64,000 nucleotides of DNA from Hyphomicrobiales bacterium (GTDB lineage Bacteria; Pseudomonadota; Alphaproteobacteria; Rhizobiales; Rhizobiaceae), in the NCBI GenBank assembly GCA_900471605.1, contig UCEY01000001.1:1-64000 (forward strand), read 5' to 3'. Under the pieces are notes generated by a model that ran no database searches, was not told the origin of the DNA, and saw only the letters and a program-made list of their open reading frames with translations. The position numbers and the translations under genes were made by a program. Positions 1 to 64,000 of the stretch are shown here, in pieces; position 1 is the stretch's first letter; every line of letters begins with the position of its first letter.

Positions 1-41
1 CAAGTCAACTGCCTTTTTCAGAATTCTTGAGAAATCGTACA

Positions 42-61
42 AGCCATTGTTTATAATGGCT
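42..61. promoter_or_regulatory. Palindrome overlapping a -10-like TATAAT
   Basis: A perfect inverted repeat with 7-bp arms (AGCCATT at 42-48, AATGGCT at 55-61) and a 6-bp centre contains TATAAT at 52-57. A TTGAGA at 27-32 could be a poorly spaced -35 (19 bp). It could be an operator-overlapped promoter for the purC transcript that starts further right, or the AT-rich hairpin terminator of a gene left of the window, since T-rich sequence follows it. The sequence alone does not decide. Confidence 0.3.
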
Positions 62-232
62 AATCTTCAATTTTTAAGAATCCCGGGCCGTTAATATTCG
101 TTAACCCTTCTCTATATAGGGCCTGCAGCCGACCCAGGGAGTGATACAGGCACGCCGACTACAATTCCTTCCATTCTTGTGCGGCCGCTGCAAAACATGC
201 GATAGCGGAATGCCTCCGAAACTCTCTGGAAA

Positions 233-1192
233 GTGGTCCCCGTGCGCGTTCTCTCCGATGCCTTCATTCCCGAACTGCCGAACCCCTATCGCGGCAAGGT
301 GCGCGAGAATTACGACCTGGCCGATGGCAGCCGCATCATCATCGCCACCGATCGGCTGAGCGCCTTCGACCGCATCCTGACGGCCATCCCCGACAAGGGC
401 CATGTTCTGACGCAGACCGCCCGCTATTGGTTCGAGGCGACGAAGGACATCTGCCCCAATCACGTGATCGCCTATCCCGACCCGAATGTGGTGATCGGCA
501 AGCGACTCGACATCCTTCCCGTCGAGATCGTCGTACGCGGTTATCTCGCCGGCACGACGGGGACGTCGCTGCTCACTCTCTATAAGAAGGGAGAGCGGAC
601 CATGTACGGGCTCGATCTCCCCGACGGCCTCAGGGACAACGAAATCCTGCCCCAGCCGGTGATCACTCCGACCAGCAAGGCCTTCGACGGCGGCCACGAC
701 GAACCGCTGACGCCGGGAGAGATTGTCGAAAAGGGCCTTCTGACGGCCGAACAATGGGAGACCCTTTCCCGCTATGCGCTGGCGCTTTTTGCGCGGGGCC
801 AGGAACTGGCCGCGCGGCGCGGCCTGATCCTCGTCGACACGAAATACGAATTCGGCACCGATGCCGCCGGCAACATCATCCTTGCCGACGAGATCCATAC
901 GCCCGACAGCAGCCGCTATTGGATCGCCGACAGTTATGGCGAGGCTTTCCGAAACGGTACCCGGCCGAAAAGCTTCGACAAGGATTTCATCCGCGCCTGG
1001 GTGGTCGAGCGCTGCGACCCCTATAAGGATGAGATCCCGGAAATCCCCGCCGAGCTCGTCGAGGAGACCGCCAGGGTCTACCGCACGGCCTATGAAACGA
1101 TCACCGGCGAGACTTTCGTGCAGGATAAAAGCGGCGCGACGGTGCTCGACCGTATCCGCAGCAACCTGGCGCCCTATTTCACTCCGCGTTGA
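233..1192 (+). CDS. purC: SAICAR synthase (phosphoribosylaminoimidazole-succinocarboxamide synthase), long form
   Basis: Catalyses ATP-dependent joining of CAIR and L-aspartate to give SAICAR, a step of cytosolic purine synthesis. At 319 residues it belongs to the long, yeast ADE1-like class rather than the roughly 240-residue bacterial class; recognisable blocks are the N-terminal GKVRENY nucleotide-binding segment, RLSAFD, the GYLAGT segment and the DTKYEFG and [12 protein letters not shown] blocks of the active site. The start is a GTG at 233; another in-frame GTG at 242 is possible and neither has a strong ribosome-binding site. Rhizobia commonly carry two purC genes, so this may be the second paralogue (purC2); no other pur gene is adjacent. 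It is followed after 43 bp by a TetR regulator of the efflux operon, with no obvious functional link. Confidence 0.9.
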
Positions 1193-1235
1193 ACAAACGG
1201 CCGGAAAATCGATCCGGCATTATCAAGAGGCCAGA

Positions 1236-1838
1236 GTGCGCAGACCGAGACGCAAGGCGCAGGAAACACGGGAAGACATCCTCAACACGGCGGAAGTCCT
1301 CTTCCGTGAACGGGGGATCGCCAAATCTTCAATCGCCGACGTCGCTCATGCGCTGCATATGTCGCCGGCCAACATCTTCAAGCATTTCCATTCCAAGGCA
1401 TCGCTGGCGGACGCCATCTGCGACCGGCATATCAGCCGGATGATCGGCCGGTTCGAGACGCTCGACGAGCCGGCCCCGGCGCCCGAGCGGCTGGCAATCG
1501 TCGTTCGCAAGCTGATGGAGGCGCATCTCCAGGACCTGCGTGAAAATCCTTTTCTGTTCGAGATGATCTTCCTGATGTCGGAAGCCGATCTGCCGAGCGG
1601 CCAGCATTACAAACGGCTGATCGAGAACCTGTTCACCGATCTCATCCGGCAGGGCATTGAAAGCGGCGCCTACAAATGCACCGATCCTCAGGCGATCAGC
1701 CAGCATGTGGCCGCGGCCTTCGCCAGCGTTCTCCATCCGGTTCTTCTGGCCAAGACAGACGAGGCGGAATTGCATGACCGCTGCGAAGGGCTTTCCAAAC
1801 TTGTGAATGCTGCGTTGCAAAATCCGCTTGCAAAGTGA
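1236..1838 (+). CDS. TetR/AcrR-family repressor of the adjacent RND efflux operon
   Basis: A 200-residue one-domain regulator with an N-terminal TetR helix-turn-helix (about residues 10-55: alpha-1 ETREDILNTAEVLF, then the recognition region around DVAHALHMSPANIFKHF) and a helical ligand-binding domain. I chose the GTG at 1236 because AAGAGG at 1225-1230 sits five bases before it and the HTH then begins at the usual place; the same frame is open much further upstream inside purC, but that part is a shadow. Its stop codon lies inside a strong palindrome (1832-1861) that precedes the efflux genes, which fits the usual local control of AcrAB-type pumps by a linked TetR protein. The inducer cannot be read from the sequence. 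Confidence 0.85.
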   Translation: MRRPRRKAQETREDILNTAEVLFRERGIAKSSIADVAHALHMSPANIFKHFHSKASLADAICDRHISRMIGRFETLDEPAPAPERLAIVVRKLMEAHLQDLRENPFLFEMIFLMSEADLPSGQHYKRLIENLFTDLIRQGIESGAYKCTDPQAISQHVAAAFASVLHPVLLAKTDEAELHDRCEGLSKLVNAALQNPLAK

Positions 1839-1861
1839 CGATTTTATACTTACGTCACTTT
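1832..1861. promoter_or_regulatory. Candidate TetR operator for the efflux operon
   Basis: Perfect 9-bp inverted repeat AAAGTGACG (1832-1840) and CGTCACTTT (1853-1861) around a 12-bp AT-rich centre that contains TATACT (1845-1850). It overlaps the stop codon of the TetR gene and lies about 140 bp before the adaptor gene. The stem is not GC-rich and no T-run follows, so an operator is likelier than a terminator. That the neighbouring TetR protein binds here is inference. Confidence 0.6.
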
Positions 1862-1999
1862 CCCGGCTGCCGAACAGTGGTTGAATCTCTCTTTTTGCCC
1901 GCCCTGTTCCGACTGCCTGAGACGAGTTAATCTCTCAAAATTGCGCCTCGGCACATCCCGTCTGCCGTGGCGATTACCCACGCTTGCTTGGATGACGCC

Positions 2000-3196
2000 A
2001 TGACCGGACGCAAACTGATACTTTCCCTGCTTCTTACCGTAGCGCTCGCGGCCTGCAGCGACTCGAGCCAGAAGCCGGCCGGCAACGGCGCGGCAGGCGG
2101 TGCCCCGCAGCGTCCGCCGCAGCCTGTCAGCGTGGTGATCATGAAGAAATCCGAGCAGCCGATCACGGCAATCCTGCCGGGCCGGGCCGCGCCCTTCCAG
2201 ATCGCCGACATCCGTCCGCGCGTCACCGGCGAGATCAAGCAGATCGCCTTCAAGCAGGGTAGCGAGGTCAAGGCCGGAGACCTTCTCTACAAGATCGAGG
2301 ACAGCACCTACGCGGCCGAAGTCGCACAAGCCAAGGCAACCGTTTCAAAGGCAGAAGCCAGTATTCCGAGCGCCCAGGCAAACCTCTCCCGCTACGAGCG
2401 GCTGGTCAACAGCGGTGCGACGCAGATCGAATACGAAAACGCCCGCGTAACCCTGCTGCAGGCGCAGGCGGATGTCGCCCAGGCCAATGCGGCGCTCAAT
2501 GCCGCCCAGATCAATCTGGATCTTACCGAGATCCGCGCGCCCTTCGACGGCGTCACGTCGATCTCCAATGTCAGCATCGGCAATATCGTCACGGCCAACC
2601 AGACGACGGCGCTGACGACGCTGCGCCGCCTCGACCCGATTTACATCGATCTCATCGATTCCAGCACCAACCTGCTCGAACTGCGCTCGGCCATGGCTTC
2701 CGGCCGCCTCAGCGGCGATCCGCGCAAGGCGGATATCCGGCTCGCCCTGGAAGACGGGACGGATTATCCGATGACCGGCAAGCTCGACATGGCCGACATG
2801 GCCGTCAGCGAAACCACCGGCACCTACCAGATCCGCGCGCTCTTCGATAATCCGAGGGATATGATCCTGCCCGGCACCTATGTGCGCGCCACTGTCACGC
2901 TCGGCAACGAGAGCGGCTACCTGATCCCGCAGCGCGCCGCGACGCGCAATGCCCGCGGCGAACTCTCCGCCAAGTTCGTCACGACGGACGGCAAGGTAGA
3001 GACCCGCATCTTCCCGACCAGCGGCGTCTCCGGCAACAGCTGGCTCGTCACTCAGGGTGTTGCCGATGGTGATCGCCTGATCGTCGACGGCTTCCAGTGG
3101 ATCGCCGACGGCGCCGCCGTGCAGCCGGTCGAGGCGACGATCGACGACAAGGGTTTCGTTGTCGAGGCGCCGAAGCCGGCGGCGGCAAAGCCGTGA
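2000..3196 (+). CDS. RND efflux periplasmic adaptor (membrane fusion lipoprotein, AcrA/MexA type)
   Basis: Periplasmic adaptor linking the inner-membrane pump to the outer-membrane channel. The 398-residue product starts MTGRKLILSLLLTVALAAC, a lipoprotein signal with lipobox LAAC, followed by a Ser/Pro/Gly-rich linker. The HlyD/AcrA order is visible: first half of the lipoyl domain (RPRVTGEIKQIAFKQGSEVKAG region), an Ala/Gln-rich alpha-helical hairpin (about residues 115-180), second lipoyl half (IRAPFDGVTSISNVSIG), then beta-barrel and membrane-proximal domains. The ATG at 2000 is chosen because it places the signal peptide at the N-terminus; the frame is open 33 bp further upstream. It is followed after 49 bp by the pump. 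Substrate cannot be predicted; multidrug, phenolic or flavonoid efflux would be typical in rhizobia. Confidence 0.92.
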   Translation: MTGRKLILSLLLTVALAACSDSSQKPAGNGAAGGAPQRPPQPVSVVIMKKSEQPITAILPGRAAPFQIADIRPRVTGEIKQIAFKQGSEVKAGDLLYKIEDSTYAAEVAQAKATVSKAEASIPSAQANLSRYERLVNSGATQIEYENARVTLLQAQADVAQANAALNAAQINLDLTEIRAPFDGVTSISNVSIGNIVTANQTTALTTLRRLDPIYIDLIDSSTNLLELRSAMASGRLSGDPRKADIRLALEDGTDYPMTGKLDMADMAVSETTGTYQIRALFDNPRDMILPGTYVRATVTLGNESGYLIPQRAATRNARGELSAKFVTTDGKVETRIFPTSGVSGNSWLVTQGVADGDRLIVDGFQWIADGAAVQPVEATIDDKGFVVEAPKPAAAKP

Positions 3197-3245
3197 AGGC
3201 CCGGGCACGAACGATCATGACGAAACGCGGCAAGGAATAATCTCA

Positions 3246-6200
3246 ATGGCCAAGTTCTTTATCCGGCGACCCGTATTCGCCTGGGTCATCGCGATCGTCA
3301 TCATGCTGGGCGGCGCGCTCGCCATCGCGACGCTCTCGATTTCGCAATATCCCGACATCGCGCCGACCACGGTCAGGATCACGGCAAGTTATAACGGCGC
3401 AAGCGCGGAAACCGTCGAAAAATCGGTGACGACGATCATCGAGGACGGCATGACCGGCCTCGACGACCTCACCTATATGACGTCGTCCTCCTCGACCGGC
3501 CGCGCCACCGTCACGCTGACCTTCGGCAGCAGCGTCCTCCCGGACATTGCCCAGGTGCAGGTGCAGAACAAGCTGCAGCTGGTGCAGTCTCAGCTGCCCG
3601 ACGTCGTGCAGCAGGCCGGTATCGAGGTGGCCCGTTCGACCTCGAGCATCCTTATGGTCGGCGCCCTGGTTTCCACCGACAAGAAGCGCAGTTCCGTCGA
3701 TCTCGGTGACCTGTTTTCCACCCAGATCGAGGACCAGGTCAAGCGCCTGGAAGGCGTTGGCAGCATCGACATCTTCGGGTCCGGCTACGCGATGCGCGTC
3801 TGGCTCGATCCCTACAAGCTGCAGAAATACCAGCTGACGCCGGCCGACGTGACGTCCGCGATCCAGTCACAGAACACGCAGGTGTCCGTCGGCGCCCTCG
3901 GCGGCCTTCCGGCCAGGGCGGAACAGCAGCTGACGGTCACCATGACCGCGCAAAGCCAGCTGACCACGGTCGACGATTTCGAACGGATCATCCTGAAGGT
4001 CGAACAGGACGGCGCGACGGTGCGTCTGAGCGATGTCGCCCGCGTCGAGATCGGCGAGGAGAGTTATGGCGGCGGCTCACGACAGAACGGCCTTCCATCG
4101 ACTGGTTTCGCCGTGAACCTCGCGACCGGCGCCAATGCCCTCGATACCGCCGCGCGCGTCAGGGAGGCGCTGACCGCTATCGGACCCAATCTTCCCGACG
4201 GCGTGGAGATCACCTATCCCTACGACACGACGCCCTTCGTGAAGCTGTCGATCGAAAAGGTCGTCCACACGCTGATCGAAGCGATCATCCTGGTCTTCGT
4301 TGTCCTGCTCATCTTCCTGCAAAATCTGCGTGCAACCCTGATCCCGATGATCGCGGTGCCCGTCGTCCTGCTCGGCACGTTCGGGGTGCTGGCGATAACC
4401 GGTTATTCCATCAATACACTGACGATGTTCGCCATGGTTCTTGCCATCGGCCTTCTCGTCGACGACGCCATCGTCGTTGTCGAGAACGTCGAACGTATCA
4501 TGGACGAGGAGGGCCTGAGCCCGCTCGAAGCGACCGAAAAATCCATGGGCGAGATCACCGGCGCCATCATCGGCATCGCGCTCGTCCTGACGGCCGTGTT
4601 CATCCCGATGGCCTTTTTCGGCGGCTCGACCGGCATCATCTACCGGCAGTTCTCGATCACCATCGTGTCGGCCATGCTGCTTTCGGCGCTGGTCGCCATC
4701 GTGCTGACGCCGGCGCTCTGCGCCACGATGCTGAAGCCGATCGACCACCACAAGAAGCGGCGCGGCATCGGCGCCATGTTCAATCGCGGTTTCGATCGCT
4801 CGACCCGGGGTTATGTCGGCACCATCGGATATCTTCTGAAGCGTCCGTTTCGGGTCATGCTCGCGTTCCTGCTGGTGATCGGCGGCTGCGCCTGGCTTTT
4901 CACCAAGCTGCCGAACTCCTTCCTTCCGCAGGAAGACCAGGGCGTTCTGCTGACCATCATCCAGACGCCGGTCGGCGCCACCACGCCGCGCACCGACGAA
5001 GCGGTGAAGAAGGTCGAGGCCTATTTCCTCGAGAAGGAAAAGGACAATGTGGACGCGGTGTTCGGCGTCCTCGGCTTCAGCTTCAGCGGAAGCGGCCAGA
5101 ACAATGCGATCGTCTTCACCAAGCTCAAGGATTTCGCCGACCGCGCCAGGCCCGAGCAATCGGCGGCGGCCATCGTCCAGCGGGCGAGCGGATATTTCTT
5201 CAGCATCCGCGATGCGCAGGTCTTTGCTCTTCTGCCGCCGGCCATCCAGGGGCTGGGCACGTCGAGCGGCTTCTCCATGTATCTGGTCGACAGCGGCAAC
5301 AACGGCAATGCGGCGCTGACCGCGGCATCGCAGCAGCTCATGCAGGCCGGTACGGGCAATCCGAACATCAGCTCGCTGCGCAGCAGCACCCAGCGGTCCG
5401 AAACCCAGCTCAAGATCCTGCTCGACCAGGAGAAGCTGGGCGCGATGGGCGTTGATCTCGCTTCGGTCAACTCGATGCTGGCGACCATCTTCGCCGGGCG
5501 CGACGTCAACGACTTCACGCTCAACAACGAGCTGAAGCCGGTCTACGTGCAGGGCGACGCGCCCTACCGCATGCAGCCGGACGACCTGAAGCACTGGTTC
5601 GCCCGCAACAACAAGGGCGAGATGGTGCCCTTCTCCGCCTTCAGCACGGTGCAGTGGATCAGCGGTACGCCGCAGCTCGCCCGCTTCAACGGCACCAGCG
5701 CCATTCCGCTCGACGGCGCCGCCGGACCGGGCGTCAGCACCGGCCAGGCGATGGACGAGATGCAGAGGCTGACGTCCGCGCTGCCGGGCGGCTACTCGGT
5801 GGCCTGGCAGGGCATTTCCTACCAGGAGCGGCTGTCCGGCTCGCAGGCGCCGATGCTTTACGGGCTCTCGGTCCTGATCGTCTTCCTCTGCCTTGCTGCG
5901 CTCTATGAAAGCTGGTCGATCCCGTTCTCGGTCATTCTCGCCGTGCCGATCGGCGTGCTCGGCGCGCTGACCGCGGCGCATTTCTTCGGCCAGGCGAACG
6001 ACGTCTACTTCAAGGTCGGGCTTCTGACGACGATCGGGCTTGCCGCCAAGAACGCCATCCTGATCGTCGAATTCGCCAAGGACCGTCAGGTGGGCGGGAT
6101 GAGCCTGATCGACGCGACCCTCGAGGCCGCGCGGTTGCGCCTGAGGCCCATCATCATGACATCGCTTGCGTTTATCCTTGGCGTCGTGCCGCTGGCGATC

Positions 6201-6344
6201 GCCACCGGCGCGGGTTCGGCAGCCCAGAACGCCATCGGCATCGGGGTCCTGGGTGGTATGCTTTCTGCAACACTTCTCGGAATTTTCTTCGTTCCGTCCT
6301 TCTTTGTTGTCGTTAGACGGTTATCAAAGCGTGAAAAAGAGTAG
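3246..6344 (+). CDS. RND multidrug efflux pump, HAE-1 family (AcrB/MexB type)
   Basis: Proton-driven inner-membrane trimer exporting hydrophobic or amphipathic drugs through the adaptor and outer-membrane channel. The 1032 residues match the family length. The N-terminus MAKFFIRRPVFAWV is typical; transmembrane helix 4 carries the paired aspartates of the proton relay (D406-D407 in GLLVDDAIVVVEN) and the C-terminal half carries the partner lysine K935 (GLAAKNAILIVEF). Two large periplasmic loops follow TM1 and TM7. The start at 3246 follows AAGGA at 3232-3236; the frame is open upstream but that part overlaps the adaptor gene. Middle gene of a TetR-adaptor-pump-channel operon. Confidence 0.95.
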   Translation: MAKFFIRRPVFAWVIAIVIMLGGALAIATLSISQYPDIAPTTVRITASYNGASAETVEKSVTTIIEDGMTGLDDLTYMTSSSSTGRATVTLTFGSSVLPDIAQVQVQNKLQLVQSQLPDVVQQAGIEVARSTSSILMVGALVSTDKKRSSVDLGDLFSTQIEDQVKRLEGVGSIDIFGSGYAMRVWLDPYKLQKYQLTPADVTSAIQSQNTQVSVGALGGLPARAEQQLTVTMTAQSQLTTVDDFERIILKVEQDGATVRLSDVARVEIGEESYGGGSRQNGLPSTGFAVNLATGANALDTAARVREALTAIGPNLPDGVEITYPYDTTPFVKLSIEKVVHTLIEAIILVFVVLLIFLQNLRATLIPMIAVPVVLLGTFGVLAITGYSINTLTMFAMVLAIGLLVDDAIVVVENVERIMDEEGLSPLEATEKSMGEITGAIIGIALVLTAVFIPMAFFGGSTGIIYRQFSITIVSAMLLSALVAIVLTPALCATMLKPIDHHKKRRGIGAMFNRGFDRSTRGYVGTIGYLLKRPFRVMLAFLLVIGGCAWLFTKLPNSFLPQEDQGVLLTIIQTPVGATTPRTDEAVKKVEAYFLEKEKDNVDAVFGVLGFSFSGSGQNNAIVFTKLKDFADRARPEQSAAAIVQRASGYFFSIRDAQVFALLPPAIQGLGTSSGFSMYLVDSGNNGNAALTAASQQLMQAGTGNPNISSLRSSTQRSETQLKILLDQEKLGAMGVDLASVNSMLATIFAGRDVNDFTLNNELKPVYVQGDAPYRMQPDDLKHWFARNNKGEMVPFSAFSTVQWISGTPQLARFNGTSAIPLDGAAGPGVSTGQAMDEMQRLTSALPGGYSVAWQGISYQERLSGSQAPMLYGLSVLIVFLCLAALYESWSIPFSVILAVPIGVLGALTAAHFFGQANDVYFKVGLLTTIGLAAKNAILIVEFAKDRQVGGMSLIDATLEAARLRLRPIIMTSLAFILGVVPLAIATGAGSAAQNAIGIGVLGGMLSATLLGIFFVPSFFVVVRRLSKREKE

Positions 6345-6476
6345 GATGAACATTACGTTCGTTAACGTATTCGTCTTTTAATGCCGTCAGAAGCTGCTCG
6401 AATCGCTGCTGGCGGGACAATCGGAAGCGGCCTGAATGCCGATCTTTCAAGCGTTGTAGGGCACTGGGACAGAAAA

Positions 6477-7901
6477 ATGTTATCCATTCGAGTTGTTGCT
6501 CCTCTCACCATGCTGCTGCTTTCGGGCTGCGTCGTCGGTCCAGATCACAAGGCGCCGGAAATTGCTCTTCCGGGAAAATTTGCCGAAGCCGGCAAGACCA
6601 GCAATGGCGACGTTTCGCAGGTCGCCTGGTGGACCGCGTTTAACGACAGCCGGCTGAACGGCTATGTCAATCAGGGTATCGGCCAGAACCTCGACATCCT
6701 CCAGGCGATGGAACGGATCAACTCCGCGCAGGCCAGCGTCACCGTCGCCGGCGCGGGCGCTCTTCCGTCGCTCGATATTTCGGCTGCCAATACGACCACC
6801 GGCACGCGCAGCGATCCGGGCTCGTTCTCGCGGTCGACCGTGACGGCCGGCACCGCCGACGCCTCCTGGTTCCTCGATCTTTTCGGCCTCTACAGGCGCT
6901 CCAAGGAAGGCGCGCTCGCAAGCCTCGACGCCGCTTATGCCAGCGAAGACGTCGCGCGTCTGTCGTTCCTGTCGCAGGTCGTGGCAGCCTATATCGACGT
7001 CCGCTACTATCAGGAACGTATCGCGATCGCTCGCCGGAACCTCGATTCGCGGCGTGAAACGCTGAACCTCACCAAGCTCCAGCTGGATGCCGGCGCGGCT
7101 TCGCGTCTCGATGTCGTCCAGTCGGAAGGTCTGGTGAATTCGACGATTGCAGAAATTCCAGGCCTGGAAACGAGCTTCCGGGGTGCAGCGCACCGCGTGG
7201 CCACGCTTCTCGCCATGCCCGCGTCGAGCCTCGTTCCCGAGCTGCTGAAGGGCGCCCGCCAGCCGGTCGCCCGCTTCAACACCAAGGCCGGCATCCCCGC
7301 GGATCTGATCCGCAACCGTCCGGACATCCGGGCCGCGGAACGCCAGCTCGCATCGGCAGTCGCCGAAATCGGCGTTGCCGAGGCCCAGCTCTATCCGGCG
7401 ATTACCCTCGGGGGTTCCATCTCTCCGAGATACTCCGCCGTCACCGGCCTCGACGTCCGGTCGCTGACCTGGTCCTTCGGCCCGCAGCTGAGCCTGCCGA
7501 TCTTCGACGGCGGCCGCCTGCGCGGCAACGTCAAGATTGCCGAATCCAGCGCACGAGGCCGTTATCTCGCCTGGAAGCAGACGGTTCTGAACGCGGTCGA
7601 GGAAGTGGAAAATGCGCTGGCTGCGGTTTCTCGCGACAGCCGCACCGTCTCCTCGCTGCAGGCAACCGTGAAATCCTATGAGGAAGCCCTGCAGCTCGGC
7701 ACCGCCAGCTATCGCGACGGCGCGTCCTCGCTGCTCGACGTTCTCGACGCCCAGCGTCAGGTCTCGACCGCTCAGTCGAACCTCGCTGCCGCCGTCCGTC
7801 AGATGGCGCAGGACTATGTCTCGCTCAACGTGGCGGTCGGCGGTGGTTACGCCTTCGGCAAGACCGATGCCAAGGTCGCATCGGTGGTCGTCAAGAAGTA
7901 A
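6477..7901 (+). CDS. Outer-membrane efflux channel lipoprotein (OprM/NodT family)
   Basis: A 474-residue TolC-fold outer-membrane factor completing the RND pump. It begins with a lipoprotein signal ending in LLSGC, followed by the VGPDHKAPE segment typical of the NodT subfamily, and contains the duplicated outer-membrane efflux repeat with long Ala/Gln-rich coiled helices (for example GLVNSTIAEIPGLE and the YRDGASSLLDVLDAQRQV block). The ATG at 6477 is preferred because it starts right at the signal peptide; an ATG 96 bp upstream in frame would add 32 residues that look non-coding. The 132-bp gap to the pump gene is longer than usual in such operons and contains a short TACGTT/AACGTA hairpin (6354-6369), so separate tuning is possible. 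A strong terminator follows. Confidence 0.92.
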   Translation: MLSIRVVAPLTMLLLSGCVVGPDHKAPEIALPGKFAEAGKTSNGDVSQVAWWTAFNDSRLNGYVNQGIGQNLDILQAMERINSAQASVTVAGAGALPSLDISAANTTTGTRSDPGSFSRSTVTAGTADASWFLDLFGLYRRSKEGALASLDAAYASEDVARLSFLSQVVAAYIDVRYYQERIAIARRNLDSRRETLNLTKLQLDAGAASRLDVVQSEGLVNSTIAEIPGLETSFRGAAHRVATLLAMPASSLVPELLKGARQPVARFNTKAGIPADLIRNRPDIRAAERQLASAVAEIGVAEAQLYPAITLGGSISPRYSAVTGLDVRSLTWSFGPQLSLPIFDGGRLRGNVKIAESSARGRYLAWKQTVLNAVEEVENALAAVSRDSRTVSSLQATVKSYEEALQLGTASYRDGASSLLDVLDAQRQVSTAQSNLAAAVRQMAQDYVSLNVAVGGGYAFGKTDAKVASVVVKK

Positions 7902-7923
7902 GCACCACCCACATATAACCGAC

Positions 7924-7966
7924 AATAAAAAACCTCCGGAGCCAACGCTTCGGAGGTTATTTTATA
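7924..7966. terminator. Bidirectional Rho-independent terminator
   Basis: AACCTCCG (7931-7938) pairs with CGGAGGTT (7951-7958); the stem continues through a G-T wobble and AGC/GCT to a CAAC loop. An A-run precedes and a T-rich run follows, so it can stop both the efflux operon (plus) and efp (minus), whose stop codons flank it. Confidence 0.85.
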
Positions 7967-8004
7967 TGCCCCGGAAAGACCGGGGACATCCGCCCTTGAA
8001 CCGA

Positions 8005-8574
8005 TCAGTTCTTGGCGCGTTCGACGTAGGAATTGTCTTCCGTCGCGATGACGACGCGGGTGCCGGCATCGATATGCGGCGGAACCGCGGTGCGGATACC
8101 GTTCGACAGCATGGCCGGCTTGTAGGAGGACGAAGCCGTCTGGCCCTTCACGACCGGTTCGGTCTCGACGATCTCGAGCGTCACGTGGCGTGGCAGCTGC
8201 AGGGCCAGCGCGACACCATCATGCATCGACAGGATGCAGGTCATGCCTTCCTGGAGGTAGGCCTTCTGGTCGCCCATCGTGTCCACGTCGACCACGACCT
8301 GGTCGTAGGTTTCCGGGTTCATGAAGTGGAAGCCTTCGCCGTCCTCGTAGAGGAACTGGTGGTTCACGTCTTCCACGAAGGCGCGCTCGACCTGTTCGGT
8401 CGTCCGCCAGCGTTCCGAAACCTTCACGCCATCGACGATACGGCGCATGTTGACCTGCGTGACGGGCGTTCCCTTGCCAGGATGGAAGTTTTCGGCGGTA
8501 AGAACGACATAGAGCTTGCCCTCGACTTCGAGGACATTGCCCTTGCGGACGGAAGAGGCGATGATCTTGACCAT
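8005..8574 (-). CDS. efp: Elongation factor P
   Basis: Cytosolic translation factor that binds between the P and E sites and rescues ribosomes stalled on polyproline. The 189 residues show the three-domain EF-P layout starting [19 protein letters not shown]. The domain I tip loop reads HPGKG with lysine at position 34, the residue that receives beta-lysine from EpmA, and both modification enzymes are encoded divergently next door. The ATG at 8574 has AAGGA just upstream. The same frame stays open far upstream through epmA, but that is antisense shadow. Shares a 165-bp intergenic region with epmA, so co-regulation is possible. Confidence 0.97.
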
Positions 8575-8739
8575 GGTATTCCTTGTGGTGCGAACCGGCT
8601 TGTAACTGCCGAAAATGCGTCGTAGAGGACCGGGCGATAACCGGCCCGAAGGACGGATCGTCTGTTTTCCGGCCGGAACTACTCTAAAACCGCGCAAAGT
8701 GGAAGCCTTGCCGGGGAGAACCGGCGAAGAAAGCCGCAA

Positions 8740-9810
8740 ATGAGCTCGTCCCGACCTGCCATACCTCGCTCGCCCTGGTGGACGCCGGCAAACCATGCGG
8801 ACCGCCGGCCCTTCCTCAAGGGCCGCAACGCGGTCCAGGCGGCGCTGCGCGATTTCTTCCGCGCGCGCGATTTCATCGAGGTGGACACGGCGACCCTCCA
8901 GGTCTCGCCGGGCAACGAGACGCATCTGCATGCCTTCGCGACGGAGGCGATCGCCATCGACGGCGGCAGGGCGCCGCTCTACCTGCACACCTCTCCGGAA
9001 TTTGCCGCCAAGAAGCTGCTGGCCGCTGGCGAGGAGCGTATCTTCACCTTCGCGCATGTCTATCGCAACCGCGAGCGCGGGTCGCTGCACCATCCGGAAT
9101 TCACCATGCTCGAATGGTATCGCGTCGGCGAAAGCTATGAGCAGCTGATGGCCGATTGCGCCGACATGCTGGCACTGGCCGCCGAGACAGCCGGGACCCG
9201 GCGCTTTGCCTTCCGCGAGATGGAGGTCGATCCTTTCGCCGAACCGGAGCGCCTGACGCTTGCCGAAGCCTTCGACCGGTTCGCCGGTATCGACCTGCTC
9301 GCCTCCGTCGCGACGAATGGCGAAACCGACCGGGACCTGCTGGCGGCCGGCCTGCGGAAGGCCGCTATCCGCTTTGCCGAAGACGACACCTGGGCCGATC
9401 TCTTCAGCAAGGTGCTGGTCGAGAAGATCGAGCCGCATCTCGGGCAGGGGCGCGCAACGATCCTGCACGAATACCCGGTTTGCGAGGCGGCGCTTGCGAG
9501 GCCCTCCGCCCGTGATCCGCGAGTCGCCGAGCGTTTCGAGCTTTATGCCTGCGGCGTCGAGCTTGCCAATGCCTTCGGGGAACTGACCGATGCCGGCGAA
9601 CAGCGCCGCCGTTTCGAGCATGAAATGGCGGAAAAGACCCGGATCTATGGCGAACGTTATCCGCTCGACGAAGACTTTCTCGCAGCGCTTTCGATCATGC
9701 CGGAGGCAAGCGGGGCAGCGCTCGGCTTCGACCGGCTTGCCATGCTGGCAACCGGCGCCAGCCGTATCGACCAGGTGATGTGGGCGCCGGTCGCGGAGGT
9801 GTTTTCGTGA
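8740..9810 (+). CDS. epmA: EF-P lysine ligase EpmA (PoxA/GenX), LysRS-like
   Basis: A 356-residue stand-alone class II lysyl-tRNA-synthetase catalytic core without an anticodon-binding domain. It activates (R)-beta-lysine with ATP and attaches it to Lys34 of EF-P. Class II motifs are visible: motif 2 around [23 protein letters not shown] and motif 3 [12 protein letters not shown] near the C-terminus. The stop codon overlaps the GTG start of epmB by 4 bp (GTGA), so the two are translationally coupled. The EF-P substrate is divergently encoded 165 bp away with the required lysine, which supports the call strongly. No EpmC hydroxylase is seen here. Confidence 0.95.
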
Positions 9811-10853
9811 CCGCAGTGCGCTCATTGAAGACCCCCGAAGAGCTGGCCGCCGCCGGCCTGATCGAGCCCGGGAAGCTCGACGGCATCCGCGCCGTCGCAG
9901 ACCGCTACGCGATCGCGCTGACGCCGACGGTGGTGTCGCTGATCGATAAAGCCGATCCGGCCGATCCCATCGCCCGGCAGTTCGTGCCCGATCCCAACGA
10001 ATTGCTGACGACTCCGGAAGAACGCGCCGACCCGATCGGCGATCAGGCGCACAGTCCGGTCAAGGGCATCGTCCATCGTTATCCGGACCGGGTGCTCTTG
10101 AAGGCCGTGCATATCTGCCCGGTCTATTGCCGCTTCTGCTTTCGCCGCGAAATGGTCGGCCCGCAGGGCGACGGCACGCTTTCGCCCGAGGAGCTGGCGG
10201 CGGCGCTCGCCTATATCCGCGAGCACGGGGAAATCTGGGAGGTGATCCTGACCGGCGGCGATCCGCTGGTTCTCTCCCCGCGCCGGCTGGCCGCGATCAT
10301 GCGCGGGCTTGCCGAAATCCCGCATGTGAAGATTGTCCGCTTTCATACCCGCGTGCCGGTGGTCGAACCGGAGCTTGTCGACGAGGCGATGATTGCCGCG
10401 CTGAAGGAAAGCCGCAAGACCGTTTATGTGGCGCTGCACGCCAATCATCCGCGGGAGATGACCGATGCCGCCCGCGCCGCCTGCGCCCGGCTGATCGATG
10501 CCGGTTTCCCGATGGTGAGCCAGACCGTGCTGCTCGCCGGCGTCAACGACGATCCGGCCGTGCTCGGCGAACTGATGAGAGCCTTCGTCGAAACCCGCGT
10601 GAAACCCTATTATCTGCACCACCCCGACCTTGCCCCCGGCACCGCCCATTTCCGCCTCGACATTGCCGAGGGGCAGAAGATCACTTCCGCGCTGCGCGGC
10701 ACGATTTCCGGCCTCTGCCAGCCGACCTACGTGCTCGATATTCCCGGCGGCCACGGCAAGGCGGTGATCGGCGAAAGCGCGGTGCGGAGCGAAGGCGGCT
10801 GTTATTCGGTGAGCGATTTTCGCGGTGAGGAGCACGAGTATCCGCCGAAGTGA
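9807..10853 (+). CDS. epmB: EF-P (S)-beta-lysine 2,3-aminomutase EpmB (radical SAM)
   Basis: A 348-residue radical SAM enzyme of the lysine 2,3-aminomutase family that converts L-alpha-lysine to beta-lysine for EpmA. The iron-sulfur motif CX3CX2C is C104-C108-C111 (CPVYCRFC), followed by the GGDPL motif typical of this family and a C-terminal segment with the PLP-binding region and the conserved [13 protein letters not shown] block. It is shorter than catabolic KamA enzymes and has the EpmB size. The start is the GTG at 9807, which overlaps the epmA stop; an ATG-like start 27 bp upstream would lie inside epmA and is less likely. A 7-bp hairpin right after the stop (10853-10859 with 10884-10890) may be a weak terminator. 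Confidence 0.93.
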
Positions 10854-10898
10854 CACGGGTTCTTGTTCACGCGGCGTAATACGCCCGTGTTTGGAGAG

Positions 10899-10956
10899 CC
10901 CACACGAATGCGGAACCTCGAATAGATTTAGTAATGTGGCTCCGCATTCGCGTGGC
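10899..10956. repeat. Large imperfect palindrome
   Basis: CACACGAATGCGGA (10901-10914) pairs with TCCGCATTCGCGTG (10941-10954) with one mismatch, and flanking bases extend the pairing, leaving a 26-base loop. It resembles the large intergenic palindromes of rhizobial mosaic elements (RIME type), though I cannot confirm membership without comparison. It lies 45 bp after epmB and could also act as a transcript end structure. Confidence 0.6.
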
Positions 10957-11400
10957 CTTCGGCGTCTTATCGAGGCTTCCGGCCTCTACAGGTGATCACC
11001 TCGCCTCGCTGCGTGGCTTTATTCGCGGCTTCCTTTCGGGAAACCTTGCCACTTGGACGGCTCAACCGAACCCGGCCCGGCGGCCAGGGGGAGGCTTGAT
11101 AGGAATGTTCGCCTTTCGACGAGCGCTCCATGGCTTTCACCTCTTCCACCATCCCCGCACGTTACGGTTAGGGTGGAAGCGCCGGCTCCCGCCTGCCCGC
11201 GAACGTCTCGCGAAACACTCCGGCGACGGAAGCGGGAGGATTGTAGGCATGAGACGAGAGGGTGGGGATGATGATTGGGTCAAGTCATTGAAGATGCTGG
11301 AAGGCGGTGGTGAATTGTCCACGGCAAAGGCCAGGGAGGGATCGAAGGGGTACCCCGTCTTACCCCCTCTGTCCTGCCGGACATCTCCCCCTCAAGGGCG

Positions 11401-11566
11401 CAGGGCTATCGCATATGAAGGCATGCGGCTGCGTGGAGCCCCTCCCCCTTGTGGGGAGGGGTCTTCGCTCCGCATTAAAAACCCCTCCCGCCTGCCGGCC
11501 ACCCTCCCCACAAGGGGGAGGGTTAAGACTGCCGCACCGCCGCGCATCCCATATGCGATAGCCCTG
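11401..11566. repeat. Nested inverted-repeat element with two GC-rich palindromes
   Basis: Outer arms are a perfect 17-bp inverted repeat (CAGGGCTATCGCATATG at 11401-11417 and its complement at 11550-11566). Inside lie two copies of the CCCTCCCC-CTTGTGG-GGAGGG type palindrome in opposite orientation (11439-11461 and 11502-11522), the sort seen many times in Rhizobiales intergenic regions. A further partial CCTTGTGGGG copy lies at 11566-11580. The whole could fold as one long hairpin about 165 nt long. It is non-coding and probably a non-autonomous repeat. Confidence 0.7.
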
Positions 11567-11620
11567 CCCCACAAGGGAGGAGTAAGAGGCATTGCCCATC
11601 CACCGGCAAATATGGTCAGC

Positions 11621-13660
<2,040 letters not shown>

Positions 13661-13667
13661 TGCCGGC

Positions 13668-13696
13668 ATCAGAAACCCGCGCGCCGTCCATGTCAA
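13668..13696 (-). promoter_or_regulatory. Candidate sigma-70-type promoter of thiC
   Basis: On the minus strand a perfect TTGACA (13696-13691) is followed after 17 bp by TCTGAT (13673-13668). Transcription would begin near 13660, exactly where the TPP aptamer starts, which is why I report it. Confidence 0.5.
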
Positions 13697-13750
13697 GCCG
13701 GCCGAAACGACGTTAATCGATCGAATTTTACCGAATCCCGCAGCTCCAAA

Positions 13751-13781
13751 TTGATGAAGTTTATTACCGAAATCTTATGCT
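13751..13781 (+). promoter_or_regulatory. Possible promoter of the carrier-protein cluster
   Basis: TTGATG (13751-13756) and TTATGC or TATGCT (13775-13781) with 18-19 bp spacing, in a short AT-rich stretch 60 bp before the carrier-protein gene. Weak match; listed because no other candidate is visible in front of this cluster. Confidence 0.3.
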
Positions 13782-13842
13782 ATCCTGCGTAATAACCGTC
13801 CTGGCGATGAACGCAGATTTCCAATTATCGGGAGATGTCGAG

Positions 13843-14094
13843 ATGAACGAGACCATTCGCGAATTGCTGACGCGGGTAGGCGGCCTTCCGGTCGCGGTGA
13901 CGGAGCTGGAAGACGGCGCCGATCTTTATGCGGCGGGCCTTTCCTCCTTCGCATCGGTGCAGCTGATGCTGGGCCTGGAGGAGGCGTTCGACATCGAATT
14001 CCCGGACAACCTTCTGAACCGCAAGTCCTTCGCCAGCATCGCGGCGATCGAGCAGACGGTCTCCCACATCCTGAAAGCCCGCGAGGCCGCTTGA
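13843..14094 (+). CDS. Acyl/aminoacyl carrier protein
   Basis: An 83-residue carrier protein of the PP-binding fold. The phosphopantetheine site is in the AAGLSSFASVQLML segment with the modifiable serine at position 35; the usual preceding aspartate of DSL is a serine here (SSF), as in some specialised carrier proteins. The start ATG at 13843 has GGAG eight bases upstream; an in-frame ATG at 13807 lacks one. It is followed two bases later by an acyl-CoA-dehydrogenase-like gene and then by an amino acid:carrier-protein ligase, whose homologues in Bradyrhizobium and Agrobacterium charge exactly such a neighbouring carrier with glycine or alanine. It is therefore probably an aminoacyl carrier, not the fatty-acid ACP. 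Confidence 0.85.
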   Translation: MNETIRELLTRVGGLPVAVTELEDGADLYAAGLSSFASVQLMLGLEEAFDIEFPDNLLNRKSFASIAAIEQTVSHILKAREAA

Positions 14095-14095
14095 G

Positions 14096-15277
14096 ATGAG
14101 CCTCCCCGCCTTTGCCGCAGACATGGCCTTGAGCGCACGCGCTCATCGCGTGGCAACCGTAGCGGCTGAATTCGCCGATCCCGTCGACCGGGACGGCCGC
14201 TTCCCGCGCGAGGCGGTCGACGCCATGAAAGCCGAGCGCCTTCTCGGCATCCAGATCCCGACCGGGTTCGGCGGCGAGGGCGCTTCCATCACCGAGATCG
14301 CCGAGGTCTGCTCCATCCTGGGACAGGCCTGCGCCTCGAGCGCCATGGTTTTCGCCATGCACCAGATCAAGGTTTCGAGCCTCGTGGTGCACGGCGCCGA
14401 CAGTCCCTGGCACATGGATTTCATGCGCGAACTCGCCGGCCGCCAGCTTCTCGTCGCCTCCGCGACGACCGAGGCCGGCATCGGCGGCAACATGCGCAAC
14501 TCGATCTGCGCGATCGAGGTCGATGGCGACACCTGCCGCCTGACGAAGGATGCGACCGTGATTTCCTACGGCGCCCATGCCGATGCGGTCATGGTCACCT
14601 CGCGGTCGAACGAAGGCGCCGCCCCGACCGACCAGGTCATGACGGTCTTCCGGCACGGCCAGTACACCCTGCAGAAGACGGTCGACTGGGATACGCTCGG
14701 CATGCGCGGCACCTGCTCCGACGGTTTTCTCTTCCAGGGCGAAGCGCCATCGGCGCAGATCTTCCCGAAACCGTTCGCCGAGATCGCGGCCCAGTCGATG
14801 CTTGCCACCTCGCATCTTCTCTGGAGTGCCGTCTGGTACGGTATCGCCGCCGATGCGGTCCTGCGGGCGCAGGCTTTCGTGCGCGCTGCAGCCCGCAAGG
14901 CCGGCGGCACCCAGCCGCCCGGCGCGCTCAGGCTCGCCGAAGCCTCCAACCAGCTGCAGCTCCTCAAGGGCAATATTCTCTCGGGCCTCAAGCACTATGA
15001 GGATGCCAAGCTTGATTCCGACCGCTTGTCGTCCATGGGCTTTTCGATCGCCATGAACAACGTCAAGCTCGCCTCTTCCGAGATGATCCTGACCATCATC
15101 AACCAGGCGATGATCATTTGCGGTATCATGGGCTACAAGAACGGCACGCCCTACAGCCTTGGCCGGCACCTGCGCGATGCTCATTCCGCCCAGCTGATGA
15201 TCTCCAACGACCGCATTCTCGGCAATACGTCGACCATGCTGCTCGTCCAGAAACCGGACACCAGCCTCGTCGGCTGA
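14096..15277 (+). CDS. Acyl-CoA-dehydrogenase-like flavoprotein of the aminoacyl-carrier cluster
   Basis: A 393-residue member of the acyl-CoA dehydrogenase superfamily: helical N-domain, central beta domain with ASATTEAGIGGN and TKDATVISYGAHAD (FAD-contacting region), and helical C-domain with IICGIMGYKNGTPYSLGRHLRDA. The C-terminal EGT motif that carries the catalytic glutamate in classical short- and medium-chain enzymes is not visible; the segment reads ISNDRILGNTS instead, so the chemistry may differ from simple fatty-acyl-CoA dehydrogenation. Given its position between a carrier protein and an aminoacyl-carrier ligase, action on a carrier-bound aminoacyl group is plausible, by analogy with prolyl-carrier oxidases of pyrrole pathways. 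That is inference. Confidence 0.8.
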   Translation: MSLPAFAADMALSARAHRVATVAAEFADPVDRDGRFPREAVDAMKAERLLGIQIPTGFGGEGASITEIAEVCSILGQACASSAMVFAMHQIKVSSLVVHGADSPWHMDFMRELAGRQLLVASATTEAGIGGNMRNSICAIEVDGDTCRLTKDATVISYGAHADAVMVTSRSNEGAAPTDQVMTVFRHGQYTLQKTVDWDTLGMRGTCSDGFLFQGEAPSAQIFPKPFAEIAAQSMLATSHLLWSAVWYGIAADAVLRAQAFVRAAARKAGGTQPPGALRLAEASNQLQLLKGNILSGLKHYEDAKLDSDRLSSMGFSIAMNNVKLASSEMILTIINQAMIICGIMGYKNGTPYSLGRHLRDAHSAQLMISNDRILGNTSTMLLVQKPDTSLVG

Positions 15278-15325
15278 CGCCCCATCACTTCAAATGTAAT
15301 GCATTGAAAATAATGAGGTGAAGCC

Positions 15326-16237
15326 ATGGATTTGCAAGTTTCATTTCTCGACCGCCTGTTCGACGCGGGCCTGCTGATCGAGACCGGCGTGGACGGGCTT
15401 TATGGCCGCAGCGGCCAGTTCGAAGACGTGATCGCCGCCTTCGAACGGCTGATCGACAGGGTCGGCGGCGCCGACGGCGCGGAAGCCATGCGCTTCCCGC
15501 CGGGCATGAACCGCGCCTTCTTCGAGACCAGCGGCTACATGAAGAGCTTTCCGCAGCTTGCCGGCACCATCCACTCGTTCTGCGGCAACGAGCTCGACCA
15601 CATGAACCTGCTGAAATGCATGGAGGTCGGCGAGGAGGACTGGACCAAGGGCCAGGAAGCCACCGACATCGTCCTGACCCCGGCTGCCTGCTATCCGCTC
15701 TATCCGACCGTTGCGCGCCGCGGCAAGCTGCCCGCCGGCGGCAGCCTCTTCGACCTGCAGAGCTACTGCTTCCGCCACGAACCCTCCAAGGATCCGGCCC
15801 GCCAGCAGCTGTTCCGCATGCGCGAATATGTCTGCATGGGCACCGAACGGCATGTCACCGATTTCCGCCAGAGCTGGATGGACCGCGGCGTCGAGATGAT
15901 GAAGTCGGTCGGCCTCGAGGTGACGATCGACATAGCCAACGACCCCTTCTTCGGCCGCGCCGGCAAGATGCTGGTCAACAACCAGCGCGACCAGAACCTG
16001 AAGTTCGAGCTGCTGATCCCGATCACGTCGGTCGCAAAGCCGACCGCCTGCATGAGCTTCAACTACCATCAGGATTCGTTCGGCCTGAAATGGGGCCTGA
16101 ACCTGGAAGACGGCAGCGTCGCCCACACCGCCTGCGTCGGTTTCGGCCTGGAACGCATCGCGCTTGCGCTGTTCCACACCCATGGTCTGGATATTAAGGA
16201 GTGGCCGGAAAACGTCCGCGCCACGCTCTGGGGCTGA
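15326..16237 (+). CDS. Amino acid:[carrier protein] ligase (truncated SerRS homologue)
   Basis: A 303-residue stand-alone class II synthetase core resembling archaeal-type seryl-tRNA synthetase without a tRNA-binding arm. Homologues Bll0957 (Bradyrhizobium) and Atu2573 (Agrobacterium) activate glycine or alanine and load it onto the phosphopantetheine of a carrier protein. Visible features: class II motif 2 (FRHEPS to FRMREYV, residues 149-168), motif 3 ([12 protein letters not shown], 272-283) and the zinc ligand set expected for this family, C122, E167 and C270. The carrier-protein gene lies 1.2 kb upstream on the same strand. The start has AGGTGAAG just upstream. It ends four bases before the DUF1839 gene. 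Confidence 0.92.
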
Positions 16238-16241
16238 TCCG

Positions 16242-17225
16242 ATGACGACGGTTTTTCCCGGTCTCGATCCGGCGAACTACGCGACACATGCGCTCCATTC
16301 CGCCGAGCGCATGTGGCCGGAAACCAATTGTTACCTCGATCTGTGGATCGAGGTGCTGTCGGCACAGGGCCTGCCGCCCGAGGCCATGCTCGGCTTCACC
16401 CTGACCCAGGATTTCGAGGGCGACCAGTTCACCTTCTTCAAGGTGCCGCTGGAGGATCTCGAAACCCTGTTCGGCATCCGCGTCACCGAACTGGCGATCT
16501 TCGACCGGCCGGAATGGCACGTCATGGAACAGGTCCGCCGCGGCCGGCTGACGCTGCTCGAGCTCGACAGCTTTTACCTGCCCGATACCCGCGGCGTTGC
16601 CTATCGCCAGGAACATGGCAAGACGACGGTGGCCGTCAACCGCCTCGACCTCGAAAAGCGGGAGCTCGATTATTTCCACAATGGCGGCTTCTTCTCGCTG
16701 TCGGCCGGGGATTTCGACGGACTGTTCCAGCTCGACGCGGCCCCGGACGCGCTGCCCTTCCTGCCCTATACCGAATTCGCAAAATTCCCCGCAGCCTATC
16801 CGGACGCCGGCGAAATTCGCGAAACGGCTTGGAAACTTCTCAGGCATCATTTTGCCCGGCGGCCGCAGGACAATCCCCTCCGTGCCTTCGCAAAGGTCTT
16901 CCCGGCGCAGGTGGAACGCATAGCCGACCGGGATTTCGGCTTCTTCCACAAATATGCCTTCAACACGCTCCGGCAGGTCGGCGCCAATTTCGAGCTTCTG
17001 GCGAGCCATCTGGCCTGGCTGAACCGCAAGACCTTCGCGCAAGCGGAGCAACAGGCGCTGAAGATTTCGGAGGTTGCGAAATCCACCCAGTTCCAGCTGG
17101 CCCGCGCCGTCACCCGCAAGAAATTCGAACCGCTGGCAACGGCACTCGATCCGGCCGCCGATGCCTGGGATCTGCTGATGGGTGATCTCGCGCTGACGCT
17201 GACCCAAGCCCGCGAGGCCGCGTGA
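16242..17225 (+). CDS. DUF1839 family protein, possible Cys/His acyltransferase
   Basis: A 327-residue soluble protein of the DUF1839 family, function unknown. The N-terminal half has a strongly patterned core: ETNCYLDLWIEVL with cysteine 30, then ELDSFYLPDT (D109, D115), then YRQEHGKTTVAVN with histidine 125, and a YFHNGG segment at 144-149. A cysteine in a helix start followed by a distant histidine recalls papain-fold transferases such as BtrH, which moves an aminoacyl group from a carrier protein to an aminoglycoside. No signal peptide or membrane helix. It starts four bases after the aminoacyl-carrier ligase and overlaps the GH2 gene by 4 bp, so it is in the same operon. The transferase idea is inference from motif layout and context only. 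Confidence 0.8.
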   Translation: MTTVFPGLDPANYATHALHSAERMWPETNCYLDLWIEVLSAQGLPPEAMLGFTLTQDFEGDQFTFFKVPLEDLETLFGIRVTELAIFDRPEWHVMEQVRRGRLTLLELDSFYLPDTRGVAYRQEHGKTTVAVNRLDLEKRELDYFHNGGFFSLSAGDFDGLFQLDAAPDALPFLPYTEFAKFPAAYPDAGEIRETAWKLLRHHFARRPQDNPLRAFAKVFPAQVERIADRDFGFFHKYAFNTLRQVGANFELLASHLAWLNRKTFAQAEQQALKISEVAKSTQFQLARAVTRKKFEPLATALDPAADAWDLLMGDLALTLTQAREAA

Positions 17226-19705
17226 GCCTTCTTTCCGTCATGGGATCAAAGACCAGCCTTCTCGCCGAAGGCTGGTCTTTGACGATGACCGAGCCGGGTG
17301 CCTGCGCGCGGCCGGGCGACCTTCCCTCCGGATCGGACACCATCCCGGCCATCGTCCCCGGCACGGTCGCCGCCGCCCTGGAAGCTGCCGGCCGCTTCGA
17401 CCGCGACAATCCCGAACCGCTGATCGATAGGGATGCCTGGTATCGCCGCCCACTTGCGGGCGAAACGCCGGGACCGGCAGTCTTGAGGTTCGCCGGGCTT
17501 GCGACCGTGGCCGAAGTATTTCTCGACGAGACGCTGATCCTGTCGTCGGCAAGCATGTTCGAAAGCCACGACGTGCCGGTCGAGCTGACCGGTACGCAAA
17601 CCCTGTCGATCTGCTTTCGAGCGCTGAAACCGCATCTGGAAAAGACCGGCCCCCGCGCCCGCTGGCGGCCGCGGCTGATGAACAGCCAGGGCCTGCGCCT
17701 GATCCGCACCACCGCGCTCGGTTTCATGCCGGGATGGAGCCCTCAGGTTCATGCGGTGGGCCCCTGGCGGCCGGTTTCGGTGATCAGGGCGGCCGATAAT
17801 CGCCTGGCCTCGCCTCTCCCATCCGGCCCCGCGGCCGACCTTCTTTCCACCGGGGAGAAAGGGAAACTCGCCATATCCGCCGAGCTTGATGAAAGCGGGG
17901 CAGGCATTCTGAAAGTAGGCTTTGCGTTTGACGGGCCGCACCGCGATCTCCGGCTCCTCTGCAACGGCACCGAGGCGCATTTCACGAATGACGGCGAGCG
18001 ATATTCGGCCGTGCTTCGCCTGCCGGATATAAAACCCTGGTGGCCGCATACCCATGGCGAACCGGCACTCTATGACGTCGTACTCCGAGCCGATGGCGAG
18101 GAATTCCCGCTGGTGCGCACCGGCTTCCGAAGCCCGAGCGTCGATCGCGGCCCGGACGGCAACGATTTCGCCGTCATCGTCAATGGTGAGAAGATATTCT
18201 GCCGCGGCGCCGTCTGGACGTCCGCCGACATCGTCAAGCTGCCCGGCGACCGCGCGAGCTACGAACCCTGGCTTCGGCTGGCAAGAGACGCGGGCATGAA
18301 CATGATCCGCATTCCGGGCATCGCGACCTATGAAAGCCCGCAGTTTTTCGCGCTGTGCGACGAACTGGGCCTCCTGGTCTGGCAGGATCTGATGTTCGCC
18401 AATTTCGACTATCCCGTCGCCGACCCGGATTTCTTGATTCACGTGAAATCGGAGGTGGAGCAGTTCCTTGCGGCGACTGGAGCCTCGCCGTCGCTTGCCG
18501 TCCTTTGCGGCGGCAGCGAGATCTATCAACAGGGCGCCATGCTGGGCATGCCAGAACGGATCTGGAAAGGTCCCCTCTGCGAAGACGTGCTTCCTGCCTT
18601 GGCCGCGGAATACCGGCCGGACCTGCCCTATGTCGCGAATTCCCCCAGCGGCGGCGCGCTGCCTTTTTACCCGAATGCCGGCGTGGCGCATTATTACGGC
18701 GTCGGCGCCTACAAGCAGCCGCTGGAGGACGCCCGGCGGGCGGATGTCCGTTTCGCGGCCGAGTGCCTGGCCTTCTCCAACCTTTCGGACGCGGAAACGC
18801 TGGCCGGCGGCAAGGCCGGGATCCCACGGGACGCCGGAGCCGACTGGGATTTCGAGGATGTGCGGGACCACTATCTCGGCAGGCTTTACGACCTTGATCC
18901 GCAGACGCTGCGCGCGGAGCAGCCGGAACGCTATCTTGACTTCTCGCGCGCCGTGACCGGCGAAGTGATGGAATCGGCTTTTGCCGAATGGCGGCGGCCG
19001 GGCTCCACCTGCAACGGCGCGCTCGCCTTCACCTTCCAGGATGTCATGCCGGGGCCCGGCTGGGGCGTGGTCGATGTCGGCGGAACGCCGAAACCCGCCT
19101 GGTTCGCGCTGAAACGGGCCTTCCGCCCGGTCCAGGCCGTGTTTGCCGACGAGGGGACCAACGGGCTGGATGTCCATCTTGTCAACGAGACGCCGGCCGA
19201 CCTGCCGGTGGTTCTGGAAGTAACCTGCCTGCGGGACGGCCGAATGCCCGTCGTATCGGGTCGCCACGACCTCACGCTTGCGGCCCGGAGCAGCAGAAGC
19301 GTCGCCTCGACCGACCTGTTCGGCGCCTTCTTCGACACGAACTACACCTACCGTTTCGGCCCGCCCTCTCATGACGTGACGGTGGCGCGGTTGAGAGATG
19401 CGCAAACCGGGGAAATTCTGGCGCAGGCGCATCATTTCCCGCTCGGGCGCGCGCAGGCCCTGCATGATGCCGAAATCACCGTTTCGGTCGCCGAGGATGG
19501 GGGAGAGTTCTGGCTGGAGCTTTCGAGCGACGTCTTCGCCCAGTCGGTCCGTATCGAATGCGCCGGTTACCGCGCCTGCGACAATGGCTTCCATCTGGCG
19601 CCGGGCGCAATCAGACGGATCCGCCTTGACCCGCTCCCCGACGCCGCCGGCAGACCGGCCGGCACGATCCGGTCACTCGGCGGCGGCCGAATCGCGCGTT
19701 TTTGA
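17222..19705 (+). CDS. Glycoside hydrolase family 2, beta-mannosidase-like
   Basis: An 827-residue GH2-type enzyme with the expected order: N-terminal sugar-binding jelly roll (about 20-190), immunoglobulin-like domain, TIM barrel (about 320-640) and C-terminal beta domains. The likely acid/base is E433 in the GGSEIYQQ segment and the likely nucleophile is E514 in RFAAECLAF; the ARWRPRLMNSQG and LVWQDLMFANFDY segments are typical of mannosidase-like members. No signal peptide, so cytosolic. The GTG start overlaps the DUF1839 stop (GTGA). The 3' end overlaps the convergent hydrolase gene by 33 bp. Its membership in an aminoacyl-carrier operon is unusual and suggests that the product carries or comes from a sugar. 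Confidence 0.82.
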   Translation: MSLLSVMGSKTSLLAEGWSLTMTEPGACARPGDLPSGSDTIPAIVPGTVAAALEAAGRFDRDNPEPLIDRDAWYRRPLAGETPGPAVLRFAGLATVAEVFLDETLILSSASMFESHDVPVELTGTQTLSICFRALKPHLEKTGPRARWRPRLMNSQGLRLIRTTALGFMPGWSPQVHAVGPWRPVSVIRAADNRLASPLPSGPAADLLSTGEKGKLAISAELDESGAGILKVGFAFDGPHRDLRLLCNGTEAHFTNDGERYSAVLRLPDIKPWWPHTHGEPALYDVVLRADGEEFPLVRTGFRSPSVDRGPDGNDFAVIVNGEKIFCRGAVWTSADIVKLPGDRASYEPWLRLARDAGMNMIRIPGIATYESPQFFALCDELGLLVWQDLMFANFDYPVADPDFLIHVKSEVEQFLAATGASPSLAVLCGGSEIYQQGAMLGMPERIWKGPLCEDVLPALAAEYRPDLPYVANSPSGGALPFYPNAGVAHYYGVGAYKQPLEDARRADVRFAAECLAFSNLSDAETLAGGKAGIPRDAGADWDFEDVRDHYLGRLYDLDPQTLRAEQPERYLDFSRAVTGEVMESAFAEWRRPGSTCNGALAFTFQDVMPGPGWGVVDVGGTPKPAWFALKRAFRPVQAVFADEGTNGLDVHLVNETPADLPVVLEVTCLRDGRMPVVSGRHDLTLAARSSRSVASTDLFGAFFDTNYTYRFGPPSHDVTVARLRDAQTGEILAQAHHFPLGRAQALHDAEITVSVAEDGGEFWLELSSDVFAQSVRIECAGYRACDNGFHLAPGAIRRIRLDPLPDAAGRPAGTIRSLGGGRIARF

Positions 19706-21520
19706 ATAGGCGTCCTCTTCCAGAGGGAAGCGGAAAGCCATCTTTCTCAATGTCTCCAGATAGACCTTGCGCGCATGCTCCGGCGTCAGGTTGTGATCGG
19801 CATTCGGAATGATCTGCGGCGTCACGTTCGGAAAACGGACCAGCCCCGACCCGTCGTGGCCGAAATAGAAATCGTACTGTTCGAGACCGAGATCGTTCTC
19901 GCTGTAAATCAGCGAAACGGGAATGCCGCGATGGTGGAGGGTCCGAAAAGCACCGTAGATCGCCCGCCCTTCCGGCAGGAAACTGCGGAAGGCGTGCAGG
20001 ACCTTGCCCTTGGCCTGGTTGCCGATGCCCTTGGCGATATTGCGGGCCGCGGTGACGACCTTGACCTCGCCCCTGATGATGCGCCTGAAGGTTTCGGCCC
20101 GCAGAGCCCGCTTTCGGTAGTCGCGAAGGCTGCGCGCGCCATTGACGATCATATCCTCGACGGAGCGACCGGGACGCCAGCGGAAGACCGCCGGATTGAC
20201 GGAAACATTGCCGGCTATCCGCGGCTCCACCAGCGATGCCCGGAAGCCCAGAAAGGCGCCGCTGCAACGACCGGCGGTGACCACCGGCATCAGCCGCCGG
20301 GTTTCGAGAAAATCGATCGCTTCCGATACGTCGGCATTCTGATCCGAATGATAGAGAACCTGGTCCGGCCGGCCGGGCACCGGCGGGCTGTCGCCGACAT
20401 TGGCGGTATCGAAACGCAGCGAGGGAATGCCGGACCGCGCCAGCGCGCGAGCGAGAGCCACTGTGGCGCGGCCCCAGCCGGCATGCCGGTCATAGGCGGA
20501 TGTCAGGAAAAGCACCGTCGCGCCCGAGCGGCCGTGCAGCGGCTCGCAGAGCACCCCCGAGAGCCGGCCGTTGGTACCGAAGCGTGTCGGCGTTTCGGCA
20601 AAGCCGTCCCCGGTAAGCGGCGCGGGCGGCACCGGCAGGCGTGATGTCGGGGAAGCAGGTTCCGACGGCAGCGCGGCGATCCAGTCCGTCAGGTTATCGG
20701 CGACCGTCAGCGGCAGTTTCACGATCACCGGATTGGAGACGAGCTTGTCATAACCTTCGAACGCCTGTTCATCCACGTCCGCGCCAAGCGCCCGGAGCCG
20801 CGCGACAAATTCCATATCGGCCGGATGGTCTGCACGGCCGATGACCAGGACCCGCCCGGCAGGCGGTCGGTCGACGCCCAGCAGGTTGACGTTGCGGACC
20901 TCCTCGGCGATCTCGCCGGGCATGGCAAGCGACGCGATGGAGACGCCGGTCTTGTTGTACTGCCCGTCCGTGAGGCCGAGATTCTCATCGACCACCTTGG
21001 ACCAGACCGCGAGCTCGCGGAGATGCAGACGCCCGGAAACGACCGGCGCCATATAAACGATGGCGTCGAGCGCTTCGATCGCCTCGGCGGCCCTGGTGGC
21101 AACGATCGCCCCGAGCCCCTGTGAGACGACGACGATGCGCTCGCAGCCCGAAAGCGCCTTGAGGTGGGCGGAGGCGGAGGCGAGACTGTCGGACCAGACG
21201 GAAAGACCGGCCTGGAAATCGACCTCGTCCAGTGCATCGCCCGTGCCGGGATAATCGAATCGCAGGCTGGCAATACCGCGATCGGCCAGATTTTCCGAAA
21301 TGATGCGCCAGAACTTGCGTGTGCACATTTCCTCCAGCCCCCACGGGCTGGCGAAGAGGACAGCAAGGTTGGACGCTTGGGTTCCGGCCGAGGGTGGCGT
21401 GAAAAGTCCGACCGTTCCGTCGAAGGTCAACGGTTCGGCAGCCGCGCGGGGCAGCAGCGGCGATATCTCCCCGGCGGTCGGGGACTTATTTCGGGCGTCC
21501 ATCATGGCGAATGCCGGCAA
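19673..21520 (-). CDS. Tandem two-domain alpha/beta hydrolase
   Basis: A 615-residue protein made of two alpha/beta-hydrolase domains joined by a Pro-rich linker near residues 285-305. Domain 1 has the strand-turn-helix LRFDYPGTGDA typical of exosortase-associated hydrolases and a degenerate nucleophile elbow VVSQG with S133. Domain 2 repeats the pattern (LRFDTANVGDS) but its elbow is GRCSG, with cysteine 419 in the nucleophile position as in dienelactone hydrolases, and it has a late D-H pair (NADHNLT). No signal peptide. It is the second gene of a minus-strand pair with the GH5 gene, 66 bp apart, converging on the GH2 operon. Substrate unknown; ester or thioester hydrolysis related to the neighbouring cluster or to polysaccharide is a guess. 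Confidence 0.75.
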   Translation of the reverse strand: MPAFAMMDARNKSPTAGEISPLLPRAAAEPLTFDGTVGLFTPPSAGTQASNLAVLFASPWGLEEMCTRKFWRIISENLADRGIASLRFDYPGTGDALDEVDFQAGLSVWSDSLASASAHLKALSGCERIVVVSQGLGAIVATRAAEAIEALDAIVYMAPVVSGRLHLRELAVWSKVVDENLGLTDGQYNKTGVSIASLAMPGEIAEEVRNVNLLGVDRPPAGRVLVIGRADHPADMEFVARLRALGADVDEQAFEGYDKLVSNPVIVKLPLTVADNLTDWIAALPSEPASPTSRLPVPPAPLTGDGFAETPTRFGTNGRLSGVLCEPLHGRSGATVLFLTSAYDRHAGWGRATVALARALARSGIPSLRFDTANVGDSPPVPGRPDQVLYHSDQNADVSEAIDFLETRRLMPVVTAGRCSGAFLGFRASLVEPRIAGNVSVNPAVFRWRPGRSVEDMIVNGARSLRDYRKRALRAETFRRIIRGEVKVVTAARNIAKGIGNQAKGKVLHAFRSFLPEGRAIYGAFRTLHHRGIPVSLIYSENDLGLEQYDFYFGHDGSGLVRFPNVTPQIIPNADHNLTPEHARKVYLETLRKMAFRFPLEEDAYSKTRDSAAAE

Positions 21521-21586
21521 TTTCCATCACTATACCAGCAATACGCCCAGTTTTGCTCATAAAGACTTAAATTGTCCGGGGCGATT

Positions 21587-22636
21587 TTACCGGTCGCAGG
21601 CCGATTGTTCCGAAAAGATGCGGGAGAGGACCTGCATCTGCGGCCGGTCGCCGCCTTTGGTCGGCTGGATGTTGAGCGGCTCGTCTTCCGGCCACCAGTC
21701 GCCGCCGGCCCAATAGGACCAGCCGAGCCAGACGTCGGGGCCCTGCTCCACCGTCCTGACCATCTCCGCAAGTGCCGGCAGGCATTCCGGAGCGGCAGGC
21801 GTTGCGAATTCGCCGAGATATCCGCGCTGGCCATGTTCCCGAAGCCAGCCGCCGACATCGCTTATCGCCTTGACCGCCTCGGCCGCCCGCGAGCATTCGG
21901 CATTCTTGCCGGAAAAATCCGCATCCAGATATTGGTGGACTTCGTAGGCGTAGTTGTCCTTCGGATCGGAAATGTCGAGCATCACCGATGCATTCGGCGT
22001 GCCGTAATCGCCCGCGAGCCAGCTATGGGCACCGGTCCAGGCCGTTCCCGGCACCAGCACGAGATTGCCGGATCCCGTCTGGCGGATCGCGCCGATCGCG
22101 CTATTGGCGGCTGAAAGCCAGTCCTCGGCCGCAATGTCGTAGGGTTCGTTCATCAAACCGAAGGCGATCCCGTCGATGCCGGCGACGGCTGCGGCAAGCC
22201 GCCGCCAGAAATCGGCAAAGGCGCTTTGCGGCACCATTTCGGAGCCGATCGGCTGGCCTCGGAACCGGCCGTAATTGTGCGGATCGAGAATGACGGCCAT
22301 GCCGCTCGCCCGGATCAGCCGGACGGTGCCGCGCAGCCGTTCGAGCTCGGCGGCATCGAGCTCCTTGTAGAGAAGCGGCTGCAGCCTTTCCCAAAGGAAC
22401 GGCAGGCGCACCGTGTTGAAACCCCGGGCGGCGAAATAGTCGATCGTTTCCTTGGAGGGATAGACATAACCCTTGCCGTAGGCATCGCCGAGATCGCCGA
22501 ACTCGGCGCCCGCAAGGTTTATGCCGCGCAGGCAGGCGGTCTTTGCTTCGGCCGAACCGTTCACCACCGCCAAGGACACCAGGGCGCCCAGCAGGCGCGA
22601 GACGTGGCGACCGAATTTTGGGGACCTCTTCTGCAA
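21587..22636 (-). CDS. Secreted glycoside hydrolase family 5 (endoglucanase-like)
   Basis: A TIM-barrel GH5 enzyme of about 349 residues. The acid/base is E164 in GLMNEPYD and the nucleophile E276 in YLGEFATP; the usual RLPFLWERL, DPHNYGR and VHQYLD blocks are present. The start is the notable point: a TTG at 22636 is preceded by GGAGGA five bases upstream and begins LQKRSPKFGRHVSRLLGALV, a clean signal peptide ending in SAEA. An ATG at 22672 would add acidic residues in front of it and has a weaker site. The enzyme should be exported and act on beta-glucan-type polysaccharide, its own exopolysaccharide or plant material. Forms a minus-strand pair with the two-domain hydrolase. Confidence 0.85.
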   Translation of the reverse strand: MQKRSPKFGRHVSRLLGALVSLAVVNGSAEAKTACLRGINLAGAEFGDLGDAYGKGYVYPSKETIDYFAARGFNTVRLPFLWERLQPLLYKELDAAELERLRGTVRLIRASGMAVILDPHNYGRFRGQPIGSEMVPQSAFADFWRRLAAAVAGIDGIAFGLMNEPYDIAAEDWLSAANSAIGAIRQTGSGNLVLVPGTAWTGAHSWLAGDYGTPNASVMLDISDPKDNYAYEVHQYLDADFSGKNAECSRAAEAVKAISDVGGWLREHGQRGYLGEFATPAAPECLPALAEMVRTVEQGPDVWLGWSYWAGGDWWPEDEPLNIQPTKGGDRPQMQVLSRIFSEQSACDR

Positions 22637-22946
22637 GTCTTCCTCCAATGCGAAGCCGCAACCTGCCACCATAACCTTTAGCAAATGCGAATCGTTGCCG
22701 AAGCAGCCTCCGCGGCGGTGATGCGCGCGCCGACGGCGCAAAGGGAACGGAATTTTGTACGGCCGGCTTTAAGGTCGGGCCATGGAAGCCAACACAAACG
22801 GATCTTGAGATACGCTGTACACATTTCCGGAGTGAGACCGGGCGTCGTTGGGCTATTTTCCTTTTCCGGAAGGGCTGGATATTGTCCAATGCCCTTTTTA
22901 TGTATACACGAAATGGCCAACCGATGGCGGAGGAGGGAGAATTGAG

Positions 22947-23831
22947 ATGAAGAGTTATGTCCTGACCGTATCCTGCAAGACAACGCGGGGCATTGTCGCA
23001 GCGTTGTCCGGCTTTCTGGCCGAACAAGGCTGCAACATCATCGACTCGTCCCAGTTCGACGACCTCGACACCGGCAAGTTCTTCATGCGCGTCAGCTTCC
23101 TTTCCGAAGAAGGCGCGGAGCGCCCGGTCCTGGTCGAAGGCTTCAAGCCGATCGCCGACCGGTTCGGGATGGAATGGGAGATCTTCGACACGGCCGAGCG
23201 GATGAAGGTTCTCCTGATGGTCTCCCGTTTCGGCCACTGCCTGAACGACCTGCTCTACCGCTGGAAGATCGGCGCCCTGCCGATCGATATCGTCGGCGTC
23301 GTCTCCAACCATTTCGACTACCAGAAACTGGTCGTCAACAACGACATTCCCTTCCACCACATCAAGGTGACGAAGGAAAACAAGCCGCAGGCCGAAGCCC
23401 AGCTTCTCGATCTCGTCGAGCAGAGCGGCACCGAGCTCATCGTGCTGGCCCGCTACATGCAGGTTCTCTCCGATGGCCTCTGCAGGAAGATGTCCGGCAA
23501 GATCATCAATATCCACCATTCGTTCCTGCCGAGCTTCAAGGGCGCCAACCCCTACAAGCAGGCCTACACGCGCGGCGTCAAGCTGATCGGCGCGACGGCC
23601 CATTACGTGACCGCCGATCTCGACGAAGGCCCGATCCTCGAGCAGGATACGGTGCGCATCACCCACGCCCAGAGCGCCGACGACTATGTTTCGCTCGGCC
23701 GCGACGTCGAAAGCCAGGTGCTGGCGCGCGCTATCCACGCCCATATCCATCACCGCACCTTCATCAACGGCAACCGCACCGTGGTCTTCCCGCCGAGCCC
23801 CGGTTCCTACGCCTCGGAGCGCATGGGCTGA
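22947..23831 (+). CDS. purU: Formyltetrahydrofolate deformylase
   Basis: A 294-residue enzyme hydrolysing 10-formyl-THF to THF and formate, balancing one-carbon pools. It has an N-terminal ACT domain (YVLTVSCKTTRGIVAAL, residues 3-80) and a C-terminal formyltransferase-like domain with VSRFGHCLNDLL, SNH, INIHHSFLPSFKGANPY and a GATAHYV-DEGPI block. The start at 22947 follows GGAGGGAGA. The 310-bp gap from the divergent GH5 start to this gene shows no clear promoter. The next gene begins 85 bp downstream. Confidence 0.95.
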   Translation: MKSYVLTVSCKTTRGIVAALSGFLAEQGCNIIDSSQFDDLDTGKFFMRVSFLSEEGAERPVLVEGFKPIADRFGMEWEIFDTAERMKVLLMVSRFGHCLNDLLYRWKIGALPIDIVGVVSNHFDYQKLVVNNDIPFHHIKVTKENKPQAEAQLLDLVEQSGTELIVLARYMQVLSDGLCRKMSGKIINIHHSFLPSFKGANPYKQAYTRGVKLIGATAHYVTADLDEGPILEQDTVRITHAQSADDYVSLGRDVESQVLARAIHAHIHHRTFINGNRTVVFPPSPGSYASERMG

Positions 23832-23916
23832 GCCTTAGCCAAAGTCGGTAAAAAGGCCTATGGACGCGGGTCTTTAACGCTCTATCCTCTTCGGAAGCGC
23901 CCTTCCGGAGAGGTTC

Positions 23917-26562
23917 ATGTCCGACGTCCTGCCAGAACTCATAGAGCCTCCTTCGAACGACCTCTCGATCGACGCGATCGAAGACCTTCTGCGCGACCAC
24001 TACGGGCTATCAGGCCAGGTTTTCCCGATCGAGGGGCGGCAGAACCCCTATTTCCTGATCGACAACGGTCATATGCGTTATCTGCTCAAGGTGGCGCCCG
24101 CCGATGGCCCCGTCGAGGAGATCGAGGCCGAACACGCCCTGATGCGCCATATCCTGCGCAGTCCGGACGGGCCGCGGGTTCCCGAACCCGTGATGGCCAA
24201 GGACGGCGGCGACATGCTCGTCCTGCCGCTCGGCGGCGAAGACCGGCGCATCCGCCTCCTCACCTTTCTCGAAGGCGAACCGCCGCCGACGGGTGAAAAA
24301 CTTTCCGACCGATCCATTGCCGCCTTTGGGGCGATCTCGGCGGCGCTTGCAAAAAGCCTCCAGGATTTCGACCATCCGGTCCTGCAGCGCGAGCCGGAGG
24401 GCGACCTGCGCAAGGCAGGCCCCCAGACGGTCTCTCTGTTGTCAGCGGTCACCGACCAGGACATCCGCGATGTGATCGCCAAGGCGATGGTGACGGCACT
24501 TCGGCGCATCCAGCCGCTGGGCCCGAGCCTGAGGGTCGCGGCCGCGCACCAGAACCTGAATGCCGGAACCGTCATCGGCGAAGAAACGGACGGCACATGG
24601 CTGCCGACCGGCGTGACGGATTTTACCGGCATTTCCAACGGCTGGCTGGTCGCCGGCTTCGCCAATACCTGCGCCTACCTTCTCGCCGACCGCGACGGAG
24701 ATCCGTTCGCGCTGTTGCCGGCGATCCGTGCCTATCATGAGATCCATCCGCTCACTCCAGGCGAAATCGAAGCGCTGTGGCCGCTGGTCGTCGCCCGCAC
24801 CGGCATTCTCGCGGCGGAAGCCGAGAGCCGGCAGGCCCGCTCGCCCGATGATCCTCAGGCCAGGCAGGAAACCGAGAAACGCCGTGCCGTGCTGAACGGT
24901 GCAACCTCGGTTTCACCGGCGCAGGTGTTGGCAGCCATTCTCGATGCAACGGGAACGGCGAAGCCGTTGCCGGAGATCGGCCGGCTGCTGCCCGATATCG
25001 ACCCCGAGACCTTCCGGATGGTGGACCTGAGCGTCACCAGCCCGCTCCTCTATGGCGGCAACTGGACGGATGCCGACAACGACTGGAAGCTGCTTGCCCA
25101 TATCGCCTGGGAGACCGGCCGCGCCTGCACCCGCTACGGCGAATACCGCCTGTCGAAAAGCCTCACCGATCCGCAACAGGCGCCGGAGAGTTTCGCGCTT
25201 CATATCGATGCCTGCATACCCGCCCGGACGGTGGCGGTGGCCCCCTTCGCGGGCACGCTGAAAAGCGCCGGCCCCCGCCTCGTCCTCGCTGGCCGCGACC
25301 TGACCCTGCATGTCGAAGGTCTCGAATGCACGCTTGCCGAAGAGACTGAACTCGCGGCCGGCGATCCGCTTGGCGTGATCGCCGGGGCCGACAATTCCGT
25401 CGGCGGCCTGCGGCTCAGGTTCTGCCTCGATCCGGATCTCGTGCCGCCGCTCTTCTGCAAGCCTTCGGAGGTCGGCACCTGGTCGAGACTATGCCCCTCG
25501 CCCTCCGCACTGCTCGGCATCGACGCGAATGCTCCGGCGCCCAGACACTCCGACCAGGCGGTTCGCGGCTGGAAGGAATATCTCTTCGATCCAACGGGCC
25601 GCACGGCGCTCGACCTCGGCGGCCAGGCGCCGCTGATCGGCCACGGGCATCCGCGTCCCGCTGCCGCGACTTACCGCCAGGCCTTGCTGCTCAACCGCAC
25701 GACTGGCCAGCCGTCGGAGCCTGAAGAGGTTTTGCGCGCGCAACTGGCCGAGCTTGCGCCTGAAGGGTTGAGCCATGTCGCTTTTGCCGCCGGACGCGAT
25801 CAAGCCCTCGATCTCGCCTTCCGGCTTGCCCGCGCCTACACGAACAAGGGCCGGATCATCGGCCTGCCGGGGATCAGGCTGGATCGCCGGGACCCGGACT
25901 TCTTCCCCGTTCCGTCGATCGGGACCGCTGCCGACATGATCCACGACCTCGAGGATGTCGCGGCCGCGCTGGCGGAAGGTTATGGCGAGGCCGCCCATCC
26001 GAGCGATCCCTTGACGGAACTGAAGGAGAAGGCGGGCCTGCTGATTGTCGACGAAACCGGCACCGGCTACGGCCGTGTCGGCCATCACACCTGGGGTTTC
26101 TCGCACCGGGGCCTTGCACCTGACATCCTGGTCGCGGACGGGCCGGACGGAGGCACGCCTGCACTTGTAATGACGCGGCCGGAAATCGCGGCCAGTCTTT
26201 CCCCGCACGAACACCGCCCGGCCATCTGTCCGGTCAAGGCCGCAGCGGCCTTGGCGGCACTGGATGTCGTGAGGGACGAACAATTGCGGGAAAACACCCG
26301 CGAGATCGGCAGCCACCTGAAGACACGGCTCGAAGGCCTCGCCGAGCGGTTTCCCGCGATCGTTGACGTAACCGGCAGCGGCCTGCTGCTCGCGGTCGAG
26401 CTCGCCGAGGAGGCGGCCGATCTCGGCGAACGGCTGCGGCCCGGCTTTATCGTGGACGACAGCACCCCGAAGCGCATCGTTCTGCGTCCGCCCCTGTGCC
26501 TCAGCCGCGAAAGTGCGGACAGGCTCGCGGATCGGATCGAGACCCTGCTCTCGGAAAGTTGA
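23917..26562 (+). CDS. APH-M23-class III aminotransferase fusion with degenerate active sites
   Basis: An intact 881-residue frame with the domain order of the known trifunctional family (aminoglycoside-phosphotransferase-like kinase, M23 peptidase-like, class III aminotransferase), but key residues are missing in each. APH domain (about 20-300): the catalytic HxDxxxxN block reads HQNLNAGT at 211-218, so Asp and Asn are Asn and Thr; the DF of the DFG site survives (235-236). M23-like domain (about 425-500): the first zinc histidine of HxGxD is not visible. Aminotransferase (about 550-881): the DE of DEVQ survives (DETGTGYGR, 712-720), but the PLP-lysine segment GKPxGNG is DGPDGGT (741-747), aligning a glycine with the lysine, and the region around the usual YHG motif is shortened. 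Codon use looks normal. I infer a retained non-catalytic or repurposed protein. RBS GGAGAGG precedes the ATG. Confidence 0.75.
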   Translation: MSDVLPELIEPPSNDLSIDAIEDLLRDHYGLSGQVFPIEGRQNPYFLIDNGHMRYLLKVAPADGPVEEIEAEHALMRHILRSPDGPRVPEPVMAKDGGDMLVLPLGGEDRRIRLLTFLEGEPPPTGEKLSDRSIAAFGAISAALAKSLQDFDHPVLQREPEGDLRKAGPQTVSLLSAVTDQDIRDVIAKAMVTALRRIQPLGPSLRVAAAHQNLNAGTVIGEETDGTWLPTGVTDFTGISNGWLVAGFANTCAYLLADRDGDPFALLPAIRAYHEIHPLTPGEIEALWPLVVARTGILAAEAESRQARSPDDPQARQETEKRRAVLNGATSVSPAQVLAAILDATGTAKPLPEIGRLLPDIDPETFRMVDLSVTSPLLYGGNWTDADNDWKLLAHIAWETGRACTRYGEYRLSKSLTDPQQAPESFALHIDACIPARTVAVAPFAGTLKSAGPRLVLAGRDLTLHVEGLECTLAEETELAAGDPLGVIAGADNSVGGLRLRFCLDPDLVPPLFCKPSEVGTWSRLCPSPSALLGIDANAPAPRHSDQAVRGWKEYLFDPTGRTALDLGGQAPLIGHGHPRPAAATYRQALLLNRTTGQPSEPEEVLRAQLAELAPEGLSHVAFAAGRDQALDLAFRLARAYTNKGRIIGLPGIRLDRRDPDFFPVPSIGTAADMIHDLEDVAAALAEGYGEAAHPSDPLTELKEKAGLLIVDETGTGYGRVGHHTWGFSHRGLAPDILVADGPDGGTPALVMTRPEIAASLSPHEHRPAICPVKAAAALAALDVVRDEQLRENTREIGSHLKTRLEGLAERFPAIVDVTGSGLLLAVELAEEAADLGERLRPGFIVDDSTPKRIVLRPPLCLSRESADRLADRIETLLSES

Positions 26563-26826
26563 GTTCGCCGACCCGCCCTCGACGGAAATTTTCCGCTCCC
26601 GATCCTTGCTTGGCTGAAAAAGCCACCTACTTGAGGGTCGGCAGGCAGCGGTTAAGAATCGCGAATGAAATTTCACAATTCAGCCTTCTTCCTGTCATCA
26701 GTCGGAAAAAAATTCTAGGTAGACTGATTTTCGTTGATCAATCTGTGGGATTCGCTTACAGATGATTTTCATTCGGCAGACTCTGAGTCTGGCCGGTTTT
26801 CGCGCATCGCTATGAGGGAGAGTGAC

Positions 26827-26919
26827 ATGTTTAAATTCATCCGCGTCGCCACCTTTGGTGAGATCGCGTTTGACATGAATGGCACGGATCGCCGCTCCCT
26901 TCCGTGCTGTCGAATGTAA
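26827..26919 (+). CDS. Possible 30-residue small protein
   Basis: A 31-codon frame beginning MFKFIRVATFGEIAF with a good ribosome-binding site, GAGGGAG at 26814-26820, six bases before the ATG. A CAGAC/GTCTG hairpin lies 45 bp upstream. No similarity is recognised. It could be chance; the positioned RBS is the only positive evidence. Confidence 0.3.
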   Translation: MFKFIRVATFGEIAFDMNGTDRRSLPCCRM

Positions 26920-26993
26920 CGCTTCAGTTCAATCGTTCCTGAAAATTTCATTCGCCAGAGCTGCGTCGCAAGCAGCCATAGCGGGAGTCTGCC

Positions 26994-27191
26994 ATGCAGA
27001 AGCAAGTAATCGAATTCGGCGGCGAGCCCGTCGGCATTGTCATTCCTGACGCGGATCGGCTGAAGTTCATCGCCGTCAAATTCCATGTCATCGATCTGGA
27101 CGAACAGCGTTTCGGCTCGGCGGACGAAGTGCGCCTCGCGATCCGCGACCTGGTTCGCTCGCGCAACGGCGCCTCCGCGGCGCATGCCTGA
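26994..27191 (+). CDS. Small conserved-looking hypothetical protein (65 aa)
   Basis: A 65-residue soluble protein beginning MQKQVIEFGGEPVGIVIPD, with the pattern of alternating hydrophobic strands then a C-terminal helix (ADEVRLAIRDLVRSR). GGGAG lies seven bases before the ATG and a strong terminator starts 19 bp after the stop, so it looks like a true short transcript. I do not recognise a family. The roughly 430 bp between the fusion gene and this one otherwise hold only the possible 30-codon gene above and AT-rich sequence likely to include promoters. Confidence 0.6.
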   Translation: MQKQVIEFGGEPVGIVIPDADRLKFIAVKFHVIDLDEQRFGSADEVRLAIRDLVRSRNGASAAHA

Positions 27192-27210
27192 GATCTTTTG
27201 GAAACAACCC

Positions 27211-27239
27211 AAAAAAGCCGCCTCAGGGGCGGCTTTTTT
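27211..27239. terminator. Bidirectional Rho-independent terminator
   Basis: GCCGCC (27217-27222) pairs with GGCGGC (27228-27233) around a 5-base loop, with six A before and six T after. It lies between the convergent small gene and the RAM-domain gene and can serve both. Confidence 0.9.
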
Positions 27240-27248
27240 ATTGCGCGC

Positions 27249-27485
27249 CTAGAACGCGGTAAAAGTCATCGTCGTCAACGAGCGCTCGATGCCCGGGATG
27301 GAAGCGATTTTCTCGTTCACGAAGCGGCCGATCTCGTCATTGTCCTTGATATAGACCTTCAACAGCAGATCCCAGTCGCCGCTGGTCGAATAGAGTTCGG
27401 ACGCGAGCTCGGTCTTGTAGATCGCGTCGGCGACCTCGTAGGTCTTGCCGGGCTTGCAGCGGAGCTGGACGAAAATAGGTTTCAT
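27249..27485 (-). CDS. Stand-alone Lrp/AsnC ligand-binding (RAM) domain protein
   Basis: A 78-residue protein matching only the C-terminal effector/oligomerisation domain of Lrp/AsnC regulators (KPIFVQLRCKPGKTYEVADAIY, then GDWDLLLKVYIKD, then SIPGIERSLTTMTF), with no DNA-binding domain. Such proteins form octamer rings and bind amino acids. It lies 53 bp after the LysR gene on the same strand and near lysine-catabolic genes, so an amino-acid-sensing partner role is possible but unproven. Confidence 0.85.
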   Translation of the reverse strand: MKPIFVQLRCKPGKTYEVADAIYKTELASELYSTSGDWDLLLKVYIKDNDEIGRFVNEKIASIPGIERSLTTMTFTAF

Positions 27486-27538
27486 GGACGTCTTCCCGTC
27501 GGTCGGATCGCCTTCGCGATCATGATGGACATGCCCGA

Positions 27539-28477
27539 CTATTGGCCGATGCGGCCGCCATTCGCAAGCACATCCGGATGATTCTCTTGGCTCTGAATTT
27601 CCTGGGTGATCCAGTCCCGGAAGGCGGCAAGCGGCGGATAGGTGGCTCGGTCGGGCGGATAGGCGAGATAATATTGTCCGGTTTCCATCCTTTCGGCGTC
27701 TACGGCCGGCACCAGCAGGCCCCGCTCCAGTTCCCGGTCGATCAGGAACCGCGGCAACAGCGCCGCACCGAGCCCGGCGGTCGCCGCCTCCACCATGGTC
27801 ATGAACTGGTCAAACAGCATGCCATGCAATGAATCGAATGCGATCCGGTTCTTCGAGAACCACAATTCCCAGGCATCCGGCCGCGTATTGAGATGGAGAA
27901 GCGGCGCCCGAAGCACATCGGCCGGCGTTTGAAGATCATGCCTGATCCTGAATTCCGGGCTGCAGGCCGGCACGACTTCCTCATCCATCAGGAAAGTGAG
28001 CGCCGCGCCCGGCCAGCGGGCCCCACCGAAATGAATGGCGGCATCCAGTGTGTCGAACCGGAAGTCGAAAGGCTCGAGCCGGGTGATGAAATTCACCACC
28101 ATGCCGGGATGCGCATCGAGAAACCGCCCGATTCGCGGCGTCAGCCAGCGTGTGCCGAAAAACGGCAGGATGGCGAGGTTCAGCGTGCCGCCGGAAGGAT
28201 TGGCCCTGAGGTTGAGCGATGCATGCGAGATGCGCCTGAGCGCTTCGCGCACCTCTCGGGCATAACCGTCGCCGGCGAGCGTCAGCCGGATCGTCTGGCG
28301 TTCGCGCAGGAACAGCGCCACGCCGAGCTGCTTTTCCAGCGCCGAAATCTGGCGGCTGACGGCGCTCTGGGTGAGGCCGAGCTCGTTCGCCGCCGCCGTG
28401 ACGCTGCCGGTGCGCGCCGCCGCCTCGAAGGCCGACAGCAGCGAGAATGAGGGAAGAAAACGCCGGGGCGGCAGCAT
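27539..28477 (-). CDS. LysR-family regulator, GcvA-like
   Basis: A 312-residue LysR protein: N-terminal winged HTH (residues 10-70, SFSLLSAFEAAARTGSVTAAANELGLTQSAVSRQ) and a PBP2-type effector domain (from about 95) with the GcvA-like FGTRWLTPRIGRF segment. It is divergent from the FAD oxidase/aldehyde dehydrogenase pair across a 98-bp region, the standard LysR arrangement, so it probably controls those genes in response to a lysine-pathway intermediate. The effector is not readable from sequence. Confidence 0.9.
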   Translation of the reverse strand: MLPPRRFLPSFSLLSAFEAAARTGSVTAAANELGLTQSAVSRQISALEKQLGVALFLRERQTIRLTLAGDGYAREVREALRRISHASLNLRANPSGGTLNLAILPFFGTRWLTPRIGRFLDAHPGMVVNFITRLEPFDFRFDTLDAAIHFGGARWPGAALTFLMDEEVVPACSPEFRIRHDLQTPADVLRAPLLHLNTRPDAWELWFSKNRIAFDSLHGMLFDQFMTMVEAATAGLGAALLPRFLIDRELERGLLVPAVDAERMETGQYYLAYPPDRATYPPLAAFRDWITQEIQSQENHPDVLANGGRIGQ

Positions 28478-28512
28478 GTCATTCCTCCAGCGAATGACCT
28501 GTTGAGAACATG

Positions 28513-28526
28513 TCGATATTCATCGA
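28513..28526. promoter_or_regulatory. Possible LysR binding half-palindrome
   Basis: TCGAT (28513-28517) and ATCGA (28522-28526) form an inverted repeat close to the T-N11-A style of LysR sites, in the 98 bp between the divergent LysR gene and the oxidase gene. Suggestive only. Confidence 0.3.
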
Positions 28527-28575
28527 TAAAGGCTGCCTGTAAAGAGTTGGCGATCAACGCTCCCGGACAATCCTC

Positions 28576-29859
28576 ATGCTGAACGATCCCCGCTCTCACG
28601 GCCTCTGGGAAAAGACCGCTCCCGCTCCGCCGGCGACACGCCGGCTGGAGGAGACGATATCGGCCGACGTGGTGATTGTCGGCGGCGGTTACACGGGCCT
28701 GTCGGCGGCACTGCATCTCGCGGAAGCGGGAACCAATGTCGTACTGCTCGAAGCCGCGGAGATCGGTTTCGGCGGGGCCGGACGCAATGTCGGCCTCATC
28801 AATGCCGGCATGTGGGTCATGCCCGACGATTTTCCGAAGGAGCTCGGTCCCGTCCACGGCGAGCGCCTGCTCGATCTGCTCGGCAACGGCCCCGCTCTCG
28901 TCCGCGAACTCATCGGGAAACACGCCATCGCCTGCGAGCTGGAAAAGAACGGCACGCTGCACTGCGCGGTTGGTCCCGAGGGGCTGAAGGAGCTGGAAGA
29001 ACGCGCCCGGCAATGGCAGGCGCGCGGCGCCCCGGTGACCCTGCTCGACGCCGCCGAAACCGAGCGGCGGGTCGGTTCCGGCGCCTATGCCGGATCCCTG
29101 CTCGACATGCGCGCCGGCACGCTGCAGCCGCTCGCCTATGCCCGCGGCCTCGCCCATGCGGCGGTGAAGGCCGGCGCAAGGCTCCATACCGGCAGCGCGG
29201 TGATCGGCACGATTGATATCGACGGCCGGAAGGTCGTCAGGACTGCGGCCGGAGAAGTCACCGCCGACTGGATCATCGTTGCCACCGACGCCTACAGCAC
29301 CGGCCCGTGGGAACAGGTGCGCCGCGAGCAGGTCTATCTGCCCTATTTCAACCTCGCAACCACACCGCTCGGCGACAACCTGCGCCGTTCGATCCTGCCG
29401 GGCCGGGAAGGCTGCTGGGACACCAGGGACATCCTCTCCTCGTTCCGCATGGACCAGGCCGGCCGGCTTGTCTTCGGTTCGGTCGGCGCGTTGCGCGGGA
29501 CCGGAACGGCGATCCACAAAAGCTGGGCACGGCGCTCTCTGAAACGGCTCTTCCCCCAGCTCGGAAACGTGGAATTCGAGGCGGAATGGTATGGCCAGAT
29601 CGGCATGACCGACAACGCCCTGCCGCGTTTCCACAAATTCGGCCGCAACGTCCTCGGTTTTTCCGGCTACAATGGTCGCGGCATCGCGCCGGGCACGACG
29701 TTCGGCAAGCTGCTGGCGCGCCATATCCTCGGCGAGGTTTCGGAAGCCGACCTGCCGCTGCCGCTGACCGAGGTTCAGGAAGCCGGCTTTAGGGCCATGA
29801 AGGAAGCCTATTATGAAGCGGGTGCGCAGATCGCCCATTTCACCGGCGAACGGTTCTGA
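28576..29859 (+). CDS. FAD-dependent amino-acid oxidase, probable L-pipecolate oxidase (AmaA-like)
   Basis: A 427-residue DAO-family flavoprotein. The N-terminal dinucleotide fold VVIVGGGYTGLSAALHLAEAG (residues 32-52) is followed by the GAGRNVGLINAG segment, and a late GYNGRGIAPGT segment contacts FAD. It is directly followed, 56 bp later, by an ALDH7-type dehydrogenase; in Pseudomonas the same pair (AmaA, AmaB) oxidises L-pipecolate to piperideine-6-carboxylate and on to 2-aminoadipate in lysine breakdown. Substrate assignment rests on this pairing. DAO-family proteins with other amine substrates (putrescine-type oxidases) are the main alternative. Confidence 0.75.
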   Translation: MLNDPRSHGLWEKTAPAPPATRRLEETISADVVIVGGGYTGLSAALHLAEAGTNVVLLEAAEIGFGGAGRNVGLINAGMWVMPDDFPKELGPVHGERLLDLLGNGPALVRELIGKHAIACELEKNGTLHCAVGPEGLKELEERARQWQARGAPVTLLDAAETERRVGSGAYAGSLLDMRAGTLQPLAYARGLAHAAVKAGARLHTGSAVIGTIDIDGRKVVRTAAGEVTADWIIVATDAYSTGPWEQVRREQVYLPYFNLATTPLGDNLRRSILPGREGCWDTRDILSSFRMDQAGRLVFGSVGALRGTGTAIHKSWARRSLKRLFPQLGNVEFEAEWYGQIGMTDNALPRFHKFGRNVLGFSGYNGRGIAPGTTFGKLLARHILGEVSEADLPLPLTEVQEAGFRAMKEAYYEAGAQIAHFTGERF

Positions 29860-29915
29860 TTGCGAAACCGCAGCCGATTTGTACATTGACGCAAATTCGA
29901 CACCCGGAGACTGAT

Positions 29916-31457
29916 ATGACGCTCGCCACTCTCGATCTCGCCGCTGAGGTGAAAACCATTCTGAGCGATCTCGGCGTCAAGGCCGAAAGCTATACGGGCG
30001 GCACGCTTGCCGTCCGCTCGCCGATCACCGGCCTGGAAATCGGCAGACTGCCGGAAGAAACCACTGCCAGCGCTGTAAAGGCGATCGACGCCGCCCACGC
30101 GGCCTTTCTGGAATGGCGGCTGGTGCCGGCCCCGAAGCGTGGCGAACTGATCCGCCTGCTCGGTGAGGAACTGCGCGCGGCCAAGGCAGCGCTCGGCCGG
30201 CTCGTATCGATCGAAGTCGGCAAGGTCACCTCCGAAGGCCTCGGCGAAGTGCAGGAAATGATCGACATCTGCGATTTCGCGGTCGGGCTTTCCCGCCAGC
30301 TCTACGGCCTGACGATCGCCACCGAGCGCTCCGAGCACCGGATGATGGAGACCTGGCATCCGCTCGGTCCGATCGGCATCATTTCCGCCTTCAACTTCCC
30401 GGTCGCCGTCTGGTCCTGGAATGCCGCGCTCGCCATCGTCTGCGGCAATTCCACCGTCTGGAAGCCGTCGGAAAAGACGCCGCTCACCGCGCTCGCCACC
30501 CAGGCGATCTTCGAAAAGGCGCTCGCCCGTTTCGTCGCCGATGGCGGAAAGGCCCCGAAGAACCTCTCGACCCTGCTGATCGGCGGCCGCGACATCGGCG
30601 AAGTGCTGGTCGACCACGACAGGATCCCGCTGGTTTCGGCGACCGGCTCCACGGCGATGGGCCGCGCCGTCGGCCCGCGGCTCGCGTCGCGTTTTGCCCG
30701 CTCGCTGCTCGAACTCGGCGGCAACAATGCAGCGATCGTCGCCCCGACCGCCGATCTCGATCTGACGCTGCGCGGCGTCGCCTTCGCCGCCATGGGCACG
30801 GCCGGCCAGCGCTGCACCTCGCTTCGCCGCCTCTTCGTGCATGACAGCGTTTACGAAACGCTGGTGCCGCGCCTCGCCAAGGCCTACCAGTCGGTGACGA
30901 TCGGTAGCCCGCTCGAAAACGGCAACCTCGTTGGCCCCCTCATCGACAAGGTCGCCTATGACAAGATGCAAAAGGCGCTGGAAGCCGCCAAGGCCGAAGG
31001 CGGCAAGGTGACCGGCGGCGAGCGCGTTCACCAGAACGAGGCGGCCGACGCCTATTACGTCCGCCCCGCCATCGTCGAAATGCCGGCCCAGACCGGCCCG
31101 GTGAAAGACGAGACGTTTGCGCCGATCCTTTACGTGATGAAATATTCGAGCTTCGACGAGGCGCTCGCGCTGCATAACGACGTGCCGCAGGGCCTTTCCT
31201 CCTCGATCTTCACCAACGACATGCGCGAAGCCGAGACCTTCGTCTCCGCCCGCGGATCGGACTGCGGCATCGCCAACGTCAATATCGGCCCCTCGGGCGC
31301 CGAAATCGGCGGCGCGTTCGGCGGCGAGAAGGAAACCGGCGGCGGCCGCGAATCCGGCTCTGACGCATGGCGTGTCTATATGCGTCGCGCCACCAACACG
31401 CTGAACTACGGCCGCACCCTGCCGCTCGCGCAGGGTGTCAAGTTCGACATCGAATAA
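29916..31457 (+). CDS. amaB: ALDH7-family dehydrogenase, probable piperideine-6-carboxylate dehydrogenase (AmaB-like)
   Basis: A 513-residue NAD-dependent aldehyde dehydrogenase closely patterned on ALDH7A1/AmaB, which oxidises 2-aminoadipate semialdehyde (in equilibrium with piperideine-6-carboxylate). Catalytic cysteine C300 is in AGQRCTSLRR, the general-base glutamate E266 in LLELGGNN, and the ISAFNFPVAVWSWN Rossmann entry and the FGGEKETGGGRESGSDAW C-terminal signature of the ALDH7 group are present. The ATG at 29916 has GGAG nine bases upstream; an in-frame TTG 30 bp earlier is less likely. Second gene of the oxidase-dehydrogenase operon. Confidence 0.88.
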   Translation: MTLATLDLAAEVKTILSDLGVKAESYTGGTLAVRSPITGLEIGRLPEETTASAVKAIDAAHAAFLEWRLVPAPKRGELIRLLGEELRAAKAALGRLVSIEVGKVTSEGLGEVQEMIDICDFAVGLSRQLYGLTIATERSEHRMMETWHPLGPIGIISAFNFPVAVWSWNAALAIVCGNSTVWKPSEKTPLTALATQAIFEKALARFVADGGKAPKNLSTLLIGGRDIGEVLVDHDRIPLVSATGSTAMGRAVGPRLASRFARSLLELGGNNAAIVAPTADLDLTLRGVAFAAMGTAGQRCTSLRRLFVHDSVYETLVPRLAKAYQSVTIGSPLENGNLVGPLIDKVAYDKMQKALEAAKAEGGKVTGGERVHQNEAADAYYVRPAIVEMPAQTGPVKDETFAPILYVMKYSSFDEALALHNDVPQGLSSSIFTNDMREAETFVSARGSDCGIANVNIGPSGAEIGGAFGGEKETGGGRESGSDAWRVYMRRATNTLNYGRTLPLAQGVKFDIE

Positions 31458-31460
31458 CCG

Positions 31461-32459
31461 ATGGCCGAGCCCATGAACCTGCTGACCGATATCGAAGGCG
31501 TGGCCGTCGGCCATGCCACCGATCTTGCCTTGGGTTCGGGGGTCACGGCCATTGTCTTCGACGAACCGGCGATCGCCTCCGGCTCCGTGCTGGGTGGCGC
31601 GCCGGGTGGGCGCGACACCGCGCTGCTCGACCCGTCCATGACCGTGCAGACGGTCGATGCCTTCGTCTTGTCCGGCGGCTCGGCCTTCGGGCTGGATGCG
31701 GCCGGCGGCGTGCAATCGGGCCTGCGCGAGATCGGCCGCGGTTTCCAGGTCGGCAGCGTCCGCGTGCCGATCGTGCCTCAGGCGATCCTGATGGACCTGC
31801 TGAACGGTGGCGACAAGGACTGGGGCCTGCATTCGCCATATCGCGACATGGGTTACGAGGCGTTCGGAGCTGCCGCAAAAGGGCCGTTCGCACTCGGAAC
31901 TGTCGGAGCCGGGACGGGCGCCACGACGGCGACCTTCAAAGGCGGTATCGGCTCGGCCAGCGCCAGGACTTCATCCGGCCATTGGGTTGCGGCGCTCATG
32001 GCCGCCAATGCCCTGGGCTCGGCGACAATAGGCGAAGGTCCGCATTTCTGGGCGTCTCCCTTTGAAGAAAACCAGGAGTTCGGCGGGCTCGGTCTGCCTC
32101 CGGCCTTCGACAATCGCATGCGCCTCAAGGGCCGCAACGTGACATCGACGACAATCGGCGTCGTCGTCACCGATGCCGTGCTGACCAAGGCGCAGGCACA
32201 CCGGCTTTCCATCCTCGCCCATGACGGCCTCGCCCGCGCGATCCTGCCGGCGCATCTCCCCTTCGATGGCGACACGGTCTTTTCGGCGGCAACAGGCGCA
32301 AAGCCTTTAAACGACCCGGCGGATTTCATGGAGATCTGCCATCTGGCGACGTTGGTGACCGCCCGCGCCGTCGCCCGTGGCGTCTACGAAGCGACGGCTC
32401 TGCCCGTTGCCAACGCCCAGGCCGCCTGGCGCGACAGATTCACTTCGCCCGCTCGATAG
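31461..32459 (+). CDS. P1-family (S58, DmpA-like) aminopeptidase
   Basis: A 332-residue Ntn-fold peptidase of the DmpA/BapA family, cytosolic, that self-cleaves into two chains. Typical blocks are DIEGVAVGHATD, GGAPGGRDTALLDP, VLSGGSAFGLDAA and GTVGAGTGATT. Family members release N-terminal D- or L-amino acids or beta-alanyl residues. It starts three bases after amaB (ATG 31461, or 31473 as an in-frame alternative) and so likely belongs to the lysine-catabolic operon; its role there is unclear. The 3' end overlaps cobC, on the other strand, by 20 bp. Confidence 0.85.
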   Translation: MAEPMNLLTDIEGVAVGHATDLALGSGVTAIVFDEPAIASGSVLGGAPGGRDTALLDPSMTVQTVDAFVLSGGSAFGLDAAGGVQSGLREIGRGFQVGSVRVPIVPQAILMDLLNGGDKDWGLHSPYRDMGYEAFGAAAKGPFALGTVGAGTGATTATFKGGIGSASARTSSGHWVAALMAANALGSATIGEGPHFWASPFEENQEFGGLGLPPAFDNRMRLKGRNVTSTTIGVVVTDAVLTKAQAHRLSILAHDGLARAILPAHLPFDGDTVFSAATGAKPLNDPADFMEICHLATLVTARAVARGVYEATALPVANAQAAWRDRFTSPAR

Positions 32460-33480
32460 TCTTCAATGCTTCCTCCAGTCGGAGCCAGTCGCTTTCGCCG
32501 GGAAGGCCGATCCTGAGATCATCGGGCCGTTCCGCGAACCGGCGCGCCAGAATACCGCGCTCTCCGAGGTGTCGGAAAATCGCTTGCGCGCGTGGATCGC
32601 GGATGAACCGGAACAGCGACGTTCCGCCCATGACGGATATACCGGCAGCGGCGAGCAGAGCATCCAGCCGCGTCGCGTCCTCTTTCAGCCTCATCCGCAT
32701 CGCCTGCCGCCATTGGCTGTCGCCGAGCGCTTCGTTCGCCACATGCAATGCCGGACCCGACACCGCCCATGGACCGAGCCGGCTCTCGATTCTCGCGACC
32801 GTTTCCGGGTGAGAAATCACGAAGCCGAGCCGCAGGCCGGCCATGCCGTAGAACTTGCCGAAGGACCGCAGCACCGCGAGCCCCCCGGCATCCACCGCAT
32901 CAGCGACGCTCGAGGCCTCCGACACATCCATGAAGGCCTCGTCGACGACCAGCAGCCCGCCCTTGGCACGCATGATTGCGGCGAGCGCCAAAAGTTCGTC
33001 GCGCCCGACGACACGGCCGGTCGGGTTGTTGGGATTGACGATGACGGCGAGGTCCGCTTCCGCCAACCGATTCAGATCAGCCGTTTCCAAAACCTCGAAG
33101 CCGGCCAGCCGCGCCGCCCGGGCATGCTCCGCATAAGTCGGGGAGAGAACCGCGGCCCGGCCTTTCCCGACAACCAGATCCGCGACCATCGGCAGCAGGA
33201 TCTGGGTCCCCGGCCCCGCCGCCGCATGCGCCATCGAGGGCGCGCCGTAAGCGCCGGCGGCCAAAGCTTTCAGCTTTTCGGCCGATGCGACCTCAGGCAG
33301 TCGCGCGAAAACATTGCCGGGCAGCGGCGAATGCGGATAGGAATGCGGGCTGATACCGGTGGAGAGATCGACCCAGGGTTCCGGCGCTTGGCCAAACAGC
33401 GCCCGGGCACGGGAAAGATTGCCGCCGTGCTGTATCGGATCGCCAATTCCATCGCCAGTTTCAGGGCCTGTCACGTTCAT
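32440..33480 (-). CDS. cobC: Threonine-phosphate decarboxylase CobC
   Basis: A 346-residue PLP-dependent class I/II aminotransferase-fold enzyme that makes (R)-1-aminopropan-2-ol phosphate, the linker of the cobalamin lower loop. Motifs: HGGNLSRAR at the N-terminus, NPNNPTGR, VVDEAFMD and the PLP-lysine segment LRSFGKFYGMAGLRLGF. I chose the ATG at 33480, which overlaps the start codon of the divergent cobD (both lie in the tetranucleotide CATG at 33478-33481); an upstream ATG at 33519 would add 13 residues but has no ribosome-binding site. Not under an evident B12 riboswitch. Confidence 0.93.
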   Translation of the reverse strand: MNVTGPETGDGIGDPIQHGGNLSRARALFGQAPEPWVDLSTGISPHSYPHSPLPGNVFARLPEVASAEKLKALAAGAYGAPSMAHAAAGPGTQILLPMVADLVVGKGRAAVLSPTYAEHARAARLAGFEVLETADLNRLAEADLAVIVNPNNPTGRVVGRDELLALAAIMRAKGGLLVVDEAFMDVSEASSVADAVDAGGLAVLRSFGKFYGMAGLRLGFVISHPETVARIESRLGPWAVSGPALHVANEALGDSQWRQAMRMRLKEDATRLDALLAAAGISVMGGTSLFRFIRDPRAQAIFRHLGERGILARRFAERPDDLRIGLPGESDWLRLEEALKTIERAK

Positions 33481-34444
33481 GTTCCTTCTCGCATTTTCTG
33501 CCCTGATCGTGGAACGCATTGTCGGTTACCCGGACTGGCTGTTCCGGCGCATCGGCCATCCGGTCACGTGGATCGGCGCGCTGATATCGCGGCTCGACCG
33601 GGACCTGAATCGCGAAAGCGACGATTTCTCCACGCGCAGGCGAAAGGGCATCCTTGCGCTTCTGGCGCTCCTCGGCATCACCATCCTGCTCGGCCTGGTG
33701 ATCCAATACGACCTGATGCTGATCCCTGTCGGGCCGGTCCTGCTGGTTCTCCTCGCGGCCAGCCTGCCTGCTCAAAAGAGCCTCGAGACCCATGTCGAAG
33801 CCGTCGCGACGGCGCTGCAACAGGCAGGACTCGAAGCCGGCCGGAAGGCCGTGTCGAAGATTGTCGGACGCGACCCGGAAAAGCTCGACGAAGCCGCCGT
33901 CTGCCGCGCGGCGATCGAGAGCCTGGCGGAGAATTTTTCCGACGGCGTCGTGGCGCCGGCCTTCTGGATGGGAATATTCGGCCTTGCCGGCGGCGTCGGT
34001 TACAAGGCGGCCAATACCGCCGACAGCATGATCGGCCACAGATCGCCACGCCATGAGGCGTTCGGCTGGGCGGCGGCGCGTTTCGACGACCTCATAAACC
34101 TGCCCGCCTCGCGCCTGAGCGCCCTTCTTTTCGTGATCGCGGCGGGTTTTATCGATGGCGCTTCGCCGGGCAACGCGATCCGCGCCATCAGGCGGGATGC
34201 CCGCCATCACCGTTCGCCGAATGCCGGCTGGCCGGAAGCGGCGATGGCCGGCGCGCTCGGCATAGCGCTCGCCGGCCCGCGCAGTTACGGTGGCCGGATG
34301 ATCAAGGCCCGTTTCATGGGCGAAGGCGGCCGCTCCGAGCTCAATGCCAACGACATAAGTCGCGCGCTGAAGCTCGCCCGCATCGCCGACGCGCTGCTGA
34401 TCGGCCTTTTCGGCCTTCTGGCGCTGATCATCTGGCAAGTCTGA
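33479..34444 (+). CDS. cobD: Adenosylcobinamide-phosphate synthase CobD (CbiB)
   Basis: A 321-residue inner-membrane protein that attaches the aminopropanol (phosphate) arm to adenosylcobyric acid. Hydrophobic segments at the N-terminus, residues 55-95 and the C-terminus, and the family blocks [35 protein letters not shown] and [19 protein letters not shown] are clear. The start codon ATG at 33479 overlaps that of the divergent cobC. Its 3' end overlaps cobQ (minus) by 17 bp. An isolated plus-strand gene between two minus-strand cob genes. Confidence 0.94.
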
Positions 34445-35897
34445 GCAGTCCGTCGAGATCGAGGTGCTTTTCCATATGCGCGGCCAGCCGGTCGAGCACC
34501 GCATCGACCCCGGCCTCATAGTCAAGGCCGGATGCCGCCCCGCCCAGCCGCGTCAGCCAGGCGGATCGCTGCCTATCGTCCGAAAACAGCCCGTGGAGAT
34601 AGGTCCCCCATACCCGGCGATCCGCCGATATCGCACCTTCCGGACTTCCGCCGATTGTCGCAAAAGACCGCGCGCAATCGGCACCGGTGGTTCGCCCGAT
34701 ATGCATTTCATAACCGGAGAGGGAAATTCCGTCGAAACTCTTTCCCGCGACGGCCTCCAGCCGTTTGTCGCCTCCGAGAACCGTCTCGACATCCAGCAGG
34801 CCCAGCCCCTCGATCGACCCCGCCGGCCCTTCCGTTCCTTCCGGATCGGAAATCGTTTTGCCGAGCATCTGATATCCGCCGCAGAGACCAAGCACCCGCC
34901 CGCCGCGGCGGACATGCGCTGCGATATCCACGTCGAAGCCCGCGGCCTTCAGCGCCTGCAGGTCGGATATCGTCGCCTTCGAACCGGTGAGCAGCACAAG
35001 GTCGCAATCGCCGGGAATGACCTGCCCCGATCGGACACGGATGAGATCGACATCCGGCTCCGCCTCCAGCGGATCGAGATCGTCGAAATTGGAGATATGC
35101 GGCAGGATCGGCACCGCGATTCTGATCTTCGCACCCGCCTTGCGCAGCGAAGGCGCATCGAGGCCGAGCGCATCTTCCGCCGGCAGCCGGGACGCGTCGG
35201 CAAAATGCGGCAACAGCCCGATCGACTGCCAGCCGGTAAGGTCCCCGATCATCCGCATGCCCTCGGCAAACAGTTCTGGATCGCCCCGGAACCGGTTGAC
35301 GATGAAACCCCGGATCATCGCGGCGTCCTCGGGATCGAGCACCAGCTTCGTGCCGGCAAGGCTGGCGATCACCCCGCCGCGATCGATATCGCCGATCAGC
35401 ACCACCGGCACCTGGGCTGCCCGCGCAAATCCCATATTGGCGATGTCGTTCCGGCGCAGGTTGATTTCCGAGGCGCTCCCGGCACCCTCGACGAGAACGA
35501 GATCCGCCTGATTGCGGAGGATTTCGAAACTTTCCAGAACCCGCGGCATCAGCGCCGGTTTGAGGTCCTGGTATTCGGCAGCCCTGGCATTGCCTTCGAC
35601 CCTGCCCTGCACCACGACCTGCGCGCCGACCTCGCTCTGCGGCTTCAGGAGCACCGGGTTCATATGGACGCTGAGCGGCACGCCCGCTGCGCGCGCCTGC
35701 AGCGCCTGTGCCCGGCCGATCTCGCCGCCATCGGCGGTGACCGCCGCATTGTTCGACATGTTCTGCGGCTTGAACGGCATAATCTTCAGGCCGCGAGCTA
35801 CAAAGGCGCGGGCAAGCCCGGCGACGACCAGCGACTTGCCCACATCCGAACCCGTTCCCTGGAACATCAGCGCCCGAGCTGGAGTGACCGGAACCAT
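34428..35897 (-). CDS. cobQ: Cobyric acid synthase CobQ
   Basis: A 489-residue ATP- and glutamine-dependent amidase forming the b, d, e and g amides of adenosylcobyrinate a,c-diamide. N-terminal P-loop-like dethiobiotin-synthetase fold ([17 protein letters not shown]), KPQNMSNNA block, and a C-terminal class I glutamine amidotransferase domain with the nucleophile cysteine in [13 protein letters not shown] and the late histidine in WGTYLHGLF. Last gene of the leftward riboswitch-controlled unit, three bases after cobO. Confidence 0.95.
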
Positions 35898-35900
35898 GAC

Positions 35901-36515
35901 CTAGAACTCGATGCCGGCCTGGGCCTTCACGCCCGCCTTGAAGTGGTGCTTGACCAACGTCATCTCGGTGACCATGTCGGCCGCCTCGATGAGCGGCGGT
36001 TTGGCATTGCGGCCGGTAACGACCACATGCAGGTCCGGCCGCCGTGCCTGCAAGGCGGCGACGATCTTTTCGAGATCGAGGTAATCGTAGCGAAGGGCGA
36101 TATTCAGCTCGTCGAGGATGACGAGCCCGATCGTGTCGTCCGACATCAGTTCGAGCGCCTTTTCCCAGGCCTTTTCCGCCGCCGCGACGTCGCGCTTCAG
36201 GTCCTGGGTCTCCCAGGTGAAACCTTCTCCCATCGTGTGCCAGACGACACGATCGCCGAACACGACAAGCGCCGGCTGCTCCCCGGTCGACCAGGCGCCC
36301 TTGATGAACTGTACGACGCCGACCCGCCGGTTATTGCCGAGCATGCGCAGTGCAAGGCCGAAGGCGGCGGTGGATTTGCCCTTGCCGGATCCGGTATGGA
36401 CGATGAGAAGACCCTTTTCCCGGGTCTTCTCCGCCACTTCAGCATCCTGCACCGCCTTGCGGTTCGCCATCTTGCTGCGATGACGCTCGGCTGCAGCCTC
36501 GTCAATCTCCTTCAC
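35901..36515 (-). CDS. cobO: Cob(I)yrinic acid a,c-diamide adenosyltransferase CobO
   Basis: A 204-residue BtuR/CobO-type adenosyltransferase that transfers the adenosyl group of ATP to Co(I) corrinoids. P-loop HTGSGKGKSTAAFG (residues about 40-53), FIKGAW and LDELNIALRYDYL are diagnostic. The start is GTG at 36515, overlapping the stop of cbtA by 4 bp. Located between the cobalt transporter genes and cobQ in the leftward unit. Confidence 0.95.
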   Translation of the reverse strand: MKEIDEAAAERHRSKMANRKAVQDAEVAEKTREKGLLIVHTGSGKGKSTAAFGLALRMLGNNRRVGVVQFIKGAWSTGEQPALVVFGDRVVWHTMGEGFTWETQDLKRDVAAAEKAWEKALELMSDDTIGLVILDELNIALRYDYLDLEKIVAALQARRPDLHVVVTGRNAKPPLIEAADMVTEMTLVKHHFKAGVKAQAGIEF

Positions 36516-37276
36516 CGGGAAGCAAGCTTCGCCGGGGTCCCGGCAGAAACTTCCTCGCCGGCCCGGAATCGTTCGCGGATCACGCCGGCAAGCGTACCGA
36601 GCACCGCCCAGAACACCAGATTGGTGGCATAGACCGCGTTGACGAAGCGGGCATAGAGATCCATCGGCACCGCCGTTTCATGGCTGGGCGGCAGCGGCGC
36701 GCCGACGAGATGCGGAGCGATCAGAAGTACGATCGCCAGGGCCGCAAACACGGCGGAGCGCGTATAGACGAGCAGGCCGAGGCCGATCGCGGTGCAGAGA
36801 GCCGTCGAGACCCACCAGACCTGGCGCGGCCCGAGTTCGGCTGCCGGCATGCCGGGCAGTTCCGGCGGCAGGCCGAGGCCGGGCGCAAGGATGACGGTGA
36901 GGAAGCCGGCAATGCCGAACATCAGGCCGCCGCGCCAGCCCTTGAAGCCGCCGAACGCTTCCGAAACCGCGACCAGGACGAGGGCGAAGCCGATGCCGGA
37001 CAGCATGTCTGCGGCGAGCGTATAGATGAAGCGCTCGAAACCGTCGGCCGGAGCCCAGGCCTCTTCTTCATGATGGTGATCGGCAGCAGGTGCCGCTGTA
37101 CCGGCTGCCGCGGGTGCAGCGTCATGGCTGTGGCCCGCCTCGGGTGCGGCATTTTCGAATACTTCCGCCTTGAGGATCAGCGGCACGGTGGAGAAGCTCT
37201 GCATCACGGTGAGCAGCAATCCGGACAACAGTCCGGCGATCACCGCCGTGAAGACGATGTTACGAAACAGCGACAT
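36512..37276 (-). CDS. cbtA: Cobalt transporter subunit CbtA
   Basis: A 254-residue inner-membrane protein with five to six hydrophobic segments. After the first (FRNIVFTAVIAGLLSGLLLT) comes a periplasmic loop rich in His, Ala and Glu (HSHDAAP and DHHHEEE), a probable metal-capture region. CbtA is a predicted B12-regulated cobalt importer that works with the small CbtB. The ATG at 37276 has GGAG upstream; an earlier in-frame ATG at 37369 would run through cbtB. Lies 13 bp after cbtB. Confidence 0.92.
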   Translation of the reverse strand: MSLFRNIVFTAVIAGLLSGLLLTVMQSFSTVPLILKAEVFENAAPEAGHSHDAAPAAAGTAAPAADHHHEEEAWAPADGFERFIYTLAADMLSGIGFALVLVAVSEAFGGFKGWRGGLMFGIAGFLTVILAPGLGLPPELPGMPAAELGPRQVWWVSTALCTAIGLGLLVYTRSAVFAALAIVLLIAPHLVGAPLPPSHETAVPMDLYARFVNAVYATNLVFWAVLGTLAGVIRERFRAGEEVSAGTPAKLASR

Positions 37277-37289
37277 TTGGGAGATCTCC

Positions 37290-37466
37290 TCAGTGGCAGG
37301 GGAAGGCGAGCGAGTGGCGCGTGTCATGAGCGGCATTGTGGACGACTTCCAGATGCGAGAAGCCGACAAAGCCGACGATGAACAGGCCGAGCAGGGCCGT
37401 CATGCTGAGGGGAATGATCTTCGAAGCGGAGAGGCTGACTGCAGTTGCAGCAGAATTCGTAACCAT
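37290..37466 (-). CDS. cbtB: Cobalt transporter small subunit CbtB
   Basis: A 58-residue protein read on the minus strand: one transmembrane helix (PLSMTALLGLFIVGFVGF) followed by a short C-terminal tail with HNAAHDTRH and a terminal PCH. The His-rich tail is the CbtB signature and fits cobalt binding. AAAGGA precedes the ATG at 37466. First gene after the leftward B12 riboswitch; a GCCCTC/GAGGGC hairpin at 37481-37497 lies right before its ribosome-binding site and may be the riboswitch expression platform. Confidence 0.93.
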   Translation of the reverse strand: MVTNSAATAVSLSASKIIPLSMTALLGLFIVGFVGFSHLEVVHNAAHDTRHSLAFPCH

Positions 37467-37517
37467 GGTCTCGTCCTTTCGCCCTCCACCCGAGGGCCGT
37501 TCAAGTTCTTTGCCGCC

Positions 37518-37702
37518 TCTGGCAGGTCTCCTGGCTCGCGGATCGGACGCCTTGTCCCGCCTTCCCGGTTTCCCAGTGGCTTGACGGCCGAACGGCCGTT
37601 TTGGGTCAAGACTTTCCGCTTACAGTTGCGGGGGCAGCCGCGGGTTGGACGTCGAAATTCCGTCGCACCGCATTCCCTCTAAACCCTTTCGGGCACCATA
37701 GG
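37518..37702 (-). promoter_or_regulatory. Cobalamin riboswitch (class I) controlling cbtB-cbtA-cobO-cobQ
   Basis: On the minus strand the class I aptamer elements appear in order: GAATGCGGTG, the B12-box GCCCCCGCAACTGT (complement around 37622-37637), GCCACTGGGAAACCGGGAAGG, and GAGCCAGGAGACCTGCC at 37521-37537. Ligand binding should shut down cobalt import and late cobalamin synthesis. Its promoter is placed 8 bp upstream. Confidence 0.96.
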
Positions 37703-37709
37703 CCCGGCC

Positions 37710-37737
37710 ACTATAGACGAATTCGGCGTCACGGCAA
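37710..37737 (-). promoter_or_regulatory. Candidate promoter of the leftward B12-regulated unit
   Basis: On the minus strand TTGCCG (37737-37732) and TATAGT (37715-37710) with 16 bp spacing. Predicted start near 37703 coincides with the 5' end of the leftward riboswitch. Confidence 0.6.
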
Positions 37738-37753
37738 TCGCCTTTGCGACGCA

Positions 37754-37783
37754 TTGACATGGGCGTGCGACCGGGCGTACTTG
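37754..37783 (+). promoter_or_regulatory. Candidate promoter of the rightward B12-regulated unit
   Basis: Perfect TTGACA (37754-37759) and TACTTG (37778-37783) with 18 bp spacing. Predicted start near 37790 coincides with the 5' end of the rightward riboswitch. Confidence 0.6.
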
Positions 37784-37790
37784 GAAGGAG

Positions 37791-37980
37791 ATGGTCCCTT
37801 TCCGGCAACGGGGAGGGCTAAGAGAGAATGCGGTGCGACCCTTTGAGGGTCAATGCCGCGGCTGCCCCCGCAACTGTAGGCGGCGAGCCATTGCCTAAAA
37901 CGGCCGTTCGGCCGTCAAGCCACTGGGAAACCGGGAAGGCAGGCAAATGGCGTCGACCCGCGAGCCAGGAGACCTGCCGT
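37791..37980 (+). promoter_or_regulatory. Cobalamin riboswitch (class I) controlling the DUF1636-cobW-cobN operon
   Basis: Class I aptamer on the plus strand: GAATGCGGTG (37826 on), GGCTGCCCCCGCAACTGT (37858-37876), GGCGAGCC, GCCACTGGGAAACCGGGAAGG (37918-37939) and GCGAGCCAGGAGACCTGCC (37960-37978). About 120 bases of leader separate it from the first start codon, including a GC-rich segment that could form the expression platform. Mirror partner of the leftward riboswitch. Confidence 0.97.
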
Positions 37981-38099
37981 CCGACAATTCTGCTTCACCG
38001 GGCGGGGTGCTCCGGAGGAAGTTTCTCGATCACCGCAGGGGGTTTTGGCCTCCTGCTCCGCGCCCCGATTTTCGACCCCGGCGGGAACGCGGCTGACCG

Positions 38100-38510
38100 A
38101 TGAGTGACCTCCGACCAGATGATCCGGCAAGCGGCAACCCGGCCGATGTTACGATCTTCGTCTGCACCAACTGCCGCGACGAGTCTGATAGCGAAATCCG
38201 GCCCGGCATCGCGCTGATCGCGGCGCTGCGTGAAGCCGCCGCCGGCAAGCCGCTCGCGGTCAAGCCCGTCACCTGCCTTGCCAATTGCGAAAAGAGCCCG
38301 AGCGCGGCCTTCAACCACCGCAGCGGCTGGTCCTATGTCTTCGGCCATCTGTCGCTCGACAATGTCGATGACATCGTTACCGGGGCGATGATGCTGGCCG
38401 AGGACGAGCGCGGTTTCCTTCCCCTTCGCGGCCGCCCGGCCTGCCTGCGCGGCAAGGGCATGACGGCCCGCATTCCACCCTTTCATCATCACGAGGACAT
38501 GCCATCATGA
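38100..38510 (+). CDS. DUF1636 protein, thioredoxin-like [2Fe-2S] candidate
   Basis: A 136-residue protein with C22-X2-C25 (FVCTNC) and C59-X3-C63 (VTCLANC), the cysteine spacing of thioredoxin-fold [2Fe-2S] ferredoxins, and a C-terminal HHH. DUF1636 is recurrent in alphaproteobacterial cob clusters but has no established role. It is the first gene after the rightward B12 riboswitch and overlaps cobW by 4 bp, so it is made only when cobalamin is low. An electron carrier for CobG or cobalt reduction, or a metal carrier for CobW/CobN, are reasonable ideas. Confidence 0.85.
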   Translation: MSDLRPDDPASGNPADVTIFVCTNCRDESDSEIRPGIALIAALREAAAGKPLAVKPVTCLANCEKSPSAAFNHRSGWSYVFGHLSLDNVDDIVTGAMMLAEDERGFLPLRGRPACLRGKGMTARIPPFHHHEDMPS

Positions 38511-39544
38511 GCGTTTCGTTCGACCGCGTTCCCTGCACCGTCGTCACCGGGTTTCTGGGAGCCGGCAAGACCACGCTGATCCGCAACCTGATCGAGAACC
38601 TCAAGGGCAAGCGGCTGGCGATCATCGTCAACGAGTTCGGCGATGTCGGCATCGATGGCGACGTACTGAAGGGCTGCGGCATCGAAAGCTGCCCCGAGGA
38701 CAACATCATCGAACTCGCCAACGGCTGCATCTGCTGCACCGTGGCGGATGATTTCGTGCCGGCGATCGACCAGATCCTGGCCATCGAACCGCGTGTCGAC
38801 CACATCCTCATCGAGACCTCCGGCCTCGCGCTGCCAAAACCGCTCGTCCAGGCCTTCCAGTGGCCGGACGTCAAGGCGCGCGTGACGGTGGATGGCGTCA
38901 TTGCCGTGGTCGATGGGCTGGCGCTTGCCGAAGGCCGCGTTGCCGACGACCACGAGGCGCTCGAAGCCCAGCGGCAGGCGGACGGCTCGATCGATCACGA
39001 CGATCCGGTCGAGGAAGTGTTCGAGGACCAGGTCGCCTGCGCCGACATGATCGTGCTCACCAAGAGCGACCTTCTCGACGTCGCCGGCCTTGCCACCGCC
39101 AAAGACCGCGTCTCCGCCCATCTGCCGCGCGCCGTCAAGATCGTCTCGGCCGCCAACGGCGCCATCGACCCGGCCGTGCTGATCGGGCTCGGCCTTGCCG
39201 TCGAGGACGATATCGAAAACCGCAAGACCCATCACGACGACGAACTGGATCACGATCACGACGATTTCGACAGTTTCGTCGTCGATCTGGCCGCGGTAGC
39301 CGATGCCGAGAGCCTCGCAGCCCGCATCTCCGCCACGGCGGAAGCAGAGAATGTGTTGCGCATAAAAGGCTTCGTGGAAGTCGCGAACAAGCCGATGCGC
39401 CTGCAGGTCCAGGCGGTAGGATCGCGGGTGAACCACTATTTCGACCGCGCCTGGGCGCCGGGCGAAACGCGGGCGAGCCGCCTCGTCGTCATCGGCGAAA
39501 AGGGCATCGACCGCGCCGCGATCGAAAGGATGCTGGCCGCCTGA
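38507..39544 (+). CDS. cobW: Cobalt-delivery GTPase CobW
   Basis: A 345-residue COG0523 G3E GTPase thought to supply Co(II) to the CobNST chelatase. Walker A GFLGAGKT at residues 15-22, the metal-binding CxCC motif at C74-C76-C77, the ETSGL segment, TKSDLL guanine specificity motif, and a His/Asp-rich internal stretch (HHDDELDHDHDD, about 244-255) that may buffer metal. C-terminal CobW_C domain. Sits between DUF1636 (4-bp overlap) and cobN (30-bp gap). Confidence 0.95.
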   Translation: MSVSFDRVPCTVVTGFLGAGKTTLIRNLIENLKGKRLAIIVNEFGDVGIDGDVLKGCGIESCPEDNIIELANGCICCTVADDFVPAIDQILAIEPRVDHILIETSGLALPKPLVQAFQWPDVKARVTVDGVIAVVDGLALAEGRVADDHEALEAQRQADGSIDHDDPVEEVFEDQVACADMIVLTKSDLLDVAGLATAKDRVSAHLPRAVKIVSAANGAIDPAVLIGLGLAVEDDIENRKTHHDDELDHDHDDFDSFVVDLAAVADAESLAARISATAEAENVLRIKGFVEVANKPMRLQVQAVGSRVNHYFDRAWAPGETRASRLVVIGEKGIDRAAIERMLAA

Positions 39545-39574
39545 TAGGCCGTAGGAAAGCAGTCTGAGAAAAGG

Positions 39575-42500
39575 ATGCATATACTCGCCACCACATCGTC
39601 GTCGCTCGACGACCTGATCGAACCGGTCGACCTCAACCAGTCGCCGGCCGATGTGGTGGTGCTGTCCTTTTCCGGCAGCGATTTGAACGGTGTTTCGGCC
39701 GCTTGGGACAGCGCGCATCCGGCAAGCGATGAGGCCGGCCTCGCCGCAACGCTGCGCCTGACCAACCTCTCCGATCTCCGCCACCCGATGTCCGTGGACC
39801 TGTGGATCGAGAAGACGGCCGCCCGGGCCAAGGTCATCCTCGTGCGCATCCTTGGCGGCTACGATCGATGGTCCTATGGCGTCGAGGAGCTTTCGCGGCT
39901 CGCACGTGCCAGAAAGATCGCACTTGCCTTGCTGCCCGGCGAATGCAGCATCCGCGACGAGCGGCTGGCCGAAGCATCGACGGTTTCGCCAGATCAGCTT
40001 TCCGCGATCCTCGCCTGCTTTCGCGAGGGCGGCCCGGACAATATGCGGCTTCTCGCCAGACGGCTTGCCGCCTTCGCGGCGGGAAAGGCAACCGCCGACA
40101 AGGTCGACATCCTTCCCGCGGCAATGCCGATGCCGAAAGCCGGTTTCTACAGGCCGGCAGAAGGCATCGTCGCAGCCGCCGATCTCCTTTCGAGCTTTGC
40201 GCCGGATGCGCCACGCCTGCCGATCCTCTTCTACCGCTCGATGCTGCTCGCCAATGATGCCGCACCGATCGACGCGCTATTCGAACTATTGGCGCAACGC
40301 GGCTTCGCACCCATGCCGATCTTCGTGAGCGGGCTCAAGGATGCGGAAGCCCTGGCATTCGTCGAACAGGCAATCCTGGATCTCGATCCCGCGGCGATCC
40401 TTTCGACCACCGCCTTTGCGAGCGGCACGGACGGGAACGGCGACACGATTTTCGACCGCACCGGCGTGCCCGTTTTCCAGATCGTCGTCGCCACCACGCG
40501 GCGCGAAGGCTGGGCGGAAAACCGGCGTGGCCTCAACCCCGCCGACCTCGCCATGCATGTCGTCCTGCCCGAACTCGACGGGCGCATCTTGGCCGGCGCG
40601 ATTTCCTTCAAGGCGGGCGAAAATTCCGCAAACCTCGTCAACCAGCCGGAACCGGATCGGGTAAAACAGGTCACCGACCGCATCGGTGCTTTCCTGCGCC
40701 TGAAGGCGACGCCCCGCGCTGAACGCAGGATCGTCATCCTGATGCCGGATTACCCGAGCGCGCCGGGGCGCACCGGTTATGCCGTCGGCCTGGACGTGCC
40801 GGAAAGCGTGCTGGCGATGCTGCATGCATTGTCGGTAGCCGGCTATGGTGTTTCGGATATTCCCGAGGACGCGCGGGCCCTTCTGGATCGCCTGAGCGCC
40901 AGGTCCGCCAGCCACGCATCCGCCGCCTACCGCTCCACAGCGGCAGCGGAGGCGGCGTGGGGGGCGCCTGACGCGGATCAGGACCTGGAGGATGGCGCTT
41001 TCCGTTTTCGCGCTGCAAGCTTCGGCAACATCACCGTCGCACTCGCCCCCGATCGCGGCCGCGATGCCGATCGCCGCGCCGATTACCACAGCCCGGACCT
41101 CCCCCCGCGCCACGCCCTGATCGCCTTCGGCCAATGGATGCGCGAGACGCTGGATGCTCATGCGATCGTCCACGTGGGCGCGCACGGCACGCTCGAATGG
41201 CTGCCCGGGAAGACCGTGGCGCTGTCGCAGGAATGCTTCCCCGAGATCGTCACCGGCGGCCTGCCGGTCATATATCCATTCATCGTTTCCAACCCGGGCG
41301 AGGCGGCGGTCGCCAAGCGGCGGATCGCTGCCGTGACCATCGGCCATCTGCCGCCGGTTCTGGCCGGCGCCGGCCTTTCCGACGAACAGAAGAAGCTCGA
41401 ACTGCTGGTCGATGAATATGCCCAGGCCGATGGGCTCGATCGCCGCCGCCGCGACCGCCTGGCAAAGCTGATCGTCGAGACCGCGCGCGATACAGGCCTG
41501 GCCGGCGAAGCCGGCGTTTCGAACAACGACGATCCGGATACGGCGCTCACCCGCATCGACGCCTTTCTCTGCGACCTCAAGGACTTTTCGATCAAGGACG
41601 GCCAGCACGTTCTCGGGCAGGCCGCGCCCGGCGATGACGATCCTCTGCGGCTCCAAAGCGCCGAGGGGGAACGCCAGGCCCTGCTCGACGCATTGGACGG
41701 CAAGCACATCCGTCCCGGTCCCTCCGGCGCCCCCGCCCGCGGCCGCCGCGACGTGATGCCGACCGGCCGCAACCTCTTCGCCAGCGATCCTCGAACCCTG
41801 CCGACGCCCACCGCCTTCGAACTCGGCAAACGGGCGGCCGACGAAATCCTGCGGCGGTATCTCCAGGATCACGGCGACTGGCCGAAAAGCCTGGTGTTCG
41901 ATCTCTGGGGCAGTGCATCCCTGCGCAGCGGCGGCGAGGAAGTCGCCCAGGTGCTGGCGCTGATGGGCGCCAAACCGGTGCAGGACATGGCGACGGGCCG
42001 GATCACCGGCATCGAAGTGCTGCCGCCGGCAGCGCTCGGCCGCCCGCGCGTCGATGTCACGCTCCGGATTTCCGGCCTGTTCCGCGATATGTTTCCCGCC
42101 CTGATCGCCCTGCTCGACGCCGCCATGCGTGCCATCGCCACCCGCGAGGAAGCGCCGGGCGACAATCCTCTTGCGGAAGAGACAGCCAGGCTCGGACACC
42201 TGCCGCCCCGCATCTTCGGCTCGGCGCCCGGCACCTACGGCTCCGGCATCGAGGAAAAGCTCGCGGAGGGCAGCTGGGGCGAACGCGAGGAGCTCGGCCG
42301 CCTCTATCTCGACGCCACCAGCCATGCCTTCGGCGGGGCGGAGGGCGACGCCAGCCCTGTGCCCGGCCAGTTCGCAAACCGCATCGAGATGGCCGATCTT
42401 CTCGTCCATACCGGCGACGATCCCAGCCGCGACCTGCTGGACGGTTCGGCCGATGTCGCCTTCATCGGCGGATTTTCGGCGGCCGTGGCAGCGCTCGGCG

Positions 42501-42910
42501 GCAAGGCGGATGTGATCGCCCTCGACACGACCGACCCGCAAAAACCCCGCGCCCGCTCGATTTCCGAGGCCGTGACCCGGGTGGTGCGCGCCCGCGCCAT
42601 CAACCCGCGCTTCATCGCCGGCCAGATGCGCCACGGCCCGCGTGGCGCCGCCGAACTGGTGGAGACCGTCGACCGGCTGATCGGCTTTGCCGAGACCACC
42701 CATGCCATCCCGCAATCGTTGATCGAAGCGACTTACGATGCATATCTCGGCGACGATTCCGTCCGCGACTTCCTGCTGAGCCAGAACCCGGAAGGCGCAC
42801 GCTTCATGGGCGAACGGTTCCGCTCCGCGCTTCGCCGCGGCCTCTGGCACCCGCGCCGCAACGCGGTGGATGCCGAACTCGAAATGCTCACCCGGGAGAA
42901 GGTCGCATGA
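39575..42910 (+). CDS. cobN: Cobaltochelatase large subunit CobN (compact form)
   Basis: The substrate-binding subunit of the ATP-dependent aerobic cobaltochelatase CobNST, inserting Co(II) into hydrogenobyrinic acid a,c-diamide. Recognised by the family blocks YHSPDLPPRHALIAF, HVGAHGTLEWLPGK, YPFIVSNPGEAAVAKRR and RPRVDVTLRISGLFRDMFP. At 1111 residues it is about 150 shorter than rhizobial CobN proteins I know (about 1260-1280). The missing part maps to a linker near residues 690-720, where the usual long variable segment is replaced by about 30 residues before GPSGAPARGR. The frame is intact, so this is a compact variant. CobS and CobT are not in the window. Overlaps cobG by 4 bp. Confidence 0.95.
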   Translation: MHILATTSSSLDDLIEPVDLNQSPADVVVLSFSGSDLNGVSAAWDSAHPASDEAGLAATLRLTNLSDLRHPMSVDLWIEKTAARAKVILVRILGGYDRWSYGVEELSRLARARKIALALLPGECSIRDERLAEASTVSPDQLSAILACFREGGPDNMRLLARRLAAFAAGKATADKVDILPAAMPMPKAGFYRPAEGIVAAADLLSSFAPDAPRLPILFYRSMLLANDAAPIDALFELLAQRGFAPMPIFVSGLKDAEALAFVEQAILDLDPAAILSTTAFASGTDGNGDTIFDRTGVPVFQIVVATTRREGWAENRRGLNPADLAMHVVLPELDGRILAGAISFKAGENSANLVNQPEPDRVKQVTDRIGAFLRLKATPRAERRIVILMPDYPSAPGRTGYAVGLDVPESVLAMLHALSVAGYGVSDIPEDARALLDRLSARSASHASAAYRSTAAAEAAWGAPDADQDLEDGAFRFRAASFGNITVALAPDRGRDADRRADYHSPDLPPRHALIAFGQWMRETLDAHAIVHVGAHGTLEWLPGKTVALSQECFPEIVTGGLPVIYPFIVSNPGEAAVAKRRIAAVTIGHLPPVLAGAGLSDEQKKLELLVDEYAQADGLDRRRRDRLAKLIVETARDTGLAGEAGVSNNDDPDTALTRIDAFLCDLKDFSIKDGQHVLGQAAPGDDDPLRLQSAEGERQALLDALDGKHIRPGPSGAPARGRRDVMPTGRNLFASDPRTLPTPTAFELGKRAADEILRRYLQDHGDWPKSLVFDLWGSASLRSGGEEVAQVLALMGAKPVQDMATGRITGIEVLPPAALGRPRVDVTLRISGLFRDMFPALIALLDAAMRAIATREEAPGDNPLAEETARLGHLPPRIFGSAPGTYGSGIEEKLAEGSWGEREELGRLYLDATSHAFGGAEGDASPVPGQFANRIEMADLLVHTGDDPSRDLLDGSADVAFIGGFSAAVAALGGKADVIALDTTDPQKPRARSISEAVTRVVRARAINPRFIAGQMRHGPRGAAELVETVDRLIGFAETTHAIPQSLIEATYDAYLGDDSVRDFLLSQNPEGARFMGERFRSALRRGLWHPRRNAVDAELEMLTREKVA

Positions 42911-44220
42911 CATCGCTCTCCCTCGATCGGAATACGCTGGATATGCGCCGCGGTGCCTGCCCCGCTCTGTCGGCTCCGATGATGACTGGCGACGGGCTTC
43001 TCGCCCGCGTCGCCCTGACCGAGGCGATCACGCCCGCACAGCTGGCTGAACTCTGCCGGCTGGCACGACGCCATGGAAACGGCATTCTCGATATTTCCGC
43101 CCGCGGCAACCTGCAGGTCCGGGGATTGAGCGAGGCCTCGGCCCCGATTCTCGATGCCGATGTCAGGGCCCTGAACCTGCCGTTGCGCGATGGCCTCGCG
43201 GTCGAAACCCCACCTTTGGCCGGGATCGACGAAACCGAGATCGCCGACCCGAACCCGATAGCCGAAGCGATCCGCCAAGGCGCGCGGGAGATCGCAGGCC
43301 TCGCTCCCAAAATGTCGGTGGTGGTGGACGGTGGTGGCCAGCTCCGGCTTTCCGATCTTCTCGCCGATATCCGGCTCGTCGCCGTTTCCACCGGGCAAGG
43401 CACAGGCTGGGTACTGCTTCTGGGCGGCACGGAAACAACAGGCCGCATTTTCAATGTTTTACGTGAAACAGATGCGATCGCGGCGACGCTGGAACTGCTG
43501 CACAAGCTTTCAGCGATGGGAACCACGGCGCGCGGCCGTGACCTCGCGACCGGGCTGCCGAAGAATGGCGCCGCCCGTCCCGCCGCCTCGCCTTTCGGAA
43601 ACTTCCACGTTTCCGAAAATCTTTTCGCAGCAGGCGTCGGCCCGGCCTTCGGGCAGGCGAGCGCCGAGGATCGGATCGCTCTTTGCGACGAAGCCGAACG
43701 GCTGGGAATACGATCCCTGAAACCGGCCTTCGACCACTCGCTGCTGTTTTTCGCCACGCAGACCGCCTGTGAAGCGCTCATCGCCTTTGCCGGTAACAAT
43801 GGCTTCGTCACCTCACCGAGCGATCCGCGTTCGGCCATCGCCGCCTGCCCTGGAAGCCCCGCCTGCAATTCCGCAGCCATCGCCACCCACGACCTTGCCG
43901 CGAAGGCGGCAGAGGATTGCGGCGACCTGCTGGACGGCTCGTTCAGGCTGCACGTGACCGGATGCCCCAAGGGCTGCGCCCATCCCGAACCCTCGGCGCT
44001 CGCTCTTTGCGGGACGAACGACGGCCTTTCGCTGGTCACGCAGGGAAAAGCATCCGCCGAGCCCTTTGCCTCGGTCGCTTTTGCCGATACCAACAACTCC
44101 CTTCGCCGCCTCGCCGATCTCGTCCGCAACGAGCGGCAGGCCGGCGAAAATTCCGCCGCCTGCCTTGCCCGGTTGGGACCGCGCCGGCTTGCTGCGGCCG
44201 TTATGTCAGGACGACCATGA
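42907..44220 (+). CDS. cobG: Precorrin-3B synthase CobG
   Basis: A 437-residue sulfite/nitrite-reductase-like monooxygenase that uses O2 to form the C20-hydroxylactone precorrin-3B, marking the aerobic pathway. The iron-sulfur ligands are C314, C320, C353 and C357 (CPGSPAC and CPKGC). Two ferredoxin-like half domains (starting RRGACPALSAPMMTGDGLL) precede each catalytic repeat. Overlaps cobN and cobH by 4 bp each (ATGA). Confidence 0.94.
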   Translation: MTSLSLDRNTLDMRRGACPALSAPMMTGDGLLARVALTEAITPAQLAELCRLARRHGNGILDISARGNLQVRGLSEASAPILDADVRALNLPLRDGLAVETPPLAGIDETEIADPNPIAEAIRQGAREIAGLAPKMSVVVDGGGQLRLSDLLADIRLVAVSTGQGTGWVLLLGGTETTGRIFNVLRETDAIAATLELLHKLSAMGTTARGRDLATGLPKNGAARPAASPFGNFHVSENLFAAGVGPAFGQASAEDRIALCDEAERLGIRSLKPAFDHSLLFFATQTACEALIAFAGNNGFVTSPSDPRSAIAACPGSPACNSAAIATHDLAAKAAEDCGDLLDGSFRLHVTGCPKGCAHPEPSALALCGTNDGLSLVTQGKASAEPFASVAFADTNNSLRRLADLVRNERQAGENSAACLARLGPRRLAAAVMSGRP

Positions 44221-44846
44221 ACAGTTACGATTACATCCGCGAAGGCGACGCGATCTACGAAAAGTCCTTCGCCATCATCCGTGAGGAAGCGGACCTTTCG
44301 CCCTTCTCCTCGGAACAGGCCGAGATCGCGGTACGCATGATCCATGCCTGCGGGCTGGTCGAGGCGGCTCAGCATTTCCGCTTCTCCAGGGATTTCGTGG
44401 CCCATGCGCGCGGCGCGCTGCATGCCGGCAAACCGATCTATTGCGACGCCGAAATGGTGGCCCATGGCATAACCCGCGCCCGCCTGCCGGCTCATAACCC
44501 GGTGATCTGCACGCTGCGCGACAGCCGCACCATCGAACTTGCAAAAACGCTCGGCAACACCCGCTCGGCGGCAGCCCTCGACCTCTGGGACGATCTGGAG
44601 GGCTCGGTCGTCGCGATCGGCAATGCGCCGACCGCGCTGTTCCGCCTGCTCGAAATGCTGGACGCCGGCGCGCCGCGGCCTGCCGCGATCATCGGCATGC
44701 CGGTCGGTTTCGTCGGCGCGGCGGAATCCAAGGAAGCGCTGATGGAAGCGACGCTCGGCATTCCCTATGCGATCGTGCGCGGCCGCATGGGCGGCTCGGC
44801 GATGACGGCGGCCTGCGTCAACGCGCTGGCGAGGGCCGGACTGTGA
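44217..44846 (+). CDS. cobH: Precorrin-8X methylmutase CobH
   Basis: A 209-residue enzyme moving the methyl from C11 to C12 to give hydrogenobyrinic acid. Typical blocks are YIREGDAIYEKSFAIIREE, RMIHACG, RDSRTIELAK-like region, IGNAPTALFRLLE and GMPVGFVGAAESKEAL. The ATG at 44217 overlaps the cobG stop; the same frame is open further upstream inside cobG but without homology. Followed by cobI through a GTGA overlap. Confidence 0.95.
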   Translation: MNSYDYIREGDAIYEKSFAIIREEADLSPFSSEQAEIAVRMIHACGLVEAAQHFRFSRDFVAHARGALHAGKPIYCDAEMVAHGITRARLPAHNPVICTLRDSRTIELAKTLGNTRSAAALDLWDDLEGSVVAIGNAPTALFRLLEMLDAGAPRPAAIIGMPVGFVGAAESKEALMEATLGIPYAIVRGRMGGSAMTAACVNALARAGL

Positions 44847-45583
44847 ACGCCGCACTCCTCAAGGGCAAGCTCACCGGCGTCGGCACCGGCCCTGGCGATC
44901 CCGAGTTGCTGACGCTGAAGGCAGTGCGCGCCATCAGCGAAGCGGATGTGGTCGCCTTCTTCTGCAAGAAGGGCTCGAGTGGCAACGGCCGCGCCATCGT
45001 CGAGGCGCATATCCGTCCGGGCACGCTCGAACTGCCGCTGGTCTATCCGGTCACGGTCGAGACCCACAAGGACGAGGCCGATTATCGCGGCCCGATCTCC
45101 GATTTCTTCGATCGCTCCGCAAACGACATCGCCACCCTTCTCGATGCCGGCAAGAATGTCGCTGTGCTGAGCGAAGGCGATCCGCTGTTCTACGGATCCT
45201 ACATGCACCTGCATGTGCGGCTGGCCGATCGTTATCACGCGGAAGTCGTCGCGGGCGTCACCGCCATGTCCGGCTGCTGGTCGATGACCGGAATGCCGCT
45301 GGTTCAGGGCGACGATATCTTGAGCGTGCTGCCCGGCACCCTGGCCGAAGAAAAGCTTGCGGAACGGCTGGCAAACACCGATGGCGCGGTGATCATGAAG
45401 GTCGGCCGCAACCTGCCGAAGATCCGCCGGGCACTCGCCTCGGTCGGCAAGCTGTCCGGAGCGCTCTACGTGGAGCGCGGCACGATGGCGAACGGCATGG
45501 CGCAGCGGCTGGAAGAGCGCGACGAGAGCCCCGCTCCCTATTTCTCGATCGTCCTCGTGCCCGGCTGGAAGGCCCGGCCATGA
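44843..45583 (+). CDS. cobI: Precorrin-2 C20-methyltransferase CobI
   Basis: A 246-residue SAM-dependent tetrapyrrole methylase. GVGTGPGDPELLTLKA at the N-terminus, SEGDPLFYGSY, and the VVAGVTAMSGCW segment form the cofactor site of the family. GTG start overlapping the cobH stop by 4 bp; its own stop overlaps cobJ by 4 bp. Confidence 0.95.
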   Translation: MNAALLKGKLTGVGTGPGDPELLTLKAVRAISEADVVAFFCKKGSSGNGRAIVEAHIRPGTLELPLVYPVTVETHKDEADYRGPISDFFDRSANDIATLLDAGKNVAVLSEGDPLFYGSYMHLHVRLADRYHAEVVAGVTAMSGCWSMTGMPLVQGDDILSVLPGTLAEEKLAERLANTDGAVIMKVGRNLPKIRRALASVGKLSGALYVERGTMANGMAQRLEERDESPAPYFSIVLVPGWKARP

Positions 45584-46347
45584 CGGGTGGCTCGCTGACC
45601 GTCGTCGGCCTCGGCCCCGGCAATCCGGACCAGATGACGCCGGAAGCTCTCGCCGCAGTGGCCGCCGCGAAGGACTTCTTCGGCTATTTCCCCTATATCG
45701 ACAGACTGAACCTCCGGCCCGACCAACGCCGCCACGCATCCGACAACCGGGAAGAGCTGGCGCGCGCGCGCGCCGCGCTCGAAATGGCGGCAGGCGGTGG
45801 CAGGGTCTGTGTCGTCTCGGGTGGCGATCCCGGCGTATTCGCCATGGCAGCCGCGGTCTGCGAGGCGATCGACGAAGGCCCGGCCGCTTGGCGCGAAATC
45901 GATATTTCCGTCGTGCCGGGCATCACCGCAATGCTGGCCGTGGCGGCCAGGGCCGGCGCACCGCTCGGCCATGATTTCTGCGCCATCTCGCTTTCGAACA
46001 ATCTGAAACCCTGGGACGTGATCGAGAAGCGCCTGATCGCCGCAGCCACCGCCGGTTTCGTGATGGCCTTCTACAATCCGGTCAGCAAGGCACGCCCGCA
46101 TCAGCTGGCCGAAGCCTTCGATATTCTGCGCGCCCACCTGCCCGGCACCGTGCCGGTGATCTTCGGCCGCGCGGCCGGCCGGCCCGACGAGGTTATCCGC
46201 ATCGTGCCACTCGCGGAAGCGGCGAGCGGTATGGCCGATATGGCGACCTGCGTCATCGTCGGTACGGCGGAGACCCGGCTGATCGAGCGGGAAGACCGGC
46301 GCCCGATCGTTTATTCGCCGCGTTATTTTAAGGGCGGCGGCGCATGA
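45580..46347 (+). CDS. cobJ: Precorrin-3B C17-methyltransferase CobJ
   Basis: A 255-residue SAM-dependent methylase that methylates C17 and drives ring contraction to precorrin-4. [57 protein letters not shown]-type block and [11 protein letters not shown] are characteristic. Ends inside the 3' end of the inverted cobK gene (25-bp overlap), which interrupts the plus-strand series. Confidence 0.95.
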   Translation: [255 protein letters not shown]

Positions 46348-47078
46348 TCGAGCCAGGCGAGCATCTCCTCGACGGTTTCGACGGACGGCACATCCGGCAG
46401 CTCCGGACGGCGGATCAGGATGACCTCGATACCGAGTTCACGCGCGGCGGCGATCTTGCCGTAGCTCGCCGGCCCACCACTATTCTTGGCGACAATAACC
46501 TCGATGCCATGGTCCTGCAGAAGCCGAGCCTCGTCCGCCTGCCTGAAAGGGCCGCGCTCGGTCAGATAGACCGCGTTCGGGACGGTAAGCGGCGGCTCGA
46601 CCGGATCGACGCTGCGGACCAGGTAATCGTGCTGCGGAGCTGCCTCGAAGGGCAGAAGCTCCTGCCGGCCAAGCGTCAGGAAGGCTTTTCGCGGATCAGG
46701 CCCCAGGGCGTTGACCGCATCGGCGACACTCTCGACTTCCGTCCATCGATCGCCGGGCTGCGGCAGCCAGGGCGAACGCCGCAGAGCGACAATCGGAACG
46801 CCGGAAATTTCGGCAGCCTGGGCGGCATTGCGGGAAATCCGCGCCGCATAGGGATGCGTCGCGTCGATCAGGATGGAGACGCCTTTTTGCCGGAGGTAAG
46901 CGGCAAGCCCCTCGGCACCGCCGAAGCCGCCGACACGCACCGGCACCGGTTGTTCGGCCGGCGCGCGGGTACGACCGGCAAGCGACAGCTCGACGGCAAA
47001 CCGTGGATCGCCGGCAAGCTTTCCGGCCAGAGCGCGCGCTTCCGCCGTGCCGCCGAGAATGAGGATGGAGTGTTGCAA
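46323..47078 (-). CDS. cobK: Precorrin-6A reductase CobK
   Basis: A 251-residue NADPH-dependent reductase of the CobK/CbiJ family: SILILGGTAEARALA at the N-terminus, DATHPYAARISRNA and VAKNSGG are diagnostic. The start is inferred to be a TTG at 47078 because AGGAGG lies four bases upstream and homology begins at once; longer in-frame extensions upstream have no homology. It is inverted relative to its neighbours: its 3' end overlaps cobJ by 25 bp, and its start lies two bases from the ATG of cobL, with its ribosome-binding site inside the first codons of cobL. Confidence 0.93.
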   Translation of the reverse strand: MQHSILILGGTAEARALAGKLAGDPRFAVELSLAGRTRAPAEQPVPVRVGGFGGAEGLAAYLRQKGVSILIDATHPYAARISRNAAQAAEISGVPIVALRRSPWLPQPGDRWTEVESVADAVNALGPDPRKAFLTLGRQELLPFEAAPQHDYLVRSVDPVEPPLTVPNAVYLTERGPFRQADEARLLQDHGIEVIVAKNSGGPASYGKIAAARELGIEVILIRRPELPDVPSVETVEEMLAWLDHAPPPLK

Positions 47079-47079
47079 G

Positions 47080-48348
47080 ATGCCTCCTGAATCAGCGCAG
47101 AAACCTTTAAACCAAAGCCGCTGGCTGTCCATCGTCGGCATCGGCGAGGATGGCGTGGCGGGCCTCGGCGACAATGCGCGCGCGGCCATTGCTTCGGCTT
47201 CCGTCGTCTTTGGCGGCAAGCGGCATCTGGAACTGGCGGCCTCCGTGATCACCGGCGAAGGCCGGCCGTGGCCGACGCCTTTCGATGCCGCCATGCGCGA
47301 CGTCATCGCGTTGCGCGGTCAAAAGGTCTGCGTGCTGGCCTCCGGCGACCCCTTCTTTTTCGGCGTCGGCGCCACGCTGTCCCGCCATGTCGCGACCGGA
47401 GAATTTGCCGCCTACCCTTCACCCTCGGCCTTTTCGCTCGCTGCCTCAAAGCTCGGCTGGCCATTGCAGGACATCGAAACCGTCTCGCTGCACGGCCGGC
47501 CGCTGGACCTGATCCGGCCGCTGCTACATCCCGGCCGGCGGATCATCGCGCTGACATCCGATGAGAAAGGGCCGGGGGAGCTGGCGGAGCTTTTGTCTCG
47601 GACCGGTTTCGGTCCTTCGCAGATGACCGTGTTGGAGGCGCTGGGCGGTGTAACGGAACGCATGCGTTCACGGCAGGCAAACGAATTTGCATTGCCGGAT
47701 ATCGATGTCCTGAATGTCGTCGCAGTCGAGGTGAAGGCCGAAGCCGGAGCTCGTGTCCTGCCTCGCACCTTTGGCCTGGACGACGCGCTGTTCGAACATG
47801 ACGGCCAGATCACCAAGCGTGAAATCCGCGCGCTGACGCTTTCCGCGCTCGCGCCCCGTCGAGGCGAATTGCTTTGGGATATCGGGGCCGGCTCCGGCTC
47901 GATCGGCATCGAATGGATGCTAGCCGATCCTTCCCTGAAAGCCATTGCGATCGAAGCCAATCCGGATCGGGCCGCACGGATCGGGCGCAACGCCTGTGCA
48001 TTCGGCGTGCCCGGCCTGCGCATCGTCGAAGGCGAGGCACCAGCGGCTCTGGCCGATCTGCCGCAGCCGGACACGATCTTCATCGGCGGCGGCGGCAGCG
48101 AGCCCGGCGTTTTCGAAACGGCCATGGAAATGCTGAAGCCCGGCGGACGACTGGTTGCCAATGCCGTGACCCTGGAAATGGAGGCGATCCTTCTGGCGGC
48201 GCATGCCAAACTCGGCGGCGAGCTGATCCGCATGGAGGTTTCGCGCGCAGCCCCGATCGGCGGCATGTCGGGCTGGAAGCCGGCCATGCCGGTCACCCAG
48301 TGGAGCTGGACGAAGCCAAAAGGTGACGCCGTGGGAGCGAAGCCATGA
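47080..48348 (+). CDS. cobL: Precorrin-6Y C5,15-methyltransferase (decarboxylating) CobL
   Basis: A 422-residue bifunctional enzyme: N-terminal CobE/CbiE-type tetrapyrrole methylase (WLSIVGIGEDGVAGL, LASGDPFFFGVG) for C5 and C-terminal CbiT-type methyltransferase/decarboxylase with a SAM motif LLWDIGAGSGSIGIEW for C15 and acetate decarboxylation. The ATG at 47080 has GGAG nine bases upstream, within the 5' end of the divergent cobK. Overlaps cobE by 4 bp. Confidence 0.95.
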   Translation: MPPESAQKPLNQSRWLSIVGIGEDGVAGLGDNARAAIASASVVFGGKRHLELAASVITGEGRPWPTPFDAAMRDVIALRGQKVCVLASGDPFFFGVGATLSRHVATGEFAAYPSPSAFSLAASKLGWPLQDIETVSLHGRPLDLIRPLLHPGRRIIALTSDEKGPGELAELLSRTGFGPSQMTVLEALGGVTERMRSRQANEFALPDIDVLNVVAVEVKAEAGARVLPRTFGLDDALFEHDGQITKREIRALTLSALAPRRGELLWDIGAGSGSIGIEWMLADPSLKAIAIEANPDRAARIGRNACAFGVPGLRIVEGEAPAALADLPQPDTIFIGGGGSEPGVFETAMEMLKPGGRLVANAVTLEMEAILLAAHAKLGGELIRMEVSRAAPIGGMSGWKPAMPVTQWSWTKPKGDAVGAKP

Positions 48349-48731
48349 TCGCAGCGGGTCTCGGCTGCCGCAAAGGCACCTCGGCGGAAGCGCTTCTCTC
48401 GGCTTTGGCCGCCGCATGCTCACAAGCCGGTATTTCACGTGAATCGGTCTCCGTCCTTGCGACCGGGGAGATCAAGCGGCATGAACCCGGCCTGATCCAG
48501 CTCGCGGAACGATTGCGGCTGCCGCTCCGCATTATCGACGAGGCCTCGCTGAAAGGCGCCGAAGGGCGCACGAGAACCGTTTCGAAACACAGCCTCGCGC
48601 AGACCGCCACGCCAAGCCTCTCCGAAGCCGCGGCGCTGGCTGCTGCAGGCGAGGCTTCCGAACTGATCGTCGCGCGGCTGGTGGCCGATGGTGCCACCTG
48701 CGCGCTGGCACGCTCGAAGGACCATTCATGA
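48345..48731 (+). CDS. cobE: CobE (CbiG C-terminal domain-like)
   Basis: A 128-residue protein corresponding to the C-terminal domain of Cbi[20 protein letters not shown] at the N-terminus, [19 protein letters not shown] and [12 protein letters not shown]. CobE is needed for full cobalamin flux in aerobic producers but its exact reaction is unsettled. It overlaps cobL and cobM by 4 bp each. Confidence 0.93.
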
Positions 48732-49513
48732 CCGTGCATTTCATCGGCGCCGGACCGGGTGCCGCCGACCTCATCACCGTGCGTGGCCGCGATATTCTCG
48801 CCCGCTCGCCGGTCTGCCTCTATGCCGGCTCGATCATGTCGAAGGAACTGCTCGACTATTGCCCAAGGGATGCGCGGATCGTCGATACCGGCTCGCTGTC
48901 GCTGGACGATATCGAAGCGGAATATGTCGCGGCGCATAGAGCCGGCCAGGATGTCGCACGCCTGCATTCCGGCGACCTTTCCGTCTGGAGCGCGGTTGCC
49001 GAACAGATCCGCCGGCTGGAGAAACACGGCATCGACTATACGCTGACCCCCGGCGTGCCCTCCTTTGCGGCCGCGGCGGCAGCACTGAGGCGGGAGCTCA
49101 CCATCCCGGAAGTGGCACAGAGCCTGGTGCTCACCCGCGTTTCCGGCCGCGCTTCGAAGATGCCGGAAGGCGAGACGCTTGCCGCCTTTGGTGCAACCGG
49201 CGCGACGCTGGCGATCCACCTCGCCATCCATGCGCTCGACCGTGTCGTCGCGGAACTGACTCCGCTTTATGGCGCGGATTGCCCGGTCGCGATCGTGGTG
49301 CGCGCCTCCTGGCCGGAGGAGCGGATCATCCGCGGCACGCTTGCCGATATCGAGGCGAAACTGGCGGCCGAGCCGGCCGAACGTACGGCACTGATCTTCG
49401 TCGGCAAGAGCCTGGGCGCCGCCGAGTTCGTCGAAAGCCAGCTTTATAATGCCGACTATGTACGCCGTTTCCGGCCTGGCTGGCCTCAAACCGGGGCCGA
49501 GGATTCCGAATGA
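48728..49513 (+). CDS. cobM: Precorrin-4 C11-methyltransferase CobM
   Basis: A 261-residue SAM-dependent tetrapyrrole methylase making precorrin-5. [42 protein letters not shown] and the [15 protein letters not shown] block fit. Its 3' end overlaps the convergent cbiD gene by 28 bp. Confidence 0.95.
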
Positions 49514-50634
49514 TCGGACGGCGTAAACGCGGTCTGGCCGACCAGCCGGCCCTCGCGATCGTAAACCAGGATCTCCAGGGCGATCCCGGGGTCCTTGAGC
49601 GCTTTCGCGGCGGTCTTCCAGGCAAGCGCGGCGATCCGGTCGCCCAATGCCAGGCCGTTTTCGCCCGCAAGCGTAAAAGCCTGCAATACGGTGTTGGCAC
49701 CGGCAATCCGTGCCGCGAGCTCCTCGCTTGCTCCCGCTTCACCCGCCAGTTTCGCCAGAGCCTCGAGATCGGCCAACCCACGCTTGGAATGGACGTCGAG
49801 CATGCCTTGCGCGAGCTTGGTCATCTTGGCAACGCCGCCGGCGATCGTGACCTTCGGCACGGGGTGGTCGCGCAGGTATTTCAGCATGCCGCCGACGAAA
49901 TCGCCCATGTCGATCAGCGCGATCTCCTGCAAACCATGATGCGCCTGCACCGCCTTTTCGGACGTATTGCCGGTAGCGCCCGCCACATGCGTGAGCCCCG
50001 CGGCCCGCGCCACGTCGATGCCGCGCCAGATGGAATGAATCCAGGCCGAGCACGAAAAGGGAATGACGATCCCGGTCGTACCGAGGATGGAAATCCCGCC
50101 CAGGATACCCAGCCGGCCGTTCAGCGTCTTTTCAGCGATCTTCGCTCCGTCGCCGACGGAAATCTCGACCTCGAAATCGGTTTCGTCGCCCGCAACCTCG
50201 CCGATCGCCTGGGCGATCATCTTGCGCGGCACCGGATTGATGGCCGGTTCGCCGACGGGCAGAGGCAGGCCGGCGCGCGTGACCGTACCGACGCCCTCGC
50301 CGGCCCTGAACGTGATGCCGCTGCCAGGCAAGCCACGCCGGACGGTGCTCTTGATCAGCGCGCCGTGGGTCACGTCCGGGTCATCGCCGGCATCCTTGAC
50401 GATCCCGGCTCTTGCAAAGCCGTCGCCGGTTTCCTCGAGCGCGAGCGCAAAGGACGTCACCTGCCCGCCGGGCAATGTCACCTCGACCAGATCGGGGAAT
50501 TTTCCGGACATCAGGGCAAGACAGGCCGCCTTGCTGGCCGCCGCCGCGCAGGTTCCCGTGGTCCAGCCACGGCGCAGGTTCTTGCCATCCGCTTCCATGG
50601 CCGTTTCTATAGCCCGACCGGGGCCGAGCGTCAC
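49486..50634 (-). CDS. cbiD: Precorrin-5-type C1-methyltransferase CbiD
   Basis: A roughly 370-382-residue CbiD protein: [17 protein letters not shown] at the N-terminus, [12 protein letters not shown], and the [15 protein letters not shown] segment identify it. It performs C1 methylation with loss of the two-carbon fragment. Classical aerobic producers use the unrelated CobF; no CobF is visible here, so CbiD appears to replace it, as in several alphaproteobacteria. The frame starts with GTG at 50634, but the ATG at 50598 is equally plausible since neither has a clear ribosome-binding site. Inverted within the plus-strand series: overlaps cobM by 28 bp and faces cobA across 17 bp. Confidence 0.93.
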
Positions 50635-50651
50635 CGGTCAAAGGTCCGCAT

Positions 50652-51431
50652 ATGAATGAAAGTATCTCGACCATCGTCGCAGCACCCGTCTTTGAGCCCG
50701 GCCATGTCTGGCTTGCCGGCGCAGGCCCCGGCCACCCGCGTTACCTGACGCTGGAAGTCGCCGACGCGCTTCGCAAGGCTGACGTCATCGTCCATGACGC
50801 GTTGGTCTCCGAGGGTGTCCTTTCCCTCGCGGCAGACGCCGAGCTGATCTTCGTTGGAAAGCGCGGCGGAAAACCCTCCGCCGCCCAGGACGACATTACC
50901 GGCCTCTTGATCGAACTCGCCCGCAAGGGCAGGCGCGTCCTGCGGCTGAAGGGCGGCGATCCCTTCGTGTTCGGACGCGGCGGCGAGGAAGCGGAGGCGC
51001 TTGCCAGGGAAAACATCCCCTTCCGCATCCTGCCGGGCATGACCTCGGCGCTGGCGGCTCTCGCCTCCGCCAACATTCCCGCGACCATGCGGGGCATGAG
51101 CCGGGCGATCACGCTTGCGACCGGCCATGCAGCCGGCAGCCCAGGCGACCTGGACTGGAAGGCGCTTGCAAAAACCGGCGAACCGATCGTCGTCTACATG
51201 GGCGTCAGCACGATCGGCACGATCGCCAGGCTGCTGATCGAAGGCGGCCTGTCGCCGGAAACACCGGTCGCGGTGCTGATGGCGGCCACCACGCCGGATG
51301 AGCGCTCGCTGACCGCGACGCTGGCAACCGTCGAGGCGGAGGTCGTGCGCCAGAAATTTGCCGCTCCCGCGCTGATCGTCATCGGCCGGATCGTCTCCAT
51401 GCAGGCCGTCCTGTCGGGTGACAAGCCGTGA
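50652..51431 (+). CDS. cobA: Uroporphyrinogen-III C-methyltransferase CobA
   Basis: A 259-residue SUMT converting uroporphyrinogen III to precorrin-2, the entry to the corrin branch. WLAGAGPGHPRYLTLEV, VHDALVS, LRLKGGDPFVFGRGGEE and MPATMRG-type TMRGMSRAITLATGH segments are diagnostic. AAAGG lies seven bases before the ATG. GTGA overlap with cobB downstream. Confidence 0.95.
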   Translation: MNESISTIVAAPVFEPGHVWLAGAGPGHPRYLTLEVADALRKADVIVHDALVSEGVLSLAADAELIFVGKRGGKPSAAQDDITGLLIELARKGRRVLRLKGGDPFVFGRGGEEAEALARENIPFRILPGMTSALAALASANIPATMRGMSRAITLATGHAAGSPGDLDWKALAKTGEPIVVYMGVSTIGTIARLLIEGGLSPETPVAVLMAATTPDERSLTATLATVEAEVVRQKFAAPALIVIGRIVSMQAVLSGDKP

Positions 51432-52741
51432 CGGCCCGCGCGCTTATCATCGGAGCACCGCGCTCCGGCTCCGGCAAGACCAGCGTCACGATCGGCCTGT
51501 TGCGCGCCTTTGCCCGCCGCGGCGTCAAGGTGCGCGGCATCAAGACCGGGCCGGACTATATCGATCCCGGTTTCCATGAGGCGGCGACGCATCTGCCGGG
51601 CCTTAACCTCGACAGCTGGGCGATGGCGCCGGACCTGCTCCGGCATCTCGCGCGCGGACAGGCGGAAGATGCGGAACTGCTTCTGATCGAAAGCGCCATG
51701 GGCCTGTTCGACGGCATCGTCAGCGAAAAAAACCGTTCCGGCGCTGCCTCGGATCTCGCCCGGCTGTTCCATCTGCCCGTGCTGCTGGTGCTGGATGTCT
51801 CCGGCCAGTCCCAGACGGCGGGCGCGATCGCCTACGGCTTTGCCCATTACGATCCGGGCGTGAAGATCGCCGCATGCATTCTCAACCGGGCCGGCAGCGA
51901 ACGGCACAGCAAGCTCAGCGGCGATGCCATCCAGGCGGCAGGGATTCCTGTCGTCGGCACTGTCCTGCGCGATCCCTCGCTGATCCTGCCCGAACGGCAT
52001 CTCGGCCTCGTTCAGGCAAGCGAACATCCGGAAATGGATGCGCATATCGAACGGCTGGCCGACGCCATGGAAGCCTCGCTCGACCTCGATGCGATCTATG
52101 CCGCTGCAAAGCCCTTCAATATTCCCGTCGGCTCGACGGAAAGATCACTGCGGCCGCCGGGCCAGCGCATCGCTCTGGCGCAGGACGCGGCATTCACCTT
52201 CCTCTATCCGCATCTGATGCGCGAATGGCGATCAGTCGGCGCTGAGATCGTTCCCTTCTCGCCACTGGCCGACCAGGCACCGCCGGCCGATTGCGACGTC
52301 TGCTGGCTGCCGGGCGGATATCCTGAACTGCACGCGGGAAAACTGGCGGGCGCCGAGAATTTCAAGACCGGCCTCGCGCGATTTGCCGAAACGAAACCAG
52401 TCCACGGCGAATGCGGTGGTTACATGGTGCTGGGCGAAACTCTGGAGGATGCCTATGGCGTGACGCACGCCATGACCGGGCTGCTATCCCACCGCACCAG
52501 TTTCGCCAAACGCAGGATGAACCTCGGCTACCGCCAGGCGGAACTTGCCAAGGATAGCCCGCTCGGCCGAAAGGGCGATACGATCCGTGGTCACGAATTC
52601 CACTATGCCAGCGTGGTTTCACCGGGTACCGACGCCGCCTTCGCGACGATCGCCGATGGCGGCGGCAAGCTGATCGGTCCGACGGGCGGCCGGCGAGGCC
52701 TGGTCAGCGGCGCCTTTTTCCATGCGATTGCCCGCGGCTAA
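51428..52741 (+). CDS. cobB: Hydrogenobyrinic acid a,c-diamide synthase CobB
   Basis: A 437-residue glutamine-dependent amidase acting on the a and c side chains. N-terminal P-loop GAPRSGSGKTSVTIGLL, KTGPDYIDPGFHE, and a C-terminal glutaminase domain with the nucleophile in VHGECGGYMVLGE. GTG start overlapping cobA. Ends in a 4-bp overlap with the convergent ACT-domain gene, which closes the cobalamin region. Confidence 0.94.
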   Translation: MTARALIIGAPRSGSGKTSVTIGLLRAFARRGVKVRGIKTGPDYIDPGFHEAATHLPGLNLDSWAMAPDLLRHLARGQAEDAELLLIESAMGLFDGIVSEKNRSGAASDLARLFHLPVLLVLDVSGQSQTAGAIAYGFAHYDPGVKIAACILNRAGSERHSKLSGDAIQAAGIPVVGTVLRDPSLILPERHLGLVQASEHPEMDAHIERLADAMEASLDLDAIYAAAKPFNIPVGSTERSLRPPGQRIALAQDAAFTFLYPHLMREWRSVGAEIVPFSPLADQAPPADCDVCWLPGGYPELHAGKLAGAENFKTGLARFAETKPVHGECGGYMVLGETLEDAYGVTHAMTGLLSHRTSFAKRRMNLGYRQAELAKDSPLGRKGDTIRGHEFHYASVVSPGTDAAFATIADGGGKLIGPTGGRRGLVSGAFFHAIARG

Positions 52742-53145
52742 CCGGCAGCGGCCGAAAGCGCCCTCAGCGCAGCGACCGCGCGTTCCGCGTCTGCCGCCGG
52801 CACGAAGATGTGGTCGTGGTAATAGGCCGCCACCACATTGGCGCTGATGCCCTCCTTGGTCAGCCCTGTCGCCATCGCCGCGGTCATGCCGACGGCTTCC
52901 AGCGAGGAATGCACCATCATGGTGATGCAGCGAAGCGGTGCGCTCGAAGCGAGACCCGCGGTGTCGGCAGCTTCTTTCGGCAGGATGAGTGTCAGGCCTT
53001 CCGCCTCGAAAAACAGCCCGATGGGCTTCAGCGCCAGATAGTCGTGCAGGTTCTCGGACGGCATTGTCGCATAGACGAACTCCCCGTCAACGAGAACCGG
53101 TTCAAGGCTCGCAAGCAAGGTCGAAAGATCGGTGATACCGCTCAT
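52738..53145 (-). CDS. ACT-domain protein
   Basis: A 135-residue soluble protein with two ACT-like halves: YATMPSENLHDYLALKPIGLFFEAEGLTLIL and SLEAVGMTAAMATGLTKEGISANVVAAYYHDHIFVP, the second matching the CASTOR/ACT_7 style that binds amino acids. GGAGG precedes the ATG at 53145; the frame is open upstream without homology. It lies between cobB (convergent, 4-bp overlap) and kynureninase (divergent, 199 bp). An amino-acid sensor role is plausible; partner unknown. Confidence 0.8.
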   Translation of the reverse strand: MSGITDLSTLLASLEPVLVDGEFVYATMPSENLHDYLALKPIGLFFEAEGLTLILPKEAADTAGLASSAPLRCITMMVHSSLEAVGMTAAMATGLTKEGISANVVAAYYHDHIFVPAADAERAVAALRALSAAAG

Positions 53146-53344
53146 GAGCCCTCCAAGGTCGCCCCCAAATGGAGCTGTGGGCAAGGTTACGGCGGCGCGC
53201 CGCCACCGGCAAGCCGGATATCGCCTCCAAAAAATCGCATGGGCCGCAAATCCGCTTGCGCCTCTCTCTCGCGAACTTCTAGTCTGCATTGCTTGGGGGC
53301 TAGCTTCTCCTCAAACTCCTGGTTTCAAACAGCAAGGTGTTCCG

Positions 53345-54538
53345 GTGACGGATTTCGAAAAGACCCGCTCGCTCTTCTATCTGCCGGAAGGCGTGATCTA
53401 TCTCGACGGCAATTCGCTCGGACCGCTGCCGCTCGCCGCGAAAGAGCGTGTTGGAAAATTGATGACCGACGAATGGGGAGAGCTGCTGATCAAGGGCTGG
53501 AACAAGGCCGGCTGGATGATGATGCCGCGCCGGATCGGCGACCGGGTGGCCAAGCTGATCGGCGCGGCGGAAGGCACGGTCGTCATGGGCGACACGCTGT
53601 CGATCAAGGTCTACCAGGCGCTCGCCTCCGCGCTCGAACTGGTGCCGGAGCGCAAGGTCGTGCTGTCGGACAGCGGCAACTTCCCCTCCGATCTTTATAT
53701 GGCGCAGGGCCTGATCGGCTCGCTCGGCAAGGGCCATGAGCTGAAAGTCGTGGAGCCGGAAGAGGTCGAGGCCGCGATCGACGAAACCGTCGCCGTGGTC
53801 ATGCTGACCGAGGTAGACTACCGCACCGGCCGGCTGCACGACATGAAGGCGCTGACCGAAAAGGCGCATGCCGTCGGCGCGATCACCGTCTGGGACCTTG
53901 CCCATACGGCCGGCGCCCTGCCGGTCGATCTCACCGGCGCCGATGCGGATTTCGCGGTCGGCTGCACCTACAAATACCTGAACGGCGGTCCCGGGGCGCC
54001 AGCCTTCATCTATGTCGCCCCGCGCCATGCCGATAAGGTCCGGCCGGCACTTTCCGGCTGGCTCGGCCACGAGCAGCCCTTCGCCTTCGATCTCGGCTAC
54101 CGCCCGGGCGGCGGCATCGACCGCATGCGGGTCGGCACGCCGCCGATCATCGGGCTTGCCGCCCTCGACGCGGCGCTGGACGCCTGGGAGGGCGTCGACA
54201 TGGCGGACCTGCGCCGTCAGTCGATAAAACTCTGCGATCTGTTCGTCGCGGAGGTCGAAAAGCGCTGCCCGATGCTGAAGCTCGGCTCGCCCCGCGACGG
54301 GACGAAGCGTGGCAGCCAGATTTCCTTCCTGCATGAAGAGGGATACGCGATCATGCAGGCCCTGATCGCTCGCGGCGTGATCGGCGACTTCCGCGCCCCG
54401 AACGCCATCCGCTTCGGTTTCACGCCGCTTTATATCGGCGAGCGCGAGGTATTGGGGGCGGTGGATATTCTCGAAGACATCATGAGCAATCGCCTGTGGG
54501 ACACCGCCGAATACAAACGGCGGGCACTGGTGACCTGA
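53345..54538 (+). CDS. kynU: Kynureninase
   Basis: A 397-residue PLP enzyme cleaving L-kynurenine to anthranilate and L-alanine. YLDGNSLGPLPLAAK at the N-terminus, SDSGNFPSDLYMAQG, WDLAHTAGALPVDL with the PLP-contacting Asp, and the Schiff-base lysine in GCTYKYLNGGPGAP are diagnostic, as is RVGTPPIIGLAALDAAL. The GTG at 53345 is chosen because homology begins there and AAGG precedes it. Followed four bases later by a MarR regulator and then an ABC importer. No kynA or kynB is in the window. No promoter was identified in the 199 bp upstream. Confidence 0.95.
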   Translation: MTDFEKTRSLFYLPEGVIYLDGNSLGPLPLAAKERVGKLMTDEWGELLIKGWNKAGWMMMPRRIGDRVAKLIGAAEGTVVMGDTLSIKVYQALASALELVPERKVVLSDSGNFPSDLYMAQGLIGSLGKGHELKVVEPEEVEAAIDETVAVVMLTEVDYRTGRLHDMKALTEKAHAVGAITVWDLAHTAGALPVDLTGADADFAVGCTYKYLNGGPGAPAFIYVAPRHADKVRPALSGWLGHEQPFAFDLGYRPGGGIDRMRVGTPPIIGLAALDAALDAWEGVDMADLRRQSIKLCDLFVAEVEKRCPMLKLGSPRDGTKRGSQISFLHEEGYAIMQALIARGVIGDFRAPNAIRFGFTPLYIGEREVLGAVDILEDIMSNRLWDTAEYKRRALVT

Positions 54539-54542
54539 CCGG

Positions 54543-55058
54543 ATGTCGGAAGAACGGCCCGCCCCGCCCCGCAAGCTGTCAAAAGTCGTGCCTTACCGGC
54601 TGGCACGCAGCAATTCGGAAATGGTCAAACTGGTCAGCCTGCTGTGCGAGGCCAATGGTTTCAAGCTGAATATCTGGCGGGTCATGTCCGCGATCGGCAC
54701 TTACCGTTCGATTTCGCCGATGGAAATCGGCAAGCTCACCACCATCGACAAGGCGATGGTATCGCGCGCGATCCGCGAGCTCGTCGATCGCGGCCTGATC
54801 GACCGCCGCGCCGACGCACGGGATGCGCGATGGGCCCAGATCGAGCTGACGGCCGAAGGAACGGCAGTCTTCGAAAAGATGGCGGCCGGCATCGATGCGC
54901 TGGAAAAACATATGTTCGGCGATCTGCCGCCTGAAAAGACCGAAGCCTTCATGGAAATGCTCGAACTGATCGAACGACGGGCGCGATCGGCGCGCGATAT
55001 CGTGGAATTGAACGGCAAAGCCGGGTTCACGCGGCTGCTGGGACGCGACTTCGAATAG
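54543..55058 (+). CDS. MarR-family regulator of the kynureninase/ABC locus
   Basis: A 171-residue winged-helix regulator: RVMSAIGTYRSISPMEIGKLTTIDKAMVSRAIRELVDRGLI is the MarR recognition region and DARDARWAQIELTAEG the wing. Helical dimer arms at both ends. It is co-transcribed with kynU and precedes the ABC genes by 142 bp, where two copies of an ATTGTTT-type half site form a likely operator. Kynurenine-pathway control in Pseudomonas and Burkholderia uses an Lrp-type KynR, so a MarR protein here would be a different solution. Confidence 0.88.
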   Translation: MSEERPAPPRKLSKVVPYRLARSNSEMVKLVSLLCEANGFKLNIWRVMSAIGTYRSISPMEIGKLTTIDKAMVSRAIRELVDRGLIDRRADARDARWAQIELTAEGTAVFEKMAAGIDALEKHMFGDLPPEKTEAFMEMLELIERRARSARDIVELNGKAGFTRLLGRDFE

Positions 55059-55067
55059 AGACTTGGC

Positions 55068-55090
55068 GGCCGGCCGCGTTCGGGCCGGCC
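55068..55090 (+). terminator. GC-rich hairpin after marR, possible terminator
   Basis: GGCCGGCC (55068-55075) and GGCCGGCC (55083-55090) form an 8-bp stem with a 7-base loop just after the MarR stop codon. No T-run follows, so it may only slow or protect the transcript. Confidence 0.4.
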
Positions 55091-55119
55091 ATCACAAGCT
55101 TTCCATAACCATTATCTGA

Positions 55120-55153
55120 ATTGTTTACAAAGAAACAATCTCCATGTAAACAA
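55120..55153. promoter_or_regulatory. Candidate MarR operator in front of the ABC importer
   Basis: A 20-bp palindrome ATTGTTT-ACAAAG-AAACAAT (55120-55139) is followed by a third half site GTAAACAA (55146-55153), which also pairs with TTGTTTAC (55121-55128). Size and symmetry fit MarR-family operators. It lies 47 bp before the binding-protein start, where a promoter must be. Assignment to the neighbouring regulator is inference. Confidence 0.6.
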
Positions 55154-55200
55154 ATGGCAGGGCGGGAGGAGATCGCCCGCTTTTGTCCTGGGAGGATTCA

Positions 55201-56349
55201 ATGAAGAACCGGTTTTTTGCGGGGATGGCGCCTGTTGCCGCCCTGTCCTTGTCCCTGTTTGCAAGTTCTGCGCTGGCCGACGTGACGATCGGCGTGACCA
55301 TATCGTCGACCGGTCCGGGTGCGGCGCTCGGCATTCCGCTGAAGAATTCCGTCGAACTGTGGCCGACCGAAGTAGGCGGCGAAAAGCTGAAGGTCATCGT
55401 TCTCGACGACGCCGGCGACCCGTCCATCGCCACCACCAATGCCCGCCGTTTCGTCAACGACGACAAGGTCGACGTGATGGTCGGCTCGGCACTGACCCCC
55501 GCTTCGATCGCCGTCGCCGGCGTCGCGGCTGAAAGCAACACGCCGCATCTTGGATGCTCGCCGGTTCCGCCGAACATTTCCAAGGGCAAGTGGACCTTCA
55601 TCATGCCGCAGGATGCCGGCCTGATCGCCAAGAACCTGTTTGCCAAGATGAAGGCCGACGGCGTCAAGACGGTTGGTTACATCGGCTTTTCGGACAGCTA
55701 TGGCGACCTGTGGATGGGCCAGTTCAAGGCGATCGGCGAACAATATGGCCTGAAGGTCATTGCCGATGAGCGTTATGCCCGCCCGGACACCTCCGTTTCC
55801 GGCCAGGTGCTGAAACTCGTCGCAGCACGCCCGGATGCCGTCTTTGTCGGCGCCTCCGGCACCGGCGCCGCACTGCCGCAGATCGGCCTTCGCGAACGCG
55901 GCTTCACCGGCAAGATCTACCAGACCCATGGCGCCGTGACCTTCGACTTCCTGCGTATCGCCGGCAAGGCCGCCGATAACACGATCTTCGCCTCCGGCCC
56001 CGCCATGGCGCCGGAAGCCTTGCCGGATACGGCCGAAACCAAGCCGGAAGGCATGGCCTATGTCACGGCCTATGAAAAGAAGTTCGGCCCCGGCACCCGC
56101 ACCCAGTTCGGTCCGCATATCAACGACGCCATGGCCATCCTCAAGAAGGCGATCCCGATCGCGCTGAAGAAGGCCAAGCCCGGCACGCCGGAATTCCGCG
56201 CCGCTCTGCGCGACGCGATCGAAACCGGCGGACCGTTCGCGGCAAGCCAGGGCGTCTTCAACTTCAAGGCCGACGATCATCTCGGCCTCGACGACCGCGC
56301 CGTCGTGTTGTTCACCGCCAAGAACGGCAAGTTCGAAATCACCAAGTAA
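55201..56349 (+). CDS. ABC transporter substrate-binding protein, branched-chain amino acid (LivJ) type
   Basis: A 382-residue periplasmic binding protein with a signal peptide ending in SSALA-D and the periplasmic-binding-protein type 1 fold (VTIGVTISSTGPGAALGIP, VLDDAGDPSIATTNARR, YIGFSDSYGDLW). Ligand identity is not readable, since this family binds many amino and aromatic acids. Because the transporter follows kynureninase and its MarR regulator, kynurenine, anthranilate or a related aromatic acid is a reasonable guess. GGGAGG precedes the ATG. A strong terminator directly follows the gene and would favour excess of this component over the membrane parts. Confidence 0.9.
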   Translation: MKNRFFAGMAPVAALSLSLFASSALADVTIGVTISSTGPGAALGIPLKNSVELWPTEVGGEKLKVIVLDDAGDPSIATTNARRFVNDDKVDVMVGSALTPASIAVAGVAAESNTPHLGCSPVPPNISKGKWTFIMPQDAGLIAKNLFAKMKADGVKTVGYIGFSDSYGDLWMGQFKAIGEQYGLKVIADERYARPDTSVSGQVLKLVAARPDAVFVGASGTGAALPQIGLRERGFTGKIYQTHGAVTFDFLRIAGKAADNTIFASGPAMAPEALPDTAETKPEGMAYVTAYEKKFGPGTRTQFGPHINDAMAILKKAIPIALKKAKPGTPEFRAALRDAIETGGPFAASQGVFNFKADDHLGLDDRAVVLFTAKNGKFEITK

Positions 56350-56364
56350 GCAGCCGGTAAACCA

Positions 56365-56391
56365 GGCCCGGCGTTCGCGCCGGGCCTTTTT
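56365..56391 (+). terminator. Intra-operon Rho-independent terminator after the binding-protein gene
   Basis: GGCCCGGCG (56365-56373) pairs with CGCCGGGCC (56378-56386) around TTCG, followed by five T. It lies in the 75-bp gap between the binding-protein and permease genes and should attenuate permease expression. Confidence 0.85.
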
Positions 56392-56424
56392 GCAGCGCCT
56401 TTTCGGTTATCGGGGGAAATTTCC

Positions 56425-57459
56425 TTGGACGCGATGATTGCGACCTTCCTGATCCAGGATGGCGTCACCAACGGTGCGATCTATGCGCTGCTTGGCCTGG
56501 CGCTGGTCCTGCTCTTCTCGGTCACGCGGGTGATCTTCATTCCCCAGGGCGAGTTCGTCGCCTATGGTGCGCTCACATTGGCGCTTCTCGACGGCGGCAA
56601 AGTCCCCGCCACCATATCGCTGCTCGTCTGTTTCGGCGCGATTGCTTTCCTGTTCGATCTCTGGAGCATGCGCCGCGGCGCCGATGCCCGCGCGTTTCTG
56701 CGCAGCGTCGCGCTTAACCTCGTGCTTCCCGGCGCCATCTACGGCATCACCGTCATGCTTGCGCCACTTGGCCTGCCATCCGTCGCCAAGGCGCTGCTCA
56801 CCATCCTGATCATCACGCCCATGGGCGCCTACGTCTATCGTATCGCCTACCGGCCGCTCGCCGATGCCTCCGTGCTCGTCCTCTTGATCGCCTCGGTCGG
56901 GGTGCATCTCGCCATGATGGGCCTCGGCCTCGTTTTCTTCGGCGCCGAAGGCCTGCGCGCCAATCCGCTTGCGGACGACAACTTCAACATCGGCTCGCTG
57001 ATGGTGAGCGCGCAGAGCCTCTGCATCTACGGCGCGACGATCGCCATCATCATCGGCCTCTACCTGTTCTTCGAGCGGACGCTGCTCGGCAAGGCGCTGC
57101 GCGCCACCGCCGTCAACCGGCTCGGCGCCCGGCTGGTCGGCGTACGCACCCACCTGACCGGCGTCACCGCCTTCACCCTGGCGGCCGCAATCGGCGCCGT
57201 TTCCGGCGTCCTGATCGGCCCGATCACCACGATCTATTACGACACCGGCTTCCTGATCGGCCTGAAAGGCTTCGTGGCAGCGATCATCGGCGGGCTCGCT
57301 AGCTTTCCGATCACCGCGATTGCCGCGATCGGCGTCGGCCTGGTCGAATCCTTCTCCTCCTTTTTCGCGAGCAGCTACAAGGAGGTCATCGTTTTCGGGC
57401 TCATCATTCCCGTCCTGATCTGGCTGTCGCTCAGCCATGGTTTCCATGAGGAGGAATGA
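56425..57459 (+). CDS. ABC transporter permease, LivH type
   Basis: A 344-residue inner-membrane permease with about eight to nine hydrophobic helices and the LivH coupling region ([18 protein letters not shown]). It carries an unusual charged cytoplasmic stretch ([16 protein letters not shown], about residues 76-91) before a second membrane block. The TTG at 56425 is chosen because GGGGGA lies seven bases upstream; the ATG three codons later is the alternative. Followed three bases later by the fused permease-ATPase. Confidence 0.9.
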
Positions 57460-57462
57460 GCG

Positions 57463-59232
57463 ATGAAGATCGAGCGTTTGCTTCCCGGCCTCGCCGGCAT
57501 CGTTTTCCTGGCGGTCATCCCTCTCCTGCCGGTGCCGCCCTTCTGGCTGACGATCCTCAACAATATCGGCCTCGCCTCGCTGGTGACGATCGGCCTCGTG
57601 CTCCTGACCGGCGTCGGTGGCCTCACCTCCTTCGGCCAGGCGGCCTTCTGCGGTTTCGGCGCCTATACGACGGCCGTGCTCAGCACGAATTACGGCGTGT
57701 CGCCATGGCTGACCCTGCCGCTGTCTCTGATCGTCGGCGCGGCGATCGCCCTGCCGCTCGGCCTGATCACCGTGCGCCTTTCCGGCCATTTCCTGCCGCT
57801 CGGCACCATCGCCTGGGGCCTGGCCCTCTACTATCTGTTCGGCAAGATCGACCTTCTCGGCCGTTATGACGGCATTTCCGGTATCCCACCGGTTGAAGTC
57901 GCCGGCTATCGTTTCCTGAGCGACGGGTCGATCTATTACCTCATCTGGTTCTTCGTGATCGCGGTGGCGATCGGCGCGAAAAACCTGCTCGACTCGCGGA
58001 TCGGCCGCGGCATCCGGGCGCTGCGCGGCGGCGGGCAGGCGGCCGAGGCCTTTGGCGTCAACATCGTCCGCGCCAAGCTCACCGTCTTCGTCTTTGCCGG
58101 CGTGGTCGCAGCCCTTTCCGGCTGGCTCTATGCCCATATGCAACGCTCGGTGAACCCGACGCCGTTTGGCCTCAGCATGGGCATCGAATATCTGCTGATG
58201 GCCGTGGTCGGCGGTTCCGGCCATGTCTGGGGAGCGATCTTCGGCGCCAGCATCGTGCTTGTCCTGAAAGACCTGCTGCAGCGGTTCCTGCCGGATCTGG
58301 TCGGCACGACCGCCAATTTCGAGATGGTGGTTTTCGGCATCCTGCTGGTGGTGACCCTGCAGCTCGCCCGTGACGGTCTCTGGCCCTTTGTACTGAAACT
58401 CCTGCCGAAGCGGCGCGCGCGGCCTCTGCCCACCTCCGACGACAAGCTTGCCAAGCGAACCCTCGCGCCGGCTGGCTCGTCGCTCATCAAGGTGGAAAAG
58501 GCGCGAAAAGCCTTCGGCGGGTTGGTAGCGGTCAACGACGTCAGCTTCGAGGTCCGCGCCGGCCAGGTCGTCGGGCTGATCGGCCCGAACGGCGCCGGCA
58601 AGAGCACGACCTTCAACCTCATCACCGGCATCGCCTCGCTGACCAGCGGCTCGGTCTTCTACGAGGGCCGGCCGATGACCGGCGACAGTCCGCGCGAAGT
58701 CGCCAAACACGGCATCGCCCGCACCTTCCAGCACGCCAAGATCCTGCCGGACATGTCGGTGCTGGAAAACGTCGCGCTCGGCGCGCATCTGCGCGGCTCG
58801 GCCGGCGTCTTCAGGAGTTTTCTGCGGCTCGAACGGAAACAGGAGGCGACGCTGCTGGCCGAGGCCGCCTATCAGCTCGAACGCGTCGGGCTCGGCGCCT
58901 ATCGCGACCGCCCGGCCGGCGATCTGGCACTCGGCCAGATCCGCATCCTCGAAATCGCTCGCGCCTTGTCGGCGGATCCGGCCGTGGTACTGCTGGACGA
59001 ACCGGCGGCGGGCCTGCGTCACGGCGAAAAACAGGAGCTTGCGACCCTCTTGAAGAAACTGCGCGAGGAGGGCGTCAGCGTGCTGCTCGTCGAACACGAC
59101 ATGGGCTTCGTCATGGGCCTCGTCGATCATCTCGTGGTGCTCGATTTCGGCACCTTGATCGCCGAGGGCAAGCCGGCCGACGTTCGCAAACATCCGGCCG
59201 TCGTCGCCGCTTATCTCGGAGGTGTCGCATGA
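57463..59232 (+). CDS. Fused LivM permease-LivG ATPase
   Basis: A 589-residue protein joining a LivM-type permease (about 1-325; seven to eight helices, FGQAAFCGFGAYTTA and the coupling loop LRGGGQAAEAFGVN) to a LivG-type ATPase (about 345-589). The ATPase has Walker A GPNGAGKSTT, Q-loop, a modified signature LALGQIRILEIARAL instead of LSGGQ, Walker B VVLLDEPAAG and H-loop LVEHDM. The linker is Arg/Lys/Pro-rich. One continuous frame with GAGGAGG upstream, so the fusion is real. Works with LivH and LivF of the same operon; overlaps livF by 4 bp. Confidence 0.92.
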   Translation: MKIERLLPGLAGIVFLAVIPLLPVPPFWLTILNNIGLASLVTIGLVLLTGVGGLTSFGQAAFCGFGAYTTAVLSTNYGVSPWLTLPLSLIVGAAIALPLGLITVRLSGHFLPLGTIAWGLALYYLFGKIDLLGRYDGISGIPPVEVAGYRFLSDGSIYYLIWFFVIAVAIGAKNLLDSRIGRGIRALRGGGQAAEAFGVNIVRAKLTVFVFAGVVAALSGWLYAHMQRSVNPTPFGLSMGIEYLLMAVVGGSGHVWGAIFGASIVLVLKDLLQRFLPDLVGTTANFEMVVFGILLVVTLQLARDGLWPFVLKLLPKRRARPLPTSDDKLAKRTLAPAGSSLIKVEKARKAFGGLVAVNDVSFEVRAGQVVGLIGPNGAGKSTTFNLITGIASLTSGSVFYEGRPMTGDSPREVAKHGIARTFQHAKILPDMSVLENVALGAHLRGSAGVFRSFLRLERKQEATLLAEAAYQLERVGLGAYRDRPAGDLALGQIRILEIARALSADPAVVLLDEPAAGLRHGEKQELATLLKKLREEGVSVLLVEHDMGFVMGLVDHLVVLDFGTLIAEGKPADVRKHPAVVAAYLGGVA

Positions 59233-59942
59233 GCGGAAACCTGCTCGAACTCTCCGGCATCCACGTCTCCTACGGCCGCGCCGAGGTGCTGCACGGCATA
59301 TCGCTGAGCATGAAGCCTGGCAGTATCGTCACCGTGATCGGCGCCAACGGTGCCGGCAAGTCGACGCTGCTCAACGCCATCATGGGCATCGTCCCTTCCT
59401 CCGGCTCGATCGTGTACGATGGTGGGCCGGTGCCGCGCTCGGTCGAGGGCCGTGTCGCTGCCGGCCTCTGCCTCGTGCCGGAAAAGCGCGAACTGTTCGC
59501 CACCATGTCGGTCGAGGACAATGTGGAGCTTGGCGGTTTTCTGCGCAGCGCCTCGGAGCGAACAGAGACACGCGAACAGGTCTATGCGCGCTTCCCGCGC
59601 CTCGCCGAACGCCGCAAGCAGCTTGCCGGCACGCTTTCGGGCGGGGAGCGGCAGATGCTGGCGCTCGCCCGCGCCTTGATGAGCCGGCCGCGCCTGCTGC
59701 TGCTCGACGAGCCGAGCCTCGGCCTCGCGCCGAGGATCGTCATGGACATCCTCAACATCGTTTCGGAGCTGCGCACGACCGGAGTGTCCATTCTGCTCGT
59801 CGAGCAGAATGCCCGGGCGGCCCTCGAAATTGCCGACGAGGGTTATCTGGTCGAACTTGGCGAGGTCCGTCTTTCCGGGCCTGCAAGCGAACTGGCGGTC
59901 AATCCGGCGCTGATGGAAAGCTATCTCGGGACGCATTCCTAA
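59229..59942 (+). CDS. ABC transporter ATPase, LivF type
   Basis: A 237-residue ATPase with Walker A GANGAGKSTL, signature LSGGERQMLALARAL, Walker B LLLLDEPSLGLAP and H-loop LVEQNARAAL. Last gene of the kynurenine-locus importer operon; the 27 bp before the convergent sulfatase-fold gene contain no obvious terminator. Confidence 0.93.
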   Translation: MSGNLLELSGIHVSYGRAEVLHGISLSMKPGSIVTVIGANGAGKSTLLNAIMGIVPSSGSIVYDGGPVPRSVEGRVAAGLCLVPEKRELFATMSVEDNVELGGFLRSASERTETREQVYARFPRLAERRKQLAGTLSGGERQMLALARALMSRPRLLLLDEPSLGLAPRIVMDILNIVSELRTTGVSILLVEQNARAALEIADEGYLVELGEVRLSGPASELAVNPALMESYLGTHS

Positions 59943-59969
59943 CCGGAACGCCCAGCCGGACCCGCTCCG

Positions 59970-61610
59970 TCAGTCGAAGCTCTCGACGAGCTTCTGCCGA
60001 AATTCGTCCATGCGATAGACCGGCGTGGATGGCTGCGGGATCATGCCCTTCTCCCAGTTCCAGCCGTCGAGCCGCTTGAGGAGATCCGGATTGCCGGTGA
60101 CGATATGCATCGGCACGTCCCGCGAAGCCCCTTCGCCGGTGACGATCGATGCCGGCTGGTGGTCGCCGAGCAGGATGAACAGCGTGTTCCTTCCATAGCG
60201 TGCCATGTAGGAGCCGAGCGTTTCGAGCGTGTAATCGATCGAGGTAAGGTATTGCGACCGGACGCGGTTCGGATCGGCCCAGACGACGGATGGCGGATCG
60301 CCACTTTCCGCCTGTGCGTTGAAAACCGTGCCGTCGCCGATCCGGTCCCAGTCGACCAGCGTCGGGAGCGGCGTCCAGGGCGCGTGGCTGGAGATCAGCG
60401 CCATTTCCGCCATGACCGGCTTGTGCCCCTCCGGCCGCTCCAGCCTCTCGAAGGCTTCGAGCGTGAACTGGTCCGGCATCGTCACCCAGTTGAAGGGTTT
60501 TCCGCGATAACCGAGCCCTGCGGCGGCATGGATGCTGTCATAACCGAAATAGCCGGCTTCCGGCCAGTCGAGCGTGATCGCCGGCATGACCGCCGTGGTG
60601 TGCCAGCCGGAAGAGCGGAAGAGGTTGTTGAGGCTTGTCCGCTCGCTGGTGATCATCCGGTCGTAGCGCCCCTGGTTGTCGACCCAGAGGCCGGAGAGCA
60701 GCGTGCCATGCGCCAGCCAGCTGATGCCGCCAACCGTCGGCGACGTGAGCCAGCCGCTGCGTGCCTCCAGCCCCGCCGCCTTGATCTCCTCCTCCACCGA
60801 GTTCAGCCGGTGGCTGATGCGCGCCGCATAACGCGGGTCCTCGATCGCGCTGCGGCCATAGGATTCGATGAAGACCAGGACGATATCCGTGCCGGCAAGC
60901 GCCGAGAAACGTTGGCCGGCGGCGACGGGATCCTGTTTCAACTCGTCCTCGAACCGGGTCAGGTCGGCAACCGCTTCCCTCACCATGGCAACGCGATTGA
61001 CGAAATAGGAAGTGGCCTCCGCTTCGACCCCGAGACCGCGACGGTCGGGATCCTGGACTGCCAATGCCACAAGGCCTATCGACAGCACGACACCGCTGAC
61101 CAGGGTGGCTTTGCGCCGGGCCTTACCCGAAAGGCGCCGGAAACCGCCAAGCGACCAATGGAGAACGGCGGTAACGGCCAGCCAGGCCAGAAAACCCGCG
61201 CAGATGATCCCGACCGCTTCCATGACGCCGACGGCACCACTCAGGAGATTCCAGCCGTCGGTCAGGATCTTGAGGTCGAGATAGGGATTGAACGGCCGTT
61301 GAAAGGCGGTGCCCGTGCCGATGTCGGCAAGCTTCAGGAACAGCATCGCTGCCAGCAGCAGCGTGACTGCGGAGCGCAAGATGGAAAAGCCGAAACCGGC
61401 GAGTATCGACGCGAGCAGAGCGACCCCGGCCACCTCGAGCGGAAACCTGAGCTCCGAAAAATCACTGAAATCGGACGGAAGGGCCAGAATTGCGGCGACG
61501 ATTGTCAGCGCGATCGTGATCCTCAACACCGGCGATCCATTTGCCTTGCGCGGCAAGGTATGCCCTATTCTGACGGCGTCACTCTGGCGAAAAGGCCGAA
61601 ACTCGTTCAT
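59970..61610 (-). CDS. Membrane-anchored sulfatase/LTA-synthase-fold protein
   Basis: A 546-residue protein with four to five N-terminal hydrophobic helices (about residues 30-195) followed by an alkaline-phosphatase-superfamily catalytic domain facing the periplasm. Metal- and nucleophile-site candidates are the FIESYGRSAIEDP segment, TVGGISWLAHGT, SSHAPWTPLP and LLGDHQPA. Such proteins transfer or hydrolyse phosphoglycerol, phosphoethanolamine or sulfate groups on lipids and glycans. In rhizobia a phosphoglycerol transferase acting on periplasmic cyclic glucan (OpgB/CgmB type) is one candidate, but I cannot assign the substrate. Divergent from the flippase-like gene across 45 bp. Confidence 0.75.
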   Translation of the reverse strand: MNEFRPFRQSDAVRIGHTLPRKANGSPVLRITIALTIVAAILALPSDFSDFSELRFPLEVAGVALLASILAGFGFSILRSAVTLLLAAMLFLKLADIGTGTAFQRPFNPYLDLKILTDGWNLLSGAVGVMEAVGIICAGFLAWLAVTAVLHWSLGGFRRLSGKARRKATLVSGVVLSIGLVALAVQDPDRRGLGVEAEATSYFVNRVAMVREAVADLTRFEDELKQDPVAAGQRFSALAGTDIVLVFIESYGRSAIEDPRYAARISHRLNSVEEEIKAAGLEARSGWLTSPTVGGISWLAHGTLLSGLWVDNQGRYDRMITSERTSLNNLFRSSGWHTTAVMPAITLDWPEAGYFGYDSIHAAAGLGYRGKPFNWVTMPDQFTLEAFERLERPEGHKPVMAEMALISSHAPWTPLPTLVDWDRIGDGTVFNAQAESGDPPSVVWADPNRVRSQYLTSIDYTLETLGSYMARYGRNTLFILLGDHQPASIVTGEGASRDVPMHIVTGNPDLLKRLDGWNWEKGMIPQPSTPVYRMDEFRQKLVESFD

Positions 61611-61655
61611 GCGCTGCTATTCCTGCCAAACCTTCGGCGCCAAGACCTTCGCCCC

Positions 61656-62582
61656 ATGCGTCTCCTGAAACTTATAGGCTTATCTGCAGCCCTCGCACTT
61701 CTCATTGCCGTGATCCTGCGCTTCGATCCCGAACGGATCGCCGCGGGCCTCGTCTCGGCCGAACCGGGTTATGTGGTCGCCGGGTTTCTTCTGGTGCAAG
61801 TTCAGATCGTTCTCTCCGCGCTCCGCTGGCGCTATACCGCCGCGCGGCTTGGCCAGCATCTGGGCATCGGCCAGGCAGTCGGCGACTACTATCTCGGAAC
61901 CCTGCTCAACCAGCTTCTGCCGGGCGGCGTGGCTGGGGATGCGATACGCGCCGTCCGTAACCGGACTGAAGGCGAAGGCGGCTGGAAGATACCGGCGCAA
62001 GCGGTGTTCTTCGAGCGGATCGCCGGGCAAGGTGTCTTTTTCCTCATCGCCACCTTCGGCGTCATGCTGTGGCCGCTTCTGGGCGGAGCGATGATCCCTG
62101 AAGATCTGCGCCATCTTTTCACCGGTTTTGCGCTCGCCGTCGCAAGCCTCGCCTTTGTGTTTCTGCTGGCACTCTCTTTCCCGCCACGCCGCGCGCAACC
62201 TCGGCTCTCCCGAATGAAGGCCGCGATGGCGCAGGTCTTCCTCCGGGATCGGGCCTGGATCGCTCAGACGCTGCTCAGCATCGCCATCGTCGCAAGCTAT
62301 ATCGCGATGTTCATGCTCGCATCGGCGGCCGTCGGCGCGCCCTTGCCGGCGCTCGCAGCCGTCACCGCGATCCCGCTCTGTCTGCTGACGATGCTGATCC
62401 CCGCAACCATTGCCGGCTGGGGCGCCAGAGAAGCCGCGGCGGCGGCGCTCTGGCCGCTCATCGGTCATGCCGCGTCCGACGGCGTCGCCGCCAGCATCCT
62501 CTACGGCATCCTCGCACTTGTCGGCGCCGCACCCGGACTGGTGTTCATTCCGGCGGTATTTTCCCGCAGGCGGAAACGCTAA
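61656..62582 (+). CDS. LPG-synthase transmembrane-domain (UPF0104) membrane protein
   Basis: A 308-residue polytopic membrane protein with seven to eight helices and the lysylphosphatidylglycerol-synthase TM-domain pattern: ALRWRYTAARLG, NQLLPGGVAGDAIRAVR, FFERIAGQG and the IPATIAGWGAREAA segment. It lacks the aminoacyl-transferase domain of MprF, so a lipid translocation role is more likely than lipid aminoacylation. The frame is open far upstream, antisense to the sulfatase-fold gene, but only the part from the ATG at 61656 has membrane-protein composition. Ends 3 bp from the convergent FkbM gene. Confidence 0.82.
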   Translation: MRLLKLIGLSAALALLIAVILRFDPERIAAGLVSAEPGYVVAGFLLVQVQIVLSALRWRYTAARLGQHLGIGQAVGDYYLGTLLNQLLPGGVAGDAIRAVRNRTEGEGGWKIPAQAVFFERIAGQGVFFLIATFGVMLWPLLGGAMIPEDLRHLFTGFALAVASLAFVFLLALSFPPRRAQPRLSRMKAAMAQVFLRDRAWIAQTLLSIAIVASYIAMFMLASAAVGAPLPALAAVTAIPLCLLTMLIPATIAGWGAREAAAAALWPLIGHAASDGVAASILYGILALVGAAPGLVFIPAVFSRRRKR

Positions 62583-62585
62583 GCT

Positions 62586-63335
62586 TCAGGCCGCCAGCCG
62601 CGCATAGATATCGCCGGACGAGGTCTGCCCGGAAAGGCCGGAAAGCTCGCCGAGCATGACGTCGGCTCCAACCCATTCATCGTGGACGAACCGATGCCGC
62701 TCGCCCTCGACCCGGTTGAATCGATAGGGACCGAGTTGCCGTAAATGGCCGATCGCCTCTTCGGCGATTTCCATCGTCGCAGGAATGTATTCGAATGCGA
62801 TCAGCGGGATGGGATGGTGCAGCCCGGCGATGATATCCGCCTCCGCGCCCTCCACGTCGATCTTGCAGAAGGCGGGCAGCCCGTATTCCCCGATCAGGGC
62901 ATCGAGCGTCGTCATCTCCACCCGCTCGATCCGGTCCCAGGTGACGTTGCGGAAACCGGAAGTCTTGCCGACTTTGGATATCCAGGACGAGGAAATGCTG
63001 GTCACGGTCGGGTGGCGGCTGGAAATGTGCAGGTCGACACTGCCAGGCTCCCTGCCGACCGCCTTGCGTATCAGCGTCAAGTCCTCGCCCGCAAACGATC
63101 TGGCGATGAAATCCGCAAATACCGGCTGCGGCTCCAATGCGATGATCCTGGCGCCAAGCGACAGGAGCGTGCGGCTCCGGCTGCCGGCATGCGCGCCGAC
63201 GTCGAAAACGAGCGCCCCCGGGCCGACAAGCCCCGCATAAAAGCGCTTCAGCGAAGAACGTCGCCACGGCTGCCCGTAATAGATCAGCAACGAACGCGTG
63301 AGCCCGAGCGAAGCGGAAAAATCAGGCCGCGGCAT
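62586..63335 (-). CDS. FkbM-family SAM-dependent methyltransferase
   Basis: A 249-residue Rossmann methyltransferase: SAM motif I LVFDVGAHAGSRSRTLLSLG (about residues 43-62), acidic motif II ALEPQP, and the FkbM block FCKIDVEGAEADIIAGL. FkbM enzymes O-methylate sugars or small molecules. It overlaps the upstream CDP-alcohol phosphatidyltransferase gene by 14 bp, so the two are one transcript; surface glycan or lipid modification is plausible. Confidence 0.85.
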   Translation of the reverse strand: MPRPDFSASLGLTRSLLIYYGQPWRRSSLKRFYAGLVGPGALVFDVGAHAGSRSRTLLSLGARIIALEPQPVFADFIARSFAGEDLTLIRKAVGREPGSVDLHISSRHPTVTSISSSWISKVGKTSGFRNVTWDRIERVEMTTLDALIGEYGLPAFCKIDVEGAEADIIAGLHHPIPLIAFEYIPATMEIAEEAIGHLRQLGPYRFNRVEGERHRFVHDEWVGADVMLGELSGLSGQTSSGDIYARLAA

Positions 63336-63993
63336 GATGTCTGCTCGCGTTCACGAGGAAGATCACATCCACGGCGAAGGAATAGGTGAGCAGGGCGAGC
63401 GCGGCAGCCGCAAGCAGGGTGGAAGCCGGCGAGGTAACGATCGGGAACAGCATCAGACAGAGCGCCACGCCCTGCACGACACAGATCGCCTTGCGGCGCA
63501 TCGAATGCGGAAGATCGCCCTTCAGCGCCGGAAAGACCGCCTGCGCCGCCAGATAGGCATAACGCATCAGACCGATCAGCAGGACCCAAAACCCCGCCTT
63601 GCCGAGCAGCACGGCCGCGATCGACAGGAAAAGGATCAGCAACGCATCCACTTCCATGTCGAAACGCGCGCCGAACTGCGAGGCGGTACCGCTCTGCCGG
63701 GCGAGAAATCCATCGACTCCGTCCAGCGCCAGGGCGAAAGCGATCATGAAACCGAGCAGCCACAAGGCGCCCTCATCGAACCCGGTCCCGAACTGCGGCG
63801 AAGCCAGGACCAGCCCGCCCATGATGGCGGTCAGCGCCGCCCGGATCGTCGTCACGATGTTGGCAGCGCCGAAACGGGCATGTCCGTGGGTTCGCAGATT
63901 GCCGAGCGCGATGGCGGAAATCGCCGCATAGATGATGAAGGCGCAGCCAGCGGCCACCGTATCGATGCCGATCCGGTCGCCGAAGAAATGCAT
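63322..63993 (-). CDS. CDP-alcohol phosphatidyltransferase (possibly 5'-truncated by the window edge)
   Basis: At least 223 residues, polytopic, with the full CDP-alcohol transferase motif D-x2-DG-x2-AR-x8-G-x3-D-x3-D in DGVDGFLARQSG to FDMEVD, so it should join a CDP-activated lipid to an alcohol acceptor. An ATG at 63993 could be the start, but the frame runs to the window edge and no ribosome-binding site can be checked. Overlaps the FkbM gene by 14 bp. The acceptor cannot be told from the motif. Confidence 0.85.
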   Translation of the reverse strand: MHFFGDRIGIDTVAAGCAFIIYAAISAIALGNLRTHGHARFGAANIVTTIRAALTAIMGGLVLASPQFGTGFDEGALWLLGFMIAFALALDGVDGFLARQSGTASQFGARFDMEVDALLILFLSIAAVLLGKAGFWVLLIGLMRYAYLAAQAVFPALKGDLPHSMRRKAICVVQGVALCLMLFPIVTSPASTLLAAAALALLTYSFAVDVIFLVNASRHHAAA

Positions 63994-64000
63994 CGCGGCG

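Follow-up and report, generated by a model that had tools for sequence, protein, structure and literature searches.

We propose that the operon at positions 13843-19705 of the window (the whole stretch of 64,000 nucleotides analyzed), a Neorhizobium-like counterpart of Agrobacterium Atu2571-Atu2575, encodes a self-contained aminoacyl-transfer cassette, in which an amino acid would be loaded onto a carrier protein, oxidized there, joined to an amino sugar as an amide, and followed by processing of the product by a GH2 glycosidase; we rate this reading slightly above even. What is new here is the likeness in fold, seen in a structure model, between DUF1839 and the enzymes AziU2-U3, CtaG and CcbD. 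All five genes lie on the forward strand where they had originally been placed, and each family was matched by profile (Table 1). Spacing between consecutive cassette genes, taken from the sequence, is 1, 48, 4 and -4 bp; the last three distances agree with those first reported, and the first corrects a reported 2 bp. To our knowledge, the cassette has never been worked out in the laboratory.

Table 1. Genes of the cassette and its immediate neighbors in the window.
Feature	Position	Strand	Family matches and key residues
Aminoacyl carrier protein (CP), 83 aa	13843..14094	+	PF00550, NF005480; Ser35 phosphopantetheine site
Flavoprotein, acyl-CoA dehydrogenase fold	14096..15277	+	both acyl-CoA-dehydrogenase Pfam domains; Ile369, Ser239, His240
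Amino acid--[carrier protein] ligase, SerRS paralogue	15326..16237	+	NF005479; Cys122/Glu152/Cys270
DUF1839, papain-like	16242..17225	+	PF08893; Cys30, His125, Thr128/Thr129, His146
GH2 glycosidase, beta-mannosidase-like, GTG start	17222..19705	+	Glu433, Glu514, Ser432
Double alpha/beta hydrolase	19673..21520	-	GRCSG Cys elbow, Cys419
GH5 glycosidase	21587..22741	-	family match; neighbor of cassette

Linkage of the five genes is far beyond chance. DUF1839 was found in 49 of 297 sampled genomes of the order; the ligase gene adjoins it in all 49, and the GH2 gene accompanies it in 48, the single exception falling at a contig end. These counts rule out a chance cluster and uphold the expectation that the genes co-occur across the order. 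The remaining 248 sampled genomes yielded no cassette GH2 in a survey that scored at most three candidates per genome, so that GH2 absences are not absolute. At the 15 ligases above cut-off that lack DUF1839, 12 of which were fetched and read, the flavoprotein is always alongside; six ligase matches below the cut-off were treated as another family, and none of the genomes holding them has the cassette flavoprotein. Records with a DUF1839 match numbered 59, and all six of the named plasmid records that we opened are annotated with the identical five-gene order; the occurrence of such cassettes in Burkholderiaceae rests on named plasmid records. The cassette is found in Agrobacterium, Rhizobium, Azospirillum and Caballeronia, and its product could therefore matter for association with plants or insects. 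Two subtypes of the cassette exist. A carrier near the ligase was not detected at 9 of 120 loci, nor at 4 of 12 subtype-B loci. The residue counts given below come from alignments whose rows are not independent (78 of the 105 GH2 rows derive from one locus set, nearly all Rhizobiaceae) and from which rows outside 0.8-1.35 of the window protein's length were dropped before counting: one for the carrier, three for the flavoprotein and three for GH2, but none for the ligase or DUF1839.

The original prediction regarded this as a candidate undescribed pathway, which is not right because a 2010 note added in proof, to go by the excerpt of PMC2922099 available to us, had already proposed the scheme, predicting from gene neighborhoods that an amino acid is ligated to a cell-surface amino sugar. 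The set described in that excerpt (carrier, redox enzyme, SerRS paralogue, Atu2574 family and glycosidase) is found all together here, with the same gene kinds and the same proposed steps of activation, oxidation and amide formation on a surface amino sugar. We extend that prediction with the fold, the residues at the catalytic sites, counts of gene linkage, a division into two subtypes and a likely sixth gene.

The DUF1839 gene matches PF08893 with 426 bits, and the structure model of its product (pLDDT 90.5) has 19 PDB fold matches at E≤0.001, all of them AziU2-U3, CtaG or CcbD, with TM scores over the query of 0.47-0.64 and identities of 12-14%. The best of these matches are CtaG and AziU2-U3, which we take to belong to the closthioamide and azinomycin pathways, respectively. 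The likeness lies in fold: profile searches of PDB sequences with DUF1839, at E≤1 and at E≤10, did not find CcbD, CtaG or AziU2-U3. Cys30, His125, Thr128/Thr129 and His146 are invariant or nearly so. Cys30 is missing in 2 of 109 rows, both from genomes that hold a second copy with the cysteine, and Thr128 and Thr129 differ only in the two copies that lack it. The DUF1839 active site has been modelled as Cys-Thr/Ser-His in a papain-like fold (PMC10318531); CcbD shares the fold and is itself papain-like with a Cys nucleophile, but its catalytic site is Cys-His-Glu, which that of DUF1839 probably is not. Judging by the model, we propose that DUF1839 is an aminoacyl-carrier:amine amide synthase that works like CcbD, which, according to the part of PMC12945683 that we consulted, couples carrier-bound proline to an amino sugar through an amide bond. 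The idea that DUF1839 acts as a transferase is thus supported by its fold, and a CcbD-type fold would name both the transferase and its likely class of acceptor.

By analogy, the cassette most likely follows a logic similar to that of lincomycin, an antibiotic, in its assembly. As far as the consulted portions of PMC4351081 and PMC12945683 go, lincosamide synthetase (LmbC/CcbC, a carrier and LmbD/CcbD) likewise combines stand-alone activation, a carrier and a condensing enzyme resembling a Cys protease, whereas its activating unit is an NRPS A-domain in place of the SerRS paralogue used here, and the window cassette adds a flavoprotein and GH2. In the pathway that we envisage, the SerRS-like ligase would adenylate a small amino acid and load it onto the phosphopantetheine of the carrier, as is known for its relatives, which use Gly or Ala. 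The flavoprotein would then oxidize the carrier-bound aminoacyl group, by oxygenation at N or C-alpha more probably than by alpha,beta-dehydrogenation, and DUF1839 could take the group onto Cys30 and pass it to an amine as CcbD/LmbD do, so that an amide results. An amino sugar is the most likely acceptor, whether free, nucleotide-bound or within a surface-glycan precursor; GH2 may cut or move the sugar part, and editing or completion of acyl transfer is probably the task of the double hydrolase with the Cys nucleophile. The scheme first put forward for this operon is, as a whole, partly supported. A bolder and tentative version, to which we give distinctly less credence than to the cassette itself, is that DUF1839 founds a branch of carrier-dependent, Cys-based amide synthases outside antibiotic clusters and that the cassette is a portable pathway to N-oxidized aminoacyl amino sugars. 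If so, no free 2-hydroxyl would be present on the sugar, which would be in keeping with the Asn-to-Ser change in GH2 described below, and this pathway would be where aminoacyl-carrier proteins physiologically lead in plant-associated Proteobacteria.

The nature of the end product is the point at which an alternative retains most weight. Two observations speak for a sugar partner: the GH2 gene is linked, and Wzc, WcaJ-type, ManC, Wzx-like or O-antigen-ligase genes adjoin the cassette in several genomes. It is a substantial possibility, if the lesser one, that the cassette makes a small soluble compound in which an aminoacyl group is conjugated to an amino sugar, such as a metal binder or signal, rather than a modified surface polysaccharide. 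The five families include no membrane protein family, lincosamides are such conjugates in the sources consulted in part, and the cassette is separate from polysaccharide clusters on the Caballeronia and R. leguminosarum plasmids; against this, besides the adjoining polysaccharide genes, no exporter is among the gene clusters common to more than half of 39 mapped loci. In the Caballeronia, R. leguminosarum and A. lipoferum records, whose gene tables are incomplete, the stretches read carry no annotated cluster for polysaccharide synthesis, and there were no polysaccharide genes among the 22 ORFs scanned in part of the window. The Agrobacterium glycan cluster genes Atu2577 and Atu2582-Atu2592 (PMC9790009) have matches following the cassette in A. 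pusense and, by gene order, also in A. tumefaciens B6. This cluster was rejected as a constant partner: the best glycosyltransferase match in the window genome reaches only E 1e-14, and genome G069, which lacks DUF1839, has a match of 391 bits. Also rejected was a cassette within the B. cenocepacia Bep cluster, for which the part of PMC3584217 that we saw shows a TIGR03100 hydrolase and ManC, and the wording "carrier protein" is absent from its main text. A promoter scan found none, with 1.1 expected by chance, and Foldseek against viral models gave no match at E≤0.001.

How the flavoprotein would oxidize its substrate is a separate question. Its kinship with acyl-CoA dehydrogenases is borne out by both Pfam domains, and it is tied to the ligase, in 15 of 15 cases even without DUF1839 and GH2. 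As originally proposed, the enzyme would be a dehydrogenase giving an imine or dehydro-aminoacyl thioester. The acyl-CoA dehydrogenase fold speaks for dehydrogenation, prolyl-carrier dehydrogenases offer a precedent, and the best NCBIfam match is the FadE16 acyl-CoA dehydrogenase family (110 bits, cut-off 600); the L-prolyl-[peptidyl-carrier] dehydrogenase model matches too, but weakly (27.5 bits, cut-off 650). However, both known catalytic positions of acyl-CoA dehydrogenases, SCAD-type and isovaleryl-type, lack Glu in all 117 rows: position 369 is always Ile, and position 239 is Ser in 91, Ala in 21, Cys in 4 and Thr in 1, next to an invariant His240. A dehydro-aminoacyl product is less supported because neither position holds Glu. 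Among 20 of the 24 other flavoprotein matches in the same genome, 15 have Glu at one or other position (9 at the first), and 5 likewise lack both, as the dehydrogenase reading would allow. The top sequence match among solved proteins, by a narrow margin, is the nitrososynthase DnmZ, which points the other way. In Foldseek comparisons dehydrogenases and oxygenases score alike, so that structure alone did not decide; the fold is compatible with a Group D flavin monooxygenase, a class that works with O2 and with reduced flavin supplied by a separate reductase, though not diagnostic. From the residues, we propose that the flavoprotein oxygenates the aminoacyl group on the carrier; dehydrogenation is the less likely reaction, though not a negligible possibility.

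The GH2 glycosidase foreseen in the operon proved to be beta-mannosidase-like, with both catalytic Glu residues, acid/base and nucleophile, kept in 105 of 105 rows. Residue 432, preceding the acid/base Glu, is Ser in 104 of these, where an aligned solved beta-mannosidase has Asn. No signal peptide was seen by eye, and the enzyme is apparently cytosolic. The adjacent double alpha/beta hydrolase, whose second domain carries the Cys elbow and whose first apparently has no nucleophile, is likely a sixth cassette member: in two Azospirillum records and one Mycetohabitans record, its gene and GH2 overlap by 4 bp on the same strand. Its halves resemble exosortase-A-associated hydrolases 2 and 1, each matching one of TIGR03100/TIGR03101, but unlike those the window protein is fused and scores below the curated cut-offs. 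Membership of the GH5 neighbor is doubtful, as it lies within 6 kb of the ligase at 8 of 120 loci. Assignment of the cassette to its thiamine, EF-P or purU neighbors was discarded, since these change between genomes, and thiC with its TPP riboswitch points away.

The presence of a hydrolase and two glycosidases nearby, with the papain-like fold of DUF1839, could also suit a catabolic role, in which DUF1839 acts as thioesterase or peptidase and an imported glycoconjugate is cut together with GH2. We think this improbable: a dedicated ligase that uses ATP and a carrier belong to biosynthesis, the gene clusters common to more than half of the 39 mapped loci include no importer, and the significant fold matches of DUF1839 are three biosynthetic enzymes and not proteases, to which matches are weak, all above E 0.05.

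The carrier exceeds the cut-offs for PF00550 and NF005480, and all 110 aligned rows share its Ser35, as anticipated. Likewise confirmed is the SerRS-like ligase, which scores 512.4 bits against NF005479 (curated cut-off 357) and keeps Cys122, Glu152 and Cys270 in 120 of 120 rows; these correspond to the zinc ligands of Bll0957. The ligase tree was built on 54 of the 120 rows, with the divergent L197 left out. That the carrier feeds a non-ribosomal peptide is highly improbable, even though the title of Mocibob et al. 2010 PNAS, the part of that paper seen, connects ligases of this kind with non-ribosomal peptide synthesis: the genome has six other phosphopantetheine-site matches, all on other contigs, and the excerpt of PMC2922099 argued against it. 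The solved entry for Atu2571 bears the name aminoacyl carrier protein, and that for Bll0957 the name amino acid--[acyl-carrier-protein] ligase. The window ligase is close to, and of the same family as, Bradyrhizobium Bll0957 (structures 3mey/4h2w), whose carrier differs: the window carrier is close to Atu2571 (PDB 2jq4), matching it with 114 bits against 25 bits for the Bll0957 carrier 4h2s_C.

The five genes grouped by the original prediction, encoding a carrier protein, a flavoprotein, an amino acid:carrier ligase paralogous to seryl-tRNA synthetase (SerRS), DUF1839 and a GH2 glycosidase, form a conserved unit in the order. In a sample of 297 genomes from 122 genera, DUF1839 was present in 49 genomes (21 genera), and 64 genomes had a ligase scoring above the curated cut-off. 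Each of the 49 DUF1839 genes shares its contig and strand with a ligase, and the two profile matches are never more than 455 bp apart. A cassette-type GH2 gene (>590 bits) adjoins DUF1839 in 48; the distance is no more than 818 bp in 47 of these and 2632 bp in one. In the remaining genome, G296, DUF1839 sits at a contig edge. No cassette-type GH2 was seen in the other 248 genomes, where the best GH2 reached 232 bits with up to three candidates scored per genome. Ligases over the cut-off without DUF1839 lie 35-115 bp from a cassette flavoprotein in 15 of 15 cases, and this flavoprotein is absent from the genomes of the six below-cut-off ligase matches. In a second, overlapping sample, of 398 genomes from across the phylum, 44 had a ligase match, and the 16 with DUF1839 were all among these. 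Within 6 kb at 120 fetched ligase loci, chosen mostly by DUF1839 and largely from Rhizobiaceae, we found the flavoprotein at 119, a detected carrier at 111, and DUF1839 and GH2 together at 107; only the five cassette genes and a double alpha/beta hydrolase are common to more than half of 39 mapped loci. The intergenic gaps in the window are, in order, 1, 48, 4 and -4 bp, own-genome searches returned one DUF1839 and one ligase, and the nearest DUF1839 loci among the named ones are from Neorhizobium, which marks the source genome as Neorhizobium-like. A divergent ligase relative of 403 aa (L197, genome G257; 28% identity), without the cassette flavoprotein, belongs to another SerRS-like family.

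Coordinates of the cassette, of its neighbours in the window, and of DUF1839 genes in genomes with two copies
Feature	Sequence	Position	Strand	Remark
RND efflux permease and NodT-type outer membrane channel	window	3159-7901	+	separated by 37 bp
EpmA-type EF-P lysine aminoacylase	window	8740-9810	+	
Lysine-2,3-aminomutase-like protein	window	9780-10853	+	follows EpmA-type gene
TPP riboswitch of thiC	window	13532-13664	-	~180 bp from cassette start, pointing away
Carrier protein	window	13843-14094	+	
Flavoprotein	window	14096-15277	+	
Amino acid:carrier ligase	window	15326-16237	+	
DUF1839	window	16242-17225	+	
GH2	window	17222-19705	+	
Double alpha/beta hydrolase	window	19673-21520	-	33-bp overlap with GH2 end
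Kinase-aminotransferase fusion	window	23917-26562	+	
DUF1839, two-copy genomes	locus L179	8901-9881 and 13732-14709		
DUF1839, two-copy genomes	locus L182	9435-10421		
DUF1839, two-copy genomes	locus L183	88-1095		

Biochemical work on ligase and carrier reportedly goes back to Mocibob et al. in 2010 and 2013. The pathway had been put forward as a candidate for an undescribed one, but such a cassette was already predicted in 2010: PMC2922099 names these partners, takes Atu2574 as the enzyme that forms the amide and guesses at a monooxygenation. This kind of locus was thus known and predicted beforehand; as far as we found, the portions of the literature searched contain no experiment on cassette function. 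Beyond the observed gene order, linkage, residue conservation and fold match, the ligase in the window species would load an amino acid on the carrier, the flavoprotein would oxidise the carrier-bound group, and the aminoacyl group may then be transferred as an amide to a sugar acceptor, with putative roles for GH2 and the double hydrolase in the same pathway.

In a tree of 54 ligases, the 42 accompanied by DUF1839 and GH2, including the window's type, and the 12 without them fall on two sides of one branch with support of 100/100. The second subtype (loci L185-L196) keeps flavoprotein and ligase in 12 of 12 loci; a carrier was detected at 8 of them. At 7 loci a short-chain dehydrogenase and an AMP-binding enzyme are added, and 3 have a polysaccharide flippase. 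What constantly accompanies the ligase is therefore the flavoprotein and not DUF1839, the proposed transferase. This suggests that oxidation comes directly after loading.

The flavoprotein has the acyl-CoA dehydrogenase fold (predicted model, pLDDT 89.4). Among NCBIfam models it scores best against the FadE16 acyl-CoA dehydrogenase family and next against SfnB, both far below cut-off; solved sequence relatives include DnmZ, glutaryl-CoA dehydrogenase and KijD3 at similar E-values, and Foldseek returned TdsC, DszC, KijD3 and DnmZ mixed with true dehydrogenases. We aligned the cassette enzymes with 20 family members from the same genome. Position 369 is Ile in all 117 cassette rows, as against Glu in 9 of the 20 relatives and Asp in one more, and position 239 is Ser, Ala, Cys or Thr, as against Glu in another 6; five relatives lack both Glu. 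His240 is invariant (117/117) in a column that holds Arg in 16 of the 20. Since the cassette enzymes have neither of the two Glu that serve as catalytic bases in this family, standard alpha,beta-dehydrogenation is the less likely reaction. The dehydro-aminoacyl form of the product suggested earlier is accordingly less well supported. We prefer to read the flavoprotein as an oxygenase using flavin and O2; oxygenation at this step was likewise the guess in PMC2922099.

For DUF1839, the predicted model (mean pLDDT 90.5) has 19 PDB hits at E<=0.001, comprising three chains of AziU2-U3 (azinomycin), eight of CtaG (closthioamide) and eight of CcbD, a lincosamide condensing enzyme that joins a carrier-bound amino acid to an amino sugar as an amide. 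Sequence profile searches reached none of these, and a comparison of CcbD with DUF1839 did not appear in the portions of the literature searched. Of 109 aligned rows, all have His125 and His146, and 107 have Cys30. The two copies that lack this Cys are operonic, in genomes G588 and G521, and are the only ones in which Thr128 and Thr129 are changed; each genome has a second copy that keeps all three residues. Because of this two-copy pattern, the alignment suggests that each genome needs one Cys-bearing copy and that Thr128/129 are tied to the site; it is possible that the paired copies are a catalytic and helper pair. Both His residues are candidates for the catalytic one. In PMC10318531, DUF1839 is grouped with papain-like families that have a Cys-Thr/Ser-His site, which fits Thr128/129 and His146, and a part in cell-wall glycan processing is suggested.

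Among solved proteins, GH2 is closest to the beta-mannosidase 2vjx (E 1e-38). All 105 aligned rows keep the two catalytic Glu, and no signal peptide was evident by eye. The residue preceding the acid/base Glu is Asn in 2vjx and Ser in 104 of the 105 rows; since this Asn usually contacts the sugar 2-hydroxyl, the substrate may, as a guess, be a sugar modified at C2, for instance a 2-amino or 2-aminoacylamino sugar.

Relatives of the double hydrolase, a likely sixth member of the cassette, occur at 60 of 121 loci. Of these copies, 49 directly follow GH2, 47 in the opposite orientation to it. The records of Azospirillum lipoferum, A. brasilense and Mycetohabitans have the hydrolase as the next gene on the GH2 strand, where it shows a 4-bp overlap with GH2 and 25-32% identity to the window protein. 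The first domain, apparently dead, has Gly aligned at the elbow position in 56 of 59 rows, and the second carries Cys in its nucleophile elbow (GxCxG) in 58. The protein could thus provide a second thiol acyl-enzyme beside the carrier system, which would fit editing or transfer.

Glycan genes are frequent but not constant neighbours of the cassette. In four genomes outside the order (group f109) the cassette is embedded in polysaccharide genes, and its neighbours include, in varying combinations, a WcaJ-type sugar transferase, ManC, Wzc, a Crp-like regulator and the double hydrolase. Some loci within the order have glycosyltransferases, a Wzx-like flippase, acyltransferase-3 or Wzc-like proteins, and a Shinella plasmid carries O-antigen ligase, GumC and cellulase genes ~6-9 kb upstream. 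ABC exporter, UDP-sugar dehydrogenase and glycosyltransferase genes lie downstream of the cassette in Agrobacterium pusense; by order and family they fit Atu2577-Atu2592, described in PMC9790009 as an uncharacterised glycan cluster reportedly needed for phenazine tolerance. No close match to a glycosyltransferase of this cluster was found in the window genome, and plasmids of Caballeronia, R. leguminosarum and Azospirillum lipoferum have no annotated polysaccharide synthesis cluster close to the cassette.

Upstream of the window's cassette lies a divergent thiC with its TPP riboswitch. An EpmA-type gene (TIGR00462, over cut-off) places two tRNA-synthetase paralogues within 6 kb; the aminomutase-like protein after it passes the uncharacterised model TIGR03822 and not the EpmB model. 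An efflux permease and channel pair lies further upstream. On the other side, a kinase-aminotransferase fusion matches NF004800 in two stretches (598 bits; cut-off 973) and is possibly a divergent form.
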